NCBI RefSeq assembly: GCF_000219625.1
Contig: NC_018211.1
Span: 496,001 to 560,000 of the forward strand
Origin: Zymoseptoria tritici IPO323
Lineage: Eukaryota; Ascomycota; Dothideomycetes; Mycosphaerellales; Mycosphaerellaceae
Direction: 5' to 3'
DNA length: 64,000 nt
Made by a program: the position numbers and the translations under genes. The notes below the pieces were generated by a model. It had not been told where the DNA came from and did not search any database. It saw nothing but the letters and a program-made list of their open reading frames with translations. This document shows, piece after piece, positions 1 to 64,000 of the stretch (position 1 is the first letter of the stretch; each line of letters begins with the position of its first letter).

Positions 1-164
1 CCCTCTTCCGTACTGGCGGATGGTGCCCAGCCAGCGCTCCGTGTCAAACGCCGTATGTCCCATGCTGTACAAGCTCCCATCGAGTTTTCCCTCCGCATAT
101 CTCCGCCAGATTGACCCTCACGAGCCCACATTATCCTTCCCACCATTCAAGCATGCTTCCCCCC

Positions 165-476
165 TCAGTGATGCTCTTCGCCGTGACCTTCACCATGACC
201 GTGTGCCGGCGCCATGAAGACTTGCTCGTAGACCAGATATCCTGCGAATGCGACCGTCGCAATGCCGAGACCAGGAAAGGAGTTCTTGAATCGATTCCTT
301 CGTGTAAATGGACCTGTGTATCGCCACGCCTCACTGCAGTATTGTCAGCATTCAACATCTCCTCCTGCGATCGCTCAGGTCTTCACGCACACTCGCGCCC
401 ATGGGTCGTTTTTCGGTTGGCCGGATGCGGCAGCGAACTTTGCGGGATCGAAACCGGTGATGTTGGGTCGAGGCAT
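165..476 (-). CDS. Complex I B12-type subunit (NDUFB3-like), 84 aa, two exons
   Basis: Small accessory subunit of the membrane arm of mitochondrial NADH:ubiquinone oxidoreductase. Exons are 391-476 and 165-333; the 57-bp intron 334-390 has donor GTGCGT and acceptor CTGCAG. The spliced 84-residue protein starts MPRPNITGFDP, carries the family signature DPWARVEAWRYTG across the splice site (residues 25-37), then a single hydrophobic segment (about 48-64, GLGIATVAFAGYLVYEQVF) and a His-rich C-terminus ending EEHH. Length and one-membrane-segment layout fit the B12/NDUFB3 family. It is divergent from CAF1, sharing a promoter of about 430 bp. The call rests on the WARxEAWRY motif, which I recognise from animal NDUFB3; the splice is inferred. 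Confidence 0.85.
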
Positions 477-909
477 ATTGTTTAACTGTATGCGATCGGT
501 GTCGCGCTTTGAGGAAGTCTGTCGGTAGTGCTATCGTACTGTCTGGCTTCAATGGTGTGGGGTGGTGAGGTGAAGTGGTCTGTAGCTCAAGTCCAGATCG
601 CTCCTCACTCGGAGAGCGACACGCCAAGGCCGAAGCCCCGTCACGACTTCCTCCGCGCCCGCTCACATCTCAACTCCGCAGACAGCTACAGAAACAGTCT
701 TCGAGTCCCGATCAACACACGACACGCACGAGAACAATTCGGGAACACGCAGCCATCGAGCACATATACAACCTCCGTCAACCATGAAGCTTACATTCCG
801 CGAATCATAGACCTCAATCCCGCTGTCCTCACCTGTCGGCCTACGACTCCATATCGGGAGACATCCACGACCCACCTCGCGTGCGCACTCGCGCGGCCTT
901 CACAACACC
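477..909. promoter_or_regulatory. Divergent intergenic region between complex I B12 gene and CAF1
   Basis: About 430 bp separating two head-to-head starts. C/A-rich just upstream of the CAF1 ATG. No defined operator was recognised; overlapping open frames here look like noise. Confidence 0.4.
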
Positions 910-2430
910 ATGCCTCAAACAATGGGCCGGATGCATGCTTCACAGCCGTCAAATCCTTTCGTCAACCTCAATCAACAACATGCCCTCTCACAAAACTCAC
1001 ATTACGCATCACAATCCAGCCATCTACCGAGCGCATTCACATCACAACATGCCTTTGGAAACAGTGCTCTCAATGGCGGTATATCACCCTTCAACCCGAG
1101 TTCGCCATATGGAAGCTCGGCTTTCAGCACAGGCGCCGGCGCATCGACATTCACATCGGGCATGATCAGCGGACAAGGACAAGGATTGGGCTCAGCAGCA
1201 GCACAGGCAGGATTCGCAAGAGGTGCTGCGATGCAAGAGCATAGTCATCAGATTGACGCAGCAGGAATGGGATTGAAGACAGGGGCAGCTGCAAGAATAC
1301 GGGAAGTATGGCGACACAACCTCGAATCGGAAATGCACATCTTGCGACAACTCATACAAAAATACCCATACGTCTCGATGGACGCAGAGTTCCCAGGCAT
1401 CGTCGCGCGGCCGATAGGTAACTTCGCAGGTAGTAAGGCGGAGTATCACTATCAGACGCTGCGATGCAATGTGGACATCCTCAAGCCTATCCAAGTCGGC
1501 ATAACCCTCTGGACTGCAGAAGGCGAGCTCTGCCCTCCACAAGATCCGACCATCACCCAACTTCCCGGTCGACTATCGAACAACCTCATGCACCCAGGTC
1601 TCGGCGTACCCTGCACATGGGTCTTCAACTTCCAGTTCAATCTCGAGGAGGACATGTACGCCGAATCCTCCATCGAACTCCTCAAAGCATCAGGAGTCGA
1701 CTTCCACCGCCACCTTGAAATGGGTGTCTCACACGAAGCCTTCGGTGCGCTCCTCACCACCTCCGGTCTGGCGTTCAACACAGACGTGCACTGGCTGTCA
1801 TTCCACTCCGGCTACGACTTCGGCTACCTCATCAAACTCCTCTCCAACGACGCCCTCCCCGCCGACCAATCCGACTTCTTCCACCTCGTCACCACCTTCT
1901 TTCCCAAACTGTGGGACATCAAGTTCCTACTCCGCCACGCGCAGCGCCAGCGCTTGCAAAATCGCCTTTCCGCAGAAGGACTTCGCGTGGTAGACTCACT
2001 AGGCACAAAATCCGGTCTCTCCGACTTGGCCGAGGAATTGGGCTGCTCGCGTGTCGGCAACCCCCACACCGCTGGATCCGACGCCTGGCTTACAGGCGCA
2101 GTTTTCTGGGCGATGAAGTCCAAGATCTTCAACAACGTACTGGAAGACGAACTCGCGGACCAGATCTACGGCCTTCACGGCGTCCCAGCACCCGCGAGCC
2201 AACAATACAGAGAGGAGTTCTTCGCGGCGCAAGGGTCGGGAACGAATGGTGCTGGCGGTGTGGGACTGGCGGGTCTGGGAGGTAGTGCGGGTTTCACGCC
2301 GCAGGGAGGACCGAGTACGCCTACTAGTTCGCATGTGGGATTGAGAGAGGGGACGCCCGGTGGTCAGCAGTTTGGGGGAGCCCATGGACTGGGAGGTGGC
2401 TTCGGGAATTTCACGTATGGTGGGAAGTGA
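910..2430 (+). CDS. POP2: CCR4-NOT deadenylase subunit CAF1/POP2, 506 aa, single exon
   Basis: 3'-5' poly(A) exonuclease of the cytoplasmic CCR4-NOT complex, shortening mRNA tails. An N-terminal low-complexity Q/S/G-rich region (1-130) precedes the RNase D-fold nuclease domain (about 134-400), which opens with VWRHNLESEM. All four DEDD metal ligands are visible: D158 and E160 in MDAEFPG, D303 in GYDFGYL and D391 in GSDAWLT. The nuclease therefore looks catalytically intact. The C-terminus (about 430-506) is Gly-rich and disordered. The ATG at 910 has A at -3 and gives an uninterrupted frame. Length is typical of filamentous fungal orthologs, which carry longer tails than yeast or animal CAF1. 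Confidence 0.95.
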   Translation: MPQTMGRMHASQPSNPFVNLNQQHALSQNSHYASQSSHLPSAFTSQHAFGNSALNGGISPFNPSSPYGSSAFSTGAGASTFTSGMISGQGQGLGSAAAQAGFARGAAMQEHSHQIDAAGMGLKTGAAARIREVWRHNLESEMHILRQLIQKYPYVSMDAEFPGIVARPIGNFAGSKAEYHYQTLRCNVDILKPIQVGITLWTAEGELCPPQDPTITQLPGRLSNNLMHPGLGVPCTWVFNFQFNLEEDMYAESSIELLKASGVDFHRHLEMGVSHEAFGALLTTSGLAFNTDVHWLSFHSGYDFGYLIKLLSNDALPADQSDFFHLVTTFFPKLWDIKFLLRHAQRQRLQNRLSAEGLRVVDSLGTKSGLSDLAEELGCSRVGNPHTAGSDAWLTGAVFWAMKSKIFNNVLEDELADQIYGLHGVPAPASQQYREEFFAAQGSGTNGAGGVGLAGLGGSAGFTPQGGPSTPTSSHVGLREGTPGGQQFGGAHGLGGGFGNFTYGGK

Positions 2431-3034
2431 GGTCATAATGGGATGTTCAAGACGGACAGCGCGATACCCGTGTATGATATTGCGGGCTGAGGAGGGAGAC
2501 TTTGCTGGGTCTGTTAGACGATAGAGAAGAGATGACGGTAGAGTGTGTCAATAGCAAGAACCACGCCGTCCATGTCCGTGGACGAGCTCTATTCCATGCA
2601 GTCTGATGGAATTCCGAGCTAGGCAGTTGCTGTTCATGACGTTGCTCGGGAGACTCGTTGTTTATTTCAATCATGCGAAAGGCTCTTCCAGTGCGCGAAC
2701 ATGATCGCCTGCTGCCAATCAGTGAAAAAATGGAAAGACGGATGGAGACACATTCCCGCTTGTAAGACTTCAGGAGCATGAAGTGTACAAAAGCCGCAGC
2801 TTGACAGGTATGTGTCGAGAGGACGGTCAGCTCGGTCCTTTCGACTCGATTGCAATTGTTCTTCCTATCTCTCTCTGCTCGCTCCGTGCCGATTGCCGAC
2901 GTGTCGTCTCGGTGCATTTGTACAGACCACCCTCTTTTCACCTCCTCACCCATTCCGCTCCTCAGTCCTTGCACCATCTTCACATCCATTCCATCCGCTT
3001 TCCTCTCTCTCCCTCCCTGCACCTCCATTCCCGC
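2431..3034. other. Convergent 3' intergenic region
   Basis: About 600 bp between the CAF1 stop and the stop of the NDUFB2-like gene. Pyrimidine-rich around 2930-3030. No gene, RNA or repeat recognised; presumably the two 3' UTRs. Confidence 0.4.
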
Positions 3035-3282
3035 TCAATGATCCCAAGGATGCCTCATTCCGAGGAGAACCGGAAGATCGTATCGTGCGCGGTAGAAGAG
3101 CTGTAAAGAAAACCCAGTCAGGAAACGCCCTATTGCTTTTCCTCTGACAGACATGTACATACGAAGAACCACATCGAAGCTCCGAGCCCAACGGCGGCGA
3201 ATCGGTAGAGAGGTCGGACGGGTGGGATAGCGATGGGGTGCGCGCCGCCGTGTCGGGGGCCTGGACCGTGTCCTCCTGCCAT
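3035..3282 (-). CDS. Complex I AGGG-type subunit (NDUFB2-like), 61 aa, two coding exons
   Basis: Very small accessory subunit of mitochondrial complex I. Coding exons are 3163-3282 (40 codons) and 3035-3100 (21 codons plus stop), joined over a 62-bp intron 3101-3162 (GTATGT...TTACAG). An additional 5'-UTR intron is likely at 3293-3344 (GTGAGC...ACGCAG with a TACTGAC-like branch site). The protein starts MAGGHGPGPRHGG, has one membrane segment around residues 28-43 with the signature MWFF-LFYRARYD, and ends HPWDH. The MWFW/RxxxD block is shared with NDUFB2. The exact subunit name is less certain than that it is a complex I accessory protein. Neither exon alone is a convincing ORF. Confidence 0.75.
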
Positions 3283-3926
3283 TTTTGATTTGCTGCGTGG
3301 AAGTCAGTATGAGCGGGACATCTGGGTTGTTCGATATAGCTCACTTGGGTGTGTCGTGGAGTGTTCTGCGACTGGTTGCTTGTGCCCAATGCCAGTGCTT
3401 ACAGCGTGAAGTGCAGTGAGGTCTCAAGCGGGCGTCTGTCTTCGGGATGAGTAAGCAGGAATCCGGCAGACGGCAGCATCGCAGCACCGATCAGCGGAGT
3501 TGAGTCCGAAGCATCCTGGCGATCGCGACCAAAACCCAAGACCTTCAGAACCCTGCGCCTGCTACACACCATCTACCTTTGCCCTGCGCCACGGCCCACG
3601 ACGGACTTATTCACTGGGAATTTGCGAGGCGCATGTAATTACGAATACTCGACATCCGCAACGACGACCTGAACGAACGATTCCAACGACTTCCACTTCA
3701 CTTCACTTCACTTCACTTCACTTCCGCAAGAGCGACGCTACTTCCTGCACTGCTCCACCAATGCGCGACACGATTGCCCATGCGGCACGCGCTTTCTTCC
3801 TATTGTGACGGAGTCACATGAACGACAACATTCTCCGCTTATTGTCCAACGAAAACCGCGCTCGTGCGCCGCGACGACAAACCCACACAACGACCCTCCG
3901 ACGACGACCGTCTCTTCTCCTCCAAC
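3283..3926. promoter_or_regulatory. Divergent promoter region with 5'-UTR intron and ACTTC repeat
   Basis: Separates the NDUFB2-like gene (minus) from the BUR1-type kinase (plus). Contains the probable 5'-UTR intron of the former (3293-3344) and a pentanucleotide microsatellite in the kinase leader. Confidence 0.45.
3695..3724. repeat. Pentanucleotide microsatellite (ACTTC)6
   Basis: Six perfect ACTTC units about 200 bp upstream of the kinase start codon. Pyrimidine-rich tracts of this sort are common in fungal leaders; no function is inferred. Confidence 0.9.
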
Positions 3927-6095
3927 ATGTCGCACGTCGCAACTCCTCTCAACAATCCCGCCTGCTCTACAATGGAGTCCACCGACCCAACCACCCGCCG
4001 CTTTCGCGGCAGCGCCAAAATCTCCGAATACGAAGTCATGAAAGAGAAGCTCGGCGAGGGAACATTCGGCGTCGTCTCCAAAGCGCGATCAAAACGAACC
4101 AGCAAGATCTTCGCGCTGAAAAAGATTCTCATGCACAATGAGAAGGAAGGGTTCCCCATCACGGCGTTGAGGGAGGTGAAGTTGCTGAAGATGTTGAGCC
4201 ATCCGAATATTCTACGGCTGGAGGAGATGGCTGTGGAGAGGATGGCGGCGGACGAGAAGGGGAGTAAAGGAAGGAAGAAGGCGACGTTGTATATGGTTAC
4301 GCCGTATATGGATCATGATCTGAGTGGCATGTTGACGAATCCGGATATCAACTTCAGTATGGGACAGATCAAGTGTTATATGCTGCAGTTGTTGGAGGGG
4401 TTGAGGTATTTGCATGATGTGAGTGTTGTGGATGTTACTTGAGGGCTTGCAAGTACTAACGATTGGCAGTCACACATTCTTCATCGAGATATGAAGGCGG
4501 CGAATATCCTCATCTCAAATACGGGTATACTTCAGATTGCTGATTTTGGTCTCGCACGACATTACGATGGAGAGACACCACAACCAGGACGAGGGAATGG
4601 CCACGCAGTCCGCGACTACACAAGTTTAGTCGTCACCCGCTGGTATCGACCTCCGGAGTTGCTCCTCACACTCAAACGCTACACACCTGCTATCGATCTC
4701 TGGGGTGTTGGCTGCGTGTTTGGCGAAATGTTCGAAACAAAACCCATCCTCGAAGGGCGCACAGACGTCGATCAGTGCGTCAGAATATTCAAACTTGTCG
4801 GATCACCCGATGAACAGAGTATGCCCGGCTGGTCTGACCTTCCGGGGTGTGAAGGCCACAAAGATTGGCCACCAGGAAAGGGTGATATTGATGAGCGTTT
4901 TGGCCGGAGAATGGGAGCTGAAGGACTGGATTTGCTGAAGAAACTCCTCTGCCTGGATTGGAGAACACGAATCAACGCAGTTGACGCTTTACAACACAAC
5001 TTCTTCAAAGTCGCACCACTACCGATGCGAGCAGAAGACATTCCACGATACGAAGACAGCCACGAGCTCGACTCCCGCCGCCGAGGTAATCAGGAGAAGA
5101 ACCGTGCCCTACCACCCGCTCCAGCGGGCGGCACAGTCGGTATGGGACCCGATGAATGGAATGGCAATGGTCCGATGAACGGCAATTACCAAGGCGGTGG
5201 AGGCAGAGGAAACTATGAGTACGACCGCCAAGCACGAGGTCCACCTGGAGGAGGACGCGATCGGGGCCCGCCACCTGGGAGAGGACCTCCACCAAGAGGC
5301 TACGATGATCGACCTCGAGGCGGCGGTGGGCAGCCTATCCCATCAGGCCGCGAACCAGAATGGCAGCGTGCGCAGGATGGTCGTGGTCCACCACCCCCTC
5401 CGCGCTCCGGACTGCCGATCAATGGACATTCTTTACCGCCCAGACCGATGGATCTTCCTTCACGTCCTGAACCTCCACCGCCTGCGAGGGGTCCTCCGCC
5501 TCCAATCGCTGCAGGTGGTGGAGGAGCAGCGAGAGTGGATACATACATCCCCGCATACCAAGGCGGTGGAGGCGAGCGTGGCGGTTCAGTAGGCTACGAC
5601 AGCCGACCTCCTCCTCCACCTCCTCGAGATCGAGATCGTGAGCGAGACCGCGGCGACAGTCGGCCAAGAGACGTCTACATCCCGCCGGTAGGTGGAAGGG
5701 ACAGTCGAGACCGCGACCTCCACCGCGAAGGCTCATATGATACTTCCCGCTCATACCGCGAGGTTGATGTCCCGCCACCGAGATCATATCGAGACGTGGA
5801 CAGTGCGCCGGGAAGTCGACCGCCGCCGATGAGGGATGGGAGGGATGCGTATCGAGAGCGGGAGAGAGATTTACCACGAGAGAGGGAGAGGGAGAGGGAT
5901 ATGGGTAGAGATCGGGAGAGGGGGAGGGGGAGTTATGAGAGAGAAGAGAGGGGTTTGGGTGGGAGGAGTCGGAGTCCGGATCGGATGAGGGAGAGGGATC
6001 GAGAGAGGGAGAGGGAGAGGGGCATGGAGCCGAGAGAGAGTCGGGATCGGAGGGAGAGGTTGCAGGAGAGGGAGAGGGAGATGTATAGGCGATGA
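3927..6095 (+). CDS. BUR1: BUR1/CDK9-type cyclin-dependent kinase, 705 aa, two exons
   Basis: Transcription-elongation kinase (BUR1/SGV1, CDK9 class) that phosphorylates the RNA polymerase II CTD and Spt5 with a cyclin partner. Exons are 3927-4418 and 4470-6095; the 51-bp intron (GTGAGT...TACTAAC...GCAG) joins LHD to SHILHRD. The kinase domain covers about residues 34-345: glycine loop GEGTFGVV, cyclin-binding helix PITALRE at 77-83 (the CDK9 signature), catalytic HRD D171, DFG D189 and activation segment [15 protein letters not shown]. The C-terminal 350 residues are low complexity: Pro/Gly/Arg-rich, then long RE/RD/ER runs, as in other fungal BUR1 proteins. I chose the ATG at 3927; a second in-frame ATG lies at 3972. 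The reading upstream of 3927 lacks an ATG. Confidence 0.93.
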
Positions 6096-6243
6096 GGCGT
6101 GGAAGGCAGGGTGAAAAGGAAGCACTGCTAGCGCAATCAGGCACACTGCGACAAGAACCTCGTCATAACTCGAGCAAGACATTGAATCGAAGCTCGATGT
6201 TTAATGGTCAATCTCGCACTGCCCTCCCCTCCCCGGCGCCTGG

Positions 6244-7334
6244 CTACAATTCCACCTCTTTCAGATACGGAATCGCACTCATAGCCCCTGCCCTCTCCAC
6301 CGTCCTCGCCGCCGCCTTCGTAGCAAACCCCAACGCCCTCGCCACATCCCACTCCTTTTCCCCCTCTACCTCCTCTACCAACGCCTTGGCCCTTTGCACC
6401 GCATACCCGCCAACGAAAGTATCGCCCGCAGCCGTCGTGTCGACAACTTTGACACTCTCCGCTTCCACGTGTCCTTCGCCGCCGGCACGGGTAGCGTAGA
6501 CGAGCCCTTTACCGCCGAGCGTGATGATGACGGTTTCCTTGACGCCGCGGGCGAGGAAGGATTTCGCGAGGGTGAGGAGGGAGGGGATGGAGGGTTCCGC
6601 TTCTTCCTCCTGTTTATTGGTGGGAGATGATGAGGAGGTGGTGGAAGACGATGAGGAGGAGGAGATGATGCCCGCTTCGGTTTCGTTCATGATGAGCGTG
6701 GAGATGTGGGGGTATGCGGAGTCCGGTAGGGGGATGGCGGGTGCGGGGTTGAAGATTGTGTGGGAGCCTGCTGTGGAGGCGAGGGAGAGGTTGTGGAGGA
6801 CCTTTGTGAGAGTTTCGTCAGCGATGAGTTGGGAATAGAGGGTTGTGGAGGGAACTTTACAGTCTCGAGTGGGATTTCCAATTGCAGCACCACAACTTCC
6901 CTCCTCCCCGCCGCTCCATTTCGCGAATTGACCAAGTTTTCCTCCGCTTCAAACTCCTGATTCGCATTCGCCACGAATAAAATGCGATTCTCCCCCGTCC
7001 CTTCCTCAACAATAATATTCGTCACCCCCGTCTTCCCCCCCTGCACGATCCTCACGCCTTCCACATCCATGCCCTCCTTCCTCAGAGCGTCCAGGTACTC
7101 CCCTCCGAACGTGTCGTCGCCGACCTTGCCCAGCATCCGGACGTGGTAGTCGGGAGGGGAGAGACGGGCGCAGGCGACGGCTTGATTGGCGCCTTTGCCG
7201 CCGTAGCCGGTTGTGAAGGAGGTGGCGGAGAGGGTTTCGCCGGGGGAGGGGAGCCGGGGAGTGAGGGTTATGAAGTCTATGTTGAGGGAGCCGAGGATTG
7301 TGATTGTTGGGCGGGGATCGGAGGTGGTGGCCAT
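6244..7334 (-). CDS. Ribokinase, PfkB family, 343 aa, two exons
   Basis: ATP-dependent phosphorylation of D-ribose to ribose-5-phosphate, feeding nucleotide synthesis and the pentose phosphate pathway. Exons are 6861-7334 and 6244-6801; the 59-bp intron (GTAAAG...ACAAAG) joins EIPLET to VLHNLSLAS. The N-terminal PfkB motif is ILGSLNIDF with the substrate loop GGKGANQAVA (residues about 45-54). The C-terminal PfkB signature is DTTAAGDTFVGG, whose Asp is the catalytic base. A Ser-rich and acidic insertion (about 205-225) makes the protein slightly longer than bacterial ribokinase (about 310). The gene is tail-to-tail with BUR1, with only about 150 bp between stops. Confidence 0.92.
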
Positions 7335-7918
7335 GGTAATGGAGAGTTTGGAGGCGTGTTTTGTTTTGACGGCAAGTGGCGCTTGGTTGAGAAGGAGAAG
7401 ATGTCGCTTGTGTTCTTTCTCGAGTTGTGAAAGGATATTTTGTCAAGTTCGTGGCGTCTTGGTCTTTTTCGGCAATGGCTCTATTCAATATATGGATCAG
7501 ATGCTTGATGAGGTCGGAAAGGTCCTTAGAGAGGCCAGAGAGTGGAAAGTGCTCCTCGATGAACGATGCTGTCCAAACCTAAAATGATCAAGTGAAGTGA
7601 ATGGAAGTCCTCTTGCCAAGCAATTTGCACATGCAAAAGTCGTGGTTCGGTGGTTCAACGGCGTTACCAACGAGCGACACAATTGAGCTTCTGTGATGGT
7701 CGGCATTCATGGACTGCAATCGAGTGAGGCTACATGCAACGAGACACTTATGCAGAGATCAATCAAAGCCAGCGAGCGCTTTCGTGATCTACTCAGGACG
7801 TTAGTTTGGATCTGTCTGTACACCATTTGTCGAAGGCATTGACTGCGTGCACGCCCGTTCAATAAGAGCAGAGTCCAGTCACGACAGCTACTGACAGCTA
7901 CGCCTGGTGTAGAGCCGC
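7335..7918. other. Intergenic: ribokinase promoter and PWP2 3' region
   Basis: About 580 bp between two minus-strand genes. Open frames here lack any recognisable protein signature. Nothing else seen. Confidence 0.4.
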
Positions 7919-10689
7919 TCACTCTAGCCCAATCCACTCCTCCTCCCCACCCTCCCCATCCTCCATACTCTCATCCTCTCCAACCTCAGCTCCACCCTTC
8001 GCCGCCTCAATAGCCTTCAACTTAACCCCAGCAACGGCATCCACTTTCCTCGGCTGCTTCAACAAAAACTCAATCGTATGAACATTCTGATCACTAACCC
8101 TCAACACCTCCCCTTGCAATCTTCCCACAGCTTTCTGCACCATCCTCGTCACCTCCGCAAATTCGCCTTGTCGTTGCTTCAGCATGCGTCCATGTGTATT
8201 CAGCAGAGCCTCGAGCCAGAGAAGGTTAAATTCGAGATGTGGACTTCGATCTGCCTCCTTGGCTACGAAGCGAATGAAGCGGTCGAGGTAGACTTCTGGT
8301 AGGTCGCGGACTACGAGAGTGATGTCCGAGACGGGCACAGAGCGAAATGTCCGCTGCAGGAGCTTCTCGTTGCCGAGACGGAATGACATGACGAGTGCTT
8401 TCAGCCACTCCCCGCGCGCGAGGGTGGAAAGTGTCGACTCAGGCGTGACGTCAATGTCCAGATCGAATGGATCGAATGTAGCGCCCGCGTCGAGAGAGTA
8501 GAGAAGCAGTCCCTCGGTGGTGGCCGCGCAAAACGCACGGCCAGTAGGCGAGAACGTCACACCTGGAACCCGGACTTCCGGCGCGATTTTGCGCTGCGCT
8601 GCGTCTCCTCGCTTGGAACCCGGGAGGGATTTGTCCATTCTATCTTCCAAGTCGGAAGCTTCGCCTTGGGTGTCAAGAAGAGCTTGCGGGCCCGCTTCGG
8701 TGAGGAGTTTTGAGTTGAGGAATTCTTGCGTGCCTTCGATGGAGAGGTTGACGGAGACAGTGAATTTCCTCAAGAGCACGCCAGTTTCCACGGCGTATAG
8801 GCAGATGAATTTCGAGTTACTGCCTGCGAGGAGGACGGTGCCGTCCGCACTATAGGCGATGGTGGTGAAGGATTTCGTGCCGGCGGCGTTTGCGGCTGTG
8901 CGGCGGTCTGTGGCTTTCCGACCTCCGGAAGCGTCGCGGCGGCCGTCGAGACCGGCTTCTTGGGTGGCGTCGGAGAGGGACCAGAACGTGAGTTGGCCGT
9001 CGAGGGTGGAGACGGCGATCTGTTTGCCGTCTGGCCGGACATTGACGGCGAGGACGTCGGCTTGGAGTTGAAGAGGTTCGGAGGTTTGGGTGCGGCCAAA
9101 GATGGACCAAATTCGGACTGTGCGGTCCCAGGAGCCGGAGACGAGGGTGCCGCCGTTAGGAGCGAAAGAGAGGGAGGAAACGGGACCTTCGTGGCCGCTG
9201 AGTTGGTCGAGGAGTTGGCCGGTTTGTACGGACCAGATGTGGACGTCGAAGTCGTCGAGGGAACCTGCTGCCACGACTTCGCCGCTCGGATCGACGGCGA
9301 GAGAGCTGAAGCTTAGTCTCTTTGGTGCGGTGAAGGTTCGAAAACAGCGGTAGCGGATGAGATCGAATGCGCGGACACTGCCGTCGAGGGATGCTGTGAA
9401 GAGGACGTTGCCTCGTTTAGCGAACTCGCATGCTGTGACGCCGGATGTGTGTTCTGTGAATGTGACTATGCAGAAGCCTGATGTTGTGTCCCAGACTTTG
9501 ATTTTGCCATCGTCGGCGCAGGTGATGACTCGGTCGCCGGAAGGAGAATATGTCAATGCGTTCATGCTGTCGAAATGGCCTTGTTGTTTCAAGATGTACG
9601 ATTCGCTTTGCCACTCCCAGACCAATAGTTGTCCGAGTGCTGACGACCCAAATGCTAGCCATTCTCCGCTTGCATTGATTGACACTGTGTCGACATTTGA
9701 GGCTGCGATGGAGAGCTTATGGATCTCGCTGAAGCTGGGAAGCTCATGCAGCATGAAGAGACCGTTGGAGAATCCGGTCACGAGGAGATTTGAGGATGGG
9801 TGAAAGGCGGCAGTCGTGAGATGTGCATTGTCTTGGAAGAAGTAGTGTCGCTCGCTGATCCTCCATCGTTCATCCAGTGCATCGAGGTCTTCTGGGTCCA
9901 CGTCCGGTCTTGGCAGGTATTGCCATTGGAAGAGTGCGCCATCTTTCGACACTGTGTAGATGGTCTCTTGATCTTGGCTGAACCATGCTGCGTAGACTGC
10001 TGTTCTATGTCCAGCTAGTACTGTAGGTGTGAAGCCGTCTTCGGGATCCAAACTCCATATTCGCGCAGTCAGATCCTTGCTGGCTGTGAGGATAAATCGC
10101 GAATCACTACTCCACTCTATGCTTTGCACAGTATCGTGGTGGCCACCATATTGTCGATATCGCACAAACGGCGCGAACTCCAAGCCCCCCGCATCATCGC
10201 TGTCTAGACCCTCATTTGCGCCTGGCGTCGAAGGAGTTTTCCAGACTTCAATCTTTCGTCCAAGGCCGACTGCAAAGTGGTTGCCACTCGGTGAGAAGAC
10301 CAAGGATGACACTGCGGATTTGAGAGAGAAGTGGTACAGCACTATCCGGCGTTGGAAGTGTGATAGTATAGCATGTCCGGTCTCGTCCACGGTCAGAAGG
10401 AGTTGACCTTTCGGATGTAATGCGATTCGGGAGATATTTTGTCGATGCGCGAATGGAAGTGTATGTGATTTGTTGTTGACCAGATCGAACACCGTCACTC
10501 TGTTTCCGACCGGGGACAACAAGCACGTTCCGTCGTCGGTGTAGACCAGATTCCCCTTGCGATATACCGTTCCCAGCAGGTTGGAGAACTGGACTTTTTG
10601 TTAGTGCCACTTTCCCGTCAAGCTGCAGCGTTTGTTTGCTGCCCGTCGCATTGCCGCAGCGGAGCACCCACCTTGAATTCCGTCTTCAT
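7919..10689 (-). CDS. PWP2: PWP2, UTP-B WD40 subunit of the small-subunit processome, 895 aa
   Basis: Nucleolar scaffold of the U3 snoRNP/SSU processome, required for 18S rRNA maturation. The first exon is only 18 nt (10672-10689, MKTEFK). The 83-bp intron 10589-10671 leads to exon 2, 7919-10588, which continues FSNLLGTVYRKGNLVYTDDG and LLSPVGNRVTVFDL, the conserved PWP2 N-terminus. Tandem WD40 repeats (visible as GH...IW/VWD units) form two propellers over about residues 40-640. The C-terminal domain (about 700-860) contains the helical UTP-B assembly region, and the tail is acidic. Length is near the yeast protein. It is divergent from the septin gene, with 117 bp between start codons. Confidence 0.95.
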
Positions 10690-10806
10690 CTTGGCGGTGT
10701 TGTTCCTTCTTCTCTTCTCTCTCAATACATCATCATCGTCAACATTTCAGCCATTTCGATCGAACCCACCAAATTGAAGAAGTGAAGTCGACATAGAAAT
10801 TTCACA
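10690..10806. promoter_or_regulatory. Short bidirectional promoter, PWP2 / septin CDC12
   Basis: Only 117 bp lie between the two divergent start codons, so core promoter elements must be shared or overlap. C/T-rich on the plus strand near 10700-10750; no TATA box is obvious. Confidence 0.5.
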
Positions 10807-12584
10807 ATGTCCCTTCACTCGGACACGGCTCCCCCCACAGGCGCTAGCGAGGCAGGCGGATCGCCCATTCGTCGATCCGGCGCAGTGGTGCACAGGCCAC
10901 ACCCATTTGGTAAGTGCCTGGGAAAGGGGAGAGCCACTTGACTTTGAGAGAGACTCCACCTGTTTCCTTCCTCTCATCCCAGGGTCTTTTGTCCATTGCA
11001 TCGTCGCCCCTGCTTCAACCTCACTGTCCTTCCTCTTCCTCTACCACCAACGACGACACCTTCCTACCCATCAGTCCACCCCACGTGCGGCTTCCCGGTA
11101 CGCTTCCATCCCGACCATGCTCCGTCTCCGCGCGCGCCGAGCAAGAGCCATTGGGCGAACAACACCTCCTCAATGGCATTGACTGACCTGTCCACCACCG
11201 CAGAGAGCTTTCCGCAACTCAACGACATCCCAGGCGCATATCTGCCGACCTCACCAGCCGCCGCACACTCTTCGCCGACGAGACCTCCTCCGCCTCCACC
11301 AGAAAAGAAAGACGAGCTCGCAGACTTCATAACAATGGCCGAATCACTCTCGCCGATTGGCATTGCCAATGTCAGTTGGAATCATACACATTCTCTACAT
11401 CACGCGCATACTGATGTCTAGCAGCTCCCCAATCAGCGCCATAAGATTGTCGCCAAGCGCGGCGCCGCCTTCACCATCATGGTTGCTGGCGAGTCCGGCC
11501 TGGGAAAGACCACCTTCATCAACACTCTCTTCAGCACGACCATCAAGAACTACGCCGATCACCGCCGACGTCACGCTAAGCAGGTCGACAAGACGGTCGA
11601 GATTGAAATCACCAAGGCCGAGTTGGAGGAGAAGTTCTTCAAGGTCCGCTTGACGGTTATCGACACTCCCGGATTTGGCGACTACGTGAACAACAGAGAC
11701 AGCTGGCAGCCAATTATAGAATTCTTGGACGACCAGCATGAGAGCTACATGTTGCAGGAGCAGCAGCCAAAGAGAGCCGAGAAGATCGATCTCCGAGTGC
11801 ACGCTTGCTTGTACTTCATCCGCCCAACAGGTCACTCGTTGAAGCCTCTCGACATTGAGGTGATGAAGCGTCTGTGCACGCGCGTCAATTTGATCCCAGT
11901 GGTCGCAAAGGCGGATACTCTTTCGCCAGCCGACCTCGCCAAGTTCAAGCACCGCGTGAGTTGTCGCAAACCTCTGACCGCTTACTTCATTCGCTGACCT
12001 CTGTGCAGATCCGCAATGTCATCGAAGCCCAGGGCATCAAAATCTACACCCCACCTCTCGAGGAGGACGACGAAGCCGGTCTCCAGCACGCACGCAGCCT
12101 CATCTCCGCCATGCCCTTCTCCGTCATCGGTTCCGAGCGCGATGTCAACACTCCCGACGGCCGCACCGTCAAGGGTCGCCAATACGCATGGGGAGTCGCC
12201 GAGGTCGAGAACGAAGAGCACTGCGACTTCAAGAAGCTCCGCGCCATTCTCATCCGCACGCACATGTTGGATCTCATCCACACGACCGAAGAGACCCACT
12301 ACGAGGCCTACCGCGCACAACAGATGGAGACGAGGAAATTCGGCGAGGCACGCCCAAGAAAGTTGGACAACCCTAAATTCAAGGAGGAGGAAGAGCAGCT
12401 TCGCAAGAGGTTCACGGAACAGGTCAAGGTTGAGGAACAGCGCTTCAGGCAGTGGGAGCAGAAGCTCATCTCCGAGCGTGATCGTCTGAACAAGGATCTG
12501 GAGCAGAGCCATGCTGTGATTAAGCAGCTCGAGCTGGAAGTCGAGGGTCTGCAGGGTAGCATGTCCCGTACTGGCAGACGCTAA
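10807..12584 (+). CDS. CDC12: Septin CDC12 (AspC-type), 501 aa, four exons
   Basis: GTP-binding septin that polymerises at septa, hyphal tips and branch sites. Exons are 10807-10909, 11075-11370, 11425-11955 and 12009-12584, all in phase. Intron 1 (165 bp) is the least certain; introns 2 and 3 are 54 and 53 bp. The N-terminal 120 residues are Pro/Ser-rich and disordered. GIANLPNQRHKIV then leads into the GTPase domain: P-loop GESGLGKT at 155-162, DTPGFGD (G3) and VAKADT (G4). The septin unique element follows, then a C-terminal coiled coil (about 420-490, rich in E/Q/R/L heptads). The GI-NLPNQR lead-in is what separates CDC12 from CDC3, CDC10 and CDC11. Confidence 0.92.
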
Positions 12585-13095
12585 ACTGGCGTGGTGCTTG
12601 TGCTGGGCAGCGAATGCGGGCTGTCGTCCGTCGAGTGTATAGTATGGTTATTGTACTGGAGGGACAGATCTAGCTTGCGAGCTGGACGTGTTGTTGACGA
12701 AGGGAGGGGATCGAAGAGGAGAGGAGTACTGTTCTCGCGCGGAAGATACCTCAAAACCTGCTTTTGTCTTTAGTTTGAGCTGAGAGCTGTGGGACGGCGT
12801 GAAGCGGATGAGAATGTTGTCTGCTTGGTGTGTCAAGTGCTAAGCATGGATCCACCTCCATACGAGAAGCATGTGTTGTCAGAGGCAGGAGGTAGCGGAG
12901 CTATATCGAAAGTTGTAATTCCAAGTGAACGTTCTACGCCTTCGACTATCCTGTGTGTTCGGGCAATCGCCCATAACAAATCCACGAAAGCACGCTGAAG
13001 TCTTGGCATCGCCTCGACCTCACTTCTCCGACGCTATTTAACTCAATCCACTTCGTTCATCCAAAGAAAAATGTAACAACGACTCTTTCGCAAAC
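12585..13095. other. Intergenic: CDC12 3' and WDR83-like promoter
   Basis: About 510 bp between two plus-strand genes. No gene or repeat recognised. The leader just before 13096 is A/C-rich, as in other starts here. Confidence 0.4.
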
Positions 13096-14073
13096 ATGCC
13101 CTCCTCCAACCAATCCTTTCCCACCACCCGCCTCGCCACAATCCCTGTCTCCGCCTCCCCAATTCACGCTCTGACATACTCCTCCGGCGCCGGCCAATAC
13201 CTTCTAACCGGCTCATCCGACCGCTTGATCCGTCTCTACAACCCCGCCTCCCGCTCCACCTCCGCCATCCAGACCTACAGTGCGCACGGCTACCCCGTCC
13301 TCGACCTCTGCGTATCAGAAGACAACTCCCGCTTCGCCTCGGTAGGCGGGGACAAAACGGTCTTCTACTGGGACGTCGCGACAGCCGTCACGGTCCGGCG
13401 TTTCCTCGGGCACTCCGCACGGGTGGAAAGTTGCGCTTTCGGAGGCGAGGGAGATGGAGTGCTACTCACGGGCGGCCTGGACGGGACGGTGAAAGTATGG
13501 GACTTGAAAGGCAGGGACTCGCGACCTGTGATGACGTTGAGCGACGCGGGGGATGCGGTGGGATGTATCGCTGTGCGAGGAGGGGAGGTGTTTGTCGGGA
13601 GTGTGGACGGACGGGTTAGGGTGTATGATCTCGCGGCGGGGGAGGCGGTGGTGGATTGTGTGGCTCCTGGAGTGGGGGTGACGAGTTTGAGTGTTATGAG
13701 GGATGGAGAGGGGTATCTTGCTGGTACGCTGGGGAGTGAGCTGCGGTTGATGGATCGCAGGAGTGGGGGGTTACTCCAGAGGTTTGGAGGGGAGGGGTTT
13801 GTGAATCGGGAGTTGAGGTGTCGGAGTTGTTTGGCGGGTGGGGATGGGAGGGTGGTGAGTGGGAGTGAGGACGGGAGTGTGTGGGTTTGGGATGTGGGGA
13901 GTGGGGAGGTGGTGGAGAGGGTTTGGCATAAAGATGGGGGAGGTGCTGGTGGTGGGGTTGGGAAGAGTGCGAGTAAGGATGTGGTGAGTGTGGTGGCGTG
14001 GAATCCGGTGAGGAGACAGTGGGCGAGTGCGGGTGGGGATGGGAATGTGGTGGTTTGGGGAGCGAGGGAGTGA
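13096..14073 (+). CDS. WDR83/MORG1-like WD40 protein, 325 aa, single exon
   Basis: Seven-bladed WD40 propeller filling the whole protein. It resembles WDR83/MORG1, known as a MAPK-scaffold organiser and spliceosome-associated factor; its role in fungi is unclear. Blades are visible as LLTGSSDRLIRLYN, FASVGGDKTVFYWD, LLTGGLDGTVKVWD, FVGSVDGRVRVYD, VVSGSEDGSVWVWD and WASAGGDGNVVVWG. The order of diagnostic blocks (AHGYPVLDL, then the VGSVDGRVR blade, then LRLMDRRSG) matches the WDR83 pattern. Codon choice shifts within the gene: the first 110 codons prefer C-ending codons and the rest is G-rich on the sense strand. No intron is needed. Confidence 0.85.
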   Translation: MPSSNQSFPTTRLATIPVSASPIHALTYSSGAGQYLLTGSSDRLIRLYNPASRSTSAIQTYSAHGYPVLDLCVSEDNSRFASVGGDKTVFYWDVATAVTVRRFLGHSARVESCAFGGEGDGVLLTGGLDGTVKVWDLKGRDSRPVMTLSDAGDAVGCIAVRGGEVFVGSVDGRVRVYDLAAGEAVVDCVAPGVGVTSLSVMRDGEGYLAGTLGSELRLMDRRSGGLLQRFGGEGFVNRELRCRSCLAGGDGRVVSGSEDGSVWVWDVGSGEVVERVWHKDGGGAGGGVGKSASKDVVSVVAWNPVRRQWASAGGDGNVVVWGARE

Positions 14074-14282
14074 ATTTGAAGTAAGTCAAGGTCCTCTGTT
14101 TCGTTTGCACCGAGCACATGCAAATCGCGGTGAGTTCGACTCTTTCCCTGGTAACGAGTAGCGTGATGACAAATCAGCGCGCCATATAAGTTGAACCGCC
14201 TATGATCACTTCCAATTTACTTACTAGAGTTCTCGAAGCGACACTTTGACAGCATCGGCATCACAACCGCTTTACAACAGCA

Positions 14283-15809
14283 ATGGCAGAAAACATCGAG
14301 CGATCGAGTAGCCCCTTGGCAGAGCCTTCGCCGATTGTTGTGCGAAGAACTCGTGCATCCACCACATCCAGCATCTCGCCGCGAAAACTTGCGGCCGCCT
14401 CATCGAAGCCTGAAGCTGAAGTCATGTTCGTGGACGCGCCTAAAGCGGAACTCGATCACAGGCTATACGACACGGACCGTATCAGAGTCGCATACGACTT
14501 CGCACGGAAAAGACTTCAAGACGATCACGGCAATGCGCGCAAGCTTACGCGTAGGACCAGACTGGCGTTCCTATTACATCAAGGTCATTGCCTCGAGGCT
14601 CTACAAGAGGGTATCACTGAGGAGTGCCAAATACAGATTCAGACGTTCGAGACGGTAATGGACTACGAAGTCTGGTTGAAGGCCGTGCTCCCTCCATTCT
14701 TGCGCGACATGGTGGCAGATCTTGCCAATATGAAATGGAACCAAAGTTTGGCAAACGCAGCTGACTTTGTCAAAATCAGATGCGCCGAGCTTCGCGATAA
14801 GTCGAGGGTCCAGAAAACACCTGGCTTCGAATTACTTTCTGGAAAGAATCAGTGGACTGAGATCTGGACCAACTATGTCGCAGAAGCTGAGATCCACAAG
14901 GAGTATGGGTATACGAGAAAAGATCAGACCACAACATATCGCGCTGTCAACGACGCCTGCCACTACGCGCAGCTCGACCTCCCCAGCACCTTGATATGCA
15001 TTCGCACATATGCTCAACGTAATGGAGCCTTTCACAACAATGTCGACGCAGACATCATCAACACTCACTTCACCAAAGTTGCGAAAACTCTGCACATGAC
15101 AATCCAAGATCTCTACAGTTGCGTGCCCGTTGAGCGCATGGAGGAGGGACTCGAGTTGAGGCGATGGTTCTACGATTTGAAGGACGAGTGGTTTGTTTGT
15201 GACGACCTCAACGATCCAGAATCGTGGCTGGCAACGCCGGCACTGATGAAGGTACGCGATGATATGAGACGGTCTGGAACGAAATCGGCCCCGTCGACTC
15301 CTACGAAGCCTTCAGCGAGTCAACCTTCTCGGTCTCCGCACACCAAAAAGGTTTCCTCACAAAGATCTGCTGCGCAGCTGAAGTACCTTCAGACTGAGAT
15401 CTCAGCGCCTCCGCATTACCGACTTCCGACCTTGGAGCAGATGCCGCCAGCTCACGACTATACACCAGCGAAGCGAGATGTAAGCGAGAACGCTAACCCT
15501 AGCGACCGACCGCTCAAACGCTTCAGGGTTGAATCTTGGGCGTCTGTTGTTATACGGAAGACTGAGGTGCATGAGAAGTTCCAGGACCTCGAGAAAGCGG
15601 AGGATGTACTCGCGCAAGCGACAAAATCGTTGGCTGCGCAGGTTGAGGAAGTGAAGGCCAAGAGGACTGCGCTGGCTAAGGCGAAGACAGAACTGGGCAA
15701 CGCCGCTGCGGATGTGCGCGCTCTATACGACCGAACACCATCTCCTCCCGCGGAGCTGCAGGACGAAATGGAAAAGCTGGGCGTTGTGGGCTCAGACCGG
15801 AGCATATGA
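14283..15809 (+). CDS. Unrecognised fungal protein with C-terminal coiled coil, 508 aa
   Basis: I do not recognise the family. It is a single long open frame from the ATG at 14283 with gene-like codon use. The first 55 residues are Ser/Arg/Pro-rich and disordered. Residues about 60-330 look globular and helical, with many Trp and aromatic residues (WLKAVLPPFLRDMV, ELRRWFYDLKDEWFVCDD). Residues about 335-380 form a basic Ser/Pro linker (SAPSTPTKPSASQPSRSPHTKK). Residues about 425-485 form a probable coiled coil (EKAEDVLAQATKSLAAQVEE). No signal peptide or membrane span. Only 24 bp separate its stop from the ATG of the first BTB copy. Possibly lineage-restricted. Confidence 0.75.
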   Translation: MAENIERSSSPLAEPSPIVVRRTRASTTSSISPRKLAAASSKPEAEVMFVDAPKAELDHRLYDTDRIRVAYDFARKRLQDDHGNARKLTRRTRLAFLLHQGHCLEALQEGITEECQIQIQTFETVMDYEVWLKAVLPPFLRDMVADLANMKWNQSLANAADFVKIRCAELRDKSRVQKTPGFELLSGKNQWTEIWTNYVAEAEIHKEYGYTRKDQTTTYRAVNDACHYAQLDLPSTLICIRTYAQRNGAFHNNVDADIINTHFTKVAKTLHMTIQDLYSCVPVERMEEGLELRRWFYDLKDEWFVCDDLNDPESWLATPALMKVRDDMRRSGTKSAPSTPTKPSASQPSRSPHTKKVSSQRSAAQLKYLQTEISAPPHYRLPTLEQMPPAHDYTPAKRDVSENANPSDRPLKRFRVESWASVVIRKTEVHEKFQDLEKAEDVLAQATKSLAAQVEEVKAKRTALAKAKTELGNAAADVRALYDRTPSPPAELQDEMEKLGVVGSDRSI

Positions 15810-15833
15810 CCGTATAACCAGATGCTTAATACT

Positions 15834-16602
15834 ATGGACAGACTTGAGAAGCTAGCAAGGTACCTCATTTGGCTGTCTGCAGTCCTCGAGCAATACTGAC
15901 CTCTCATAGCTCCTTCATCGACGATGACCTCGTCTTCATCGAACTGGACGATGGTGGGAGATTCAAGATGCAACGAGCAATCTTATGCGACATATCGATC
16001 TACTTCCGCTGTGCACTGCGTGGACAATTCCAAGAAACACGCACGAAGATCCTTCGCATTCCCGGTTGCACGTCAGGAGCCTTCAAATTATTCCTCTACT
16101 GGATCTGCAACAGCGAACTACCCGACCTCGCCACCGCAATGAGGAGTCACACGAGCCAGAAACCCGTGACTTGGCGCACTCGTGCCAGCTTCACCTCACC
16201 GAGCTCTGGCTCACCTGCGACATGACCATGATGCCAATGCTGCAGAACGCCACCATGAAATGCTTCCGAGAAGTCCTCCACCACGACACTGTCGGCATCG
16301 ATGCGATGGTTCTGACATTCGACTCTGTTTCAGCGAAGTCTCCGCTCAGGAGGGCGTCGCTCTAGCAAGCGAGGCGGATTTCCTTCTGCGCGAGATGCTT
16401 TACGAGCCGAGCGATATTGATATTTTCAGCTTGACTGCGGGGTCTTGGCCGGCGCTTTTGGAGTCGATGGATGGATTTTTGCCATCAGGTGCCGAAGGCG
16501 ACGTGCCGTATGCCGACGCATCATGAACATGTGCTGGTCAATGTCACGCTTGGCGGGAATGAGAAGTTTATGGTTTCGTTGAATCATGTTCATGAGGATT
16601 AG
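15834..16602 (+). pseudogene. BTB/POZ paralog 1, broken by frameshifts
   Basis: First of three tandem BTB-domain paralogs. Exon 1 (15834-15859, MDRLEKLAS) and the 50-bp intron 15860-15909 match the other two copies in position and phase. Exon 2 begins SFIDDDLVFIELDDGGRF and runs well until about 16140, where the homologous reading moves to another frame (SCQLHLTELWLTCDM). It moves again near 16345-16370 (ASEADFLLREML), and a third change is needed to reach LVNVTLGGNEKF and the stop at 16600-16602. No splice sites explain these changes. Either a recent pseudogene or assembly indels; its codons are otherwise not degenerate. Confidence 0.7.
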
Positions 16603-17211
16603 GAGGATCAGATGGAGGTGAACGGTACTGAAGGTTGAGAGTAATGAGGCGGAATGTAATCAGCTGGCGAGGCATGCGCAAGCGAAGATGGAGGAGGAGA
16701 TCATTCAGGAGGAAGCAAACGAGAATGATCTACCGATAAGGTATGCGAAAAAGTTCTCACTGTAAGTTCCATTGACATACTTCTGCGCAGAGTCCTATTG
16801 ATCGCACGCTCACGAAGGAAGATGCCCTGGTCAGAAAGCGCAACCGAATCTTGAGTGCATGTCTCTCGGCAGCGTACTCGCCTAGCATGTGATTCGTCTC
16901 GCTCGCGCTCGGACTATCTTACCCTACTTTCAAGCACAAGCAAACGTTGCAGAAGCTTCTTCACCGTCAATTTCGATACAAACACCGATCCACCTCACCG
17001 CAAACAACTTCATCATCATAACTACTGTGATTGACAACATCGACGCCACGCGCGCAAAGGGGCTTCTCTGCCAGTTGCCTTCGTTCTCAACCCGGAATAT
17101 CAGAGATTCCGTGTGTCTCAACACTGCGCGAAACTCCGCCACTTGCCCCTTCGCTTTCGGCGCAACTTCATTTCACACCTGGAAATTCCTGACAAGCTAC
17201 AGGCTAGGAGC
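16603..17211. other. Intergenic between BTB copies 1 and 2
   Basis: About 600 bp. The section 16600-16760 is purine-rich and may be further degraded sequence of BTB copy 1. An open frame at 16889-17275 overlaps the start of copy 2 but has no recognisable content. Confidence 0.35.
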
Positions 17212-17931
17212 ATGGAGGCAGTCGAAGAGCTCGCGAGGTCAGTCAATTATGTACAGGACCTATCAGCGCCGCTAACGCACAGCAGTACCTTCGTCGATGA
17301 TGCATTGATCTCAATTGAGCTCGAAGATGGCGGCAGATTCACAGTGCAGAGAGCTACTCTTTGCCAATCCTCCGAGTACTTCCGCAAGGCGCTGCGTGGA
17401 GACTTCCAGGAGGCGAGCAACAACAAGCTGAAAATTCCAGGCTGCACATCAGAGAGCTTTAGGTTGATTCTTTACTGGATATGCAACAGCAACTTACCGG
17501 ATTGGACAACCGCTTTGAAGCAGAATAAAATGGATGCCCATTCAAGACAGCTTTGCCTCGCCAAGCTGTGGTTGACTAGCGACATGCTCTTGATGGTGCG
17601 CTTGCAGAACGAAACCATGCGCAAGCTTAGAAGCATAACGAACATTTATACCATCAGTCACGAGGCCATGAGCTGCGCTTTCGACTCTGCGCCTCACGAT
17701 TCGCCAATTCTTCAGGTATTGCTGCAGGACGCAAGCCGCGATTTCTTCTCGGCAACTGGCACTTACACTTCAGAAGAAATGGACGCATTTGGAAGCATTC
17801 CCGGTTTCCTACAGGCTTTCATTGAAATTGGAGAGCGTCTGAAAATCAACAATCATTACCACATGAAGGTCCCTGTCTCCCGCGACGAGGACAGCAAGTT
17901 CGAAGTCAAGCCTGCGGCGAAGAATAACTAG
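17212..17931 (+). CDS. BTB/POZ domain protein, paralog 2, 223 aa, two exons
   Basis: Probable substrate adaptor or dimerisation protein with an N-terminal BTB/POZ fold. Exon 1 is 17212-17237 (MEAVEELA plus two bases) and exon 2 is 17286-17931. The 48-bp intron (GTCAGT...CAGCAG) has no stop codon and is a multiple of three, so intron retention would only add 16 residues. The BTB core is TFVDDALISIELEDGGRF, LCQSSEYFRKALRG, then IPGCTSESFRLILYWIC. The C-terminal half is helical with no recognised domain; BACK and Kelch are absent. The FxVxxxLxxxxSxYFxxAL pattern marks the fungal BTB class. It shares its intron position with its two neighbours. Confidence 0.85.
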   Translation: MEAVEELARSVNYVQDLSAPLTHSSTFVDDALISIELEDGGRFTVQRATLCQSSEYFRKALRGDFQEASNNKLKIPGCTSESFRLILYWICNSNLPDWTTALKQNKMDAHSRQLCLAKLWLTSDMLLMVRLQNETMRKLRSITNIYTISHEAMSCAFDSAPHDSPILQVLLQDASRDFFSATGTYTSEEMDAFGSIPGFLQAFIEIGERLKINNHYHMKVPVSRDEDSKFEVKPAAKNN

Positions 17932-18346
17932 AATGAGCGGATCTTAGGATAGTCTCCAGCGCGAGAAATCAGCGTACCTTATAGCACGAGCCTTCCAAAG
18001 GTCCATCTCCATCCACTGTGGATGTCAGCCCCTGTCCTGTGCTTGGCGCTAACGAACGAAAGATGCGAAAAGGACGGACCACCTTCCTCCTCACTTCAAC
18101 ACACGACAAAGAGTCCACATACCGCTAATCGACGGAGCGCCGCCGCGCAGATCTCGCCCAATCGATCCTCTCACGACATCACGACATCACAACATCCACT
18201 ACTTCACCACTGCAGTGACTGCACCACTTCACCTCTGCACACTTCACCACTGCACCACATCTTAACTTCACCAAAACACAGCCCCCAACGCAACAGTACC
18301 ACAAATTTAAGGCAACGATCGCTCATTGAGCGTTAGAGGAGAACAA
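17932..18346. repeat. Intergenic with imperfect CTTCACCACTGCA repeats
   Basis: The 415 bp between BTB copies 2 and 3. Around 18170-18270 the sequence is a run of imperfect CAC/CTTCACCACTGCA units (exact at 18202-18214 and 18242-18254) and ACATCACG units. Low-complexity leader of copy 3; no gene seen. Confidence 0.5.
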
Positions 18347-19113
18347 ATGGAGAAGGTGAAGGAGTTGGCCGGGTAAGTGCTCAAAGTCATTTCACGATCT
18401 CTCGTTTCTGACTTGGTACCACTAGTACATTCATCGCGGACGACCTCGTGTCGGTCGAGCTACAAGACGGTGGCACATTCACTGTGCAAAAGGCCCTACT
18501 TTCTGGAGCTTCTGAGTACTTTCACAAAGCGCTGGACGGCCGCTTCCTCGAAAGCCACAACAGAACTCTGCATCTTCCGGGGTGCTCTACTGCCAGCTTC
18601 GAACTCATTCTCTACTGGCTTGTCAATCTACGTCTTCCGGACTTCAGCGATGAGCTAGAAGAGCAGTGCGACGTAATACATTCGTACGAAGAGAGCGTTG
18701 GACCGGAGGCGCGGGCCACCGCCGTCGACATGGTCAATCTCTGGATATGTTGCGACATGCTCCTCATGCCAGCACTACAGAACGAATCCGCTCGCCGCTT
18801 GATCGACATCCTGTGCGTCTTCAGCAGTGCACCCGAAGCCACACGAATCGCGTTTGCAGAGACCGCTCCTGAATCAATTTTGCGACGTCTTCTGGTTGCG
18901 TGCTTCATGCAGACGGCGCTTCCGTGGGGAGGAGTTTTGCAAGAGGATCACGGCGAGTTCAAAGAGATGGGAGGCATACCAGGCTTTCTTGCGGCGCTTG
19001 TTAAAGCGCTGAGCTCTTGTCCTGTGAAGGGGTGCAGCGTAGCCATATGCAAGGAGCAAGATCACAGAGAACCCAACGGCGAGGACTTCATGGTACCGGA
19101 AAAGAATGCATAG
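18347..19113 (+). CDS. BTB/POZ domain protein, paralog 3, 237 aa, two exons
   Basis: Third tandem BTB paralog. Exon 1 is 18347-18372 (MEKVKELA plus two bases) and exon 2 is 18426-19113. The 53-bp intron (GTAAGT...CACTAG) sits at the same codon and phase as in the other two. BTB core: TFIADDLVSVELQDGGTF, LLSGASEYFHKALDG, LPGCSTASFELILYWL. A 14-residue acidic insertion (EEQCDVIHSYEESV region) distinguishes it from copy 2 and resembles copy 1. The C-terminal half contains VNLWICCDMLLMPALQNE, homologous to AKLWLTSDMLLMVRLQNE of copy 2. Divergence among the copies suggests an old tandem duplication. Confidence 0.85.
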
Positions 19114-19695
19114 TGAAGCACATCGCTCTTCGAAGTCAAGCTCCCAAGATCAAAGGTTTGGAGGCTGATAGCAAATGCATTTCTGGCTTGAGAAGTGTAC
19201 GCCCTGAATGTGTGTCCCGCAATCATGAATGGAAGCTGATATGTGGACTGCTTTGCCATCCCACGGGCGTGCAACTTCTCTACCTGCTCTCTCTACGCCT
19301 TCTTCTTGCATCCAGAAGTCGATGTCTCATCAAGAATTCAAGCACTGGGCGACTTGTGGACGAAATGTTCTTTCTGGTGACACCGGGTGACTCGGCTAAC
19401 ATGTGCATTTAAAGTTTCGCCCCAACGCCTTCTCCACGTATCTCCGCAGCTCCGAAAACATGGTCGAGACCACTGATATCGGCAAGACGGGTATTCTGTT
19501 GAATATGGCTGATAAAGCTCTCCAGAGGCTGTCGACGACTTCACCTCTTCCGTTACCTCCTAGCTCCACAAGTTTCTCTTTGCCTCCATCCGCCTTAGAC
19601 ATACGCTCGGCTGCCAAACACTCCTTTGGGATAGCACACCGCCTCGAGGAAGAGCAAACAGTCGAACCAATTCATACAGCAAACCCATCTCAACA
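19114..19695. other. Intergenic before the Old Yellow Enzyme gene
   Basis: About 580 bp. Frames at 19403-19726 and on the opposite strand are open but carry no recognised protein. Probably the 3' UTR of BTB copy 3 and the OYE promoter. Confidence 0.4.
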
Positions 19696-21179
19696 ATGTC
19701 CTCCCAAAAGTCCGCCATCGACCTAATCTCCCAGCCTCTAACCCTCCCCTGCGGCCTCAACCTCCCCAACCGCCTAGTAAAATGTCCCATGCAAGAAACT
19801 CTCGCTTCGCCACCCAACTTCGACCCACCCATCGACAAGTTCCAAAACCTCTACAAAACCTGGTCAGAAGCTAAATACGGACTACTAATCACCGGCCAAG
19901 TACAAGTCGACCTCCGCTTCCTGTCCATCGCCGGAGATGTGTGCGTTCATCCAGGTAGCGCTGAGCCTGAGGTCATGGAGAAGTGGAAAGCGTGGGCGAA
20001 GATTGCACAGAAGAATGGGACGCCTTGTATTGTGCAGCTCGCTCATCCGGGAAGGATGAGTCCTGCTGGTGCGGGCAATCGGCCGAGTGATATGCCGGCG
20101 CTTTGTCCGAGTGCCGTTCCTGTCAAGCTGGGAGATTCGTGGTTAGACAAGTTTGCGGTGGGGAAAGTGTTGGGTACGCCGAAAGCGATGTCGGTCGAGG
20201 AGATTGATGATGCGGTGGAGAATTTCGTGAGAGGTGCGGTCGTGGCGAGGGATGCTGGGTTTGCTGGGTGTCAGTTGCACGGAGCACAGTAAGTGAATGA
20301 CCTTGAAACGATTGCTGTCAGAAGCTTTCGCTATCGACAAATGGTCGCTGAACAAGCTTGAATAGTGGCTTCCTCCTCTCCCAGTTCCTCTCACCGCACA
20401 CAAATCGCCGAACGGACGATCACGGCGGCACACCTGAGAAACGAATGACCCTCCTCAAACGCCTCGTCCGCGAAGTGCGAGCCCGCTGCCCACCACCCTA
20501 CTGCCTAAGTGTCAAGCTCAACAGCGGCGACTACATGGGCGCCAGCGGCCTGCAACAAGATGAAGCTCTTGAGCAAGTCCGCTGGCTCGTGACCTGCGGC
20601 ATGGTCGACTTTGTCGAGATTTCTGGTGGCAACGCCGAGCACACGAGCTGCAAATTGCGGTCTTCATTTGGCAAGAAGACGATGAGCGAAGCGCCGAAGA
20701 TGAAAGAAAGTACTCGCATCCGAGAGGGATTCTTTACGGACTTCGCCGAGAAAGTTCAAGGTCTTGAGTCACCAGTTCCAATTCAGCTTTCCGGAGGCTT
20801 CAGAAGTCGGAATGGTATGGCCGACGCTCTAGACTCCGGTGTATGCGATCTCATCGGTCTCGGTCGTCCCGCAGTGCTCGAACCCGAACTTCCGAAGAAG
20901 ACTCTGTTGAACCCGGAGGTTGGCGACGATCATGCGCTGGGTATTCCATTCCAGCTCCGAGGACTTTGGTTCGCAAAGATGATTCCGGCCAAGGTCGTGG
21001 GAGGCGGACTGCCGATCCAGTTTTTCTACTACAACATGCGAAGACTAGGTCAGGGTCTCACGACTGATACCAATGTCAGTCTGCCGTGGGTGTTCATTGC
21101 GAGGTTATGGGGGTGGGCGGCGGGTTCCTGTGCAGCTGCGTTGAACAGAGTAGGTCTCGTAGGTGGTGGACGAGACTAA
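19696..21179 (+). CDS. NADH:flavin oxidoreductase, Old Yellow Enzyme family, 468 aa, two exons
   Basis: FMN-dependent TIM-barrel ene-reductase that reduces activated C=C bonds with NAD(P)H. Exons are 19696-20288 and 20366-21179; the 77-bp intron (GTAAGT...AATAG) joins LHGA to HGFLLSQFLSP. Family marks: LPNRLVKCPMQE near the N-terminus, CIVQLAHPGRM, the substrate-binding pair H-G-A-H in CQLHGAHGFLLSQFLSP, TNRRTDDHGG, and a C-terminal phosphate-binding segment around LIGLGRPAVLEP. The His/His pair is typical of the xenobiotic-reductase-like branch. A hydrophobic C-terminal extension (about 430-460) may peripherally bind membranes. The natural substrate cannot be told. Confidence 0.92.
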
Positions 21180-22063
21180 TGGTCGAAGGTCTGATCATGA
21201 GCCTACGGAATACAGTCGAATGGCCGCAACTCTGAAGTAGTTTTTGAGGAGTGACTCAGCAGGGCCCTTGACAGAGCGGGCTCACTAGCAGGGCAGGCAT
21301 GTTGGTAGCGTAGATGACCTAGCAGGGACCGATGGTTCAATCTAGATCGAACGACCTGCAAACCCCAAGCACAGGCCCTGAGGGCCGTATCGTGTCGTGT
21401 TCCTATCGTGCAAGCCAAGTCATGAGCTATGAAGCATAAGTCGGGCCCAGCTTGGATCGTACGCAGGAGGCTCTCGTAGCTCGGCTATCCATGCTCCGGT
21501 CTCTCGCAGATACTGCCGTTGTGATGGCGACGATCTCTGAAGAACCACACTCGATTGCCAGCGGAAGGAAAGTTGACTTTGGTAATTGGAAGGAAGAACA
21601 AGATCTTTGTGGCTCCAGATGCGGCCGATGCGCATCGTACGCTAGTGACACGGGCCGTACCTTATCCTCACCCGAAAGGAAATCCACGTGGCGATCTCAA
21701 GGATTCGAAGTTGAGTCCTGGATCACACTTCTTAGACTGGAGCATGACGACGTTTACAATTACCACACTATGGCAGCTTTGATGCATATGCGGCAACTTT
21801 AGCCAAGCTTGAGAAGTGTCCCTTCCTACCATCTATCCACACGATCGATCTCACCCCCAGAGTCAGGAACAGCGCCTGGAAGCGTGACTCAGGAGTAGTG
21901 ATCGTCACAATCCCCAAACGGCGTACTGGTCCATCGAGGCGAACCAGTGTACCGGACCGCATGCAGAGATCGCACTTGATTCCGAATATTCGTATCCGGA
22001 GAGCCTCACGCTGATGCTAAAGAACCGGTGCCTCTGAGGATCCATGCGGACTTGCGAGACAAC
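21180..22063. other. Intergenic, about 880 bp
   Basis: Separates the OYE gene from the hybrid histidine kinase. Several short open frames on both strands, none with recognisable content. No repeats or RNA genes recognised. Confidence 0.35.
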
Positions 22064-25000
22064 ATGGCTTCCGATGCGGAGATGAACACATCTGGTGGGC
22101 GACAGAATCTGGAGAGTCGTCGTGCTCGCGAGTTCTACCGATACTATCAACCAATACGCGAATTAACGGCGAATGGACCGCCGCTATGCAATTTGGCCAG
22201 CGAGGCTGCAGTTGAAGCCCATCGGCCATTTTCCTCGCCAGATCGAGCCCTGACAGCCTTCTGCCAACTAGGCGCATTGAGACTGGGAACAAAACGAGCG
22301 ATGCTGTTCTTCTTTGACGAGCAGTATGCCTATGTTCTTGCTGAAGCAACCCGTACGTTGAGCCTCCAAGATGACTCTGTTCATGAGATCGCCGATGATT
22401 TGTGGCTGGGCCATACCAGGATACCCCGTGGATATTCTGTCTGCGAAGACACCGTCATGAATACACCCAATCCCGGTCCGAAGGATTCCGATTCGGAAAG
22501 CGACTACGATACGATGGTACATATCGTAAACGACTTGAGCGAGGACTTCCGATTTTGCGACAGACCATTCGTCACTGGAGGTCCACGAGCGAGATTCTAC
22601 GCAGGAGTTCCAATCACCACTCCCAAGGGCATAAACATCGGTGCTTACTGTGTGCTCGACGACAAGAAACGCGATACCCTGGATGCCACGAGTATGCGAT
22701 TTCTCATGGACATGTCCGCTACTGTCATGACCCATCTTGACATGGTTCGAGCCCAAGCGGAGCTCCGTATAGGTACTCAAATGGTTGCGGGACTAGGCGC
22801 CTTCATCGATGAAGCTTCTGGATCTCGAAAGTCGAACAATCAGACTGTGGCAAAGGAAGCAGTACAGCGAGAACAAGAATCGCCCGAACCGAACGTTTCT
22901 TCGACACGGCGGCGATCGCCAAAGTCCAGAGGTAGCAGGGGCTCGTCCACGAGGACTGCTGCGTCTACAACGAGTACATCCGAAATGCGCTCAGATGACG
23001 TCCAGGATCCTGCACTATCGAGTACGGAGAAAACCTTTGAACGAGCTGCGACCATTCTTCGAGAAGCCATGGACGTGGACGGGGTCATGTTCTTTGATGC
23101 GGCTACCAGTACATCCGGTGGGCGGGTCGACAACCTTGCATCGCTGCGTAATCCTGAGATGAGTTCGGACACTCATAACAGCTCCGCTAACGAGGTCACC
23201 GAGACCGGCACAGAAGGCGAAGATACCGTGACCACGAAGAAAGCTCCAAGTGACGAAACCACAATCAAACACTGCCGTGTCCTCGCCTCTTCGTACTCTC
23301 CAGCCGCTAGGCCCACAGACCAGTCAAGTTCGGTCACCAATCAGCATGCACAGATCCCAGAAGACTGTCTTCGCTCTCTCCTGCGACGGTATCCACGTGG
23401 AAAAACCTGGAGTTTTAACGACGATGGTGATGCGTCGTCTGACGACTCGTCCGAACACAACGCCGACAGCAAATCGTGTGGTTGTCTACCAACTCACGGC
23501 GACAAGGTCCACAGTCCGACATGCTCCAAGCGAAAGAGGCGAAGTCTTCGCCGGAACGACACAAAGGAGATCCTCCGCCTATTTCCAGGCGTACGCAACT
23601 TTGGGTTGGTTGGAATGTGGGACCATACAAGGCAGCGTTGGTACGCGGCGTGCATGTTCTGGACCTGTTCACCGTTGAGGCTCTTCTCGGTCGAGTTTGA
23701 AGTCAAGTACATGAGTGCTTTCTGCGATGTGATCTTGGCCGAGCTTGGTAGAATGGAAGCCCAGACTTCGGACCGGGCGAAAAGTGACTTCATCAGTTCG
23801 ATCAGCCACGAACTTCGCTCGCCGTTGCACGGAATTTTGGGAAGTGTCGAGTGCCTACAGGAACAGCCTCTGGATTCTGTAAGCGCGGATCTGATAACGC
23901 AAGTGGACGTGTGCGGACGCACGCTGCTCGATGTGAGTATCGCTCGATCCGATCCGAGCCATGCCTTTACTTACTCTCGATAGATCATCGAACACCTCCT
24001 AGATTTCAGCAAGATCAACCATCAAGCCAGATCGGGCGTCGCTGTGACGGACTCACGAGGCTCTCGCATCTCATCTGCAGCCGGCAGACGCTCGCAAACG
24101 GGCGGCATGATGACCCTCGACGCAGACGTTGCTCTCGACCACATTACGGAAGAAGTGGTAGAGACAGCCGTCTACTCCTTCTGTTGTAGCCGCGATCCAG
24201 ACTTTGTCTTGAAACGCAAGGTTGCCGTCTTTTTGGACATCGATTCTGCGTCCTCCTCGCAGTGGAGCTGTTTCGTTGCAGTCGGGCCGTGGAAGAGAAT
24301 CTGCATAAACCTGGTGAGCAATGCGCTCAAGTACACAATCGAGGGCCATATCAAGATCTCTCTGAGGGCCAGTCCTATCCCGGACAAGAAGAAGAAATTC
24401 AACGTCACGCTCAGCGTCAGCGATACCGGCAAGGGAATGTCTCGAAACTTCCTGCAAGACCACCTCTTCAGGGCTTTCCAGCAAGAGGATAGTTTCGTGG
24501 AGGGCACCGGGCTCGGCTTGAGTCTCGTAGCAACGATGGGTAAGCAACCATGGATGGGAAATTGCGCGAGATAATTGCTGACGTGCGTTCGTGTTATAGT
24601 CAAAGCTCTCGATGGGAAGATTGTATGTTGATGACATCTGGCACATGACCATTTGGCTAATGTAATCTACAGGATGTGCAAAGCCAACAAGGCGTTGGGA
24701 CCACGGTCTCTGTGACTCTACCGCTGGAGCACAGTCGACAGGGCCGAGAGACACTACAGAACGGCGTCCATCCTGCGGCTCACCCTTCCATCGCTGGCGT
24801 TACCGTTGGAGTCATTGCAAGCAGGGCCAACGACTCGCAAAATCCATCTCATACCGAGATAAGTGGCAGCCTGCTGACATCAAGTATCTGCAAAACGCTC
24901 GACGAAGCTGGCGCCCGATCCACCAAAAGCGACTGGTCGGGACGCCCAGCTGCTGATGTTTATATTGTGCTTGAAGCCGATCTCCACCAAGAAGTCGACA

Positions 25001-26127
25001 GAATCGGACAAAAGCAAGGTGGAGACAGCGAGGCGGACCCGGCAGCTTCCAGTAATCGCCCCATCGTTGTGCTTTGCGAAAGCGCAATCTCAGCTCGCAG
25101 ACTACGAGCAGTGGGACTGAGAAATCTGGCGAGCGAACACGTTGAGTACATCTCCCAACCTGCTGGACCCGAACGAATAATCAGGGCCGTCTCGCTGTGT
25201 CTTGAGGACCAGCGTGCTGGGGCAAAAACCACAACGATTGCAGGCGCCGTCAAGGACAATTCAACCATGCTACCTGACCCAGACCCGAGCATCATCATGC
25301 ATCGACCTCTCGCGCTTCGGCAACGACATCTTGACGTCGATACTCCTCTCAAGGACGATATGTCTGGCCCATTGCGATCTCAATCCAAGGAAGACTCATC
25401 GCGGCCTAAGCTCGACCGACCGCCACGTTCCTCTTCAACCGACAGAGCACAACTACCAGACCAGAAGTTGTTGAGTAGCCCGTCAACACTGAAAGATCGG
25501 AAGCCCACAACCATCGATGACCGATCCAAACAGCTCACTCGGCCACCAAAGCCAGACGTTTCACCGCAAAGCGATGGGAAAGAACCAATATCGCTACTTC
25601 TGGTGGATGACAACGTATGTTCTTTGCCCAAAATTCATGACTTCATATCCAGATACCCTGACCACACACAGCCGATTAATCTTCAACTCCTGGTCGCCTA
25701 CGCCAACAAAAACCGCCACTACAAAAGCGTGGCCAAGGATGGCCTGCAAGCTGTCGAAGCCTACCGAGCTACTGCTTCTGAACGCTACAAGCTGAACCGC
25801 AGCGACATCACCAACAACAGCATTCCATCACCACCTACCCTCTTGAATCAGACCGCCGCCGCAGTCTCTCCCGCTCCCACAACCGGACCCATCATCATTC
25901 TCATGGACATCAACATGCCCGTGCTCAACGGCTTCGAAGCGACTCGCCAGATTCGGGGTTTCGAACAACGAAGGGGCATACCTCCAGCTACGATCATTGC
26001 ACTTACAGGTCTCGGATCGGCGAGTGCACAGCATGAAGCATTCGATTCCGGAGTGGATCTATTCCTCACGAAGCCGGTGAGGTTGAAGGAATTGACGAAG
26101 ATTCTGGATGGACTAAGGAGTGGGTGA
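22064..26127 (+). CDS. Hybrid histidine kinase (GAF-HisKA-HATPase-REC), 1281 aa, five exons
   Basis: Fungal phosphorelay sensor. Exons are 22064-23932, 23984-24539, 24600-24622 (a 23-nt microexon), 24673-25614 and 25672-26127. Introns are 50-60 bp; the last (57 bp) is stop-free and in frame. A GAF-type domain (about 40-250; DRALTAFCQLGALRL, RFYAGVPI) is followed by a Ser-rich linker. The HisKA dimerisation helix has H582 in SISHELRSPLHG. HATPase_c boxes are NLVSNALKY, SDTGKGM and GTGLGLSLV. The receiver domain opens LLLVDDN-PINLQLL across the last intron, with phospho-acceptor D1209 in LMDINMP and conserved Lys in LTKPV. All phosphotransfer residues are present. No membrane segment, so probably a soluble sensor. 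The ATG at 22064 is the first ATG in frame. Confidence 0.92.
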
Positions 26128-26464
26128 TTTGAAGTACGACACAGCGACTTAGCATGTATCGACAGACGATAGAGAGACCAGACTCTTCTCGACGGTACAG
26201 GTAGCCAGCACCTGGGACCGATGGATGCAATACAAAGATCTCAGACAACGCTCGTTGTGGCTCGGCAGGCTAGTTAAGTGAAGAATGCTCCTGCTTTGTT
26301 CGTTGAGCTTCCTGTTTGATTGCTGCCTACTAGCCCCTATGGAAGCTAGGCCTCACTTCAGCACATGATAAGATCAAGCAGACTTTCCAGCCCTTCCTCT
26401 TCAACTCACCCAGCATCCGTCACCCGAACTTCTTCGATTGCAAACACAACAAACCGACCGCAAG

Positions 26465-27469
26465 ATGGACCACTCATCGATCCCAGCTACAACTGCAGCC
26501 CAAGCACAGCCATTCTCAACTCGACCGTCGGACTTCAACGCCGTCTATGAGGTTTTCCAAATCGTCGAATTGCTCGAGCAGATTCTCTTGGAGCTACCTC
26601 AAGACCGTTACCTTCTACTCAGCCAGCGGACCTGCAAGGCATTCCGAAATACGATGAAAGGCTCCTCGAAACTCCAACGTCACGTCTTCTTACTGCCTTC
26701 AGATTCTGCAAGCGGTACGCCCTGGAATTCTATGCTGGCAACGGTTGCCGATGACTTCAGCGAATTTCCCATCGTTCTTATGGCTCGGAGAGTCATGTTC
26801 GACGTGGACAATTTGAAAGCCGTGTTCAAACATAATGGACAGCTCTGGGCTCTGGCCAAGACTGGGCACACATGGATCGAAGTGGCAAAATCACTCCCAG
26901 TGCGGCGTTCGGGGCCCCGTTGGCGGAGAAGACACAAAGGTCCCAATCTTGTGTCGGCTTGGTCTCTACGGCGCGTTGCCAACAACGAGGTTTTATCCTG
27001 TCCGATCTTCGACCTCGCGAGCACTTCCCTCCGGAACATGTACATTACCCAGCCGTCCGCCAAGATGACCGTCGTTCTCTACAGTGGCCACCCGAATGCA
27101 ACTACAATACGACACGGATTTGAAGGGAGATGCAATCTGTCCGATTCCTGCGTGCCGAAATGGAGAGTGTTTGGTCATGCCTTTGCAAAGTTTGAGGGTC
27201 AGGGAAAGACAGTAGGAAAAATCTTCGAGGAGATTGATGCGATCGATGGCGAGTATCGCACGCCTGTAGACTGGAGATATCGGGCAGAGATATGGCACAC
27301 AAGCTGCCGTTGCGAGTCGTGCCAATTGGAAAGAATTCCAAAGGAGGAAGAGGCGGAAACCAGGGCGAGGGCAATGAAGAAGGGCTTGGAGGAGAATGAT
27401 AACGAGGATGAGAAGGAAGAAGCCAGGGTGAGCGCAACAAAGATGGAGGTAGAGGAGAAGAACAAATGA
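26465..27469 (+). CDS. F-box-like hypothetical protein, 334 aa
   Basis: N-terminal segment about 28-65 (VFQIVELLEQILLELPQDRYLLLSQR) fits the F-box-like pattern found in many lineage-expanded dothideomycete proteins, where an LLExILxxLP motif is followed by a helix containing LL...C..F. The middle contains WRxMxLTQP-like SLRNMYITQPSAKM, typical of the same group. The C-terminal 45 residues are Glu/Lys-rich and probably disordered. If functional it would bring substrates to SCF ubiquitin ligases. Start: ATG at 26465; the longer frame upstream has no ATG. Confidence 0.65.
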   Translation: MDHSSIPATTAAQAQPFSTRPSDFNAVYEVFQIVELLEQILLELPQDRYLLLSQRTCKAFRNTMKGSSKLQRHVFLLPSDSASGTPWNSMLATVADDFSEFPIVLMARRVMFDVDNLKAVFKHNGQLWALAKTGHTWIEVAKSLPVRRSGPRWRRRHKGPNLVSAWSLRRVANNEVLSCPIFDLASTSLRNMYITQPSAKMTVVLYSGHPNATTIRHGFEGRCNLSDSCVPKWRVFGHAFAKFEGQGKTVGKIFEEIDAIDGEYRTPVDWRYRAEIWHTSCRCESCQLERIPKEEEAETRARAMKKGLEENDNEDEKEEARVSATKMEVEEKNK

Positions 27470-27954
27470 GGATGAGGGGAAGAGAGACACTCTGAACGCA
27501 CGCAGTCAACAGAAGTGTAGCAGCTATGATTGCATGCTAGCTAGGAGTTGGAAGTATTGACACAGCAGTCGGACAGTCCTCAAGAAGAGCTCGAATCCGG
27601 AGTCGTCGACGCCTACCAAGGACAAAGGGGAGTGAGTATAGAGCCGTCAGGGGAATCAATCAAGAGCTCCTTGAAGATCCGACTCACGCTATTGCCGGGG
27701 CCCCTTTGGAGCCCGTACTCGAACCTTCGTGAAATAAGATGCTTACGACTAGGCCCGAGGTGAGTTGACGTGACACATGCAGTGAGATCCAAAGGCTTCT
27801 GCGCCCGCTAGTCTCATAATATTGCAGGGCCACTGCGTATGAATACTTCTGACCCTCCCGCCCTCATCACTTTCAATTCTTCTCATCACTTCCAACCCCC
27901 CCAGCCTTTGCGTCGACATCTGTCGCTCACATTTTATTTGTCTCGGAACGCACA
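27470..27954. other. Intergenic at the left edge of the putative cluster
   Basis: About 485 bp. Just upstream of 27955 is a C/T-rich leader. No gene or RNA recognised. Confidence 0.35.
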
Positions 27955-30138
27955 ATGTTTTACCTCTCGATTGGACTACTGCTCACGGTGATCTCATTGT
28001 CCTGGTACGGGCGGCGTCTCAGAAAGAGTCCAGCATGCCAGAAGAAGAACGATCGTCCGGCACAAAACAAAATGGACAGTCCTGATGGAAGACCTCGCCG
28101 AGAGGCACCCAGCTCGTCGACAGCCGTGCTCTTCGACCCAGAGCAAGTTCGGAAGCTATATCACTGCCTGCACAACTTGGAGACAAACGCTGGAACCCTC
28201 TCCGTTGCGAAGGATGTCTTAACTGGATCATTGAAAGAAGCGGATCATTTCAACCAGACGACTTCTGTGACCGATGGCATACACATCATTGGGTCATACA
28301 CTCCAAATGCTCTCCGGATCTGGCTCGACAATGGAGACGCCATGGTCATGAAGGAGTTTGAGAAGTACTCGACTCGCAGAGCCAATGGAGGATCAAGAGA
28401 GCTACTCCCTGGACGAGAGGAAGCGACTGCATGGCTGCGAGCGCAGGCTCCTTTGCGATTCGTGGACGGTGCATGGCTGGGTCATATCAGCCGAGTACAA
28501 ATGCCTTGGGCACACGCCGGAGTCGTCCGCCAGTTGTGGCAAATTCTGTCGGAGGAACTCGGCGACGGGGATATCGAGAAGCATCACACTCGCCTCTTTG
28601 CTCAACTGCTGCGATCTTTTGCTCCAGATGTACCGGACGCTCCTTCCCCGGACTTCCTGGATCGACGCCACGGAGCGACCAACGAGAAGATATGGAGATC
28701 TGCTGTCCTGCAGTCGATTGTATCGCTGTTTCAAGAGAGCTTCCTGCCTGAGATACTCGGATTCAACCTGAACTTTGAGCGTATTTCTTTTGAGATGCTG
28801 AAAGCTATGATTGAGCTTCGAGAGCTCAAATTAGATCCGACATACTTCATGCTGCACGTGTGCATCGACAACGCGGCATCGGGTCACACTGCAGTTGCCT
28901 TGGATGCGGTTTGCTCTTATCTGGCAGGCATTAGAGAGCAACATGGTTACGATGCTGAGCAACAGGCTTGGAGAAAGATCCAAGCGGGCTATGCTCTTTC
29001 CGACGGAAGATGGCACGAGAAGCCTCCCCTGGATGTCAAGGCATTTGAGCACCTTCAGCAATCCGTTGCAGCCATATTTGAATCGAAAGCCAAAGCAGGA
29101 TCAAGTGCCCACCTCATGTGTAAAGGTAGCATTAAAGGTCAGCGCATCACAGACTGGCTCGATTTGAATCATATTGGTAGCTCAGCCTGGTGGGCTCGTT
29201 TGGTACAGTCTTTGGGTGAATCTCGAGCGTGGATTGTTCCTGGAGAGAGCGAACGAAGCCGGTTTGTCAAGGAACTATCATGGGGTGGTCGCATGTTCGG
29301 GGCGTTCACCGAAGCCGAATGTCATGAGGTGCGCCGTTGGGTCGCCATACTACCATTGAGATCATCACGGCCTGGTACTGTACGCTCGGTGCCCATTCCG
29401 GACGTCGACGTTGCCACTCATCATGTGGCGCCATACATGCGAATTGACCATGCCTTGCATACTCTTGAAACCCACCGAGGACGCATACTGGCAACGCCAG
29501 CTGATCCCTCCGCAACGGAGTGGATCTACGACATAGACGTCAGTGGATTGGAGCATTGCCAGTTCCTGGGAGCGATCTGGTTCTCGCATTTCTGCCTCCT
29601 TGAAAAGTTTATCGCTTTGCCGTCGAGATGCGGCGATCCATTGGGTGCTCTGGTCCTTCGCGTGCTGCGAGCCCAAGATGGCATCGGCCTCAATGACCAT
29701 CATACGGACCAGCGATACACTGCAACGCCCACAGGTCCAGACGAAGGGCTCATTTTCAACTTGGGCCATCAAATCTTGCACTTTCATGGTCTCCAGCCCG
29801 CAGCTTCACTTTCGGATCAGATCTCTGGACAACCTTGTGCAGACTTGGCCGAGACCATGTTCTCGGTCGCCGCGGCACCCGTTCAGTGTAGAGGCATGTT
29901 ACTTGGGATGGCATCAGCATTTATCAGTCTGCACTCTGCCATTGCTGCCTCTTCGATACTGGATGCACACTCCCGCTCGAAGCTATACCGAGTCGTAGAC
30001 TTAGAAGAGACCGAGCTTCTATCGTGTTTACTTATGCTTGCCGATGACCAGCGGCATGAATTCGCTAAAGGCTTCGAATTCATCAGGATTCAGCTCAGCA
30101 CGCTGTTCAAAGTCGAAGCCGGACACGAAAGTCACTGA
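27955..30138 (+). CDS. Haem-oxygenase-like iron-containing redox enzyme, membrane-anchored, 727 aa
   Basis: Resembles the haem-oxygenase-like diiron oxidase family (Pfam-style Haem_oxygenas_2), whose members use a non-haem diiron site to desaturate, N-oxygenate or fragment amino-acid-like substrates in natural-product pathways. Residues 2-18 are a hydrophobic anchor followed by RRLRK, suggesting an ER-bound cytosolic-facing enzyme. The oxidase region covers about 180-325. Candidate iron ligands are E201 and H211 (ELGDGD...HH), E266 in LPEILGF, and H301, D305, H311 in HVCIDNAASGH. FVDGAWLGH (169-177) is another family block. Residues about 380-727 are a large C-terminal half I cannot assign. 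Single exon. An 18-bp tandem repeat starts 5 bp after the stop. Confidence 0.75.
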   Translation: MFYLSIGLLLTVISLSWYGRRLRKSPACQKKNDRPAQNKMDSPDGRPRREAPSSSTAVLFDPEQVRKLYHCLHNLETNAGTLSVAKDVLTGSLKEADHFNQTTSVTDGIHIIGSYTPNALRIWLDNGDAMVMKEFEKYSTRRANGGSRELLPGREEATAWLRAQAPLRFVDGAWLGHISRVQMPWAHAGVVRQLWQILSEELGDGDIEKHHTRLFAQLLRSFAPDVPDAPSPDFLDRRHGATNEKIWRSAVLQSIVSLFQESFLPEILGFNLNFERISFEMLKAMIELRELKLDPTYFMLHVCIDNAASGHTAVALDAVCSYLAGIREQHGYDAEQQAWRKIQAGYALSDGRWHEKPPLDVKAFEHLQQSVAAIFESKAKAGSSAHLMCKGSIKGQRITDWLDLNHIGSSAWWARLVQSLGESRAWIVPGESERSRFVKELSWGGRMFGAFTEAECHEVRRWVAILPLRSSRPGTVRSVPIPDVDVATHHVAPYMRIDHALHTLETHRGRILATPADPSATEWIYDIDVSGLEHCQFLGAIWFSHFCLLEKFIALPSRCGDPLGALVLRVLRAQDGIGLNDHHTDQRYTATPTGPDEGLIFNLGHQILHFHGLQPAASLSDQISGQPCADLAETMFSVAAAPVQCRGMLLGMASAFISLHSAIAASSILDAHSRSKLYRVVDLEETELLSCLLMLADDQRHEFAKGFEFIRIQLSTLFKVEAGHESH

Positions 30139-30142
30139 GCTT

Positions 30143-30193
30143 GCAGAGCATGCCACTCCCGCAGAGCATGCCACTCCCGCAGAGCATGCCACT
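30143..30193. repeat. 18-bp tandem repeat, about 2.8 units
   Basis: GCAGAGCATGCCACTCCC repeated at 30143, 30161 and 30179 (the last partial) directly after the stop codon of the diiron oxidase gene. Each unit contains the palindrome GCATGC. Confidence 0.95.
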
Positions 30194-30595
30194 GAATGGT
30201 CACCAGCCAATCATTTTCAATCTATTAAGATGTTGTGTGAGTAGGAGATGGTGGTCGGCAGGTCCAAATGTAATAGGGATATATACAAGGAAGCAAGGCA
30301 TCGTCAATTCAAGATCATCAAGTCGTCCCTGTTTGTGCCTGTCCATGATCACGATCACCACAAATCTCTTCTTGGTGAGGCTCGGATACACTGAGCGGAT
30401 ATTTCTACAAGGTCCTCAAGTATGTATACCTTGTGCACAAGCATGAATAGGAGTTTACTAAGGCTCATGTAGCTGACTAACCACAAGTGAAACCATATCC
30501 TGGCTCCCTCTCACCGCTTGTGATTGCCAGAAAGCGTGTCTTGACCAGAACACTCCCACAAAACAAAAGAAGTACCATCGTACGGCTGTACGAAT
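30194..30595. other. Intergenic before the GNAT gene
   Basis: About 400 bp, moderately AT-rich with a TATATA stretch near 30280. Probably promoter and leader of the GNAT gene. No other feature seen. Confidence 0.35.
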
Positions 30596-31267
30596 ATGCG
30601 CACAGAATGTGCTTCCCTCTGGCCCCGCCAAGATTACGAGACGATCACTGGCGCCCATGTATGTCTCACACCTCTAGAAGAACGCCACGCTGATGGACTC
30701 TTTCAACACGTGGGCGGAACAGACAACGCTCATCTCTGGACGTACATGGCCGACGGACCATACGAAACGGTTGAAGAGTTCCGTATCCACATCAAGAGAT
30801 GCGCGAGTTCTGCGGATGCCTCCTTCTGGGCTGTGGTGTCCCGAACGTCAGGCCAGATACTCGGCTATGCCTCATTCATGCGAGTCGATCAAGCCAACGC
30901 TGTGGTTGAGATTGGAAACATCATGTACGCACCTGTCTTTCAGAGGACGACTGGAGCTACCGAGGCGTGGTTTCTGTTGGCAGATCGAGCATTTACGTCC
31001 GGATTCAGACGACTGGAGTGGAAATGCAATACGCTCAACAAGCCATCAATGCGAGCAGCTTCGAGACTTGGACACACGTTTGAAGGAATCTTTCGTCAGC
31101 ACATGATAGTGAAAGGCAGCAACCGGAACACGGCGTGGTACTCTATCATCGATTGTGAATGGACCAAGGTGAAGGAGGCTCTCGAGGCGTGGATGCAGGG
31201 TGACAATTTCGACGCATCTGGGAAGCAGAAGATGGACTTGGTGGCGATTCGAAACCTATTGCGGTGA
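30596..31267 (+). CDS. GNAT N-acetyltransferase, RimJ/RimL type, 223 aa
   Basis: Acetyl-CoA-dependent N-acetyltransferase. The entire protein is one GNAT domain: N-terminal LTPLEERHADGLFQHV, the central strand/turn FWAVVSRTSGQILGYASFMRVD, IGNIMYAPVFQRTTGATEAW, then the C-terminal signature FRRLEWKCNTLNKPSMRAASRLGHTFEGIFRQHM. That last block is characteristic of RimJ/RimL-like acyltransferases, many of which act on small amines or amino acids, including detoxification of toxic amino acid analogues. In this neighbourhood it may acetylate a pathway intermediate or product as self-protection (inference). Single exon; convergent with the POT transporter gene. Confidence 0.88.
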   Translation: MRTECASLWPRQDYETITGAHVCLTPLEERHADGLFQHVGGTDNAHLWTYMADGPYETVEEFRIHIKRCASSADASFWAVVSRTSGQILGYASFMRVDQANAVVEIGNIMYAPVFQRTTGATEAWFLLADRAFTSGFRRLEWKCNTLNKPSMRAASRLGHTFEGIFRQHMIVKGSNRNTAWYSIIDCEWTKVKEALEAWMQGDNFDASGKQKMDLVAIRNLLR

Positions 31268-31524
31268 TGATGATAAGCTTTTGGCTAGTTCTTTCTCGTA
31301 ACTGTATCTAGCAAGACTCGCTTGAATCGTTGCACTGTACTGCTCGTCCGGATCTTTGGCGTCTGGCCAGTCGCTTGATGTGAAGCACCGTGCGCTCAAT
31401 TGCGAAGGAGACGTTATGAGTGCACAACAAGAGAAGTGTGGGGGAAAGAAGAAGATACGCCGATTTACATTACCCATACGACAAACTCCTAGCTTTGCGC
31501 TCATCACCGCTTGCTCTGAACGAT

Positions 31525-33555
31525 TCATTGTGTGCGACCTTCTTGTTGACGTTGTTCCAAGAGAAGTGTATCGACGTCTTTGTCCTCTTTGTCGCGATGG
31601 CCTACGACCGCCCAGAGTATCGGAGACATGACTCCCAGGCAAACAGCCAGGCTAGCATATAGCCAGATCATATTCGGATCGTGAGAAACTGGACCAAGAG
31701 CTATACCGATGGCACTCCCAACGCCAGCGCTCAGTAGTCGCAGTGACTGCATCACGGTGCGCATATCTCTAGGTGCCATACTGTATGTGTACTCGCTGAG
31801 CGTGACGAAGCCGAAGATCTCCGCCAAAGCGAGCAACGCATACAGTGGAGTTTGCATCCACACGGTGATGTCGTTCGGCAAAGGCTGCTGACCAGGTCTT
31901 GAGGCCGCGGGACACTTGACAGGTGCATCGTAGCAAGGGCCCGAGTCGTAGATCATCTTTTGCACACCAGCAGCATAGGCAAAAGTCGCCGCCATCATCG
32001 TGAAAGCTGCGGCTATGCGCATCACAGGTCCGAATGGTATGCGCAATCTGGCCAGTCCAGGGTACAGGAATTTCTGGATCAACGGTCCAAGGAGTACGCA
32101 GGCGATTGGGTTCAAGACCTGGATGCCGTCGTTCGGAAAACCTCCAAGCTTCATCTGTCCCGCCTGCGAGACCAGATTGCTGTTCATTTGATTCATGCCG
32201 GTTTGGAATAGGATGAACCAAAGCCTGTTCACTCTTCATCAGCCTGACGATTGTTTGTGCTTCATAGAGCAAAAGACTGGGCTTCATACATAATTTCGCA
32301 TGCACGTAGTCCACTTCGAATTTCCAGGACGAACTCGTTAGTCCATGGGACGATTCGTCCATGCATCTGCAGCTGATGCTCGGGTTGTACAGCACGGAGG
32401 CTGAACCCACCTCGGATAGCGCATCCCAGGAGCTTGCCAGCCTTGAGCAAGACGCCACCTTGAGCTGGCAGCTTCTCTGCGCGAGTCAGACAAGTATTCG
32501 AACGTTCTTCGGGTAACATACCGAATTCTTTGCTGGATGTAAGAAGGCAAACAAGACCCACCCAGGATGAGCAAAATGCAAGAAGGTTCGCTGACCAGAA
32601 ACCGTACACTTTCTCGAGGTAGGTTGCCGCAATGAGGGAGACTGCTGCAACGTTTGTGATCCTATTAATTACCGTCAGCTGCCATTCTAAAAAAGATGAC
32701 AGATATGAATCACCAATAATAGACGTTGTATATGTACTGCAAGGTCAAAGTTCTGTCAATGATCACTCGCTCCTTGGATGGTAGCGTCTTGACTTGTGGT
32801 GGTTTGACCGGGTATTGGTCTCCTGGTCACAAGCGTATCATGGTCAGCGCATCTCCGCTTGACTAAACTGACCATGCCATACCAATGAAAGGCGTGAATG
32901 TCGCTTTCGTTCCTCCGACGCCCATACCGATGAACAGCAGACAGATCGCGAGTCCCGCAACTCCAGCATCGTGATCAAAGAGGGAAGGCAGGGAAGTCAC
33001 AAACTGCACTAATGTGCCGCACAAGTACAAACTAGTTGAAGTCAGCATGTGGACCCACCCTCAAGTCTCCAAAACGCCAGTCTCTGGGTACCTCAGACTG
33101 ATGCAGAGCACTCTGAACCTCCCCAGCCGTGCATCCGATAGGACTGCAAAGAAAATCGGAGTCAAAAATGAAAACATGTAATAGGCATTGAAGATCGTTG
33201 TTGCCCGTGACTGTCCCAGCCCAAGCGCCCCGGGAGTGGCACTGTCGCCCGGTGCATTTTGCATGTAATTCTCTGAGATGTGTCAAGACGATTCATTTGA
33301 CCCGTTCTCGAAGAACTCACGCCATGGTGTGGAGACGACGTAGAAAGTAAAGCGTTCTGCACCGCCTGCCGCCAAAGCAATCCAGACTTTGCGTGGTAGC
33401 CGATCAGCCACATGCCTCAGAGTCTGAAGTTCTTCGCTGGTGGCATCCCTGAGGTCATCCTCGTGGAGTTCGGACTTCTCGGGAGGGGCTTGAGCTTGTT
33501 GCAAGACCGGTGTCTCAAAGACAAAAGCATCTTTCGGCTGGTCGGTGGGTGTCAT
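31525..33555 (-). CDS. POT/PTR2-family proton-coupled peptide transporter, 566 aa, seven exons
   Basis: Exons in reading order: 33321-33555, 33092-33272, 32883-33031, 32714-32822, 32522-32661, 32290-32476 and 31525-32224. The six introns are 45-65 bp and all junctions are in phase. The product imports or exports di/tripeptides or related amides with protons through about 12 membrane helices. POT landmarks are AERFTFYVVSTPWQNYMQN (helix 1, first splice), FSFLTPIFFAVLSDARLGRF (helix 2 and signature loop), GMGVGGTKATFTPFIGDQY, YIYNVYYWITNVAAVSL and SQAGQMKLGGFPND. The first 75 residues are hydrophilic. It shares an 890-bp divergent promoter with the dioxygenase gene, so it is likely co-regulated with the cluster. 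The ATG at 33555 is preferred; the longer upstream frame starts with GTG. Confidence 0.9.
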
Positions 33556-34446
33556 TTCGAAAGGGCTTGCCTGTTGCGCCTTGATCGCTGTATCGGTGTA
33601 TTGATCCTGTATGTAAGGGAAGATCGTGTTTTTCAACGAGCAGGTCAAGAGAATCGAGTCCGACAGAACAATCACAGGTCTCCAGTGAAGCGTGGCAAAG
33701 CACAAGTCAGTGCAAATGCATGAAGGAAATGGATTGCCACCAGTAGAACGAAGCTCATAGTCTGAGTCACCAAGATGCACAGCACGAGAGCGTCTGGACT
33801 ACTCCACCTCATGCTATCCAGGGCCTTTTACGTGCTGGGATAGAACTATTGCGTCAGCTTCCCGTGCTAACAACCCAGGGACATCGTTCGCTTGCAATAT
33901 CAGGTCAATCTTCGGATGAAGAGTAGTACGAGTCGGGTGGACAGCACAGTGTGCCGCGCACGAGCTCCCAATCTGGGCCGAGCGAACACCCTACCAGAGG
34001 TCTTGAGTGGTCGAAGTGAAGGCTCAGATGTCCAAAGTGAGGTTATTCTCCCTTGGTGCCTGAGGCGCAAAGTGCTTAGTCATGAAGCTCTCCCGTCTTC
34101 CGAGGTGCACTTCACCTTCTTACCTCTGAGAAAACCAATCAGTCACGCATTGGGTCATGCATCCGGAAACCTGAATGGACTGCGAGTGGCAGGCCATGTG
34201 ATATCTGGTCCCAGGTCTCTGCAGGTGCATCCGGGAGGGTAGCCCCCCCGGTTGTGTATGTCGCAATCCTGGTAAGCGTCAGTAGGTGTGTATCCATTCC
34301 TACATCTTCAGCCAACTACAATATCAGTTCTACGTCTTCGACCGACTGCGGTATCATTACTGCGCCTTCAAACGAAGCCTTTCCTGCAGTCTCAGCCAAC
34401 TCGATTGAGAAAGTAAGATATCCAGAAACAGATCCTCAGTATCGCC
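33556..34446. promoter_or_regulatory. Bidirectional promoter, POT transporter / Fe(II) dioxygenase
   Basis: About 890 bp between divergent start codons. Near 34300-34400 are three loose copies of a TCTTC/GCC-AACT-type unit; whether they are regulator sites is unknown. Small open frames here have no recognisable product. Confidence 0.4.
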
Positions 34447-35402
34447 ATGGCAGATGATCACAAGAGCACTAAGTCGACTGTGATCGACCTTCCTACTGTC
34501 AGCTATCGCGACTTGATGCTTGGATCTCAGGATGCGGCCGTAGGGCTCTTGAAGGCAGCCAGCATAGATGGGTTCTTCCAGTTGGACTTGAGAGATACTC
34601 CTGCGCAGCAGACCGTTCTGGACGCTCTACCCGTGGTCTACAAGGCTGGAAAACAGTACTTCGCACAGTCTCCGGCTGTGAAAGAGCAAGACCGACGACA
34701 GGCGAACAATGGTACCGACAGAGGGTATGTTTTCACAGCTTTGAGGCATTACCACGCTTGAATCAACGAGAGCATAGATTGACAGGCCACTAGCTTTACG
34801 TCTTGTCCGTCTGACGAGGACTTGGAGGTAATGCGCGGGATCGCTGATTTCACTCTTCAATTTACTGACGATCCGTTATCTAGCTATCGATTGACGAATA
34901 TCGAGCTGGAAACCCCCCTTTCCCCGCGGTGCTACAGGCCAAGCGCGAAACAATTGGCAACTTCATGGAGTCTCTAGATCAAGCCTGCCGGGTGATGCTG
35001 GCATCTTTATCTGCATCGTTGGGCCTGCAGGAAGGCGAGTCCTTGGACCAATATCACCACAAGGCGGATACCAGCGAGTCCGGATTGAAGTTCGTCAGTG
35101 AACCGACGCTGGCTCGCATCGCTGATGTAGCCGACAACACGCACACCGATGGCGGCACCTTCACCATCATCTTCTGTAAAAGACTGGGCCTCCAAACGTA
35201 CCTTCCACGCACAAAGGAATGGGCCTTCGTCCCTCCTAAGGATGGCTGTTGCGTTGTCAATGTCGCCGACGCTCTCAGCCGGTTCTCACACGGTGTGCTG
35301 CACTCCCCGAGGCACCGCGTTACGCAAGTCGAAGACGGAGCGGGCGAGCGCCTCTACTTGTCTCACTTCCTCCGTCCAAGTCACAAGTATGCCGGTCCAT
35401 GA
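34447..35402 (+). CDS. Non-haem Fe(II) dioxygenase, IPNS/2OG-oxygenase fold, 276 aa, three exons
   Basis: Exons are 34447-34724, 34794-34827 (34 nt) and 34884-35402; the first intron uses the TAG at 34791-34793, giving DRG-FTSCPSDEDLE-LSIDEY. The N-terminal DIOX_N-type half begins VIDLPTVSYRDL and has DGFFQLDL. The C-terminal jelly roll holds the facial triad H191-x-D193 (NTHTDGGT) and H248 (SPRHRV). The usual 2-oxoglutarate anchor RxS is replaced by R260-L-Y262 (GERLYLSHFLRP), so co-substrate handling may differ. At 276 residues it is shorter than typical members (about 310-350), mainly between the two halves. Likely a hydroxylation, desaturation or cyclisation step of the local pathway (inference). 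Confidence 0.82.
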
Positions 35403-35689
35403 AGATATTGGAACGACCAATGGCCGATCGGGATACACCAAATTGTTTCTGGGAACTGGGACGGGTAATCACTGAAAACGTAGTTAGTGTCAATCTATAT
35501 CGAGAGTACTGGAGAAGGAGTCGATTCAAACGGCGGGCTTCAAAATCCAGTGTTCATTCCGCCATTGAAGTGTATGTCTGCGGCTTCAGGTCTACCATCA
35601 TCATGAATTGACAGTCCAATTTTCGTTCAGACGGACAGCATGTACTCGCAAGAAAGCGATTTCAATGCCAATTCTATACGCAAGATGAG

Positions 35690-37688
35690 CTAGAAGATCT
35701 CGTACTTGAAACTCCGTCTCACCTTTTCCGCCAGCCTCAAACATTCTTCTCTACTCTTCTTGCTCACCACGGAGAAGTAAGCCAAGTACGTGAAAAGTGC
35801 GGCCTCTGGACCGTATAGCTGATCTCCCGCTTTCTTGTGAGTCTTGTAGTCGACGACGGCCATTCGCAGATCAGCATGATTTTCCAACATTTCTTTGCCC
35901 GCATCCGGTGTCTTCATCACGCCCGCTCGGTCCTGTGGGATGAGGATCACTTCCATCCACCACTGTGCTCCCGTGGAAAAGGGGATGCTCAATGCACGAC
36001 AACGCTCGAGGTCGTTCAGGCCCGCGAGGATGTGGCATGCATAGTAGTCCACACCATAGGTCAGAAGTGTAGCGCTGCTCACGAAATATCCTCCCGGCCG
36101 AGCATTGATCTCGTGTAGGTAGAATGAAGGTTCCTTGTTGCCATGGCTTCTGGAGTTCGTACGCAGATCGACGAGACCTCCACATGTATCGTATGCTCTG
36201 GACGAATACCGAATGCGACCCTCGCAGTGGAAAACACCGGTGGTGAAGCCCTGTCTCAGAAGACTCCGGTGGACTGCGTCTTTGGCAATCTGAATCTCGG
36301 TCGGAGGAAGCGCAGTTGGGAGAACCATGGAAGTTTCCACAAAAGATGCATCTTCAGTATTGTCGCCAGGCTTTGGAAAATCATCTGCCATTTCGAAGAA
36401 GACCGCCTCTCCATTGATGAGAACGAAATTCACATCTATCTCGGGACCATCAATATATGGCTCGACCAGTGCATCGGTACACAACTGAGGTCCAGGAAAT
36501 TTCCGGTCCATGACTTGCTCGACCGCTTGCACCAGTTGCTCCTGGTTGTGTGCCTTTGAGACGCATTCGCTGCCCCAACCCATACACGGCTTGACCATGA
36601 CGGGATATGCTATTGGCAGCCTCGATGTAGACGCCAGTCGAGCATACAGCTCTTCAATGCTGCAAAGCTTGAACGACTCTCCATCATCTGGCTCCAAGGC
36701 TCGCGTCTTGGACTTGTCTCCGGCGATTTCGAAGGCTTCTTCCGGCGTCGTATGGAATCCCAGAATCTTGCGGGCCTGCGCGGCCGGGACCAGACCAGGA
36801 TTGTAGCAGGTTACCACGTTGTCGATGGGCTTGTCGTAGGCGCGTACTGCTGCTACGATGCGGTCCACGAGTCCGTCATCACCATCGATACTAATCGGGA
36901 TGAATGCTTCTCGAAGATGATTCCAACGCTCGTCATCTTTCTGAGCCCAGCTGCCTTCATAGTCAAGGATGACTACTTTGACACCAAGCGATCTGGCAGC
37001 TTCCCAAATGCGTCTGCCACTGTCAAAGGTCTCATATCCTTTGATCCAGGCGATCCGCTTTTCCGGGATGGGATCAGGAGAGATCCATGGGAATGCCAGT
37101 CTATCAGTCAGTGCAACTTCCAGATCGACCAGACCTTGCATGTCGTCGACTTGTACAGCTCCAACAGCGTGAGCCAGGAGCTCATGTAAGTTCAGGGCGG
37201 TTGCGCCGTCTTGGACCTCACAGTTTGAGCATGCAATCTCTTGTCTTGGCTCAACGAAGCCCTCAACTCTCAAAGTATCATAGCCTTCCAGCCGTCGCTG
37301 CAGAAAGTCCGATCTGCTGCAATATCCAGCCTTTGCTGGGAGAATGAACTTCATGAAAATCTGTGATCGTGCCAGCAGTGATGGCCGGACAAGCTCAGCT
37401 ATGAAAATGGATGCGTGATTGTCCGACACGACTGAGAGCACAAACGGCTGAGCCTTGCTGGATAGGTTTGTATCGTCGCCCGTAGCCTCGTCGGAGCTAC
37501 ACAAGGACGAGAAATTGATCGCTAGATCTAGCGTTCGATGTTGGAGCATAGCAGCCTCGGGTCTCGTATTGTTGAGTTTCCAGGATCCATCGAAGTACGC
37601 TTTTGACAATCAGCTTCCAGAAATGCGATCCAAAAGAAGACTACCCACCATCTTTGTTTCCAATGGGGAGCTTGAACCGGCTAGTCAT
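35690..37688 (-). CDS. ATP-grasp ligase (carnosine synthase / amino-acid ligase-like), 649 aa
   Basis: ATP-dependent carboxylate-amine ligase that would form an amide through an acyl-phosphate. Exon 1 is 37649-37688 (MTSRFKLPIGNKD plus one base), the 49-bp intron is 37600-37648, and exon 2 is 35690-37599. An N-terminal domain (about 1-250) precedes the ATP-grasp fold. Markers are DKSKTR (about 308-313), the ATP-binding lysine K350 in PVMVKP, the flexible loop CMGWGSECV (352-360), VEPYIDGPEIDV (392-403), E473 in FHCEGRI, and the magnesium-binding pair E510/N512 in HEINARPGG. Single-chain layout and EINARPGG resemble CARNS1-like and bacterial L-amino-acid ligases. It lies downstream of, and codirectional with, the TyrRS-like gene. 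Substrates unknown. Confidence 0.88.
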
Positions 37689-38092
37689 GTCGCTGGACAG
37701 ATTGAGAAATGGTGAACAGATCGATCCGTGAGATGAGGTCCTGTGTGTACCACAGTAGAACGCCAGGCGCTGATGCTCCACCAGCGAGATGTCGCTTTGG
37801 ATGTTATGCTCTTTGCTCTAGCTAAGATCGGATGAGATGAAGCTGTGTTCACTTTGTGCGCTTGGCGGCCCCCCTGTTCCTGCCGATTGACCGCCTGACA
37901 GGGAGTCGAGTCTTGCAGCCGGAGAGCCTCTAGGGGTCTCAGCTAGACTTCGTGTATGTGGGATCACAACACCAAGGCGCGAGTGAAGCTCGAAGTATTC
38001 AATTTCATTGGGGAAGATGAAAGCACTGTTTATCCTGTTAAGAAAAGACTCGATCAACCTATATCGCCCAAAGCCAACGTAATAATACCACA
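37689..38092. promoter_or_regulatory. Intergenic between TyrRS-like and ATP-grasp genes
   Basis: About 400 bp containing the ATP-grasp promoter and TyrRS-like 3' UTR. No gene seen. Confidence 0.35.
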
Positions 38093-39499
38093 TCATCGCC
38101 GATCTCGAGGGCCGGACCAGTCTTCAGGGTAGCCAATCCAATCAGACGAGACCCAGTCCTCGCTTTGCTCGTAGTCTGACCGAATTTCTTCCAGCAGCAT
38201 GTTGAGGGCCTTTGCGACTGCTTCCTTCAGGTTCTCTGGCTGGACTGCGCCTGCCACGTAGTCTCGCTCCAAGTATTGGTAGGCAGAGAAGTTGCGATAG
38301 TACGCTTGGGGATTCGAGGCTTCACTTGTTTTGATGCTGAACAATGTCCCAGCTGGAGCACCATCGGCAACAAAAGCCCGCCGATGGTAGGAATGCCGCG
38401 GCCGAACACCCTCAAATGCCCTTCCAGAGTTGTACGCCCAGATCTCGCTTATGGGGAAGATGATGTGCTCTGCGATCGGGAGCACGCCGTTGTCCTGGGT
38501 AGACCTCGCCGGGCAGGAGGCGCTTGCAATTTTGGCCCGGACCTCCGCCGGATTGTCGAGAAACATGATCTTGGTATGTGCTGGATGCGATGAAGACATC
38601 TTGCCTCCTGTAAGGCTGGGGAGCAAGGTGTTCATAAAATGCGCCCGCGGATTAAATCCAAGCTGTGGTAGGCATCGCTGTCCAAGGTCGAAGGTCCCTC
38701 GCTGCTCGTTGGGTGAGCTTACAGTCCAGTGATATGTAAGGCAATCCACACCAATTCAAAGATACATACCTGATCGGTTCCTCCGAGCTCTACGTCTGCT
38801 CCAAGATGCTCCAGCGCGAGCTCTTGTACCAGCGGAGTGAGCATCGGACTCAGCATCGTGGCCGCGCCTACTTCTTGACCGGTACTCCTCAGATCCTGCT
38901 GTGAGCACAGCGTGCACATTTTCCAGAAGTCGAGCAAGTACTTTGGGTTTCCCTGGTACGAGGACTGGTCGACCATTGTTACCTTCGACATCGGGACGCC
39001 AATCGCGTTCAGGACGGCGGTGACAAGTGATCGGTAATAGATCGTCCGGTGGCGGACTTGATCCCAAGGATACTTGTAGTTGACAAGGAAGGCGTACGAG
39101 TCGACGACTTCGAGCACAACCTGGCAAAGGTTACTCAGACCACAATACTGCTCAACTCAGATCGAGCGGACTCACCTCGCCGCCAGCACGCACAAAGTCG
39201 GCGAATTTGATCAAGGGAATGAAGTAACCAATGTGAGCTGCGGAATTGAATCAGCAGGTATAAGCTACGCAGCAGTTGCGTGAACTGTACGTTTGCCTGT
39301 GGGAGCAGTGGCTAAACTGGTCAGCGGCCTGCTTCGCCAGACATGCGGTTGGACCACTTGACTTACACCAGAGAAAGCTGGGTGACTTGCCCTCGGAGAG
39401 AAGCTGCCTCAGTCTTTCGCATGATGCGCCATTGAGTTCCGCGAGGCGCCGAGTGATAAGAGCGTATTGCTCTGCAGTGTTCATTGTGGGGGCAGTCAT
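38093..39499 (-). CDS. Divergent tyrosyl-tRNA synthetase paralog, 391 aa, five exons
   Basis: Exons: 39367-39499, 39291-39311 (a 21-nt microexon), 39176-39237, 38770-39120 and 38093-38701; introns 53-68 bp, all in phase. It is a class I synthetase of the eukaryotic cytosolic TyrRS type: N-terminal helix NTAEQYALITRRLAEL, HIGH-type motif P52-H-I-G-Y56, connective region, GGTDQR (185-190), then K223-MSSS and the anticodon-binding helices to residue 391. Compared by eye with human TyrRS, the residues recognising tyrosine differ: Y39 is L43, Y166 is T167 and D173 is A174, while Q170 is kept (Q171). Both ligands of the phenolic OH are thus gone. The ATP-binding motifs are intact. Probably a cluster-specific activating or resistance enzyme, not the housekeeping TyrRS. 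Confidence 0.87.
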
Positions 39500-40022
39500 G
39501 ATGGCGGTAGCGTAAGGTGCAGATTTCGAAGTGAACGCGAGAAGGTTGGTTCTGTCAAAACAGAGAGATGTATGAAGACTGTGGTATCGGGAGCGTGGGC
39601 CAAGGTCGTACAAGAGCCGTTGGTGTTGCGCGATACTAGCTCGTAAGGACTATCGCTACTGTCAGCGGACTGCTGGCATGTGCGCCTGATCGAGAACCCA
39701 CGCGAAGTAAATAGCCGAAGGGATTGCCGTGTTGGCTTGAACGACCAGGGCCTTGATGTATGTGCAGTCGGTGGGATTGCAGTCCGCCTAGCGGGCGGCT
39801 TGGACAATGTTTCGACTACTTCGCTCCACGTGGAGCTTCTTTTCATCGCTGTGAGGTAGGAAGCAAGGTATGCAGTCAGCGAGTGTCGTTCACACTATGG
39901 GCAGTCAGGCATCAGCTATGTCACGCTGTCTGTGCCGCATACTTTGTGAGACAAGGTCAACAGACGACCTCAGTAGCAGTGTTTGAATGTTTCAAATATG
40001 CGTGAATTCCGCCAACAACTCA
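39500..40022. other. Intergenic, about 520 bp
   Basis: Between the TyrRS-like start and the stop of the JmjC-like gene. No convincing coding or RNA feature seen. Confidence 0.35.
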
Positions 40023-42656
40023 TTATTGATGTCGTGGCGCCTGGTAATTGGATTCGGACGGAATCGAGTGACCTATGCACCAAGCCGTGCAAAAACGCCC
40101 CGCCTGGCCACATGGGCAGTCTCCTGAGTCCTCGCAGTCCAATACACCACAGCGACATGCCATAGACCTGATGTGTTGAACGTGATGCTCCAACTGGTCA
40201 AGAAATTCTGCTTGGGACGATTGCCCACCACGGAAATGATCCGGCTGCTCATTCACCAGGGCCACGAGTTCTTCAACGATTCGAGGGAGATGGCCGGACA
40301 TGACGTCCTGGCTCTGCGTGCTTGGGAGATTCTCGAGCTCCCAGCTGATGCACTGCAGTGTCTGAATGACGCTCAGTTTGTCCCAAAATAGCCCACCTTC
40401 CAACACAGTGGTCGTCGAAGAATAAATCGCCTGCACGATTTTCAACCCTGGTGGAAGCAGAAGCACATCGTCTTGTTGAAGGAACACCAACCTTTGCCTA
40501 CCGTCGGGCATCCAGTTATTTCCGTCCGTCAATGTCGACCACTCCATGGTCATTTCATCCTCTGGAACAAACATCCAAATAGCAGTACCATCGAGGACTC
40601 GGAGCCAAGTTCCGCTTACGCTATTAAGGCATGTATCCGAACATGCGCCCCCGAGACTACAAACATTGAAGCTTACGCAGTCGTCTATGCTCGCCGGTCC
40701 CGAGCCATTACTTCTGCGATCCGCCGGAAGCACGGATCCTTGCACTCTTTCGATGAGGCAGTCGAGCAGACGAAACCGAGGCAGCATAGCAAGAAGTGGT
40801 CGCTGGCACTTGGTAATGTTTCGAAATCTGAGAATGGCTGCACCGTTGTAGGATTGTCCGGCCGCATCGTCCCAATGTTTTCCGGTTCGCAAACCTTCGG
40901 CGATCTTTTCAAGGCTGACCGGTGCTGATTGTACCTTGTCGAACTCTTTTGCATGGAAGGTCGGCAGTCTGGGAGATCTATCCTGTAAATGTAGGGCCAA
41001 CGTCTCGGCAGTGTGTATGTTGGAATCAGAAAATCGCTCCTTTATCACAAGTGGTTTGCGAAAAATGCGGCCGTCTTGGGCGGCTGTGATGAATTCTTCC
41101 GAAGTAAAATGCAACACATCAGCTTCGTATTCTGATCGAGCTCGACCGTAAGATAGCTCACTTCCTAGTTGAGTGAAAATGCTAGCATGGCGAGCGTCAG
41201 ACTTCAGCCAAGAAGAAAATTGTACGGGCGATTCAGCCAGCACACCCGAAAGTTCCTGTCGTCCATCGGTAATATCGCAGAGCGTCGTTGCCGTGGTTTC
41301 AGGATGGTGCAGAAGGTCCTCCATCATGGCCATGTCCTGGTCCTCAGTTTGAGAAAACAGAGACTGGGTCTGCATGGGGTGCAGAGGTTGGGTAGGAGTA
41401 TCATCGGAATTGGACCGGTCGTGCACAATTTCCGCGTTGCCCATGGCCACGTCGCTGAAATCTTCCTGTCCTGTATCAATGCAGTCCGTCCGTGGGTTTC
41501 TTAAATGCCTCGCCATGTCTTGGCTGCAGTTTGGAGAGATGGTTCCAGGCTCTCGCTCAATCCCGGCTCCATTGTCAAGCAGCGCGGAGTATTTAGTGGA
41601 GGTCGGCAAAGCTGAGCTTGCAGGACTGCTATTGGTAGGCTCGGCGGAGCCGGTGTTGTCGGTGGGCGAGTGACTGTCGTGTGGCGAAGCCGAATTAGAT
41701 GGGGAGTCCATATCGCACCCAAAGAACGACTCGTGAAAGTGATCGACGGTCGGGAACGGCGTATCATCGGCGGTAGGACCGCCGGGAGTGCTTGTACTTG
41801 AGCAACCGGGCATGGCGTCGCTGGACGAGCGGCGGCTTATCGAGCTGCTTTGCTGCACTCGATCAAGCATGCCGCTCAAGTCCTGGTCTGTCCGGGTGAT
41901 CGGAGTGCAGTCGTCGGGAAGAGAAGCATGTTGGCGGACCGCCGATTTGGAGGTGTTTGCTCGCGCGGTCAGAAGACCATATCGATCTGTCTGTAACAAG
42001 TACATGTGATAATGGTCTGGCCTGATTTCGTTCAAAAGGGTGCCGTTGTCGTCCACGGTGACACTGCCGTCCATGTTCGTCACCCATTGGTGAAGAGCAT
42101 TGTCGTCCGGGTTTGTTGCTGCTAGTAGTTGAGCGCTGAGATCGCGCAGCTGCAGAGTAGCTTGATCAAGAGTCCTCAGCCGACCCTTGGTAATGGCCTC
42201 GCAGTGCCGCTGTAGGAGAACGCAGTTCAGGCGCGGACACAAGTCCTCCTTGAAGCGAGGATAACGTGTGGCACAGACGCGAATTGCGCTCATCTGCGTC
42301 TGACCGACTTTGTCCCAGCCATAGTGTAAGACGACCTCAGGGGACCAGAGAGTCGCCACGAACGCGAGGGATCGCAGTCGGTTCGTTTCATTGCTTCGTT
42401 TGCCTTTCTTCTCCTCGATTTCCGTGGCGACAGAAAGCAGTTCCCGCCATTTGACGTTGCACTCGAGGCCCGCTGGGAAGGCAAGCTTGACCACGGAGCA
42501 CAGAGTAACGATGCGAGTATCAACCTGGTCGCGCTGTGATAGTAGACTATCGCGAAGCTTGACGTAGGCTGAGGGTGGTGCTTGCTGAGCCCAAGCGGTG
42601 TGTAATTTCTGGACGAATGCTTGGGTGGCCTTGTCCAGGGTTCCCTGCGTGGTCAT
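40023..42656 (-). CDS. JmjC-like protein with degenerate active site and Cys-rich tail, 877 aa
   Basis: Large single-exon protein from the ATG at 42656 (MTTQGTLDKATQ); the frame continues 22 codons upstream without an ATG. Residues about 1-200 are helical, and about 230-480 are Ser/Thr/Asp/Pro-rich and disordered. Residues about 560-800 look like a JmjC/cupin fold: SGTWLRVLDGTAIWMFVPED, then DDVLLLPPGLKIVQAIYS and LEGGLFWDKL. The expected HxD appears as C-S-D, and the distal His after PPG is missing, so Fe(II) binding looks lost. The C-terminal 50 residues form a Cys cluster (CRCGVLDC...GDCPCGQAGRFC) likely to bind zinc. Possibly a chromatin or regulatory protein; function unknown. Confidence 0.7.
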   Translation of the reverse strand: MTTQGTLDKATQAFVQKLHTAWAQQAPPSAYVKLRDSLLSQRDQVDTRIVTLCSVVKLAFPAGLECNVKWRELLSVATEIEEKKGKRSNETNRLRSLAFVATLWSPEVVLHYGWDKVGQTQMSAIRVCATRYPRFKEDLCPRLNCVLLQRHCEAITKGRLRTLDQATLQLRDLSAQLLAATNPDDNALHQWVTNMDGSVTVDDNGTLLNEIRPDHYHMYLLQTDRYGLLTARANTSKSAVRQHASLPDDCTPITRTDQDLSGMLDRVQQSSSISRRSSSDAMPGCSSTSTPGGPTADDTPFPTVDHFHESFFGCDMDSPSNSASPHDSHSPTDNTGSAEPTNSSPASSALPTSTKYSALLDNGAGIEREPGTISPNCSQDMARHLRNPRTDCIDTGQEDFSDVAMGNAEIVHDRSNSDDTPTQPLHPMQTQSLFSQTEDQDMAMMEDLLHHPETTATTLCDITDGRQELSGVLAESPVQFSSWLKSDARHASIFTQLGSELSYGRARSEYEADVLHFTSEEFITAAQDGRIFRKPLVIKERFSDSNIHTAETLALHLQDRSPRLPTFHAKEFDKVQSAPVSLEKIAEGLRTGKHWDDAAGQSYNGAAILRFRNITKCQRPLLAMLPRFRLLDCLIERVQGSVLPADRRSNGSGPASIDDCVSFNVCSLGGACSDTCLNSVSGTWLRVLDGTAIWMFVPEDEMTMEWSTLTDGNNWMPDGRQRLVFLQQDDVLLLPPGLKIVQAIYSSTTTVLEGGLFWDKLSVIQTLQCISWELENLPSTQSQDVMSGHLPRIVEELVALVNEQPDHFRGGQSSQAEFLDQLEHHVQHIRSMACRCGVLDCEDSGDCPCGQAGRFCTAWCIGHSIPSESNYQAPRHQ

Positions 42657-44379
42657 GATTGAATCGGCCGGCTGGCGGATTGAACGATTCCGATTCCGAT
42701 GGGAATTCCGAGTGGTCGGCAATCAGCAAGAGGTGACACCACGATCTTGGCCGTCATTGGATGGGGAAGAACTGTGAGAGATGTTATGCTCTCAACAGAG
42801 CTTTTCTGTTGAGCGACCTACACGCATATTGCGCTGTCTATGTGGACTCCCTGCAAACCTTACATACGGAAGGGTTCGTCGCTTCGGACTCAGGATGAAC
42901 GTCAGGTCTGCAGGAGGTGTCGATGCCAAGTGTCTGATCGAATAGACCGACCAAGGGCCAATTTGCAAGGGACAAAGATCGGCTCATCTACGAGGCACTT
43001 CACTGCTGCAGCGTAAAAGGGACGGGCGGCTTGTACAGCGTGTGAGCGCATCGGAGTGGTCGCCGTTTTGCAGGCTCAGGGGGATATTTCCAGGGCCGGA
43101 TTGGTCCAATCCCCGGTCATCAGGCCATTAACCTTGCGACAGGGTTTGAACGGCGACCACTCCGATGCGCCAACCTGCTGTAGACCCCAAGGTGACTTGC
43201 TCTGTCATAATCGGAGACTGCATCCTGCGGCGGGCGAGGGCGACAAAGGATCAATCTGGAGGTAGCAGAGGGTACAAGTAATTCAGATGCTCCATCGTGG
43301 TCTTCCAAGGGGATCATACGAGCTGCCGGCATCCTTACTAGTATCTTCGCGACTGCAGGCTGCAGCAGAGGATACATATGTGAGGTTGAAGAAAAATGCA
43401 TGGATATCAAGGTGTCATACGTCGGCTGGAATCAAGGCCAGATGACGGCTGAACACAAGCTCGTGGATAGTCCTTTGTGTTGATTTTGATGCCAGCTGAA
43501 CTCGAGTTCTCGAACGACCAGATTCGTGTCAGAATAGTCAGCTAGATTTCCTGAATGACAGCTCAGAGAGAAGAGCTCGGCATTCCAAAATAGGCCATGC
43601 GGATGCTATGACGGCGTCAGTTCAACTGGACCTCAAAGCAACCTCGCAACTCCGCAAAGTCCAGATGGATGTGGAGATGCTATTGTTAGCGCTCCAACGA
43701 CAACGACAACACGGACCACCTGTAAACCGCTTCACATGTGGTCCGTGCTGTCAGCAATGGGGGCGAAGGTTCACTCTTACCGACGGAGCAGGGTCAGCAT
43801 CCTACACCTTCAGTGCAATAGCTTGCTCAGAGGCCGGTAGAACCACTTTGACCTCTTTCCAGACAAGATGTAGCCGCCTCAGCAACTACACAGGTATCGT
43901 AGCTTTCCCCTACTGTGAGCACCACTACTCGAACGCGATATGCAGTCGAATCAAAGCCATCACTACGCCCAGAACGAGAGGAGGACAGTGAAGTCGTCGA
44001 GGACCGAACGGTACCGAGGTTTGGTCTGCATGGTGTGCTGCAAGCATTGGGAGCTCAGAACCCAACGAATATATATCTAGCTTCGTTCGGCGACACAGAA
44101 TTCCGGAACGAAGCAGACTGATCCTGGCTCAACGGCCCAGATCGGCATGAGTGCCTGTCCGGCGGAACGAATGTACCATTCGAGGGACCGTAACGACATA
44201 ACATGAGGCTCGTTGCCTGCAGTTGCAACTCGCAAGCGGCAAGAGACGGCGATGGAGACCTGCAGACCAAAGCGTGGCTACTACACGCAGCATCACGGCG
44301 CTTCGTGTCGATGCATGATTGGTAGTATCAGGAGTCCGATGACCAATCTCCCGGTTGAAGCAAACTTGATCTCTTCACA
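42657..44379. other. Gene-poor intergenic region, about 1.7 kb
   Basis: Short open frames on both strands (for example 43608-43991) show no recognisable domain. The clear structural feature is the perfect inverted repeat at 43046-43170. A smaller interrupted palindrome with arms CTTCGTTC/GAACGAAG lies near 44081-44113. Otherwise nothing is supported. Confidence 0.45.
43046..43170. repeat. Perfect 22-bp inverted repeat (stem-loop, about 81-nt loop)
   Basis: Left arm 43046-43067 and right arm 43149-43170 are exact reverse complements over 22 bp. The loop contains a second palindrome, GGATTGGTCCAATCC. Not inside a recognisable gene and not flanked by an evident transposase. Confidence 0.9.
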
Positions 44380-44571
44380 ATGTCACACGGTACCGACTCG
44401 GCCAGATCCTTGACATACAGCAGCTCTTCCTTGTAGTTCAGGTACCACCCACCAGCGGGCAGCCTGATCGAACGTCGCCATGGCGTCTCTGCGTCGGGGT
44501 CGTCCGTTTGTGCATGAATCATGTCGATGACAGCCTTGCGGATGACACGTTGGATCTTTCTCTATATGCAT
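44380..44571 (-). pseudogene. C-terminal remnant of a paralog of the adjacent C2H2 protein
   Basis: Minus-strand reading gives AVIDMIHAQ, then PWRRSIRLPAGGWYLNY and LAESVPCDI. These align with VIDLIDGPF, VWRRTLHLNAAEWYSRY and VAESIPYDI at the extreme C-terminus of the zinc-finger protein encoded at 44783-46189. No matching upstream part or zinc fingers are found, so this is a truncated tandem duplicate of about 60 codons. Confidence 0.65.
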
Positions 44572-44782
44572 TTCAGCGGTGCAACAGATTTAGGCCGCAC
44601 ACATCGACTGCGATCGCACTCTTGTATGCTTCTCCGGTGCCCCTCGGGGTGTAAAGTCGCTGGCAGGCGAGCCAGACGAGTGACTCGGAGTTCTTTGCAG
44701 CTGCTTCCAACTGGTTGCCTGCATTTTGCAGCATCAGCAGAATCGCAACTGTTGTCCAGCGTCCGACCAGCTCCGATTTCCG

Positions 44783-46189
44783 TCAATAGACTTCTGTTAC
44801 TCTCTCGATGTCGTAAGGAATTGATTCTGCGACATTCGTGATCGCCAGTAGATTTCCCCTGTACCGACTGTACCATTCAGCTGCATTCAGATGCAGCGTT
44901 CGTCGCCACACGGGCTCCTTGATGTGCTCGAAAGGTCCGTCGATAAGATCGATCACGCCGTTGCGCATGGCTTGTAGAGCCATTGTGAACATGCGCTGCA
45001 GCGAATCGATGTACTCTCCCTTGACATATCGGCCCAAGACGGTGCGAAATGCATCGATCGCAATAGTAGTTCTGTATGTGTCCCTAGCCAAGCCGCCGAT
45101 TTTGATCTGTTGGTACGCAAGCCAGTTCAAGAACTCGCAGTGGACCAAGGCCGATTTGAAACCGTCGGTCTGACAGACAAACAAGCTCATCATGATCAAA
45201 GCATCAGGGTAGTATGGGTCTCGTGTGATGTTGCCGGATGTACAAGCGTTCAAAAGCTTTCTGTAGACCACTCCTCGAAGTTCCAGGACTTCGACCGAAG
45301 GACGATCGAACGTTCGTGGCGGACTGACGAGCCACCGATCATCTGCCCAGCAGTGGTTCGGACCCCATGGCTTTAGTTTTACAGATAGCCATGCGCTCAA
45401 TAAGACTGGATCAGCAATGGCAGGAAGGTAGTCCGGCGTCGGCATATATCCTGCTCGCCTCCGTCTTGAGAAGAGTGCTGAACCGCCTTGAGCAATGAGC
45501 TCGCCAGGGAACATGTCGTCGAGTATTACCGTATAGTGCTGTTGTTCGGTTATAAATGGTCCGCGGCATGTATTCTTGCCCACCGATCTATGCTCGGTCG
45601 ATATCTCGTTGTTCCCGAAGGAACCAATGGAGACCGATAGGTCGGGACGAATGTGCTCGGTCGCTTGTGATCCGTTCGCTGGCAGAAGCATTGAGTGTGT
45701 AGGAGCTACCGACATTGGAATGTAGCTCAGTGACATCGGAAGCTCCGGGATCATGCTCTGATAGGACATGCTGTTCGCTTCCATGACCAGAGTCTGTGGA
45801 TTACTGGTGGACATAGGCATGTAGGCACACTTGGGTGCCGATTGCTCCAGCTCGAAAATCGAAGCGAAACTCTGAGTAGGAATGGCGTTGTCGACTTTAC
45901 TGCCTCCTTTTCTACAAGCATCGCTGGCCCAATGAGCAGGTAGCGATCGCATTCGCACGCTCTTGTTACATCTGATGCAGGACGTCTTCTGGTCGGTAGT
46001 GTGCTGTGTCCGTATATGGCGATCCAGGATATCCTTCCACTTACAGCGTGCCTTGCAGCCAACAAACGGGCAAGGAATTTTCTCGATCCGATGCACCGCC
46101 CTCTCATGCCGAATTAACATTTTCTTGAGAGGAAACCCGTGATGGCAAATCGAGCACTCAGATGGGCCGGCGGTGAGAGGCGCAGCCAT
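44783..46189 (-). CDS. C2H2 zinc-finger regulator, 468 aa
   Basis: Candidate transcription factor at the cluster edge. N-terminal zinc fingers: ECSICHHGFPLKKMLIRHERAVH (C-x2-C...H-x4-H), then CPFVGC...RHIRTQH (C-x4-C...H-x4-H). A third Cys pair, CIRCNKS, is followed by H and C (AHWASDAC), possibly an incomplete finger. Residues about 100-215 are Ser/Met/Pro-rich. The C-terminal half (about 215-468) resembles the fungal-specific regulatory regions that follow such fingers: helical, with DPYYPDALIMMSLFVCQ and conserved Trp residues. Start ATG at 46189, single exon. It is the last intact gene before the RIP-damaged block and may be the pathway regulator (inference from position only). Confidence 0.82.
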   Translation of the reverse strand: MAAPLTAGPSECSICHHGFPLKKMLIRHERAVHRIEKIPCPFVGCKARCKWKDILDRHIRTQHTTDQKTSCIRCNKSVRMRSLPAHWASDACRKGGSKVDNAIPTQSFASIFELEQSAPKCAYMPMSTSNPQTLVMEANSMSYQSMIPELPMSLSYIPMSVAPTHSMLLPANGSQATEHIRPDLSVSIGSFGNNEISTEHRSVGKNTCRGPFITEQQHYTVILDDMFPGELIAQGGSALFSRRRRAGYMPTPDYLPAIADPVLLSAWLSVKLKPWGPNHCWADDRWLVSPPRTFDRPSVEVLELRGVVYRKLLNACTSGNITRDPYYPDALIMMSLFVCQTDGFKSALVHCEFLNWLAYQQIKIGGLARDTYRTTIAIDAFRTVLGRYVKGEYIDSLQRMFTMALQAMRNGVIDLIDGPFEHIKEPVWRRTLHLNAAEWYSRYRGNLLAITNVAESIPYDIERVTEVY

Positions 46190-46515
46190 AGTGACTGTCT
46201 AGTTGGGTGAGGTCAAATCAGCGTGGTCTCCTCCGCCGCTCGTGCTGATCCGGATCAGAGAGTAGATACTGTCACAGCTCGATGTGACCTTGACAGAGCG
46301 TCCCGTTCAAAGCGTTGACAGCGCCCGTGATGAGATCTGTGAAGCGCTGCGTGAGGGGAAAGTCGATCAGGCCTGGTAGTAGATGAGCCAAGAGGAGGGA
46401 ATTGGTAATAGGCACGTCAGCTGATCATACATGGGGATTGGCGGAGCTCATATGTAGCACTCGCGGGGACCCTGACCGTGCGCGAGGCAATATTAGAGCA
46501 TGTTTATCGCTGGTG
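46190..46515. other. Boundary between gene space and RIP-mutated repeats
   Basis: Normal composition continues to about 46,490, then switches within tens of bases to TpA-rich, CpA/TpG-poor sequence (TAATATATATAG onward). Holds the promoter of the C2H2 gene. Confidence 0.6.
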
Positions 46516-47278
46516 GACCTAATATATATAGTTTAGCGCAATACTAGTAAACTTCCGCAACACCGGCCCTTGTTACCGGTAAATCACACTATTCCGTTTA
46601 TAGCATGCCGCTATAGTTAGTTAGTTACGCCTTAGACTACTATAGTCGAAGGACTAACTAGTCGACTATCGCTAGATGAAGTATAGTATCGTTATACTTA
46701 GCGTATTAGCGTATCGTTCGCGTTAGAGTCGTAATTATAGTCGTTCGGTCGCACCTCTATATATAATACTATAGTTAGTAATACTACTAACCCTATAACA
46801 ATCTAGTACTTTATAAATAGTGGCGTAAGTAGTATATAGTAGTAGGGTAGTAAGATCTTATCGTCGCCGCCGCCGTAGATAACCGCTATAGCTACCGTCG
46901 GTATACCTATAGGCCTATATAGAGCCTACTAATCTATTACCGAGTAGAATAACTAGTACTAGCTTCTACCTTAATATCGCGACGATATAGATATAGCTAT
47001 AGTATAGTAGTAGTCTTATAGCTATAGTAATAGTATACGAGTACTACTACGTTAGAAGGAAGCTAACGGACTTATAACACCGACCGCTCCGCCTATTACC
47101 GTTAGCTTAGACCCTCTAGTACTATTAAGTCTATTACTAGCTAGTACCGGTAGTATTACCGGTAGTGTTATAAGGTTTCTAGCGGACTACGTCTAAGGAT
47201 ATGCCCGAGGTACGTTATATACTAAGCTACTTACTCTAAAAATTATAATGTTTATTACGTACCCGGTTATAAGAAGAT

Positions 47279-47372
47279 AAAAAGAGATGTATTATATTAA
47301 CTATATTAAAGACACCGGAGTGTTAACATCGTAGATATAATATATATTAAACTAAGAAAGGGAGTCGAATAG
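47279..47372 (-). repeat. Copy of a dispersed short repeat, possibly SINE-like
   Basis: About 90 bp matching 57,847-57,938 in the same orientation, with shared blocks TTAACTATATTAAAGACACC and AAACTAAGAAAGGG. Read on the minus strand it begins near a pol III B-box-like TTCGACTCC and ends in CTCTTTTT, reminiscent of a tRNA-derived SINE. Classification uncertain. Confidence 0.4.
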
Positions 47373-50300
47373 CACGACTTGTATAGCGCAAACCGGGCCG
47401 CTCGCGCTATCGAGGTAGTGGGCCTCCTGCGAAAGCTCGGAATTACTACAGCTATAGCTAACTAGGTTCGAGACGTTAATAACGGATGGCCTAAGCTAGC
47501 GACATCCTAATCTACCTCGTCGAGGCCTGCGGACTTAGACATCTGGGACCCTACCGACGCTGTATCCTAGCGACTTTTAGGCCCTAGGTCTACGCATTCT
47601 AGCAACAAATTAAGGAAGAGTGTAAGCGGACAACTCCAGCGAAACGCCGTACTAAACTACTCCGATCTAGAAGCTCGCATAAGATAGTAGAGCAGCTAAG
47701 TCTACCTTATCGGTACCGATCCTAAGGAGCTGAAGAACTAGATAAGGCACATCCTCTCTATTATCCTCGATTACTAGAAAACAAAACTCTGCAGCCTAGC
47801 GTAGGTACGCAACATCGCCGAAGTAGCTATCCCGCTAGCCGAGCACCTTACATTGCGCTAGCACAACGTGAACACTATCCTGTAGTAGCACCTGTACGTT
47901 AACGAGAACTTCTAGGCCTATAAGGAGCCGCTAAGACCTACTTAAGGCGAGAGACGGCACCGATAAGGCTAGGTCTATGCTACGAAGGGAGGAATCGTAG
48001 CGAACCAAGGGCGCGTGTTTGCATTTAAGTGCTTCTTATAGATTAAGGGAGGCTGCGATAGATCGGAGGCAGTGGAGCTACGTCTATAGACACAGCGGAG
48101 TTGCGGACATCGCTGAATTTAAGGCAACGGAGCGATTTAACATTAAAGGCTAAGTCTATAGATAATAGGAGGCCGATAGGAACAATGCTTTTAGCGAGTT
48201 TATAGTCTGCTTTAGGGACAGAGATTTTACGAGGTCGTAAACGCTTTTCCTAGGGGGGATTTTAATACGGCAGTAGCTACGTCATCGCCCCAACTTACCT
48301 TAGCAGTCTGGCCTCTACTAGCTTAGACAGAACAACAATGTACTTATCTATCACGGCCGGTCTATAATCTCGTAGAAAATAGAATCTATAGGTTCTAGGA
48401 GTATTAGGTCGAGTTCCCCTCTTCCGACGTAAGTAGTAAGCGTTGCTATACCTATAGAGCTAGACGCGGTTAGCGACGTCTGAAATACTCCTAATAGTAT
48501 TAGTTAGATCTATAGAAGTATAGTTAAAAACTCCTTAGGAAAGCTTATATAGCGGCCTATACGCGATGTTAGGATTAAAAGTAATAACGTACTTACTCTA
48601 AAAATAGGTAAAAGCTTCTCTCTCTATATCGTTGTCGAGGTTTCTATACGCTTCCTCGTAGATATCGCGATCTAACTAGGCAAATCTATAGACGTATAAG
48701 CTACTGCGGCCCTAGAACTCGAAGTAGTACTAATAATCTTTAATCGCGAACTTAGGAACAAGAAACTTATAGAAGAATAACTAGAAGCGTTTCTTAAAGT
48801 ACTAAGTAGTAATATAGGGATTAGAGCATAAATTATCGCGATTAATCCTATACTACTTATAATCTAACCTATAGAGCTAGGTAAGGTAAAAGGGAAGAAA
48901 GCGCTAAAGGCTGTCCTAACGAGTATCCGCGGAGCTTAGAGTAAAGAAGATGCTAGGTTTGCTAAGGTCGTATACTATAGCGTAAAGCTCTCGACTAAGT
49001 CTCGTCTAGAATAGCCGAATGCCCTTAATCTACGTAGAGTAGCATACGATAGAATTTAGTAAAGATTAGCTCTCGGAAGTATTATCGTAAAACGCCTTAC
49101 GAAGTTCGTCCGGCGTTACGATAGTACTATCGTCTCGTCGGTTAAGGAGCTAGTAAGACCGGCTCGCCGTCGACTCTCTTATCTATATATTAAAGATAGT
49201 ATAACGGAAGCGCTCGTAGCGCGTAAATCTACCGTCGTAGAAGTAAAGTAGGTACCTCGCCTAGTCTAGAAACGTTACGTAATAGGTACGCGGAAGTGCC
49301 TAGTTAGCCTCGCCGTTAGGAAAGAGGAAAGGAAAGGCTATAGTCTAAAGCTATTATCCTTAGAGTTACTAAGAAAAGCGTAGCGGGTCGAGCTTAGGCT
49401 ACTCGAGCTCGCTATAGATATTACTAGGCTTAGGGATACTAAGACCTTTAGAAAGTGTTAGAGTATTTATAATAGTACGCGTAGCCTCCTATAATATCGG
49501 AAACCCTACCTTTACGTAGATCGTCTTCCTCGGAATTAGTAGGCCGAGTACTCGGAAGAGTAGAGGTCTAAATAGCGGCCGCCTTATCTTTAGAATTGTT
49601 CTCGCTCTTAGACGCGTCGGCGTTATTATTAAATTCTCGGTATAGTACTTAATCGAGTACGTAACTATCCTCTAGAAGTAGATCTAGATTATACTAAATA
49701 TACGTAAAGGCTAGATTATTAGTAGTAAGATACTCGAGCTACGTAGATAGCCGTTGTCTACTTATAGTAAACGCCCTTTTAAACTACTACGTAACGCGCG
49801 CCGAGGACGACTTTAGGCGAATAAGGATAATACTATAGTCCTAAGGAAGGCGCGGAAGCCTTATAGTAACGTCTAGTACATCGCGGAGGAAGGTTATAAT
49901 ATAACCCTTATAACGATACTAGGTACTACGGATATAGTAAATATATATACTTATATATATAGGAGAAATTATTATCTACTTAATATCGGTAAGTACGGGT
50001 AGGCCTTCGGGCATCGGTCCTAGGTTTATATTATTAGCCCGCGACCGAGTATACTTATCGTCCTTTAATTTCCGGTCCGTAGTAAGATAGAATTAATATA
50101 TACCCTCCTAATTCGGTATTATATCGAACTACCGCTCCTTATACCTATAGTAGAACCGCATCTAAATATTATTAAGCTTTTATAACTAGCGCTAGATAAG
50201 GGTCTAGTCGCGGTTAGATATAGCTTTATCTATAAGCGTAGTACCTTCTATAAGGATAGAAGGATCCTCCCGTAATACTACTCGTAGAATCTCGAGTTCG

Positions 50301-50415
50301 CTAGGCGTAAGGGTAGCCCGGTTACCTCTATTATATTGAAGTTGTACGGGTTGTTATACGGCTCTACGTAATCGGCCTCTTCTATAAGGCTAAAGTTTAG
50401 TTTACGAACTCGTTA

Positions 50416-50505
50416 GCTAAGAGGAAGAAGGCTAAGAAGAAGAAGGCTAAGAGGAAGAAGGCTAAGAGGAAGAAGGCTAAGAGGAAGAAGGCTAAGAGGA
50501 AGTAG
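50416..50505 (+). repeat. 15-bp tandem repeat, six units
   Basis: GCTAAGAGGAAGAAG repeated from 50416 (unit 2 has one mismatch, the last unit is altered). In one frame it encodes A-K-R-K-K, a basic tract of a decayed element protein. CpA-free, so unaffected by RIP. Confidence 0.9.
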
Positions 50506-52200
50506 TTCGCCGTATTCTACCTCTTTAAAGACGTCGTAATTCGGCCTAGGAGCTCGTTAGCTAATACGGTAGAGGTATAGAGGTTTAAGAACTCGGTTCG
50601 TCGGACGTAGACGCTTAAGAGGGAGAATAGGTAGTCGACGAATCTTAGGACGATAGCGGCGGAGATAAAGCCTAAATTTATATTAGACAAGAAGAGATGT
50701 TTCTATAGGATATATACTATACTTAGACGCTATATAGTAGGGAGCCTACTATATATAGTATTAGCGGGAGTTAGTAGTAGGCCGAGGACAGATCGGGTCC
50801 GGAGAACGTTAGTACGTAATTAGATAGATAGCCTACTACTAGATAGCGTAGTCGGTAGAGTATTCGAAGGTATAGGTAAGGCTATTAAGCGTTTTTGTAT
50901 AATATTCGTAGCTCGGAGATCTTACGAAGTAGCCTTAACCTTTCGGCGTTAATATCTAGTTTCTTTACTCTCTTAACTACTCTAGGTAAACGTATCTTCT
51001 ACATCGAGTAGATCTTACGTAATATCGAAATCGTACTCGTCGTAACGCTTACGCTTAAGGTTTAGGTTCCTATATATATAGTAGGTTATAAGTAACGAAG
51101 AAGCGAAATAGGATAAAGTCGTAGTAGGCGGAAGGAAATAATAGTATAGCTTTACTACGAGGCAACGGGTATATATCCGTATATTCTCTATTACGCTATA
51201 TATAGGGATATCGAGAATAGAATAGACGAACGCGAGTATAGCGGAAAAAGAGGACGCGAGTTTACGCTATACTAGGGTTCGCGAGAATACTATAAACAAA
51301 AGAGCGCGTACTAGTAGACTAATAGAAAGTAAGCTTTAATAGACCCCTCTTTTTGTTAGGAAAACTAATAAAAAGAGACCTTTATTAGATCCCTACCGGT
51401 AGAAGAAGACGGCTATAGTCTTTAATAGAACTAGCCCTTCGTACCTCGGGTAATAAGCTCTAATAGCTTGTTCGTAAATCTATCGGAAATAAGTAGATTA
51501 TCGTCTAACTACGTAATAGAGTCTATAGACCTATCGGCTTATAAAGAGGTAGAGCTCTAGTTTATTAATAAGGATAAGGTAAGGGTACGGACGGTCGGTA
51601 AGACTAAGACCGGTAAAGAGAAGATATAAAATAAGCGTACCGTCTTTATAGACGAGCGCCGGCTAGTAGTTATAAAGGCGTTAATAAGCTACTATAACAT
51701 AGCTATTAAGGAGTAGTCGTTGCCCTACTTCTTTACTATAGTAACGACCTATATTAGCCGGACGACTAACCTTAAGCCGAGCTATCTATAGCGGACAGTT
51801 ATAGGGGGTACTAGCTCGACTAACACTATTATAAGAGGGTAGATTCCGTAATATAAGGAGGTTATAAAGTAGAAGGTTGTTAGCACCGGCCGGCTATAGT
51901 CTAAGCTATAATTAGGCGTACGAGGAGTAGATCCGGATTATAGTTAAGAGGGACGAATACTATACTAATAAGAAGAAGACTACTAAGGAGTTAGCGGCTA
52001 AGGAGAAACGTAAGGAGGCTATTAAGGCCCGTAGTATAAAGCGGCCTTTATCTCGCGCTATAGATAAGGGTAATAGTAGTAGTAGTAAGGAGCTACCGTC
52101 GATAGATAATCGTACCTCTAAAGCAAAGCGCCGTAATATATAACGCGCGGAGCTCGCGGTAGACCGGATTCGTAGTAGCACTAGTAAGACTATCATCGAC

Positions 52201-52600
52201 ATCCGCACTTCCATTACACACCTAATATTGACCTGATTATCACCAAACACGCACTATTCGAAAGCCCTTATTAAGGCCGTTCTAACGAACCCGCATTCAC
52301 CACGCTGCCCTTAAAACCTACGCCGCTACTGGAGTTTAAAGATTTACCTTGTTGCCCCCTTTGGGGTGCAAATTTGAACTCCGGGATTTGGCCCCCACCT
52401 CCGAAACCTTATTCCGACCTTACCTCCCCTACACTCGAAATATTCCCTGTTTAGGGCATTACACAAGGAAGGTTTACAACCTGTACTATAACACTTTAAC
52501 ACACTACAATACAACTAATACGCCGCCGATTCGGACGCCGTATAGCCCGTTTAAAAGCCCTCGACGAGAGCTTTTATTCTAGCTATTAAACGCCTAATTT
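52201..52600. other. Less RIP-mutated island between repeat blocks
   Basis: About 400 bp in which CpA is again common (for example around 52,230-52,320 and 52,480-52,520), unlike both flanks. No coding signature. It could be the 5' leader of the LINE or a separate insertion. Confidence 0.4.
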
Positions 52601-53130
52601 AGTCGAATTTTAAAAGAGCCAAAGGCTAAATAAGAGTAGTATTCCTAGGATACACAAATATACACATACACTCAGTTCTCTCTACACTAGAGTTACCTAT
52701 TGTCCTACGCCGCCGAGAGAGGAAGCTAAAGGAGCAGTGTAGTTTAGTAAGGACGAATTTGCACCTCTAGGGATTAGAGTAGTAGTACTAGCTATATAGC
52801 TAGATACTCTTTATAGAGTATAGGCCTACCTTTCCCTAGAGACAAAGGTTGTCCCGAACCTGCTACGGCTACCCGCAGAACGCCTCTAAAGCCTGCTACA
52901 AAGACGCACGTTGCTGCAGGCCAGAGTACTTCCTAGAAGCAGAGGTATATTTATATATCTCTTCTCTCCTCTTTGAAGTATACCTTCTCCTACTTTGTAT
53001 AGTAGGGAGAAGAGTGCCCTAGTGTCGCAAGTAGGCTAGGACCCGAACGCGATTGGAAATAGAGACGAATAAGCAGCCCTCTCGGCGTAAGACTGCTGAG
53101 CCTCTTTTCAAACAAACAAACAACAAGACA

Positions 53131-53665
53131 ATGTCTACCGAGATGGAAATGACAGACGCAAGCTCAGCCCCTCAGACTCCAAAAGCTACGGCTAGAGGGG
53201 ACGAGGAAGTTACGTTTGAGTCTCTCAAAACCCTGCCGTTGCCGGAGGAACTACTAAAAAGAACCGGCATTCCTTTTATACCTAGGAAAAGGCAAAACCC
53301 CTTCGAATTTAGTATCTCCCCGACTCGCAGCCCTTCTCTCGGAAAGAAACAAACACTCTCTTACACGCCCGCGAACGAGAAGATCCTACAAGCCCGACAG
53401 CTACTAGTCGAAGCGGCGGGGGATCTAGGCGGGTTTCCAGGAGAACAAACCCGGGTTCTCGACCTTCTCGAAGTCTTTCGGCACTTTACTAAGCGTACAG
53501 ACTTTAGGACAACGTCGCAAATCCTCGCAAAGCAAGTCTCGAACCTAGAAATGACAACAAAGAAACTAGCAGCACAGGCGAAGAAGCCTACTTTCGCAGA
53601 CGTTGTTAAGGGAGACAGCGGATCCGCTACCTCTACCTCTACCTCCTCGATAATAAAGACAACAT

Positions 53666-53702
<37 letters not shown>

Positions 53703-54309
53703 GTGGACGACCGTCTCCCGGAGGGCTAGCAAGCCGAAAGAACAAGCAGAACCGATGCCTCTTATCCTTGTACTAAAGGATAAAGAGAAGGAACTCGACT
53801 AGATCGCAACCCGAGACAAAATTAACGACGCTCTTAAAGGCGAAGACCAAGAGCTAGCTGTCCTTGCGATAAAGAAATCATTTCGGGGTAACATTGTCCT
53901 AAACTTTGCAACAGAGAAAGCCCGCCAACGAACGATCGATAGCCTTACTAAGGTTACTAATATCGTAGGCGAGGCACGGGTAATAGAGGACTCTCTCTGG
54001 CACAAGGTCGTAGTCCACGGCGTCTCGACCGCGAACTTCAACACGCTAACGGGCCTATAGGACATTTAACGAGAAATTGAGACCTTTAATAGAGGTCTTA
54101 AACTCGCAGGCACCCCGATTTGGCTAACAAACGAAGAGAGAAGAAGGACTCTTACTAGGGCGACAGTTCTAGTAGGTTTTGCTACCGAGGAGGAGGCAAA
54201 AAGGGCTATTTAAAACCGTCTATACGTAGGCGCGGACAGCCTAAGAGTCGAGAAGGCGAAGGATCGTATACAACAGAAAGGGAGGCCCCTAGAACGTTCT
54301 ACATGTTAG
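53131..54309 (+). pseudogene. LINE ORF1 (gag-like), interrupted by TAA/TAG
   Basis: 392-codon frame starting MSTEMEMTDASS. The N-terminal part is charged; a coiled-coil-like stretch lies around residues 150-180. A poly-Gln tract (CAA)11 at 53668-53700 is preceded by TAA at 53665-53667, itself almost certainly a mutated CAA. Downstream the same frame continues WTTVSRRASKPKEQ with further stops (TAG near 53,801 and 54,058; TAA near 54,067 and 54,211). It ends at TAG 54307-54309. No zinc knuckles are obvious. Presumed nucleic-acid chaperone of the element. Confidence 0.7.
53668..53700 (+). repeat. (CAA)11 microsatellite encoding poly-Gln
   Basis: Eleven perfect CAA units inside LINE ORF1, preceded by TAA in the same register and followed by CAG. 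Confidence 0.95.
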
Positions 54310-57300
54310 AACACTCTCTACGGATTTTCTACGTTAATCTTAACCGATCTATCGAGGCTATAGAGCCTACCTTAGACGTCGCGGTTAAGCAGAAAGCCGA
54401 CCTTCTACTAGTCTAGGAACCGTGGACTATAGAAGACCCGATAACAGGCTACAAAGAGACAAGATCTATCGCACACCGGGAGTACAACCAGCTATTCCTA
54501 ACGACTACGGATTCGACGATCCGGCCAAGGACAATGCTATATATTAGCACAAGACTTAACGTTAATATCTCTCCTATTTTATTAGACGATAGCGACATAC
54601 TTTCCTTTGTTATTTTAGATAAGAGGGGCAACAAGATCCAGATAGTTAATCTCTATAACGAGAAAGACCTTCGAGATACCGAGAACCCGCAAAACCGACG
54701 AACAACAGAGAGAAGCCTCTACTCTCTACGCAACACGTTCCTTCCAAACACTCTACTAGTAGGAGACTTTAACCTTAGACACCCGTCCTAGGATCCGAGG
54801 GGAAAGGATACTACTAGTGCCCGCGAATTTATAGAGTGGATAGAAGACTAGGGCTTTACTCTACGTAATACGATAGGTGTCGGGACCTTCTATAGGCCGC
54901 ACCTAGACGCAGAGTCGGTCCTAGACCTTACGTTTACAAGAGGATCCTTATCTACGAAAGAAATCGACTGGAGAACGATTCCGATAGGCTCAGACTATAA
55001 GGCTATATCTATAGACCTTATTGGCGCGCAAGAACGAGCCCAACAGAAGAAAGTAGTTCTAGACATAGCTTCCGCGGATTGGGAACTGTTTACAGATCTC
55101 CTAATAAGCAAGGCGACGTCTATTAACTATACGAACTCCCTCGACGACATCGTAGACTCCTTTACCTCGTGTATTACCGAATCGATGTAGGGAGCAATCC
55201 TAGAGAAAGTAGTACACGCCTGCGCAAAACCTTGGTAGAATGGAGAGCTACGTACGCTACGCCGCATAATGTCTAGAACATATAGATAGACCTTTACCTG
55301 CGGACGTACGCCGACGCTAGACGAGAAAGAGGCGTATACGAAAGCGAGAAACAAGTACTTCCAAGCTATTAAAACAGCTAAGAAGAACTACTAGAACGCT
55401 TTCCTCGAAAAAGAAGACTCGAAATCTATCTTTAAAGCTATGTCCTATACTAGGAATAGCAGCCGAAGATAGATACCTACGATAAACAACGAGGATTCTT
55501 TCGAGGGGAAATGTAAGGCCTTCTCCGAAGCCTTATTTCCGCGCCCTCCTGCCGAGGAACCTCTACCTAGCCGTTAGGAAGCGTATATAGCCGGGGATTG
55601 GGGCTGGACTACGCTAACCGAAGAGGAACTCGCTGCCGCCTGTAGTACGAAGATAGTAAAAGGAAAAACGCCGGGCCCAGACGGTATTACGCAAGCTATT
55701 ATTAGTAAAGCGTACGGCGCTATTCCTATTACCTTTCTACGTATATATAGGAGGCTACTCGATGAAGGACACCACCCCCGATGCTGGAAAGTTGCGACAG
55801 GCGTAGTTCTAGCAAAGCCGGGAAAACCAGACTATTCGGTCCCTAAGGCCTACCAAGTTATCTCTCTCCTAAACTACCTCGGCAAGATTAGTAAGAGAAT
55901 ACTCGCAAAACGCCTAGGGATTATCGCAGAGACAAAGCCCCTTCTACACGACTCGTAGTTAGGAGGGCGAAAGAAGAAATCGGCTATCGATACGGTGCTT
56001 CTCTTAACGAACGAAATCGAGGAGAATCGAAGAAAGAAAAAGAAGACTTCGGTTATCTTCCTCGACGTAAGAGGAGCATACGACTACGTTGTAAAGAACC
56101 GACTGTTAAGAATAATGATCTAGTTAAGGCTTCCGCATAGCCTTATATGTTGGGTTTAGTCGTTTATAAGTAATAGACGCCTACGAATAGCATTCGACGG
56201 ACAGATACAGGAATTCCAGGACGTAGAGATCGGCGTTCCGCAAGGCAGCCCGATGTCTCCTATCCTCTTTCTTATCTATACGCGCGACATATTCTTCTCG
56301 CTACAAGGAGTTACTCTTAGTTCCTACGTCGACGACATTAGACTATCTACCTCGTCTACGTCCCTTAAGAAGAACTCTAAGGTACTAGAACGTGAGGCAA
56401 GAAGGCTAATAGACCTAGGAAAGAAGAACTCGATTGCTTTCGACCTAGCAAAGACAGACCTAGTACACTTCTCGAAAGGGAAAGGGTCCGATTGCCTAGT
56501 AATTCTTCCAAACGGCGATATTGTTCGCCCGGCGAAGAAAGCGATAAGGTGGCTTAGGATTTGGCTAGATGCCGGTCTTACCTTTAAGGAGCACATTGCA
56601 ATAAGATCGGCACAAGCACAAGCAGCATTCTATCGATTAGAAAGACTAGCAAATACCGAACGCGGTCTGTCTTCTATATCGTTAAGAAAGATCTACCTAG
56701 CCTGCGTTACTACAATAGCAGACTACGGGGCCCCGGTTTGGTAGCGGTCGAAAAAGAGCATAAAACCTCTAGTATCTCTATAAAGTAAAGCTTGTAGGAA
56801 GATCCTAGGCGTTTTCCGTACCGCCCTAAACGTCCCGTCCGAAGTAGAGTCAAATCTCTTCCCCCCGGATCTACGCCTAGAGAGACAGTCAATTTTATAC
56901 TCTCTACGCGCAGCAAAGCTACCCGAAAACCACCCTGTAAGACTCGCTATCTAAAGCGCGCCTTCGGATACGCGAGAAGTCCGACACGAGGACTCGAGAG
57001 AGATACTTCCGCAAAAACGACAGAGAACACAGATACAACTACTCTGTTATCGACTCCGACAATACAAGCATTTCGTAGAACACGAGAGGGCTAACTACGC
57101 AAAAGACGATCTCTTTAGCGTCTAGAAAACCCGATACGAAATAGCAAGACAACGGGAGATTAATAAGGTACCTAGGAATACAAATAGCTACCTTAGTCGA
57201 TTTCTATGGAGCTCGCCAGGAAAACATAGAATAGGAGGAAGACGCGCTTTAACTAGTGCCTTCTATACTATCCTATTAGGACACGGATACCTAAAGTCCT

Positions 57301-57548
57301 ATCTCTATCGCTTTAGACACGCAACGACGCTAGACTGCCCTTGCGGACGACGAGAAACAGCAGAACACCTCGTATGTAGCTGCCCTATCTACGATGTATT
57401 TAGGCCACTACCGCTACGACAAGCACAATCTCTGCTAGAAATAGTAGAAGATAAGGAACTCCGGAAACACCTTACTACCTTTCTCTCGGATACAAAGATT
57501 GCTTCTAGGTCCTGGCACCTAGCAAGAGGCGAAGACGAGACCGTCTAG
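54303..57548 (+). pseudogene. LINE ORF2: endonuclease and reverse transcriptase, amber-interrupted
   Basis: 1081-codon frame with no frameshift by my reading. The APE-type endonuclease covers about residues 1-235: EPW near 38, LLVGDFNLRHPS near 152-163, PIGSDYKAI near 228. The reverse transcriptase covers about 450-760: FLDVRGAYD (motif A, about 586), GVPQGSPMSPILF (motif B, about 643) and SYVDDI (motif C, about 674). A C-terminal zinc-binding motif C-x-C-x7-H-x3-C (CPCGRRETAEHLVC) lies near 1006. In-frame stops read by eye, for example after HPS, NY and SR, are TAG where Trp or Gln is expected. The catalytic YVDD is intact. Confidence 0.85.
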
Positions 57549-57736
57549 CCTACACTCCTTTTACTTTTCCTTATTTGTCTTTCTTTAAAGTCCTTCGATA
57601 CTAGCTTGCTACTATCCTAGGCACGGGTCTTTCCCTAAGGTCAAGAGATACGAGAGAACAACGATTGTACATAGATAGACTGCTGTCGCGAGACAGCCGT
57701 CCTACATAGTCATAGACTCCTACAGGACGTAAATGG

Positions 57737-57769
57737 AACAAACAAACAAAAACAAACAAACAAACAATA
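57737..57769 (+). repeat. LINE 3' tail, CAAA-type repeats
   Basis: ACAAACAAACAAAAACAAAC-type tail ending the LINE, followed by AATAAGACGA. The same tail type ends the two short elements at about 60,415 (plus) and 62,300 (minus). Confidence 0.85.
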
Positions 57770-57846
57770 AGACGAACAAGGTATATTAGCTAGCTACACT
57801 AATACTCTTAATAAAGAAGGAAAATTATTTACTACTATAGCTCTTT

Positions 57847-57990
57847 AAAAAGAGATATATAACATTAACTATATTAAAGACACCGGAGTATTAATATTAT
57901 TAATATAATACATATTAAACTAAGAAAGGGAATCGAACCTAAGACGAGCGAGTCGTACTAACTAGCTATACTAATACTCTTAATATCGAG
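57847..57990 (-). repeat. Dispersed short repeat with tRNA-like head (SINE-like)
   Basis: Second copy of the repeat at 47.3 kb. On the minus strand it has TAGCTAGTTAGTA (A-box-like), then GGTTCGATTCC (a perfect pol III B box), a shared body and a CTCTTTTT end. The A-to-B spacing (about 16 nt) is shorter than in tRNAs, so it may be a deleted derivative. Confidence 0.4.
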
Positions 57991-58029
57991 CTATAATCCT
58001 TAATTACGTTATAGCTTCCTTTACTAACG

Positions 58030-59055
58030 GCGACGAGGTAGGACTCGTAGGTTATTTGCCCCTTCCCCTACCTCTACGCTTAGGCTAGAAGTTCGACTTC
58101 TTCTCGCCTTTAACCTCGTTACCGGCCTTATTATCTTTCTTCGCCTCGCTTACGGCTCGCTTCTCGTCCGCTATCTCCTTCTTAATATTAGTTATAATCT
58201 AAGGGATCGACAACGAAGGGTAAGGGTACGGATCCTCTATACCGGCGAGGCGTACTTAGGAGGGCGTAGTATCTTCGTTACTAAACTAGATGTCTTAATT
58301 AGCGTAAGGTCCTAAATATAAGTAAGGAGCACTTATAACGATACTTATAACGACTAGCTCGCCTACTATCGTAGCTACGTCCTCCTACTAGAAGGGACGC
58401 TTAGTCGGCGTTAGAGTACGTAAAATACGGACGCTAATAAAACTAAAGAATTTATCTCTATTACTATTAGCTTCTTCGAGTACCTCCGGAACCTTAGGGG
58501 ACGACGGTATAAGGATACGAGTAGGCAACGACTCTACGCCTATAGAAGATAATAGGAGTAGCTCCTTTAACTAGAAGATTCTAAGTCCCTTTATCGCCTA
58601 TCGCGCTAGGCTAGTCGTACTATACTTCTTACTCGTAGGACTATCTAGTAGTAAAGGCGATAGGGGTAGAGGAGACTACTCCGGTTAGAATAGCGAGCTC
58701 GAGGGATATAGAGCTCTAAGAGAGGAGTAGTTACGGATCTATTCTCTAGTATAAAAACATATCTTCTAGTAGATTAGTATTATAAATTACTAACTATCGT
58801 CTAGCTTTCGAGGAGGCGGCGTAGTAGGTAGAGCTACGGTCTACGAGCTTAGAGGCGGTATAGCGATATTCGACTCTATAAGTTCCTACTTAGCGGTAGG
58901 TAAAGGGACCTCCGGAAGCGCGCTATCTAGAGAGCTAGCTAGTAGTATATTAATAATCGCGGGGAGAGGAGATTAGTTATTAAAAGACCTAACTTTCTTA
59001 ATAACCTAAGTAGAAGGTATAGTACCTATATGCTTATAATAAGTATTAGGCATTA
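58030..59055 (-). pseudogene. Decayed ORF of an unidentified element
   Basis: Minus-strand frame beginning MPNTYYKHIGTIPS and running roughly 340 codons to a basic Gly/Arg stretch (KRRGRGRGK), interrupted only by TAG/TAA by eye. Pro/Ser-rich centre, Lys/Glu-rich end. Not recognised; the basic tail suggests a nucleic-acid-binding element protein. Confidence 0.35.
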
Positions 59056-59635
59056 TAGAAAAGCGAAGAAGGATAGAGATATATAAAGGGTAGAAGTAGT
59101 AGGTTCGTAATATAAGATATTATAGAGCTAATAAGACTAGAGGCCTAGGGCGTTTAAAGGTATAGAGAAGCCTATTAATTCTCGATATTTAGAGCCGGCC
59201 GCAATACTAGGTATTAGAGCTAGCGGAAGTATAGCGGATTCTTATAAGATTGCGAGGTATAGTATCCTAGTCCGGAATAGCGTATAGCTAATAATATTAC
59301 GTAGAAGAGAGATTACGATATATTATTACTTCGGTAGCGGGCCTTTTACCTCCGGCGGCTACTACGTAGTACTTTATACCTACGGCGCGAGATAAGTAGA
59401 AAGTCGTTAGGAGAAGGATATATAATAATTATTCTATATATCGGTTTGCTCGAGGATATTATATATAAAAAAATTAGTATATAGTGCGATATACTATAAT
59501 ATCCGTTAGTAAACACCGAATACGAGGTAACGCGTAGTTCCTAGCGATCGTAAGATTACTTTCTAGAGGGGCGGATCGTAATTCGTAATAATACGAGCTT
59601 AAGAGGTTTCTTAACTTAACGTAAGACGACGGACA

Positions 59636-59715
59636 GGCCGGCGATGAGGAACACCTGTACGTGGTGCCGGCTACGAACCTACAACGATATCGTTGTTGTA
59701 GAGCCAAGTTTCCTC
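59636..59715 (+). ncRNA. HDV-like self-cleaving ribozyme (copy A), 80 nt
   Basis: Folds as a nested double pseudoknot. P1 pairs 59636-59642 with 59666-59672 (7 bp, outermost G-U). P2 pairs 59646-59651 (GAGGAA) with 59710-59715 (UUCCUC). P3 pairs 59653-59655 (ACC) with 59663-59665 (GGU), enclosing a 7-nt L3. P4 pairs 59679-59685 with 59695-59701 (CUACAAC/GUUGUAG). The J4/2 strand carries the catalytic C704-type motif C-C-A-A (59704-59707), matching C-N-R-A. Cleavage is predicted immediately 5' of 59636. Confidence 0.8.
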
Positions 59716-60415
59716 CGAAGGATTAGAGAGGCCGTCGATCCCTCTTCCCTTACAAACACGACCTAGAGGCACGCCTCCTATTGAAACATAAGCTACAGAA
59801 CGACAGTACGATTCGAACGAATAGCCCTCTACGCTACAAACAGAAGAAGAAGAAGCAATCTACTCTGCCCTATACGCGTACCTCCTCGAAATCCGAACCG
59901 AAACACTTTAAAGAGACAGGACTTAGTAGAACCTATAACTCTACGATTAACCTACGTAGTTGTATGCGCTAGAAGGCAGTATACGATTCTACAAAGGCAT
60001 ATTAAGGACAAGAGAAGATAGCGAGTTAGACAGCTGCTTTTGCACTGCTCTTACATAGCATTTTGCACTGCTTTTGTACAGCAATTTGCACTGCTTTTGC
60101 ACTGCATTTCGAATTTGCAGCGTGCGTGCGTGCGAAGCGGAAGGATCCGCTAAAAATTCTGCAAAAAGCTTAGCACGAAAATTCTGCAGCCCTAGCTGTA
60201 GACAACAGACAACGACACTCGTTCGATTTCCTTTGTCTTGCATTTGTTTAAAGTCCTTTAGCATTGCCTTAGGCACGGGGTTTCCCCTAAGGTTAAAGAA
60301 TACTAAAAGAATTTAATTGTAAATAGATCTACTGCCTTACTTGCAAGGCCGTCCTACATAGTTATAGACTCCAAAAGGACGTAAATGGAACAAACAAACA
60401 AACAAACAACAACAA
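59636..60415 (+). mobile_element. Non-autonomous retroelement, copy A, with 5' HDV-like ribozyme and LINE tail
   Basis: About 780 bp bounded by a 14-bp target-site duplication TAAGACGACGGACA (59622-59635 and 60416-60429). The first base after the left duplication is the first base of an HDV-like ribozyme fold. The last 190 bp resemble the LINE 3' UTR: TTTAAAGTCCTTTAGCATTG, the GTCCT/AGGAC hairpin and the CAAA tail. The interior has a short frame (59781-59972, KLQNDSTIRTNSPLRYKQ) shared with copy B and imperfect TTGCACTGCTTTT repeats near 60,040-60,110. No reverse transcriptase is encoded. Full-length, not truncated, because copy B starts at the equivalent point. Confidence 0.8.
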
Positions 60416-60429
60416 TAAGACGACGGACA

Positions 60430-61147
60430 GGTAATAGACGGAAGTCTAATCTATATATAAAAGTTACTACTAAAATATAAGAATATATATAAGACGAATA
60501 CGCTATTATGAGGGGGGAACTTCTAAAGGTTCCGATCTCCCGCGGATAGTAGTAGTGCGGACGTACGGGGTAGTATAGGGGGCAAAAAGGGCGGTAAACT
60601 ATACAATTAGAGTAAAAGGTAGGGGGGGCAAAAGAGGTAGTATTAAGTACTCTGTACTATTAGGCCTCGTGTTCGTGTCGAAGGTCCTTTTTTAGAGGTA
60701 CTAGTAGTCGGTGTCTCTGTCTCCTCCGACCTGCATACGAAGCTAAAGCTAGCTACAGACTACACGTAACAGTGCGATATTCCCTACTATATTTATCCCC
60801 CTCCTATAGTGTCTAACCTAGACACTATAAGAACCTAAACTATACTATTGTGCACGCTTAAAGCGTAAAAACCCTCTAGATCTAGCACTAGCGTCGTTCT
60901 TTTTAACTTGTTACTAACGTAGACTATCCCTATCCTCGGGTTTTGTACCTACTACGTATGTCTATCGCATATATTATAGCTAAAACAAAAGAAACAACAA
61001 AAAGAAAAGAAAAAAGAACCTTAAAACAAGCGCTAGTGTAGAAAACAGCCGCTCCTTATGTCCTGTTCGCACTAAAGGTTTCCTAGACCCGATGCGGATT
61101 TTAGTCTAGTAAAGGCTATAAACCTATCGCTAAGTACTATCCTCCTA
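60430..61147. other. RIP-mutated spacer between the two short elements
   Basis: AT-rich with a few G-runs (around 60,510-60,640). Lacks readable coding frames. A less mutated patch occurs near 60,660-60,760. Nothing further recognised. Confidence 0.4.
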
Positions 61148-62299
61148 CTACATATCGCGTCTAGGTACGCGCTTACTATCCTTGCCGATAAGTAAGTCGG
61201 GGACTTCCTAGGGTACTACGATGTCTACATCTCCCTACCTAAGCAGCTTACGTTCCCTGTCGTCTATATCGTTAGGCGCGACTTTAGCTAGTAGAGGCTA
61301 GTACTTCTAGAAGTCGGTCGGATGCTTGTCCTTAGCGTTATAGTACGATTAGTTACTAAACGTATTCCTCTCCGCGTACTTAATATCTTTATAGTTTACC
61401 TTTACTCGAGCTATAGTCGCATCTCGCTACTTCTTAATCTATACCCTTAGATCGACAATATTAAGGCGTATAAGCCTCTCTAATTCGACGACGACTCTAG
61501 GGCTCTCCTACTTCTCGTAAGCAACAAGTATAGCAGCGATATAGTTGTTAGGTATTAAAGACACAGCCGTAGGGAAGGCGTAAGGAATCTTGCCGTACTT
61601 GTTAATAAGCCCGGAGGGTGTCTTATTAGGGGCGGTTAGGTCTATATAAGCTTTGCGTAGCATCTCCTAGTTACTAGCTTCGGCACATTCGAGAGAACTA
61701 TCTACATACATAGCTACGAACTAGGGAAGAATCGTTCGACGTTCGGTCTCTACCTTAGTATCGATACTATATAGTAGATGCGGAACCGTAATGCGAATAT
61801 TAAATGCCTTATAAGGAACGTGTTCCTACTCGAGCTTATAGCGATCTAGGAAGTGTTACGGTAGTACCGTAGTATTAATCTTCTATACTACTCCGTCTAC
61901 GCAGTTGTTAGCCTTTATCTACTAGTACTATTCCTAAAAGATCTCCTTCTCGTACATCTTCTTAACGAGCACCGTATAGTCCTTCTTGCCCTTGTCTGTT
62001 AAGGAGACCGTACCTTAAATCTAGTTAATACCGCGATTCTCCTCGACTATGCGGCTAACTATAAGGTCGATATACTTAAAGGTAGTGTTGTCGCCCTTCT
62101 TAGTGCTTTTAGCGTAGTATAGGTACGACACTAGCCGGTGCTTATAGTTACCTCGCAGAAGAATATATAGTAGCTAGTATAAAATGTCCTAGCGGATAAG
62201 CTGCTAGATCTAAGAGTAGTATATCGTACGAAGCTATCCGTAGTTAGGCTAGCTATTAATTTCGCGCTAATGCTATAAGTACATATCTATTTCCTTATT

Positions 62300-63096
62300 G
62301 TTGTTTGTTTGTTTGTTCTATTTACGTCCTTTTGGAGTCTATAACTATGTAGGACGGCCTTGCAAGCAAGGCAGTAGATCTATTTACAATTAAATTCTTT
62401 TAGTATTCTTTAACCTTAGGGGAAACCCCGTACCTAAGGCAATGCTAAAGGACTTTAAACAAATGCAAGACAAAGGAAATCGAACGAGTGTCGTTGTCTG
62501 TTGTCTGCAGCTAGGGCTGCAGAATTTTCGTGCCAAGCTTTTTGTAGAATTTTCAGCGGATCCTTCCGCTTCGCACACACGCTGCGAATTCGAAAGAGAT
62601 GCAGCGCAAGGCGATACAGCGCAAAGGCGCAAAAAGCAGCTGTCCAACTCGCTGCCTTCTCTTGTCCTCAATACGCCTTTGTGGAACTATATGCCGCTTC
62701 CAAACGTATATAGCTACGTAGGTTGATCGTAGAGTTGTGGATTCCACCGACTGTTCCAGCTCTTTAAAGTGCTTCGGTTCGGATTTCGAGGAGGTGCGCG
62801 TATAGGGCAGAGTGGACTGCTTCTTTCTTCTTCTGTTTGTAGCGTAGAGGGCTATTCGTTCGAATCGTGCTGTCGTTCTGTAGCTTGTGTTTCAATAGGA
62901 GGCGTGCCTCCAGGTCGTATTTGTTCGAATCGTGCTGTTGTTCTGTTGTAGCTCGTGTTTCGAGGCGGATTTCGAGAAGGATTTCGGGCGGATTCGAGAG
63001 GTTTTCGAGGAGGTTTCTTCCAGACTGTCTTAGTTTCCCTTCCAAGGAAGGTACTTACGACGGCCACCGCGTGAAGGTGCAGTCTGTTCGGCCGTC
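62300..63096 (-). mobile_element. Non-autonomous retroelement, copy B, with 5' HDV-like ribozyme and LINE tail
   Basis: About 797 bp, inverted relative to copy A, bounded by a 14-bp target-site duplication TCTATTTCCTTATT (62286-62299 and 63097-63110, plus strand). Its 5' end on the minus strand is the first base of an HDV-like ribozyme; its 3' end is a CAAA tail followed by CAACAATAAG. Body and 3' tail align with copy A with substitutions and small indels, including a frame difference in the shared LKHKLQNDSTIRTNSPLRYKQ reading (62764-63045). An extra internal duplication of ACGATTCGAAC-contain­ing sequence is present. Far less RIP-mutated than its host ORF, so more recent. Confidence 0.82.
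63021..63096 (-). ncRNA. HDV-like self-cleaving ribozyme (copy B), 76 nt
   Basis: Minus strand, read from 63096. P1 GACGGCC pairs with GGCCGUC (63090-63096 with 63059-63065, 7 bp). P2 CAGACUG pairs with CAGUCUG (63080-63086 with 63021-63027, 7 bp). P3 ACC pairs with GGU (63076-63078 with 63066-63068) and closes a 7-nt L3. P4 CCUUC pairs with GAAGG (63047-63051 with 63038-63042) and is capped by CUUG. J4/2 has C-U-A-A at 63033-63030. P1, P2 and P4 sequences differ from copy A but keep pairing, which is compensatory support. Predicted cleavage is immediately 5' of the base paired with 63096. Confidence 0.85.
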
Positions 63097-64000
63097 TCTA
63101 TTTCCTTATTAATAATCTTATAAAGGGCCTTATCCTGTCCGATCTACGCGAAGAGGGGAATATTAAGCGTACTATTTCTCTTAAACTCGTGCTCCTAACC
63201 GGGCGTTAAGTATATCGCTTAGCGAGCCTTGTTAAAGAAGCCGTTAAAGTTAAGCTAGCCGAGTTCTCTACGTAGGACGTTATTGTCGAAGCGGTACGGC
63301 CTAAGGAAGTCCGATAGTCGAGACGGACGAGTATCCTTAAACTACATCTTATACGTCTCGGAACCTATCTTTAGCTAGCTAAGCTTATACGTATCGTACT
63401 TAAGGATAGTAAGCCTAAAGAGCGTGTTGTTCTTTACTATTACATTCCCGGTCTTTACCTTAATTCCGAAGTATCGAAGTAGGTCCCTTACATAATTGTA
63501 GCATAGGAACGTGCACTTATCCTTTAGCTTTATACTGTCCGGATATAGTAGCTATAGGCATCGAAATAGCTAGTTCGGGGTAGCAAGACGTTACGAAAGC
63601 AGGAGCTTCCTTAGGCTATTAATCGTAGCGATAATTTAAGGTAAGGCGTCCTTACAATTATAGGTCGTGTTCGTAGGTTCCGTAATAGGGATGCCGAGAG
63701 CGATCTGTATTTTAGTTACTGCCTAACTTACTAAGCGAGCCCTTCCCGTAGTACGAATAATAGGAGTCGAGTAGATACTCCCTCCGAGACTAGGGCTAGA
63801 AACGGATCTGCCGGAGTATAGTATTTAGGGGCGGCCGGAGCTACTCTCGGAAGGGGTACCGCGTATAGGAAGACTACCGAGATTAGCTAGCTTTTCCTTA
63901 GTTTTAGACCGAGTGCTTATAGCGGGAGGTGCTTCGATCTGCTTCTAAGTGTTAGATCTAGACGCAATTTCCTTCTCCTTTCCCTTAGGCTTATAGGGCA

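Follow-up and report, generated by a model that had tools for sequence, protein, structure and literature searches.

In the tyrosyl-tRNA synthetase (TyrRS) of M. jannaschii, Tyr32 and Asp158, equivalent to human Y39 and D173, hold the hydroxyl of the substrate, and the engineered variants described in the available sections of PMC9499402 are altered at both of these residues and at Leu65 and His70. In the bacterial hydrazine synthetases, a MetRS-derived, class-I synthetase-like domain with a cupin partner converts an amino acid to its adenylate, which a small-molecule nucleophile then takes up (PMC11705231, available text). Comparative genomics has predicted bacterial peptide systems that combine a MetRS paralog with haem-oxygenase or cupin proteins (PMC2922099, in part), and in other pathways amino acids are substrates of haem-oxygenase-like oxidases (excerpts of PMC13185094). 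The fungal biosynthesis of E-64 uses amide-forming ATP-grasp enzymes beside a 2-oxoglutarate (2OG) oxygenase (PMC12568646, accessible portion). For Z. tritici, a 2017 survey of secondary-metabolite clusters lists key enzymes of the NRPS, NRPS-like, PKS, and hybrid kinds, and the terms ATP-grasp and tRNA synthetase are absent from its main text (PMC5561558). No report that places a fungal paralog of TyrRS in a biosynthetic cluster turned up in the literature searched, mostly titles and abstract openings and few subscription journals.

Here we describe a gene for a TyrRS-like protein in the wheat leaf-blotch fungus, Zymoseptoria tritici IPO323. It lies in a 64,000-nucleotide stretch, the whole of the DNA analysed here (the window; C8:496001-560000, in a genome whose 21 contigs total 39.7 Mb), and coordinates given below without a contig name are window positions. 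We consider it moderately probable that this protein makes a non-tyrosine aminoacyl adenylate for a small-molecule pathway, with a neighbouring oxygenase as its partner.

Cytosolic TyrRS (PF00579; human 1n3l/7rou, yeast 2dlc) shares with the TyrRS-like protein the HIGH-like and KMSSS motifs, Q170, and Q188, as well as the fold predicted by a homolog model; its identity is 37% with the human enzyme and with the Z. tritici housekeeping copy alike. It differs from cytosolic TyrRS in the replacement of Tyr39, Gly41, Leu72, His77, Tyr166, and Asp173, in the lack of K147 and R279, in a three-residue deletion, and in scoring under the NCBIfam tyrS cut-offs. The sites altered in two laboratory variants of M. 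jannaschii TyrRS (Tyr32, Leu65, His70, and Asp158) coincide with replaced sites here, whereas this pocket is natural, clade-wide, and oxygenase-linked, and is also changed at the equivalent of Tyr151 (human Tyr166), which the available sections of PMC9499402 do not mention. With the hydrazine synthetases the contrast is one of descent, partner, and host, the present protein being TyrRS-derived and fungal with a 2OG-oxygenase neighbour. Its domain belongs to the PF00579 TyrRS/TrpRS family with human TyrRS as best PDB match, a MetRS-like domain is absent, and no cupin domain was found in the eight window ORFs scanned with Pfam; we considered membership in the hydrazine synthetases and do not claim it. 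The systems predicted in PMC2922099 resemble the locus in joining a synthetase paralog or ATP-grasp ligase to oxygenases and a transporter, yet they are bacterial, and a TyrRS paralog of this kind is absent from the text examined. Clusters of the E-64 type are similar in having an Fe(II)/2OG oxygenase and an ATP-grasp ligase with NRPS absent, yet they require an ANL-family amide synthetase (PMC12568646, accessible portion), and none occurs in the eight window ORFs scanned; their Cp1B, in the same portion, is without a Pfam domain, whereas the Z. tritici ATP-grasp protein has PF18130/PF13535. Membership in the E-64 pathway was likewise considered and is not claimed.

Gene structure and amino-acid pocket

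The TyrRS-like gene runs on the minus strand from an ATG at 39499 to a stop at 38093, in five exons that encode 391 aa without an internal stop, separated by four GT-AG introns of 55, 53, 55, and 68 bases. Exon 1 (39367..39499) ends in ...SFLW ahead of its GT-AG intron and contains L43, the counterpart of human Y39. Exon 2 (39291..39311) is a micro-exon of 21 bases that encodes TAPTGK of the ATP site, exon 3 (39176..39237) carries the HIGH-like HIGYF, exon 4 (38770..39120) carries E76, DSYA, T167, Q171, and A174, and exon 5 (38093..38701) supplies KMSSS, the C-terminal domain, and the stop. With two relatives as queries, tblastn covered the same region (E about 1e-111 to 1e-116). The prediction P0014 is without the TAPTGK stretch, as if the same micro-exon had been missed, which suggests a gene structure common to both and overlooked by predictors. 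No annotated Z. tritici protein for the gene is found among the best 120 of 257 homologs; two of its neighbours are annotated (see below), so the gene is seemingly missing or badly modelled in Z. tritici proteomes, and the 21-base exon is a likely cause. The protein matches PF00579 (E=4.8e-36), and the closest solved structures are human cytosolic TyrRS (7rou, 1n3l; E about 7e-66) and yeast TyrRS 2dlc. It is a relative of TyrRS of the archaeal/eukaryotic type.

Alignment to human TyrRS gives the replacements Y39 to L43, G41 to S45, L72 to E76, A74 to V78, Y166 to T167, D173 to A174, and K190 to G191; human H77 becomes Y81 within the stretch DLHA, here DSYA. W40 (here W44), Q170 (Q171), D187, and Q188 are unchanged. 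The protein has the class-Ic catalytic fold with intact HIGH-like (HIGY) and KMSSS motifs, and lacks the Tyr/Asp pair for the tyrosine hydroxyl (M. jannaschii Tyr32 and Asp158), with L43 and A174 in its place. An earlier sequence-only reading had set L43, T167, and A174 by eye against Y39, Y166, and D173, had named Leu43 and Ala174 as the residues at the tyrosine hydroxyl and DSYA as the altered DLHA, and had called both motifs intact; the alignment bears it out on each of these points. Human Tyr166 and Gln170 are presumably contacts of the tyrosine alpha-amino group. In two NCBIfam models used for prokaryotes, the TyrRS-like protein falls below the cut-off, with 165.4 bits against 220 for NF006330 and 84.1 against 113.8 for TIGR00234, for which a piece of the housekeeping gene scores 233.9 and 164.2, respectively. 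From the retained motifs, we infer that the TyrRS-like protein is probably catalytically active, and its replaced pocket makes a substrate other than tyrosine well supported as a prediction.

Elsewhere in the genome the PF00579 search returned eight matching pieces, the last two of which are the TyrRS-like gene itself. C8:1490475 and C1:1679669 score above the tryptophan--tRNA ligase cut-off TIGR00233, and C6:1038500 (L002) above both tyrosine--tRNA ligase cut-offs. The latter is a cytosolic TyrRS with Y39, Y166, Q170, and D173 all present, the second cytosolic copy with conserved Tyr and Asp that the sequence-only reading had asked for. The same reading would have been refuted had the TyrRS-like gene been the lone cytosolic TyrRS of its genome, which it is not. 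Three pieces at C1:2917564-2918650 are taken for a bacterial-type mitochondrial TyrRS; the one that was scored has a tyrS match only (E=5.6e-25), under the cut-off because it is a fragment. The cytosolic enzyme on C6 has Ala at the site of M. jannaschii Asp286, the G34 contact, unlike 81 of 88 ordinary sequences.

The fungal clade and its putative tRNA-facing residues

Our tree has 123 tips, namely 119 homologs (the best 120 of 257, minus P0059), the TyrRS-like protein, the housekeeping copy, and the human and M. jannaschii enzymes. The TyrRS-like protein is one of 34 sequences that form a clade on a long stem (0.38), with FastTree support of 1.0 and an IQ-TREE UFBoot value of 97, and it is up to 61% identical to relatives of other genera. 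All 29 clade members with a source name are fungi, from Purpureocillium, Arthroderma, Hirsutella, Ophiocordyceps, Aspergillus, Paecilomyces, Endocarpon, Lasallia, Macrophomina, Sclerotinia, Fonsecaea, Cladophialophora, Rhypophila, and others. We take the named members to be ascomycetes. The sister group comprises 16 ordinary TyrRS sequences (joint clade UFBoot 100), in a sample chosen by similarity; their genera are, we assume, those of mushroom-forming basidiomycetes, and the housekeeping copy of the same genome is not sister to the clade. An ascomycete clade beside a basidiomycete sister could reflect an ancient gene transfer or else an artefact of long branches.

Y39, Y166, and D173 are jointly present in all 88 ordinary sequences (those outside the clade, M. 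jannaschii excepted). Four clade members are gapped at position 39, and among the 30 that are readable at the three sites, 29 are without Tyr39, Tyr166, and Asp173; the one remaining, P0032 on the deepest branch of the clade, has Tyr39 alone. This difference exceeds chance. Nearly all readable members retain Q188 and the residues of the HIGH-like and KMSSS motifs. When K and R are pooled, 101 columns are at least 95% conserved in the 88 ordinary sequences; 49 of them stay at or above 90% in the clade and 22 drop below 35%. Pocket sites are enriched among the lost columns (5/7 versus 22/101, p 0.005), which is modest by count alone and concerns seven sites chosen partly on prior knowledge. We also searched genome contigs for prokaryotic relatives with the clade family alignment and obtained 42 loci, archaeal except for two Dojkabacteria records; Tyr39, Tyr166, and Asp173 are kept in all of the 34 whose reading frame could be extracted, and no clade member was found among these.

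The clade likely holds at least two specificity classes. In a subclade of 15 that includes the TyrRS-like protein, human position 166 is Thr (14) or Ser (1), and 11 of the 13 readable sequences have an acidic residue, Glu or Asp, where human TyrRS has L72 and the M. jannaschii enzyme L65; in the other 19, position 166 is Cys (18) or Thr (1) and none has an acidic residue at 72. Glu or Asp at this site points rather to a substrate with a cationic or hydrogen-bond-donor group. The proposal in the sequence-only reading of a non-tyrosine aromatic substrate stands in its first half, non-tyrosine being the best inference, while the aromatic half, with the para-substituted phenylalanines of laboratory variants in mind, is made less certain by the acidic residue in these 11 of 13.

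Basic positions, some of them with a presumed role at the acceptor stem (M. jannaschii R132, R174, K175, and R257), were compared as well. Human K147 (M. jannaschii R132) is kept in 1 of 34 clade members, the site being Asp or Glu in 26 and Ser in the TyrRS-like protein; residues 153-155 are deleted in all 34, R279 is kept in 1 of 32, and R189 (M. jannaschii R174) is retained in 27 of 34. K190 is kept in none of the 34, with Gly in 32. The 34 prokaryotic TyrRS sequences have 21 Lys, 9 His, 2 Gly, 1 Met, and 1 Gln at this site, and because Gly occurs in two of them we dropped the K190-to-Gly change as a clade marker.

Tyrosine identity in eukaryotes consists of A73, C1-G72, G34, and U35 (PMC9976931, in part). 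In M. jannaschii, two hydrogen bonds link G34 to Asp286, a residue shared by archaeal and eukaryotic enzymes according to the available part of PMC10135938. The equivalent of Asp286 is Asp in 9 of 34 clade members and Asn in the TyrRS-like protein. The housekeeping cytosolic TyrRS of the same genome likewise lacks the equivalents of Asp286 (Ala there) and Phe261, so losses of anticodon residues are non-diagnostic; the Phe261 loop is also absent in the mimivirus TyrRS. The change of Asp286 to Asn, considered as a strong anticodon argument, is weakened by both enzymes. It is plausible that the interaction with tRNA-Tyr has been weakened or lost.

Neighbouring genes and proposed function

An IPNS-like Fe(II)/2OG oxygenase of 276 aa (PF03171) is encoded on the plus strand at 34447..35402 in exons 34447-34724, 34794-34827, and 34884-35402, 2.7 kb from the TyrRS-like gene. 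Its spliced model is identical to the annotated P0202 (Z. tritici ST99CH_3D1) and retains the HxD...H motif of its family. Between the two genes, on the minus strand at 35690..37688, lies an ATP-grasp ligase of the carboxylate-amine ligase type (PF18130 and PF13535), whose open frame is 100% identical to P0121 (Z. tritici ST99CH_3D7), from which its first exon was set. A multi-exon POT/PTR2 peptide transporter (31525..33780, minus strand; partial model, with PF00854 on the 31525-32232 piece) lies on the other side of the oxygenase. Two further genes on the plus strand are possible cluster members, a GNAT acetyltransferase at 30596..31267 (PF13302, E=3.7e-14) and a haem-oxygenase-like oxidase at 27955..30138 (PF14518, E=2.5e-26), which is the sole match of its family in our genome search.

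A search with the oxygenase returned nine proteins, one of them from Z. tritici itself. Shared contigs of protein pairs were inferred from equal contig sizes and the same species. On this basis, in Fonsecaea erecta the oxygenase P0204 (AYL99_03413) and the clade member P0033 (AYL99_03415) are two locus tags apart on a 4,102,344-base contig, and in Rhypophila decipiens the oxygenase P0206 and the clade member P0099 share a contig of 806,513 bases. The ENA prediction P0059 merges the two proteins, its first part having 88% identity with the Purpureocillium homolog P0001 across 192 residues, and its tail matching the five closest oxygenases at 56-62% identity across 58-66 residues. Cladophialophora immunda has both proteins, seemingly in different strains, and in Penicillium paradoxum and Drechslerella stenobrocha the oxygenase is present with no TyrRS-like protein among the best 120 of 257 homologs. 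The linkage is seen in four genomes only. The POT and ATP-grasp genes are, by predicted gene content, a second recurrent pair, as the single prediction P0155 of Talaromyces stipitatus joins a POT transporter (matching 31528-33450) to an ATP-grasp domain in reverse order; the homologs of the ATP-grasp protein come mostly from species outside the TyrRS-like homolog list. The two pairs interleave in Z. tritici, an arrangement that speaks for joint action there.

A metabolic role of the TyrRS-like protein is moderately supported, and the residue changes point weakly to its independence of tRNA. In the mechanism that we propose, ATP and an amino acid would bind, the pocket selecting a substrate without contact to a tyrosine hydroxyl; the HIGH-like and KMSSS motifs would form the adenylate, and the activated acyl group would pass to a small nucleophile (an amine or a hydroxyl) instead of tRNA-Tyr, by analogy with the MetRS-like domain of the hydrazine synthetases. 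The 2OG oxygenase could modify the amino acid beforehand or the product afterwards, the ATP-grasp enzyme could form a further amide bond, the second in the product, and transport would fall to the POT protein. A wider proposition, which we put forward tentatively and with some doubt, is that the clade represents a TyrRS-derived, tRNA-independent family of amino-acid ligases in fungal natural-product biosynthesis, in which a translation enzyme has become a free-standing enzyme of adenylation and acyl transfer with an IPNS-like oxygenase as partner. Its pockets would fall into two or more classes, of which the one with Glu/Asp72 and Thr166 would choose an amino acid with a cationic side chain.

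Retention of the C-terminal domain and the TyrRS-like fold predicted by the homolog model would also suit an enzyme that loads an amino acid other than tyrosine onto a tRNA, the aminoacyl-tRNA then feeding a tRNA-dependent ligase or transferase of a natural-product pathway; R189 persists in 27 of 34 clade members, the nearby GNAT protein would be a candidate acceptor, and fungal tRNA-dependent pathways exist (PMC2922099 and PMC12568646, each in part). We regard this reading as unlikely given the acidic K147 site in 26 of 34 members, the loss of R279, the deletion of residues 153-155, and the lack of any tRNA gene in the window; moreover, the link of the GNAT to the TyrRS-like gene is known from the Z. 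tritici window alone. Resistant synthetase copies are a known strategy, and an additional TyrRS-type gene adjoining likely biosynthetic genes and a transporter could be a self-resistance copy that charges tRNA-Tyr and escapes a TyrRS inhibitor made by the cluster. Such a copy would still have to use tyrosine and tRNA-Tyr, and the tyrosine-recognising residues themselves are replaced in 29 of the 30 readable members, along with the loss of basic residues of ordinary TyrRS; the inhibitor-immune form offered by the sequence-only reading is therefore disfavoured, and we judge it quite improbable.

The heavy change of the pocket and of conserved basic positions might indicate a non-catalytic or regulatory relative of TyrRS, which is very improbable in our view, as a pseudoenzyme would not need the HIGH-like motif, KMSSS, and Q188 that nearly all readable members have kept across a long divergence. 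A decaying duplicate without function is scarcely credible: no Z. tritici annotation appears among the best 120 of 257 homologs, as such a duplicate might predict, but the five exons are open, the splice sites canonical, the motifs retained, and the identity to other genera as high as noted above.

If the TyrRS-like protein is indeed a metabolic adenylating enzyme, fungi would have an uncharted, NRPS-free route to activate unusual amino acids, and the pairing of a TyrRS-like protein with a 2OG oxygenase would be a sequence handle on clusters without NRPS or PKS genes. The clade would then offer naturally evolved TyrRS pockets, nature's counterpart of the TyrRS variants made in the laboratory to accept non-canonical amino acids, with substrates directly usable in genetic-code expansion. 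It would also make testable how a translation enzyme sheds its amino acid, and perhaps its tRNA, in turning metabolic.

Flanks of the locus

The PF14518 oxidase is 727 aa long, with the domain confined to residues 159-346 and the remaining 381 C-terminal residues without a Pfam match at E 5. Beyond it, two frames at 22028-26127 look by eye like a hybrid histidine kinase, the kinase part followed by a receiver domain. On the other side of the TyrRS-like gene, an open frame of 899 aa at 40023-42722 matches nothing in Pfam, though towards its C-terminus it resembles JmjC by eye ahead of a Cys-rich tail, and a 468-aa frame at 44783-46189, in which a C2H2 zinc finger scores below threshold, may encode a regulator adjoining the cluster. 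From 46000 to 64000, GC drops from ~53% to 40-47%, and a frame at 56253-56744 is by eye reverse-transcriptase-like; this segment looks like a transposon-rich block at the cluster border.
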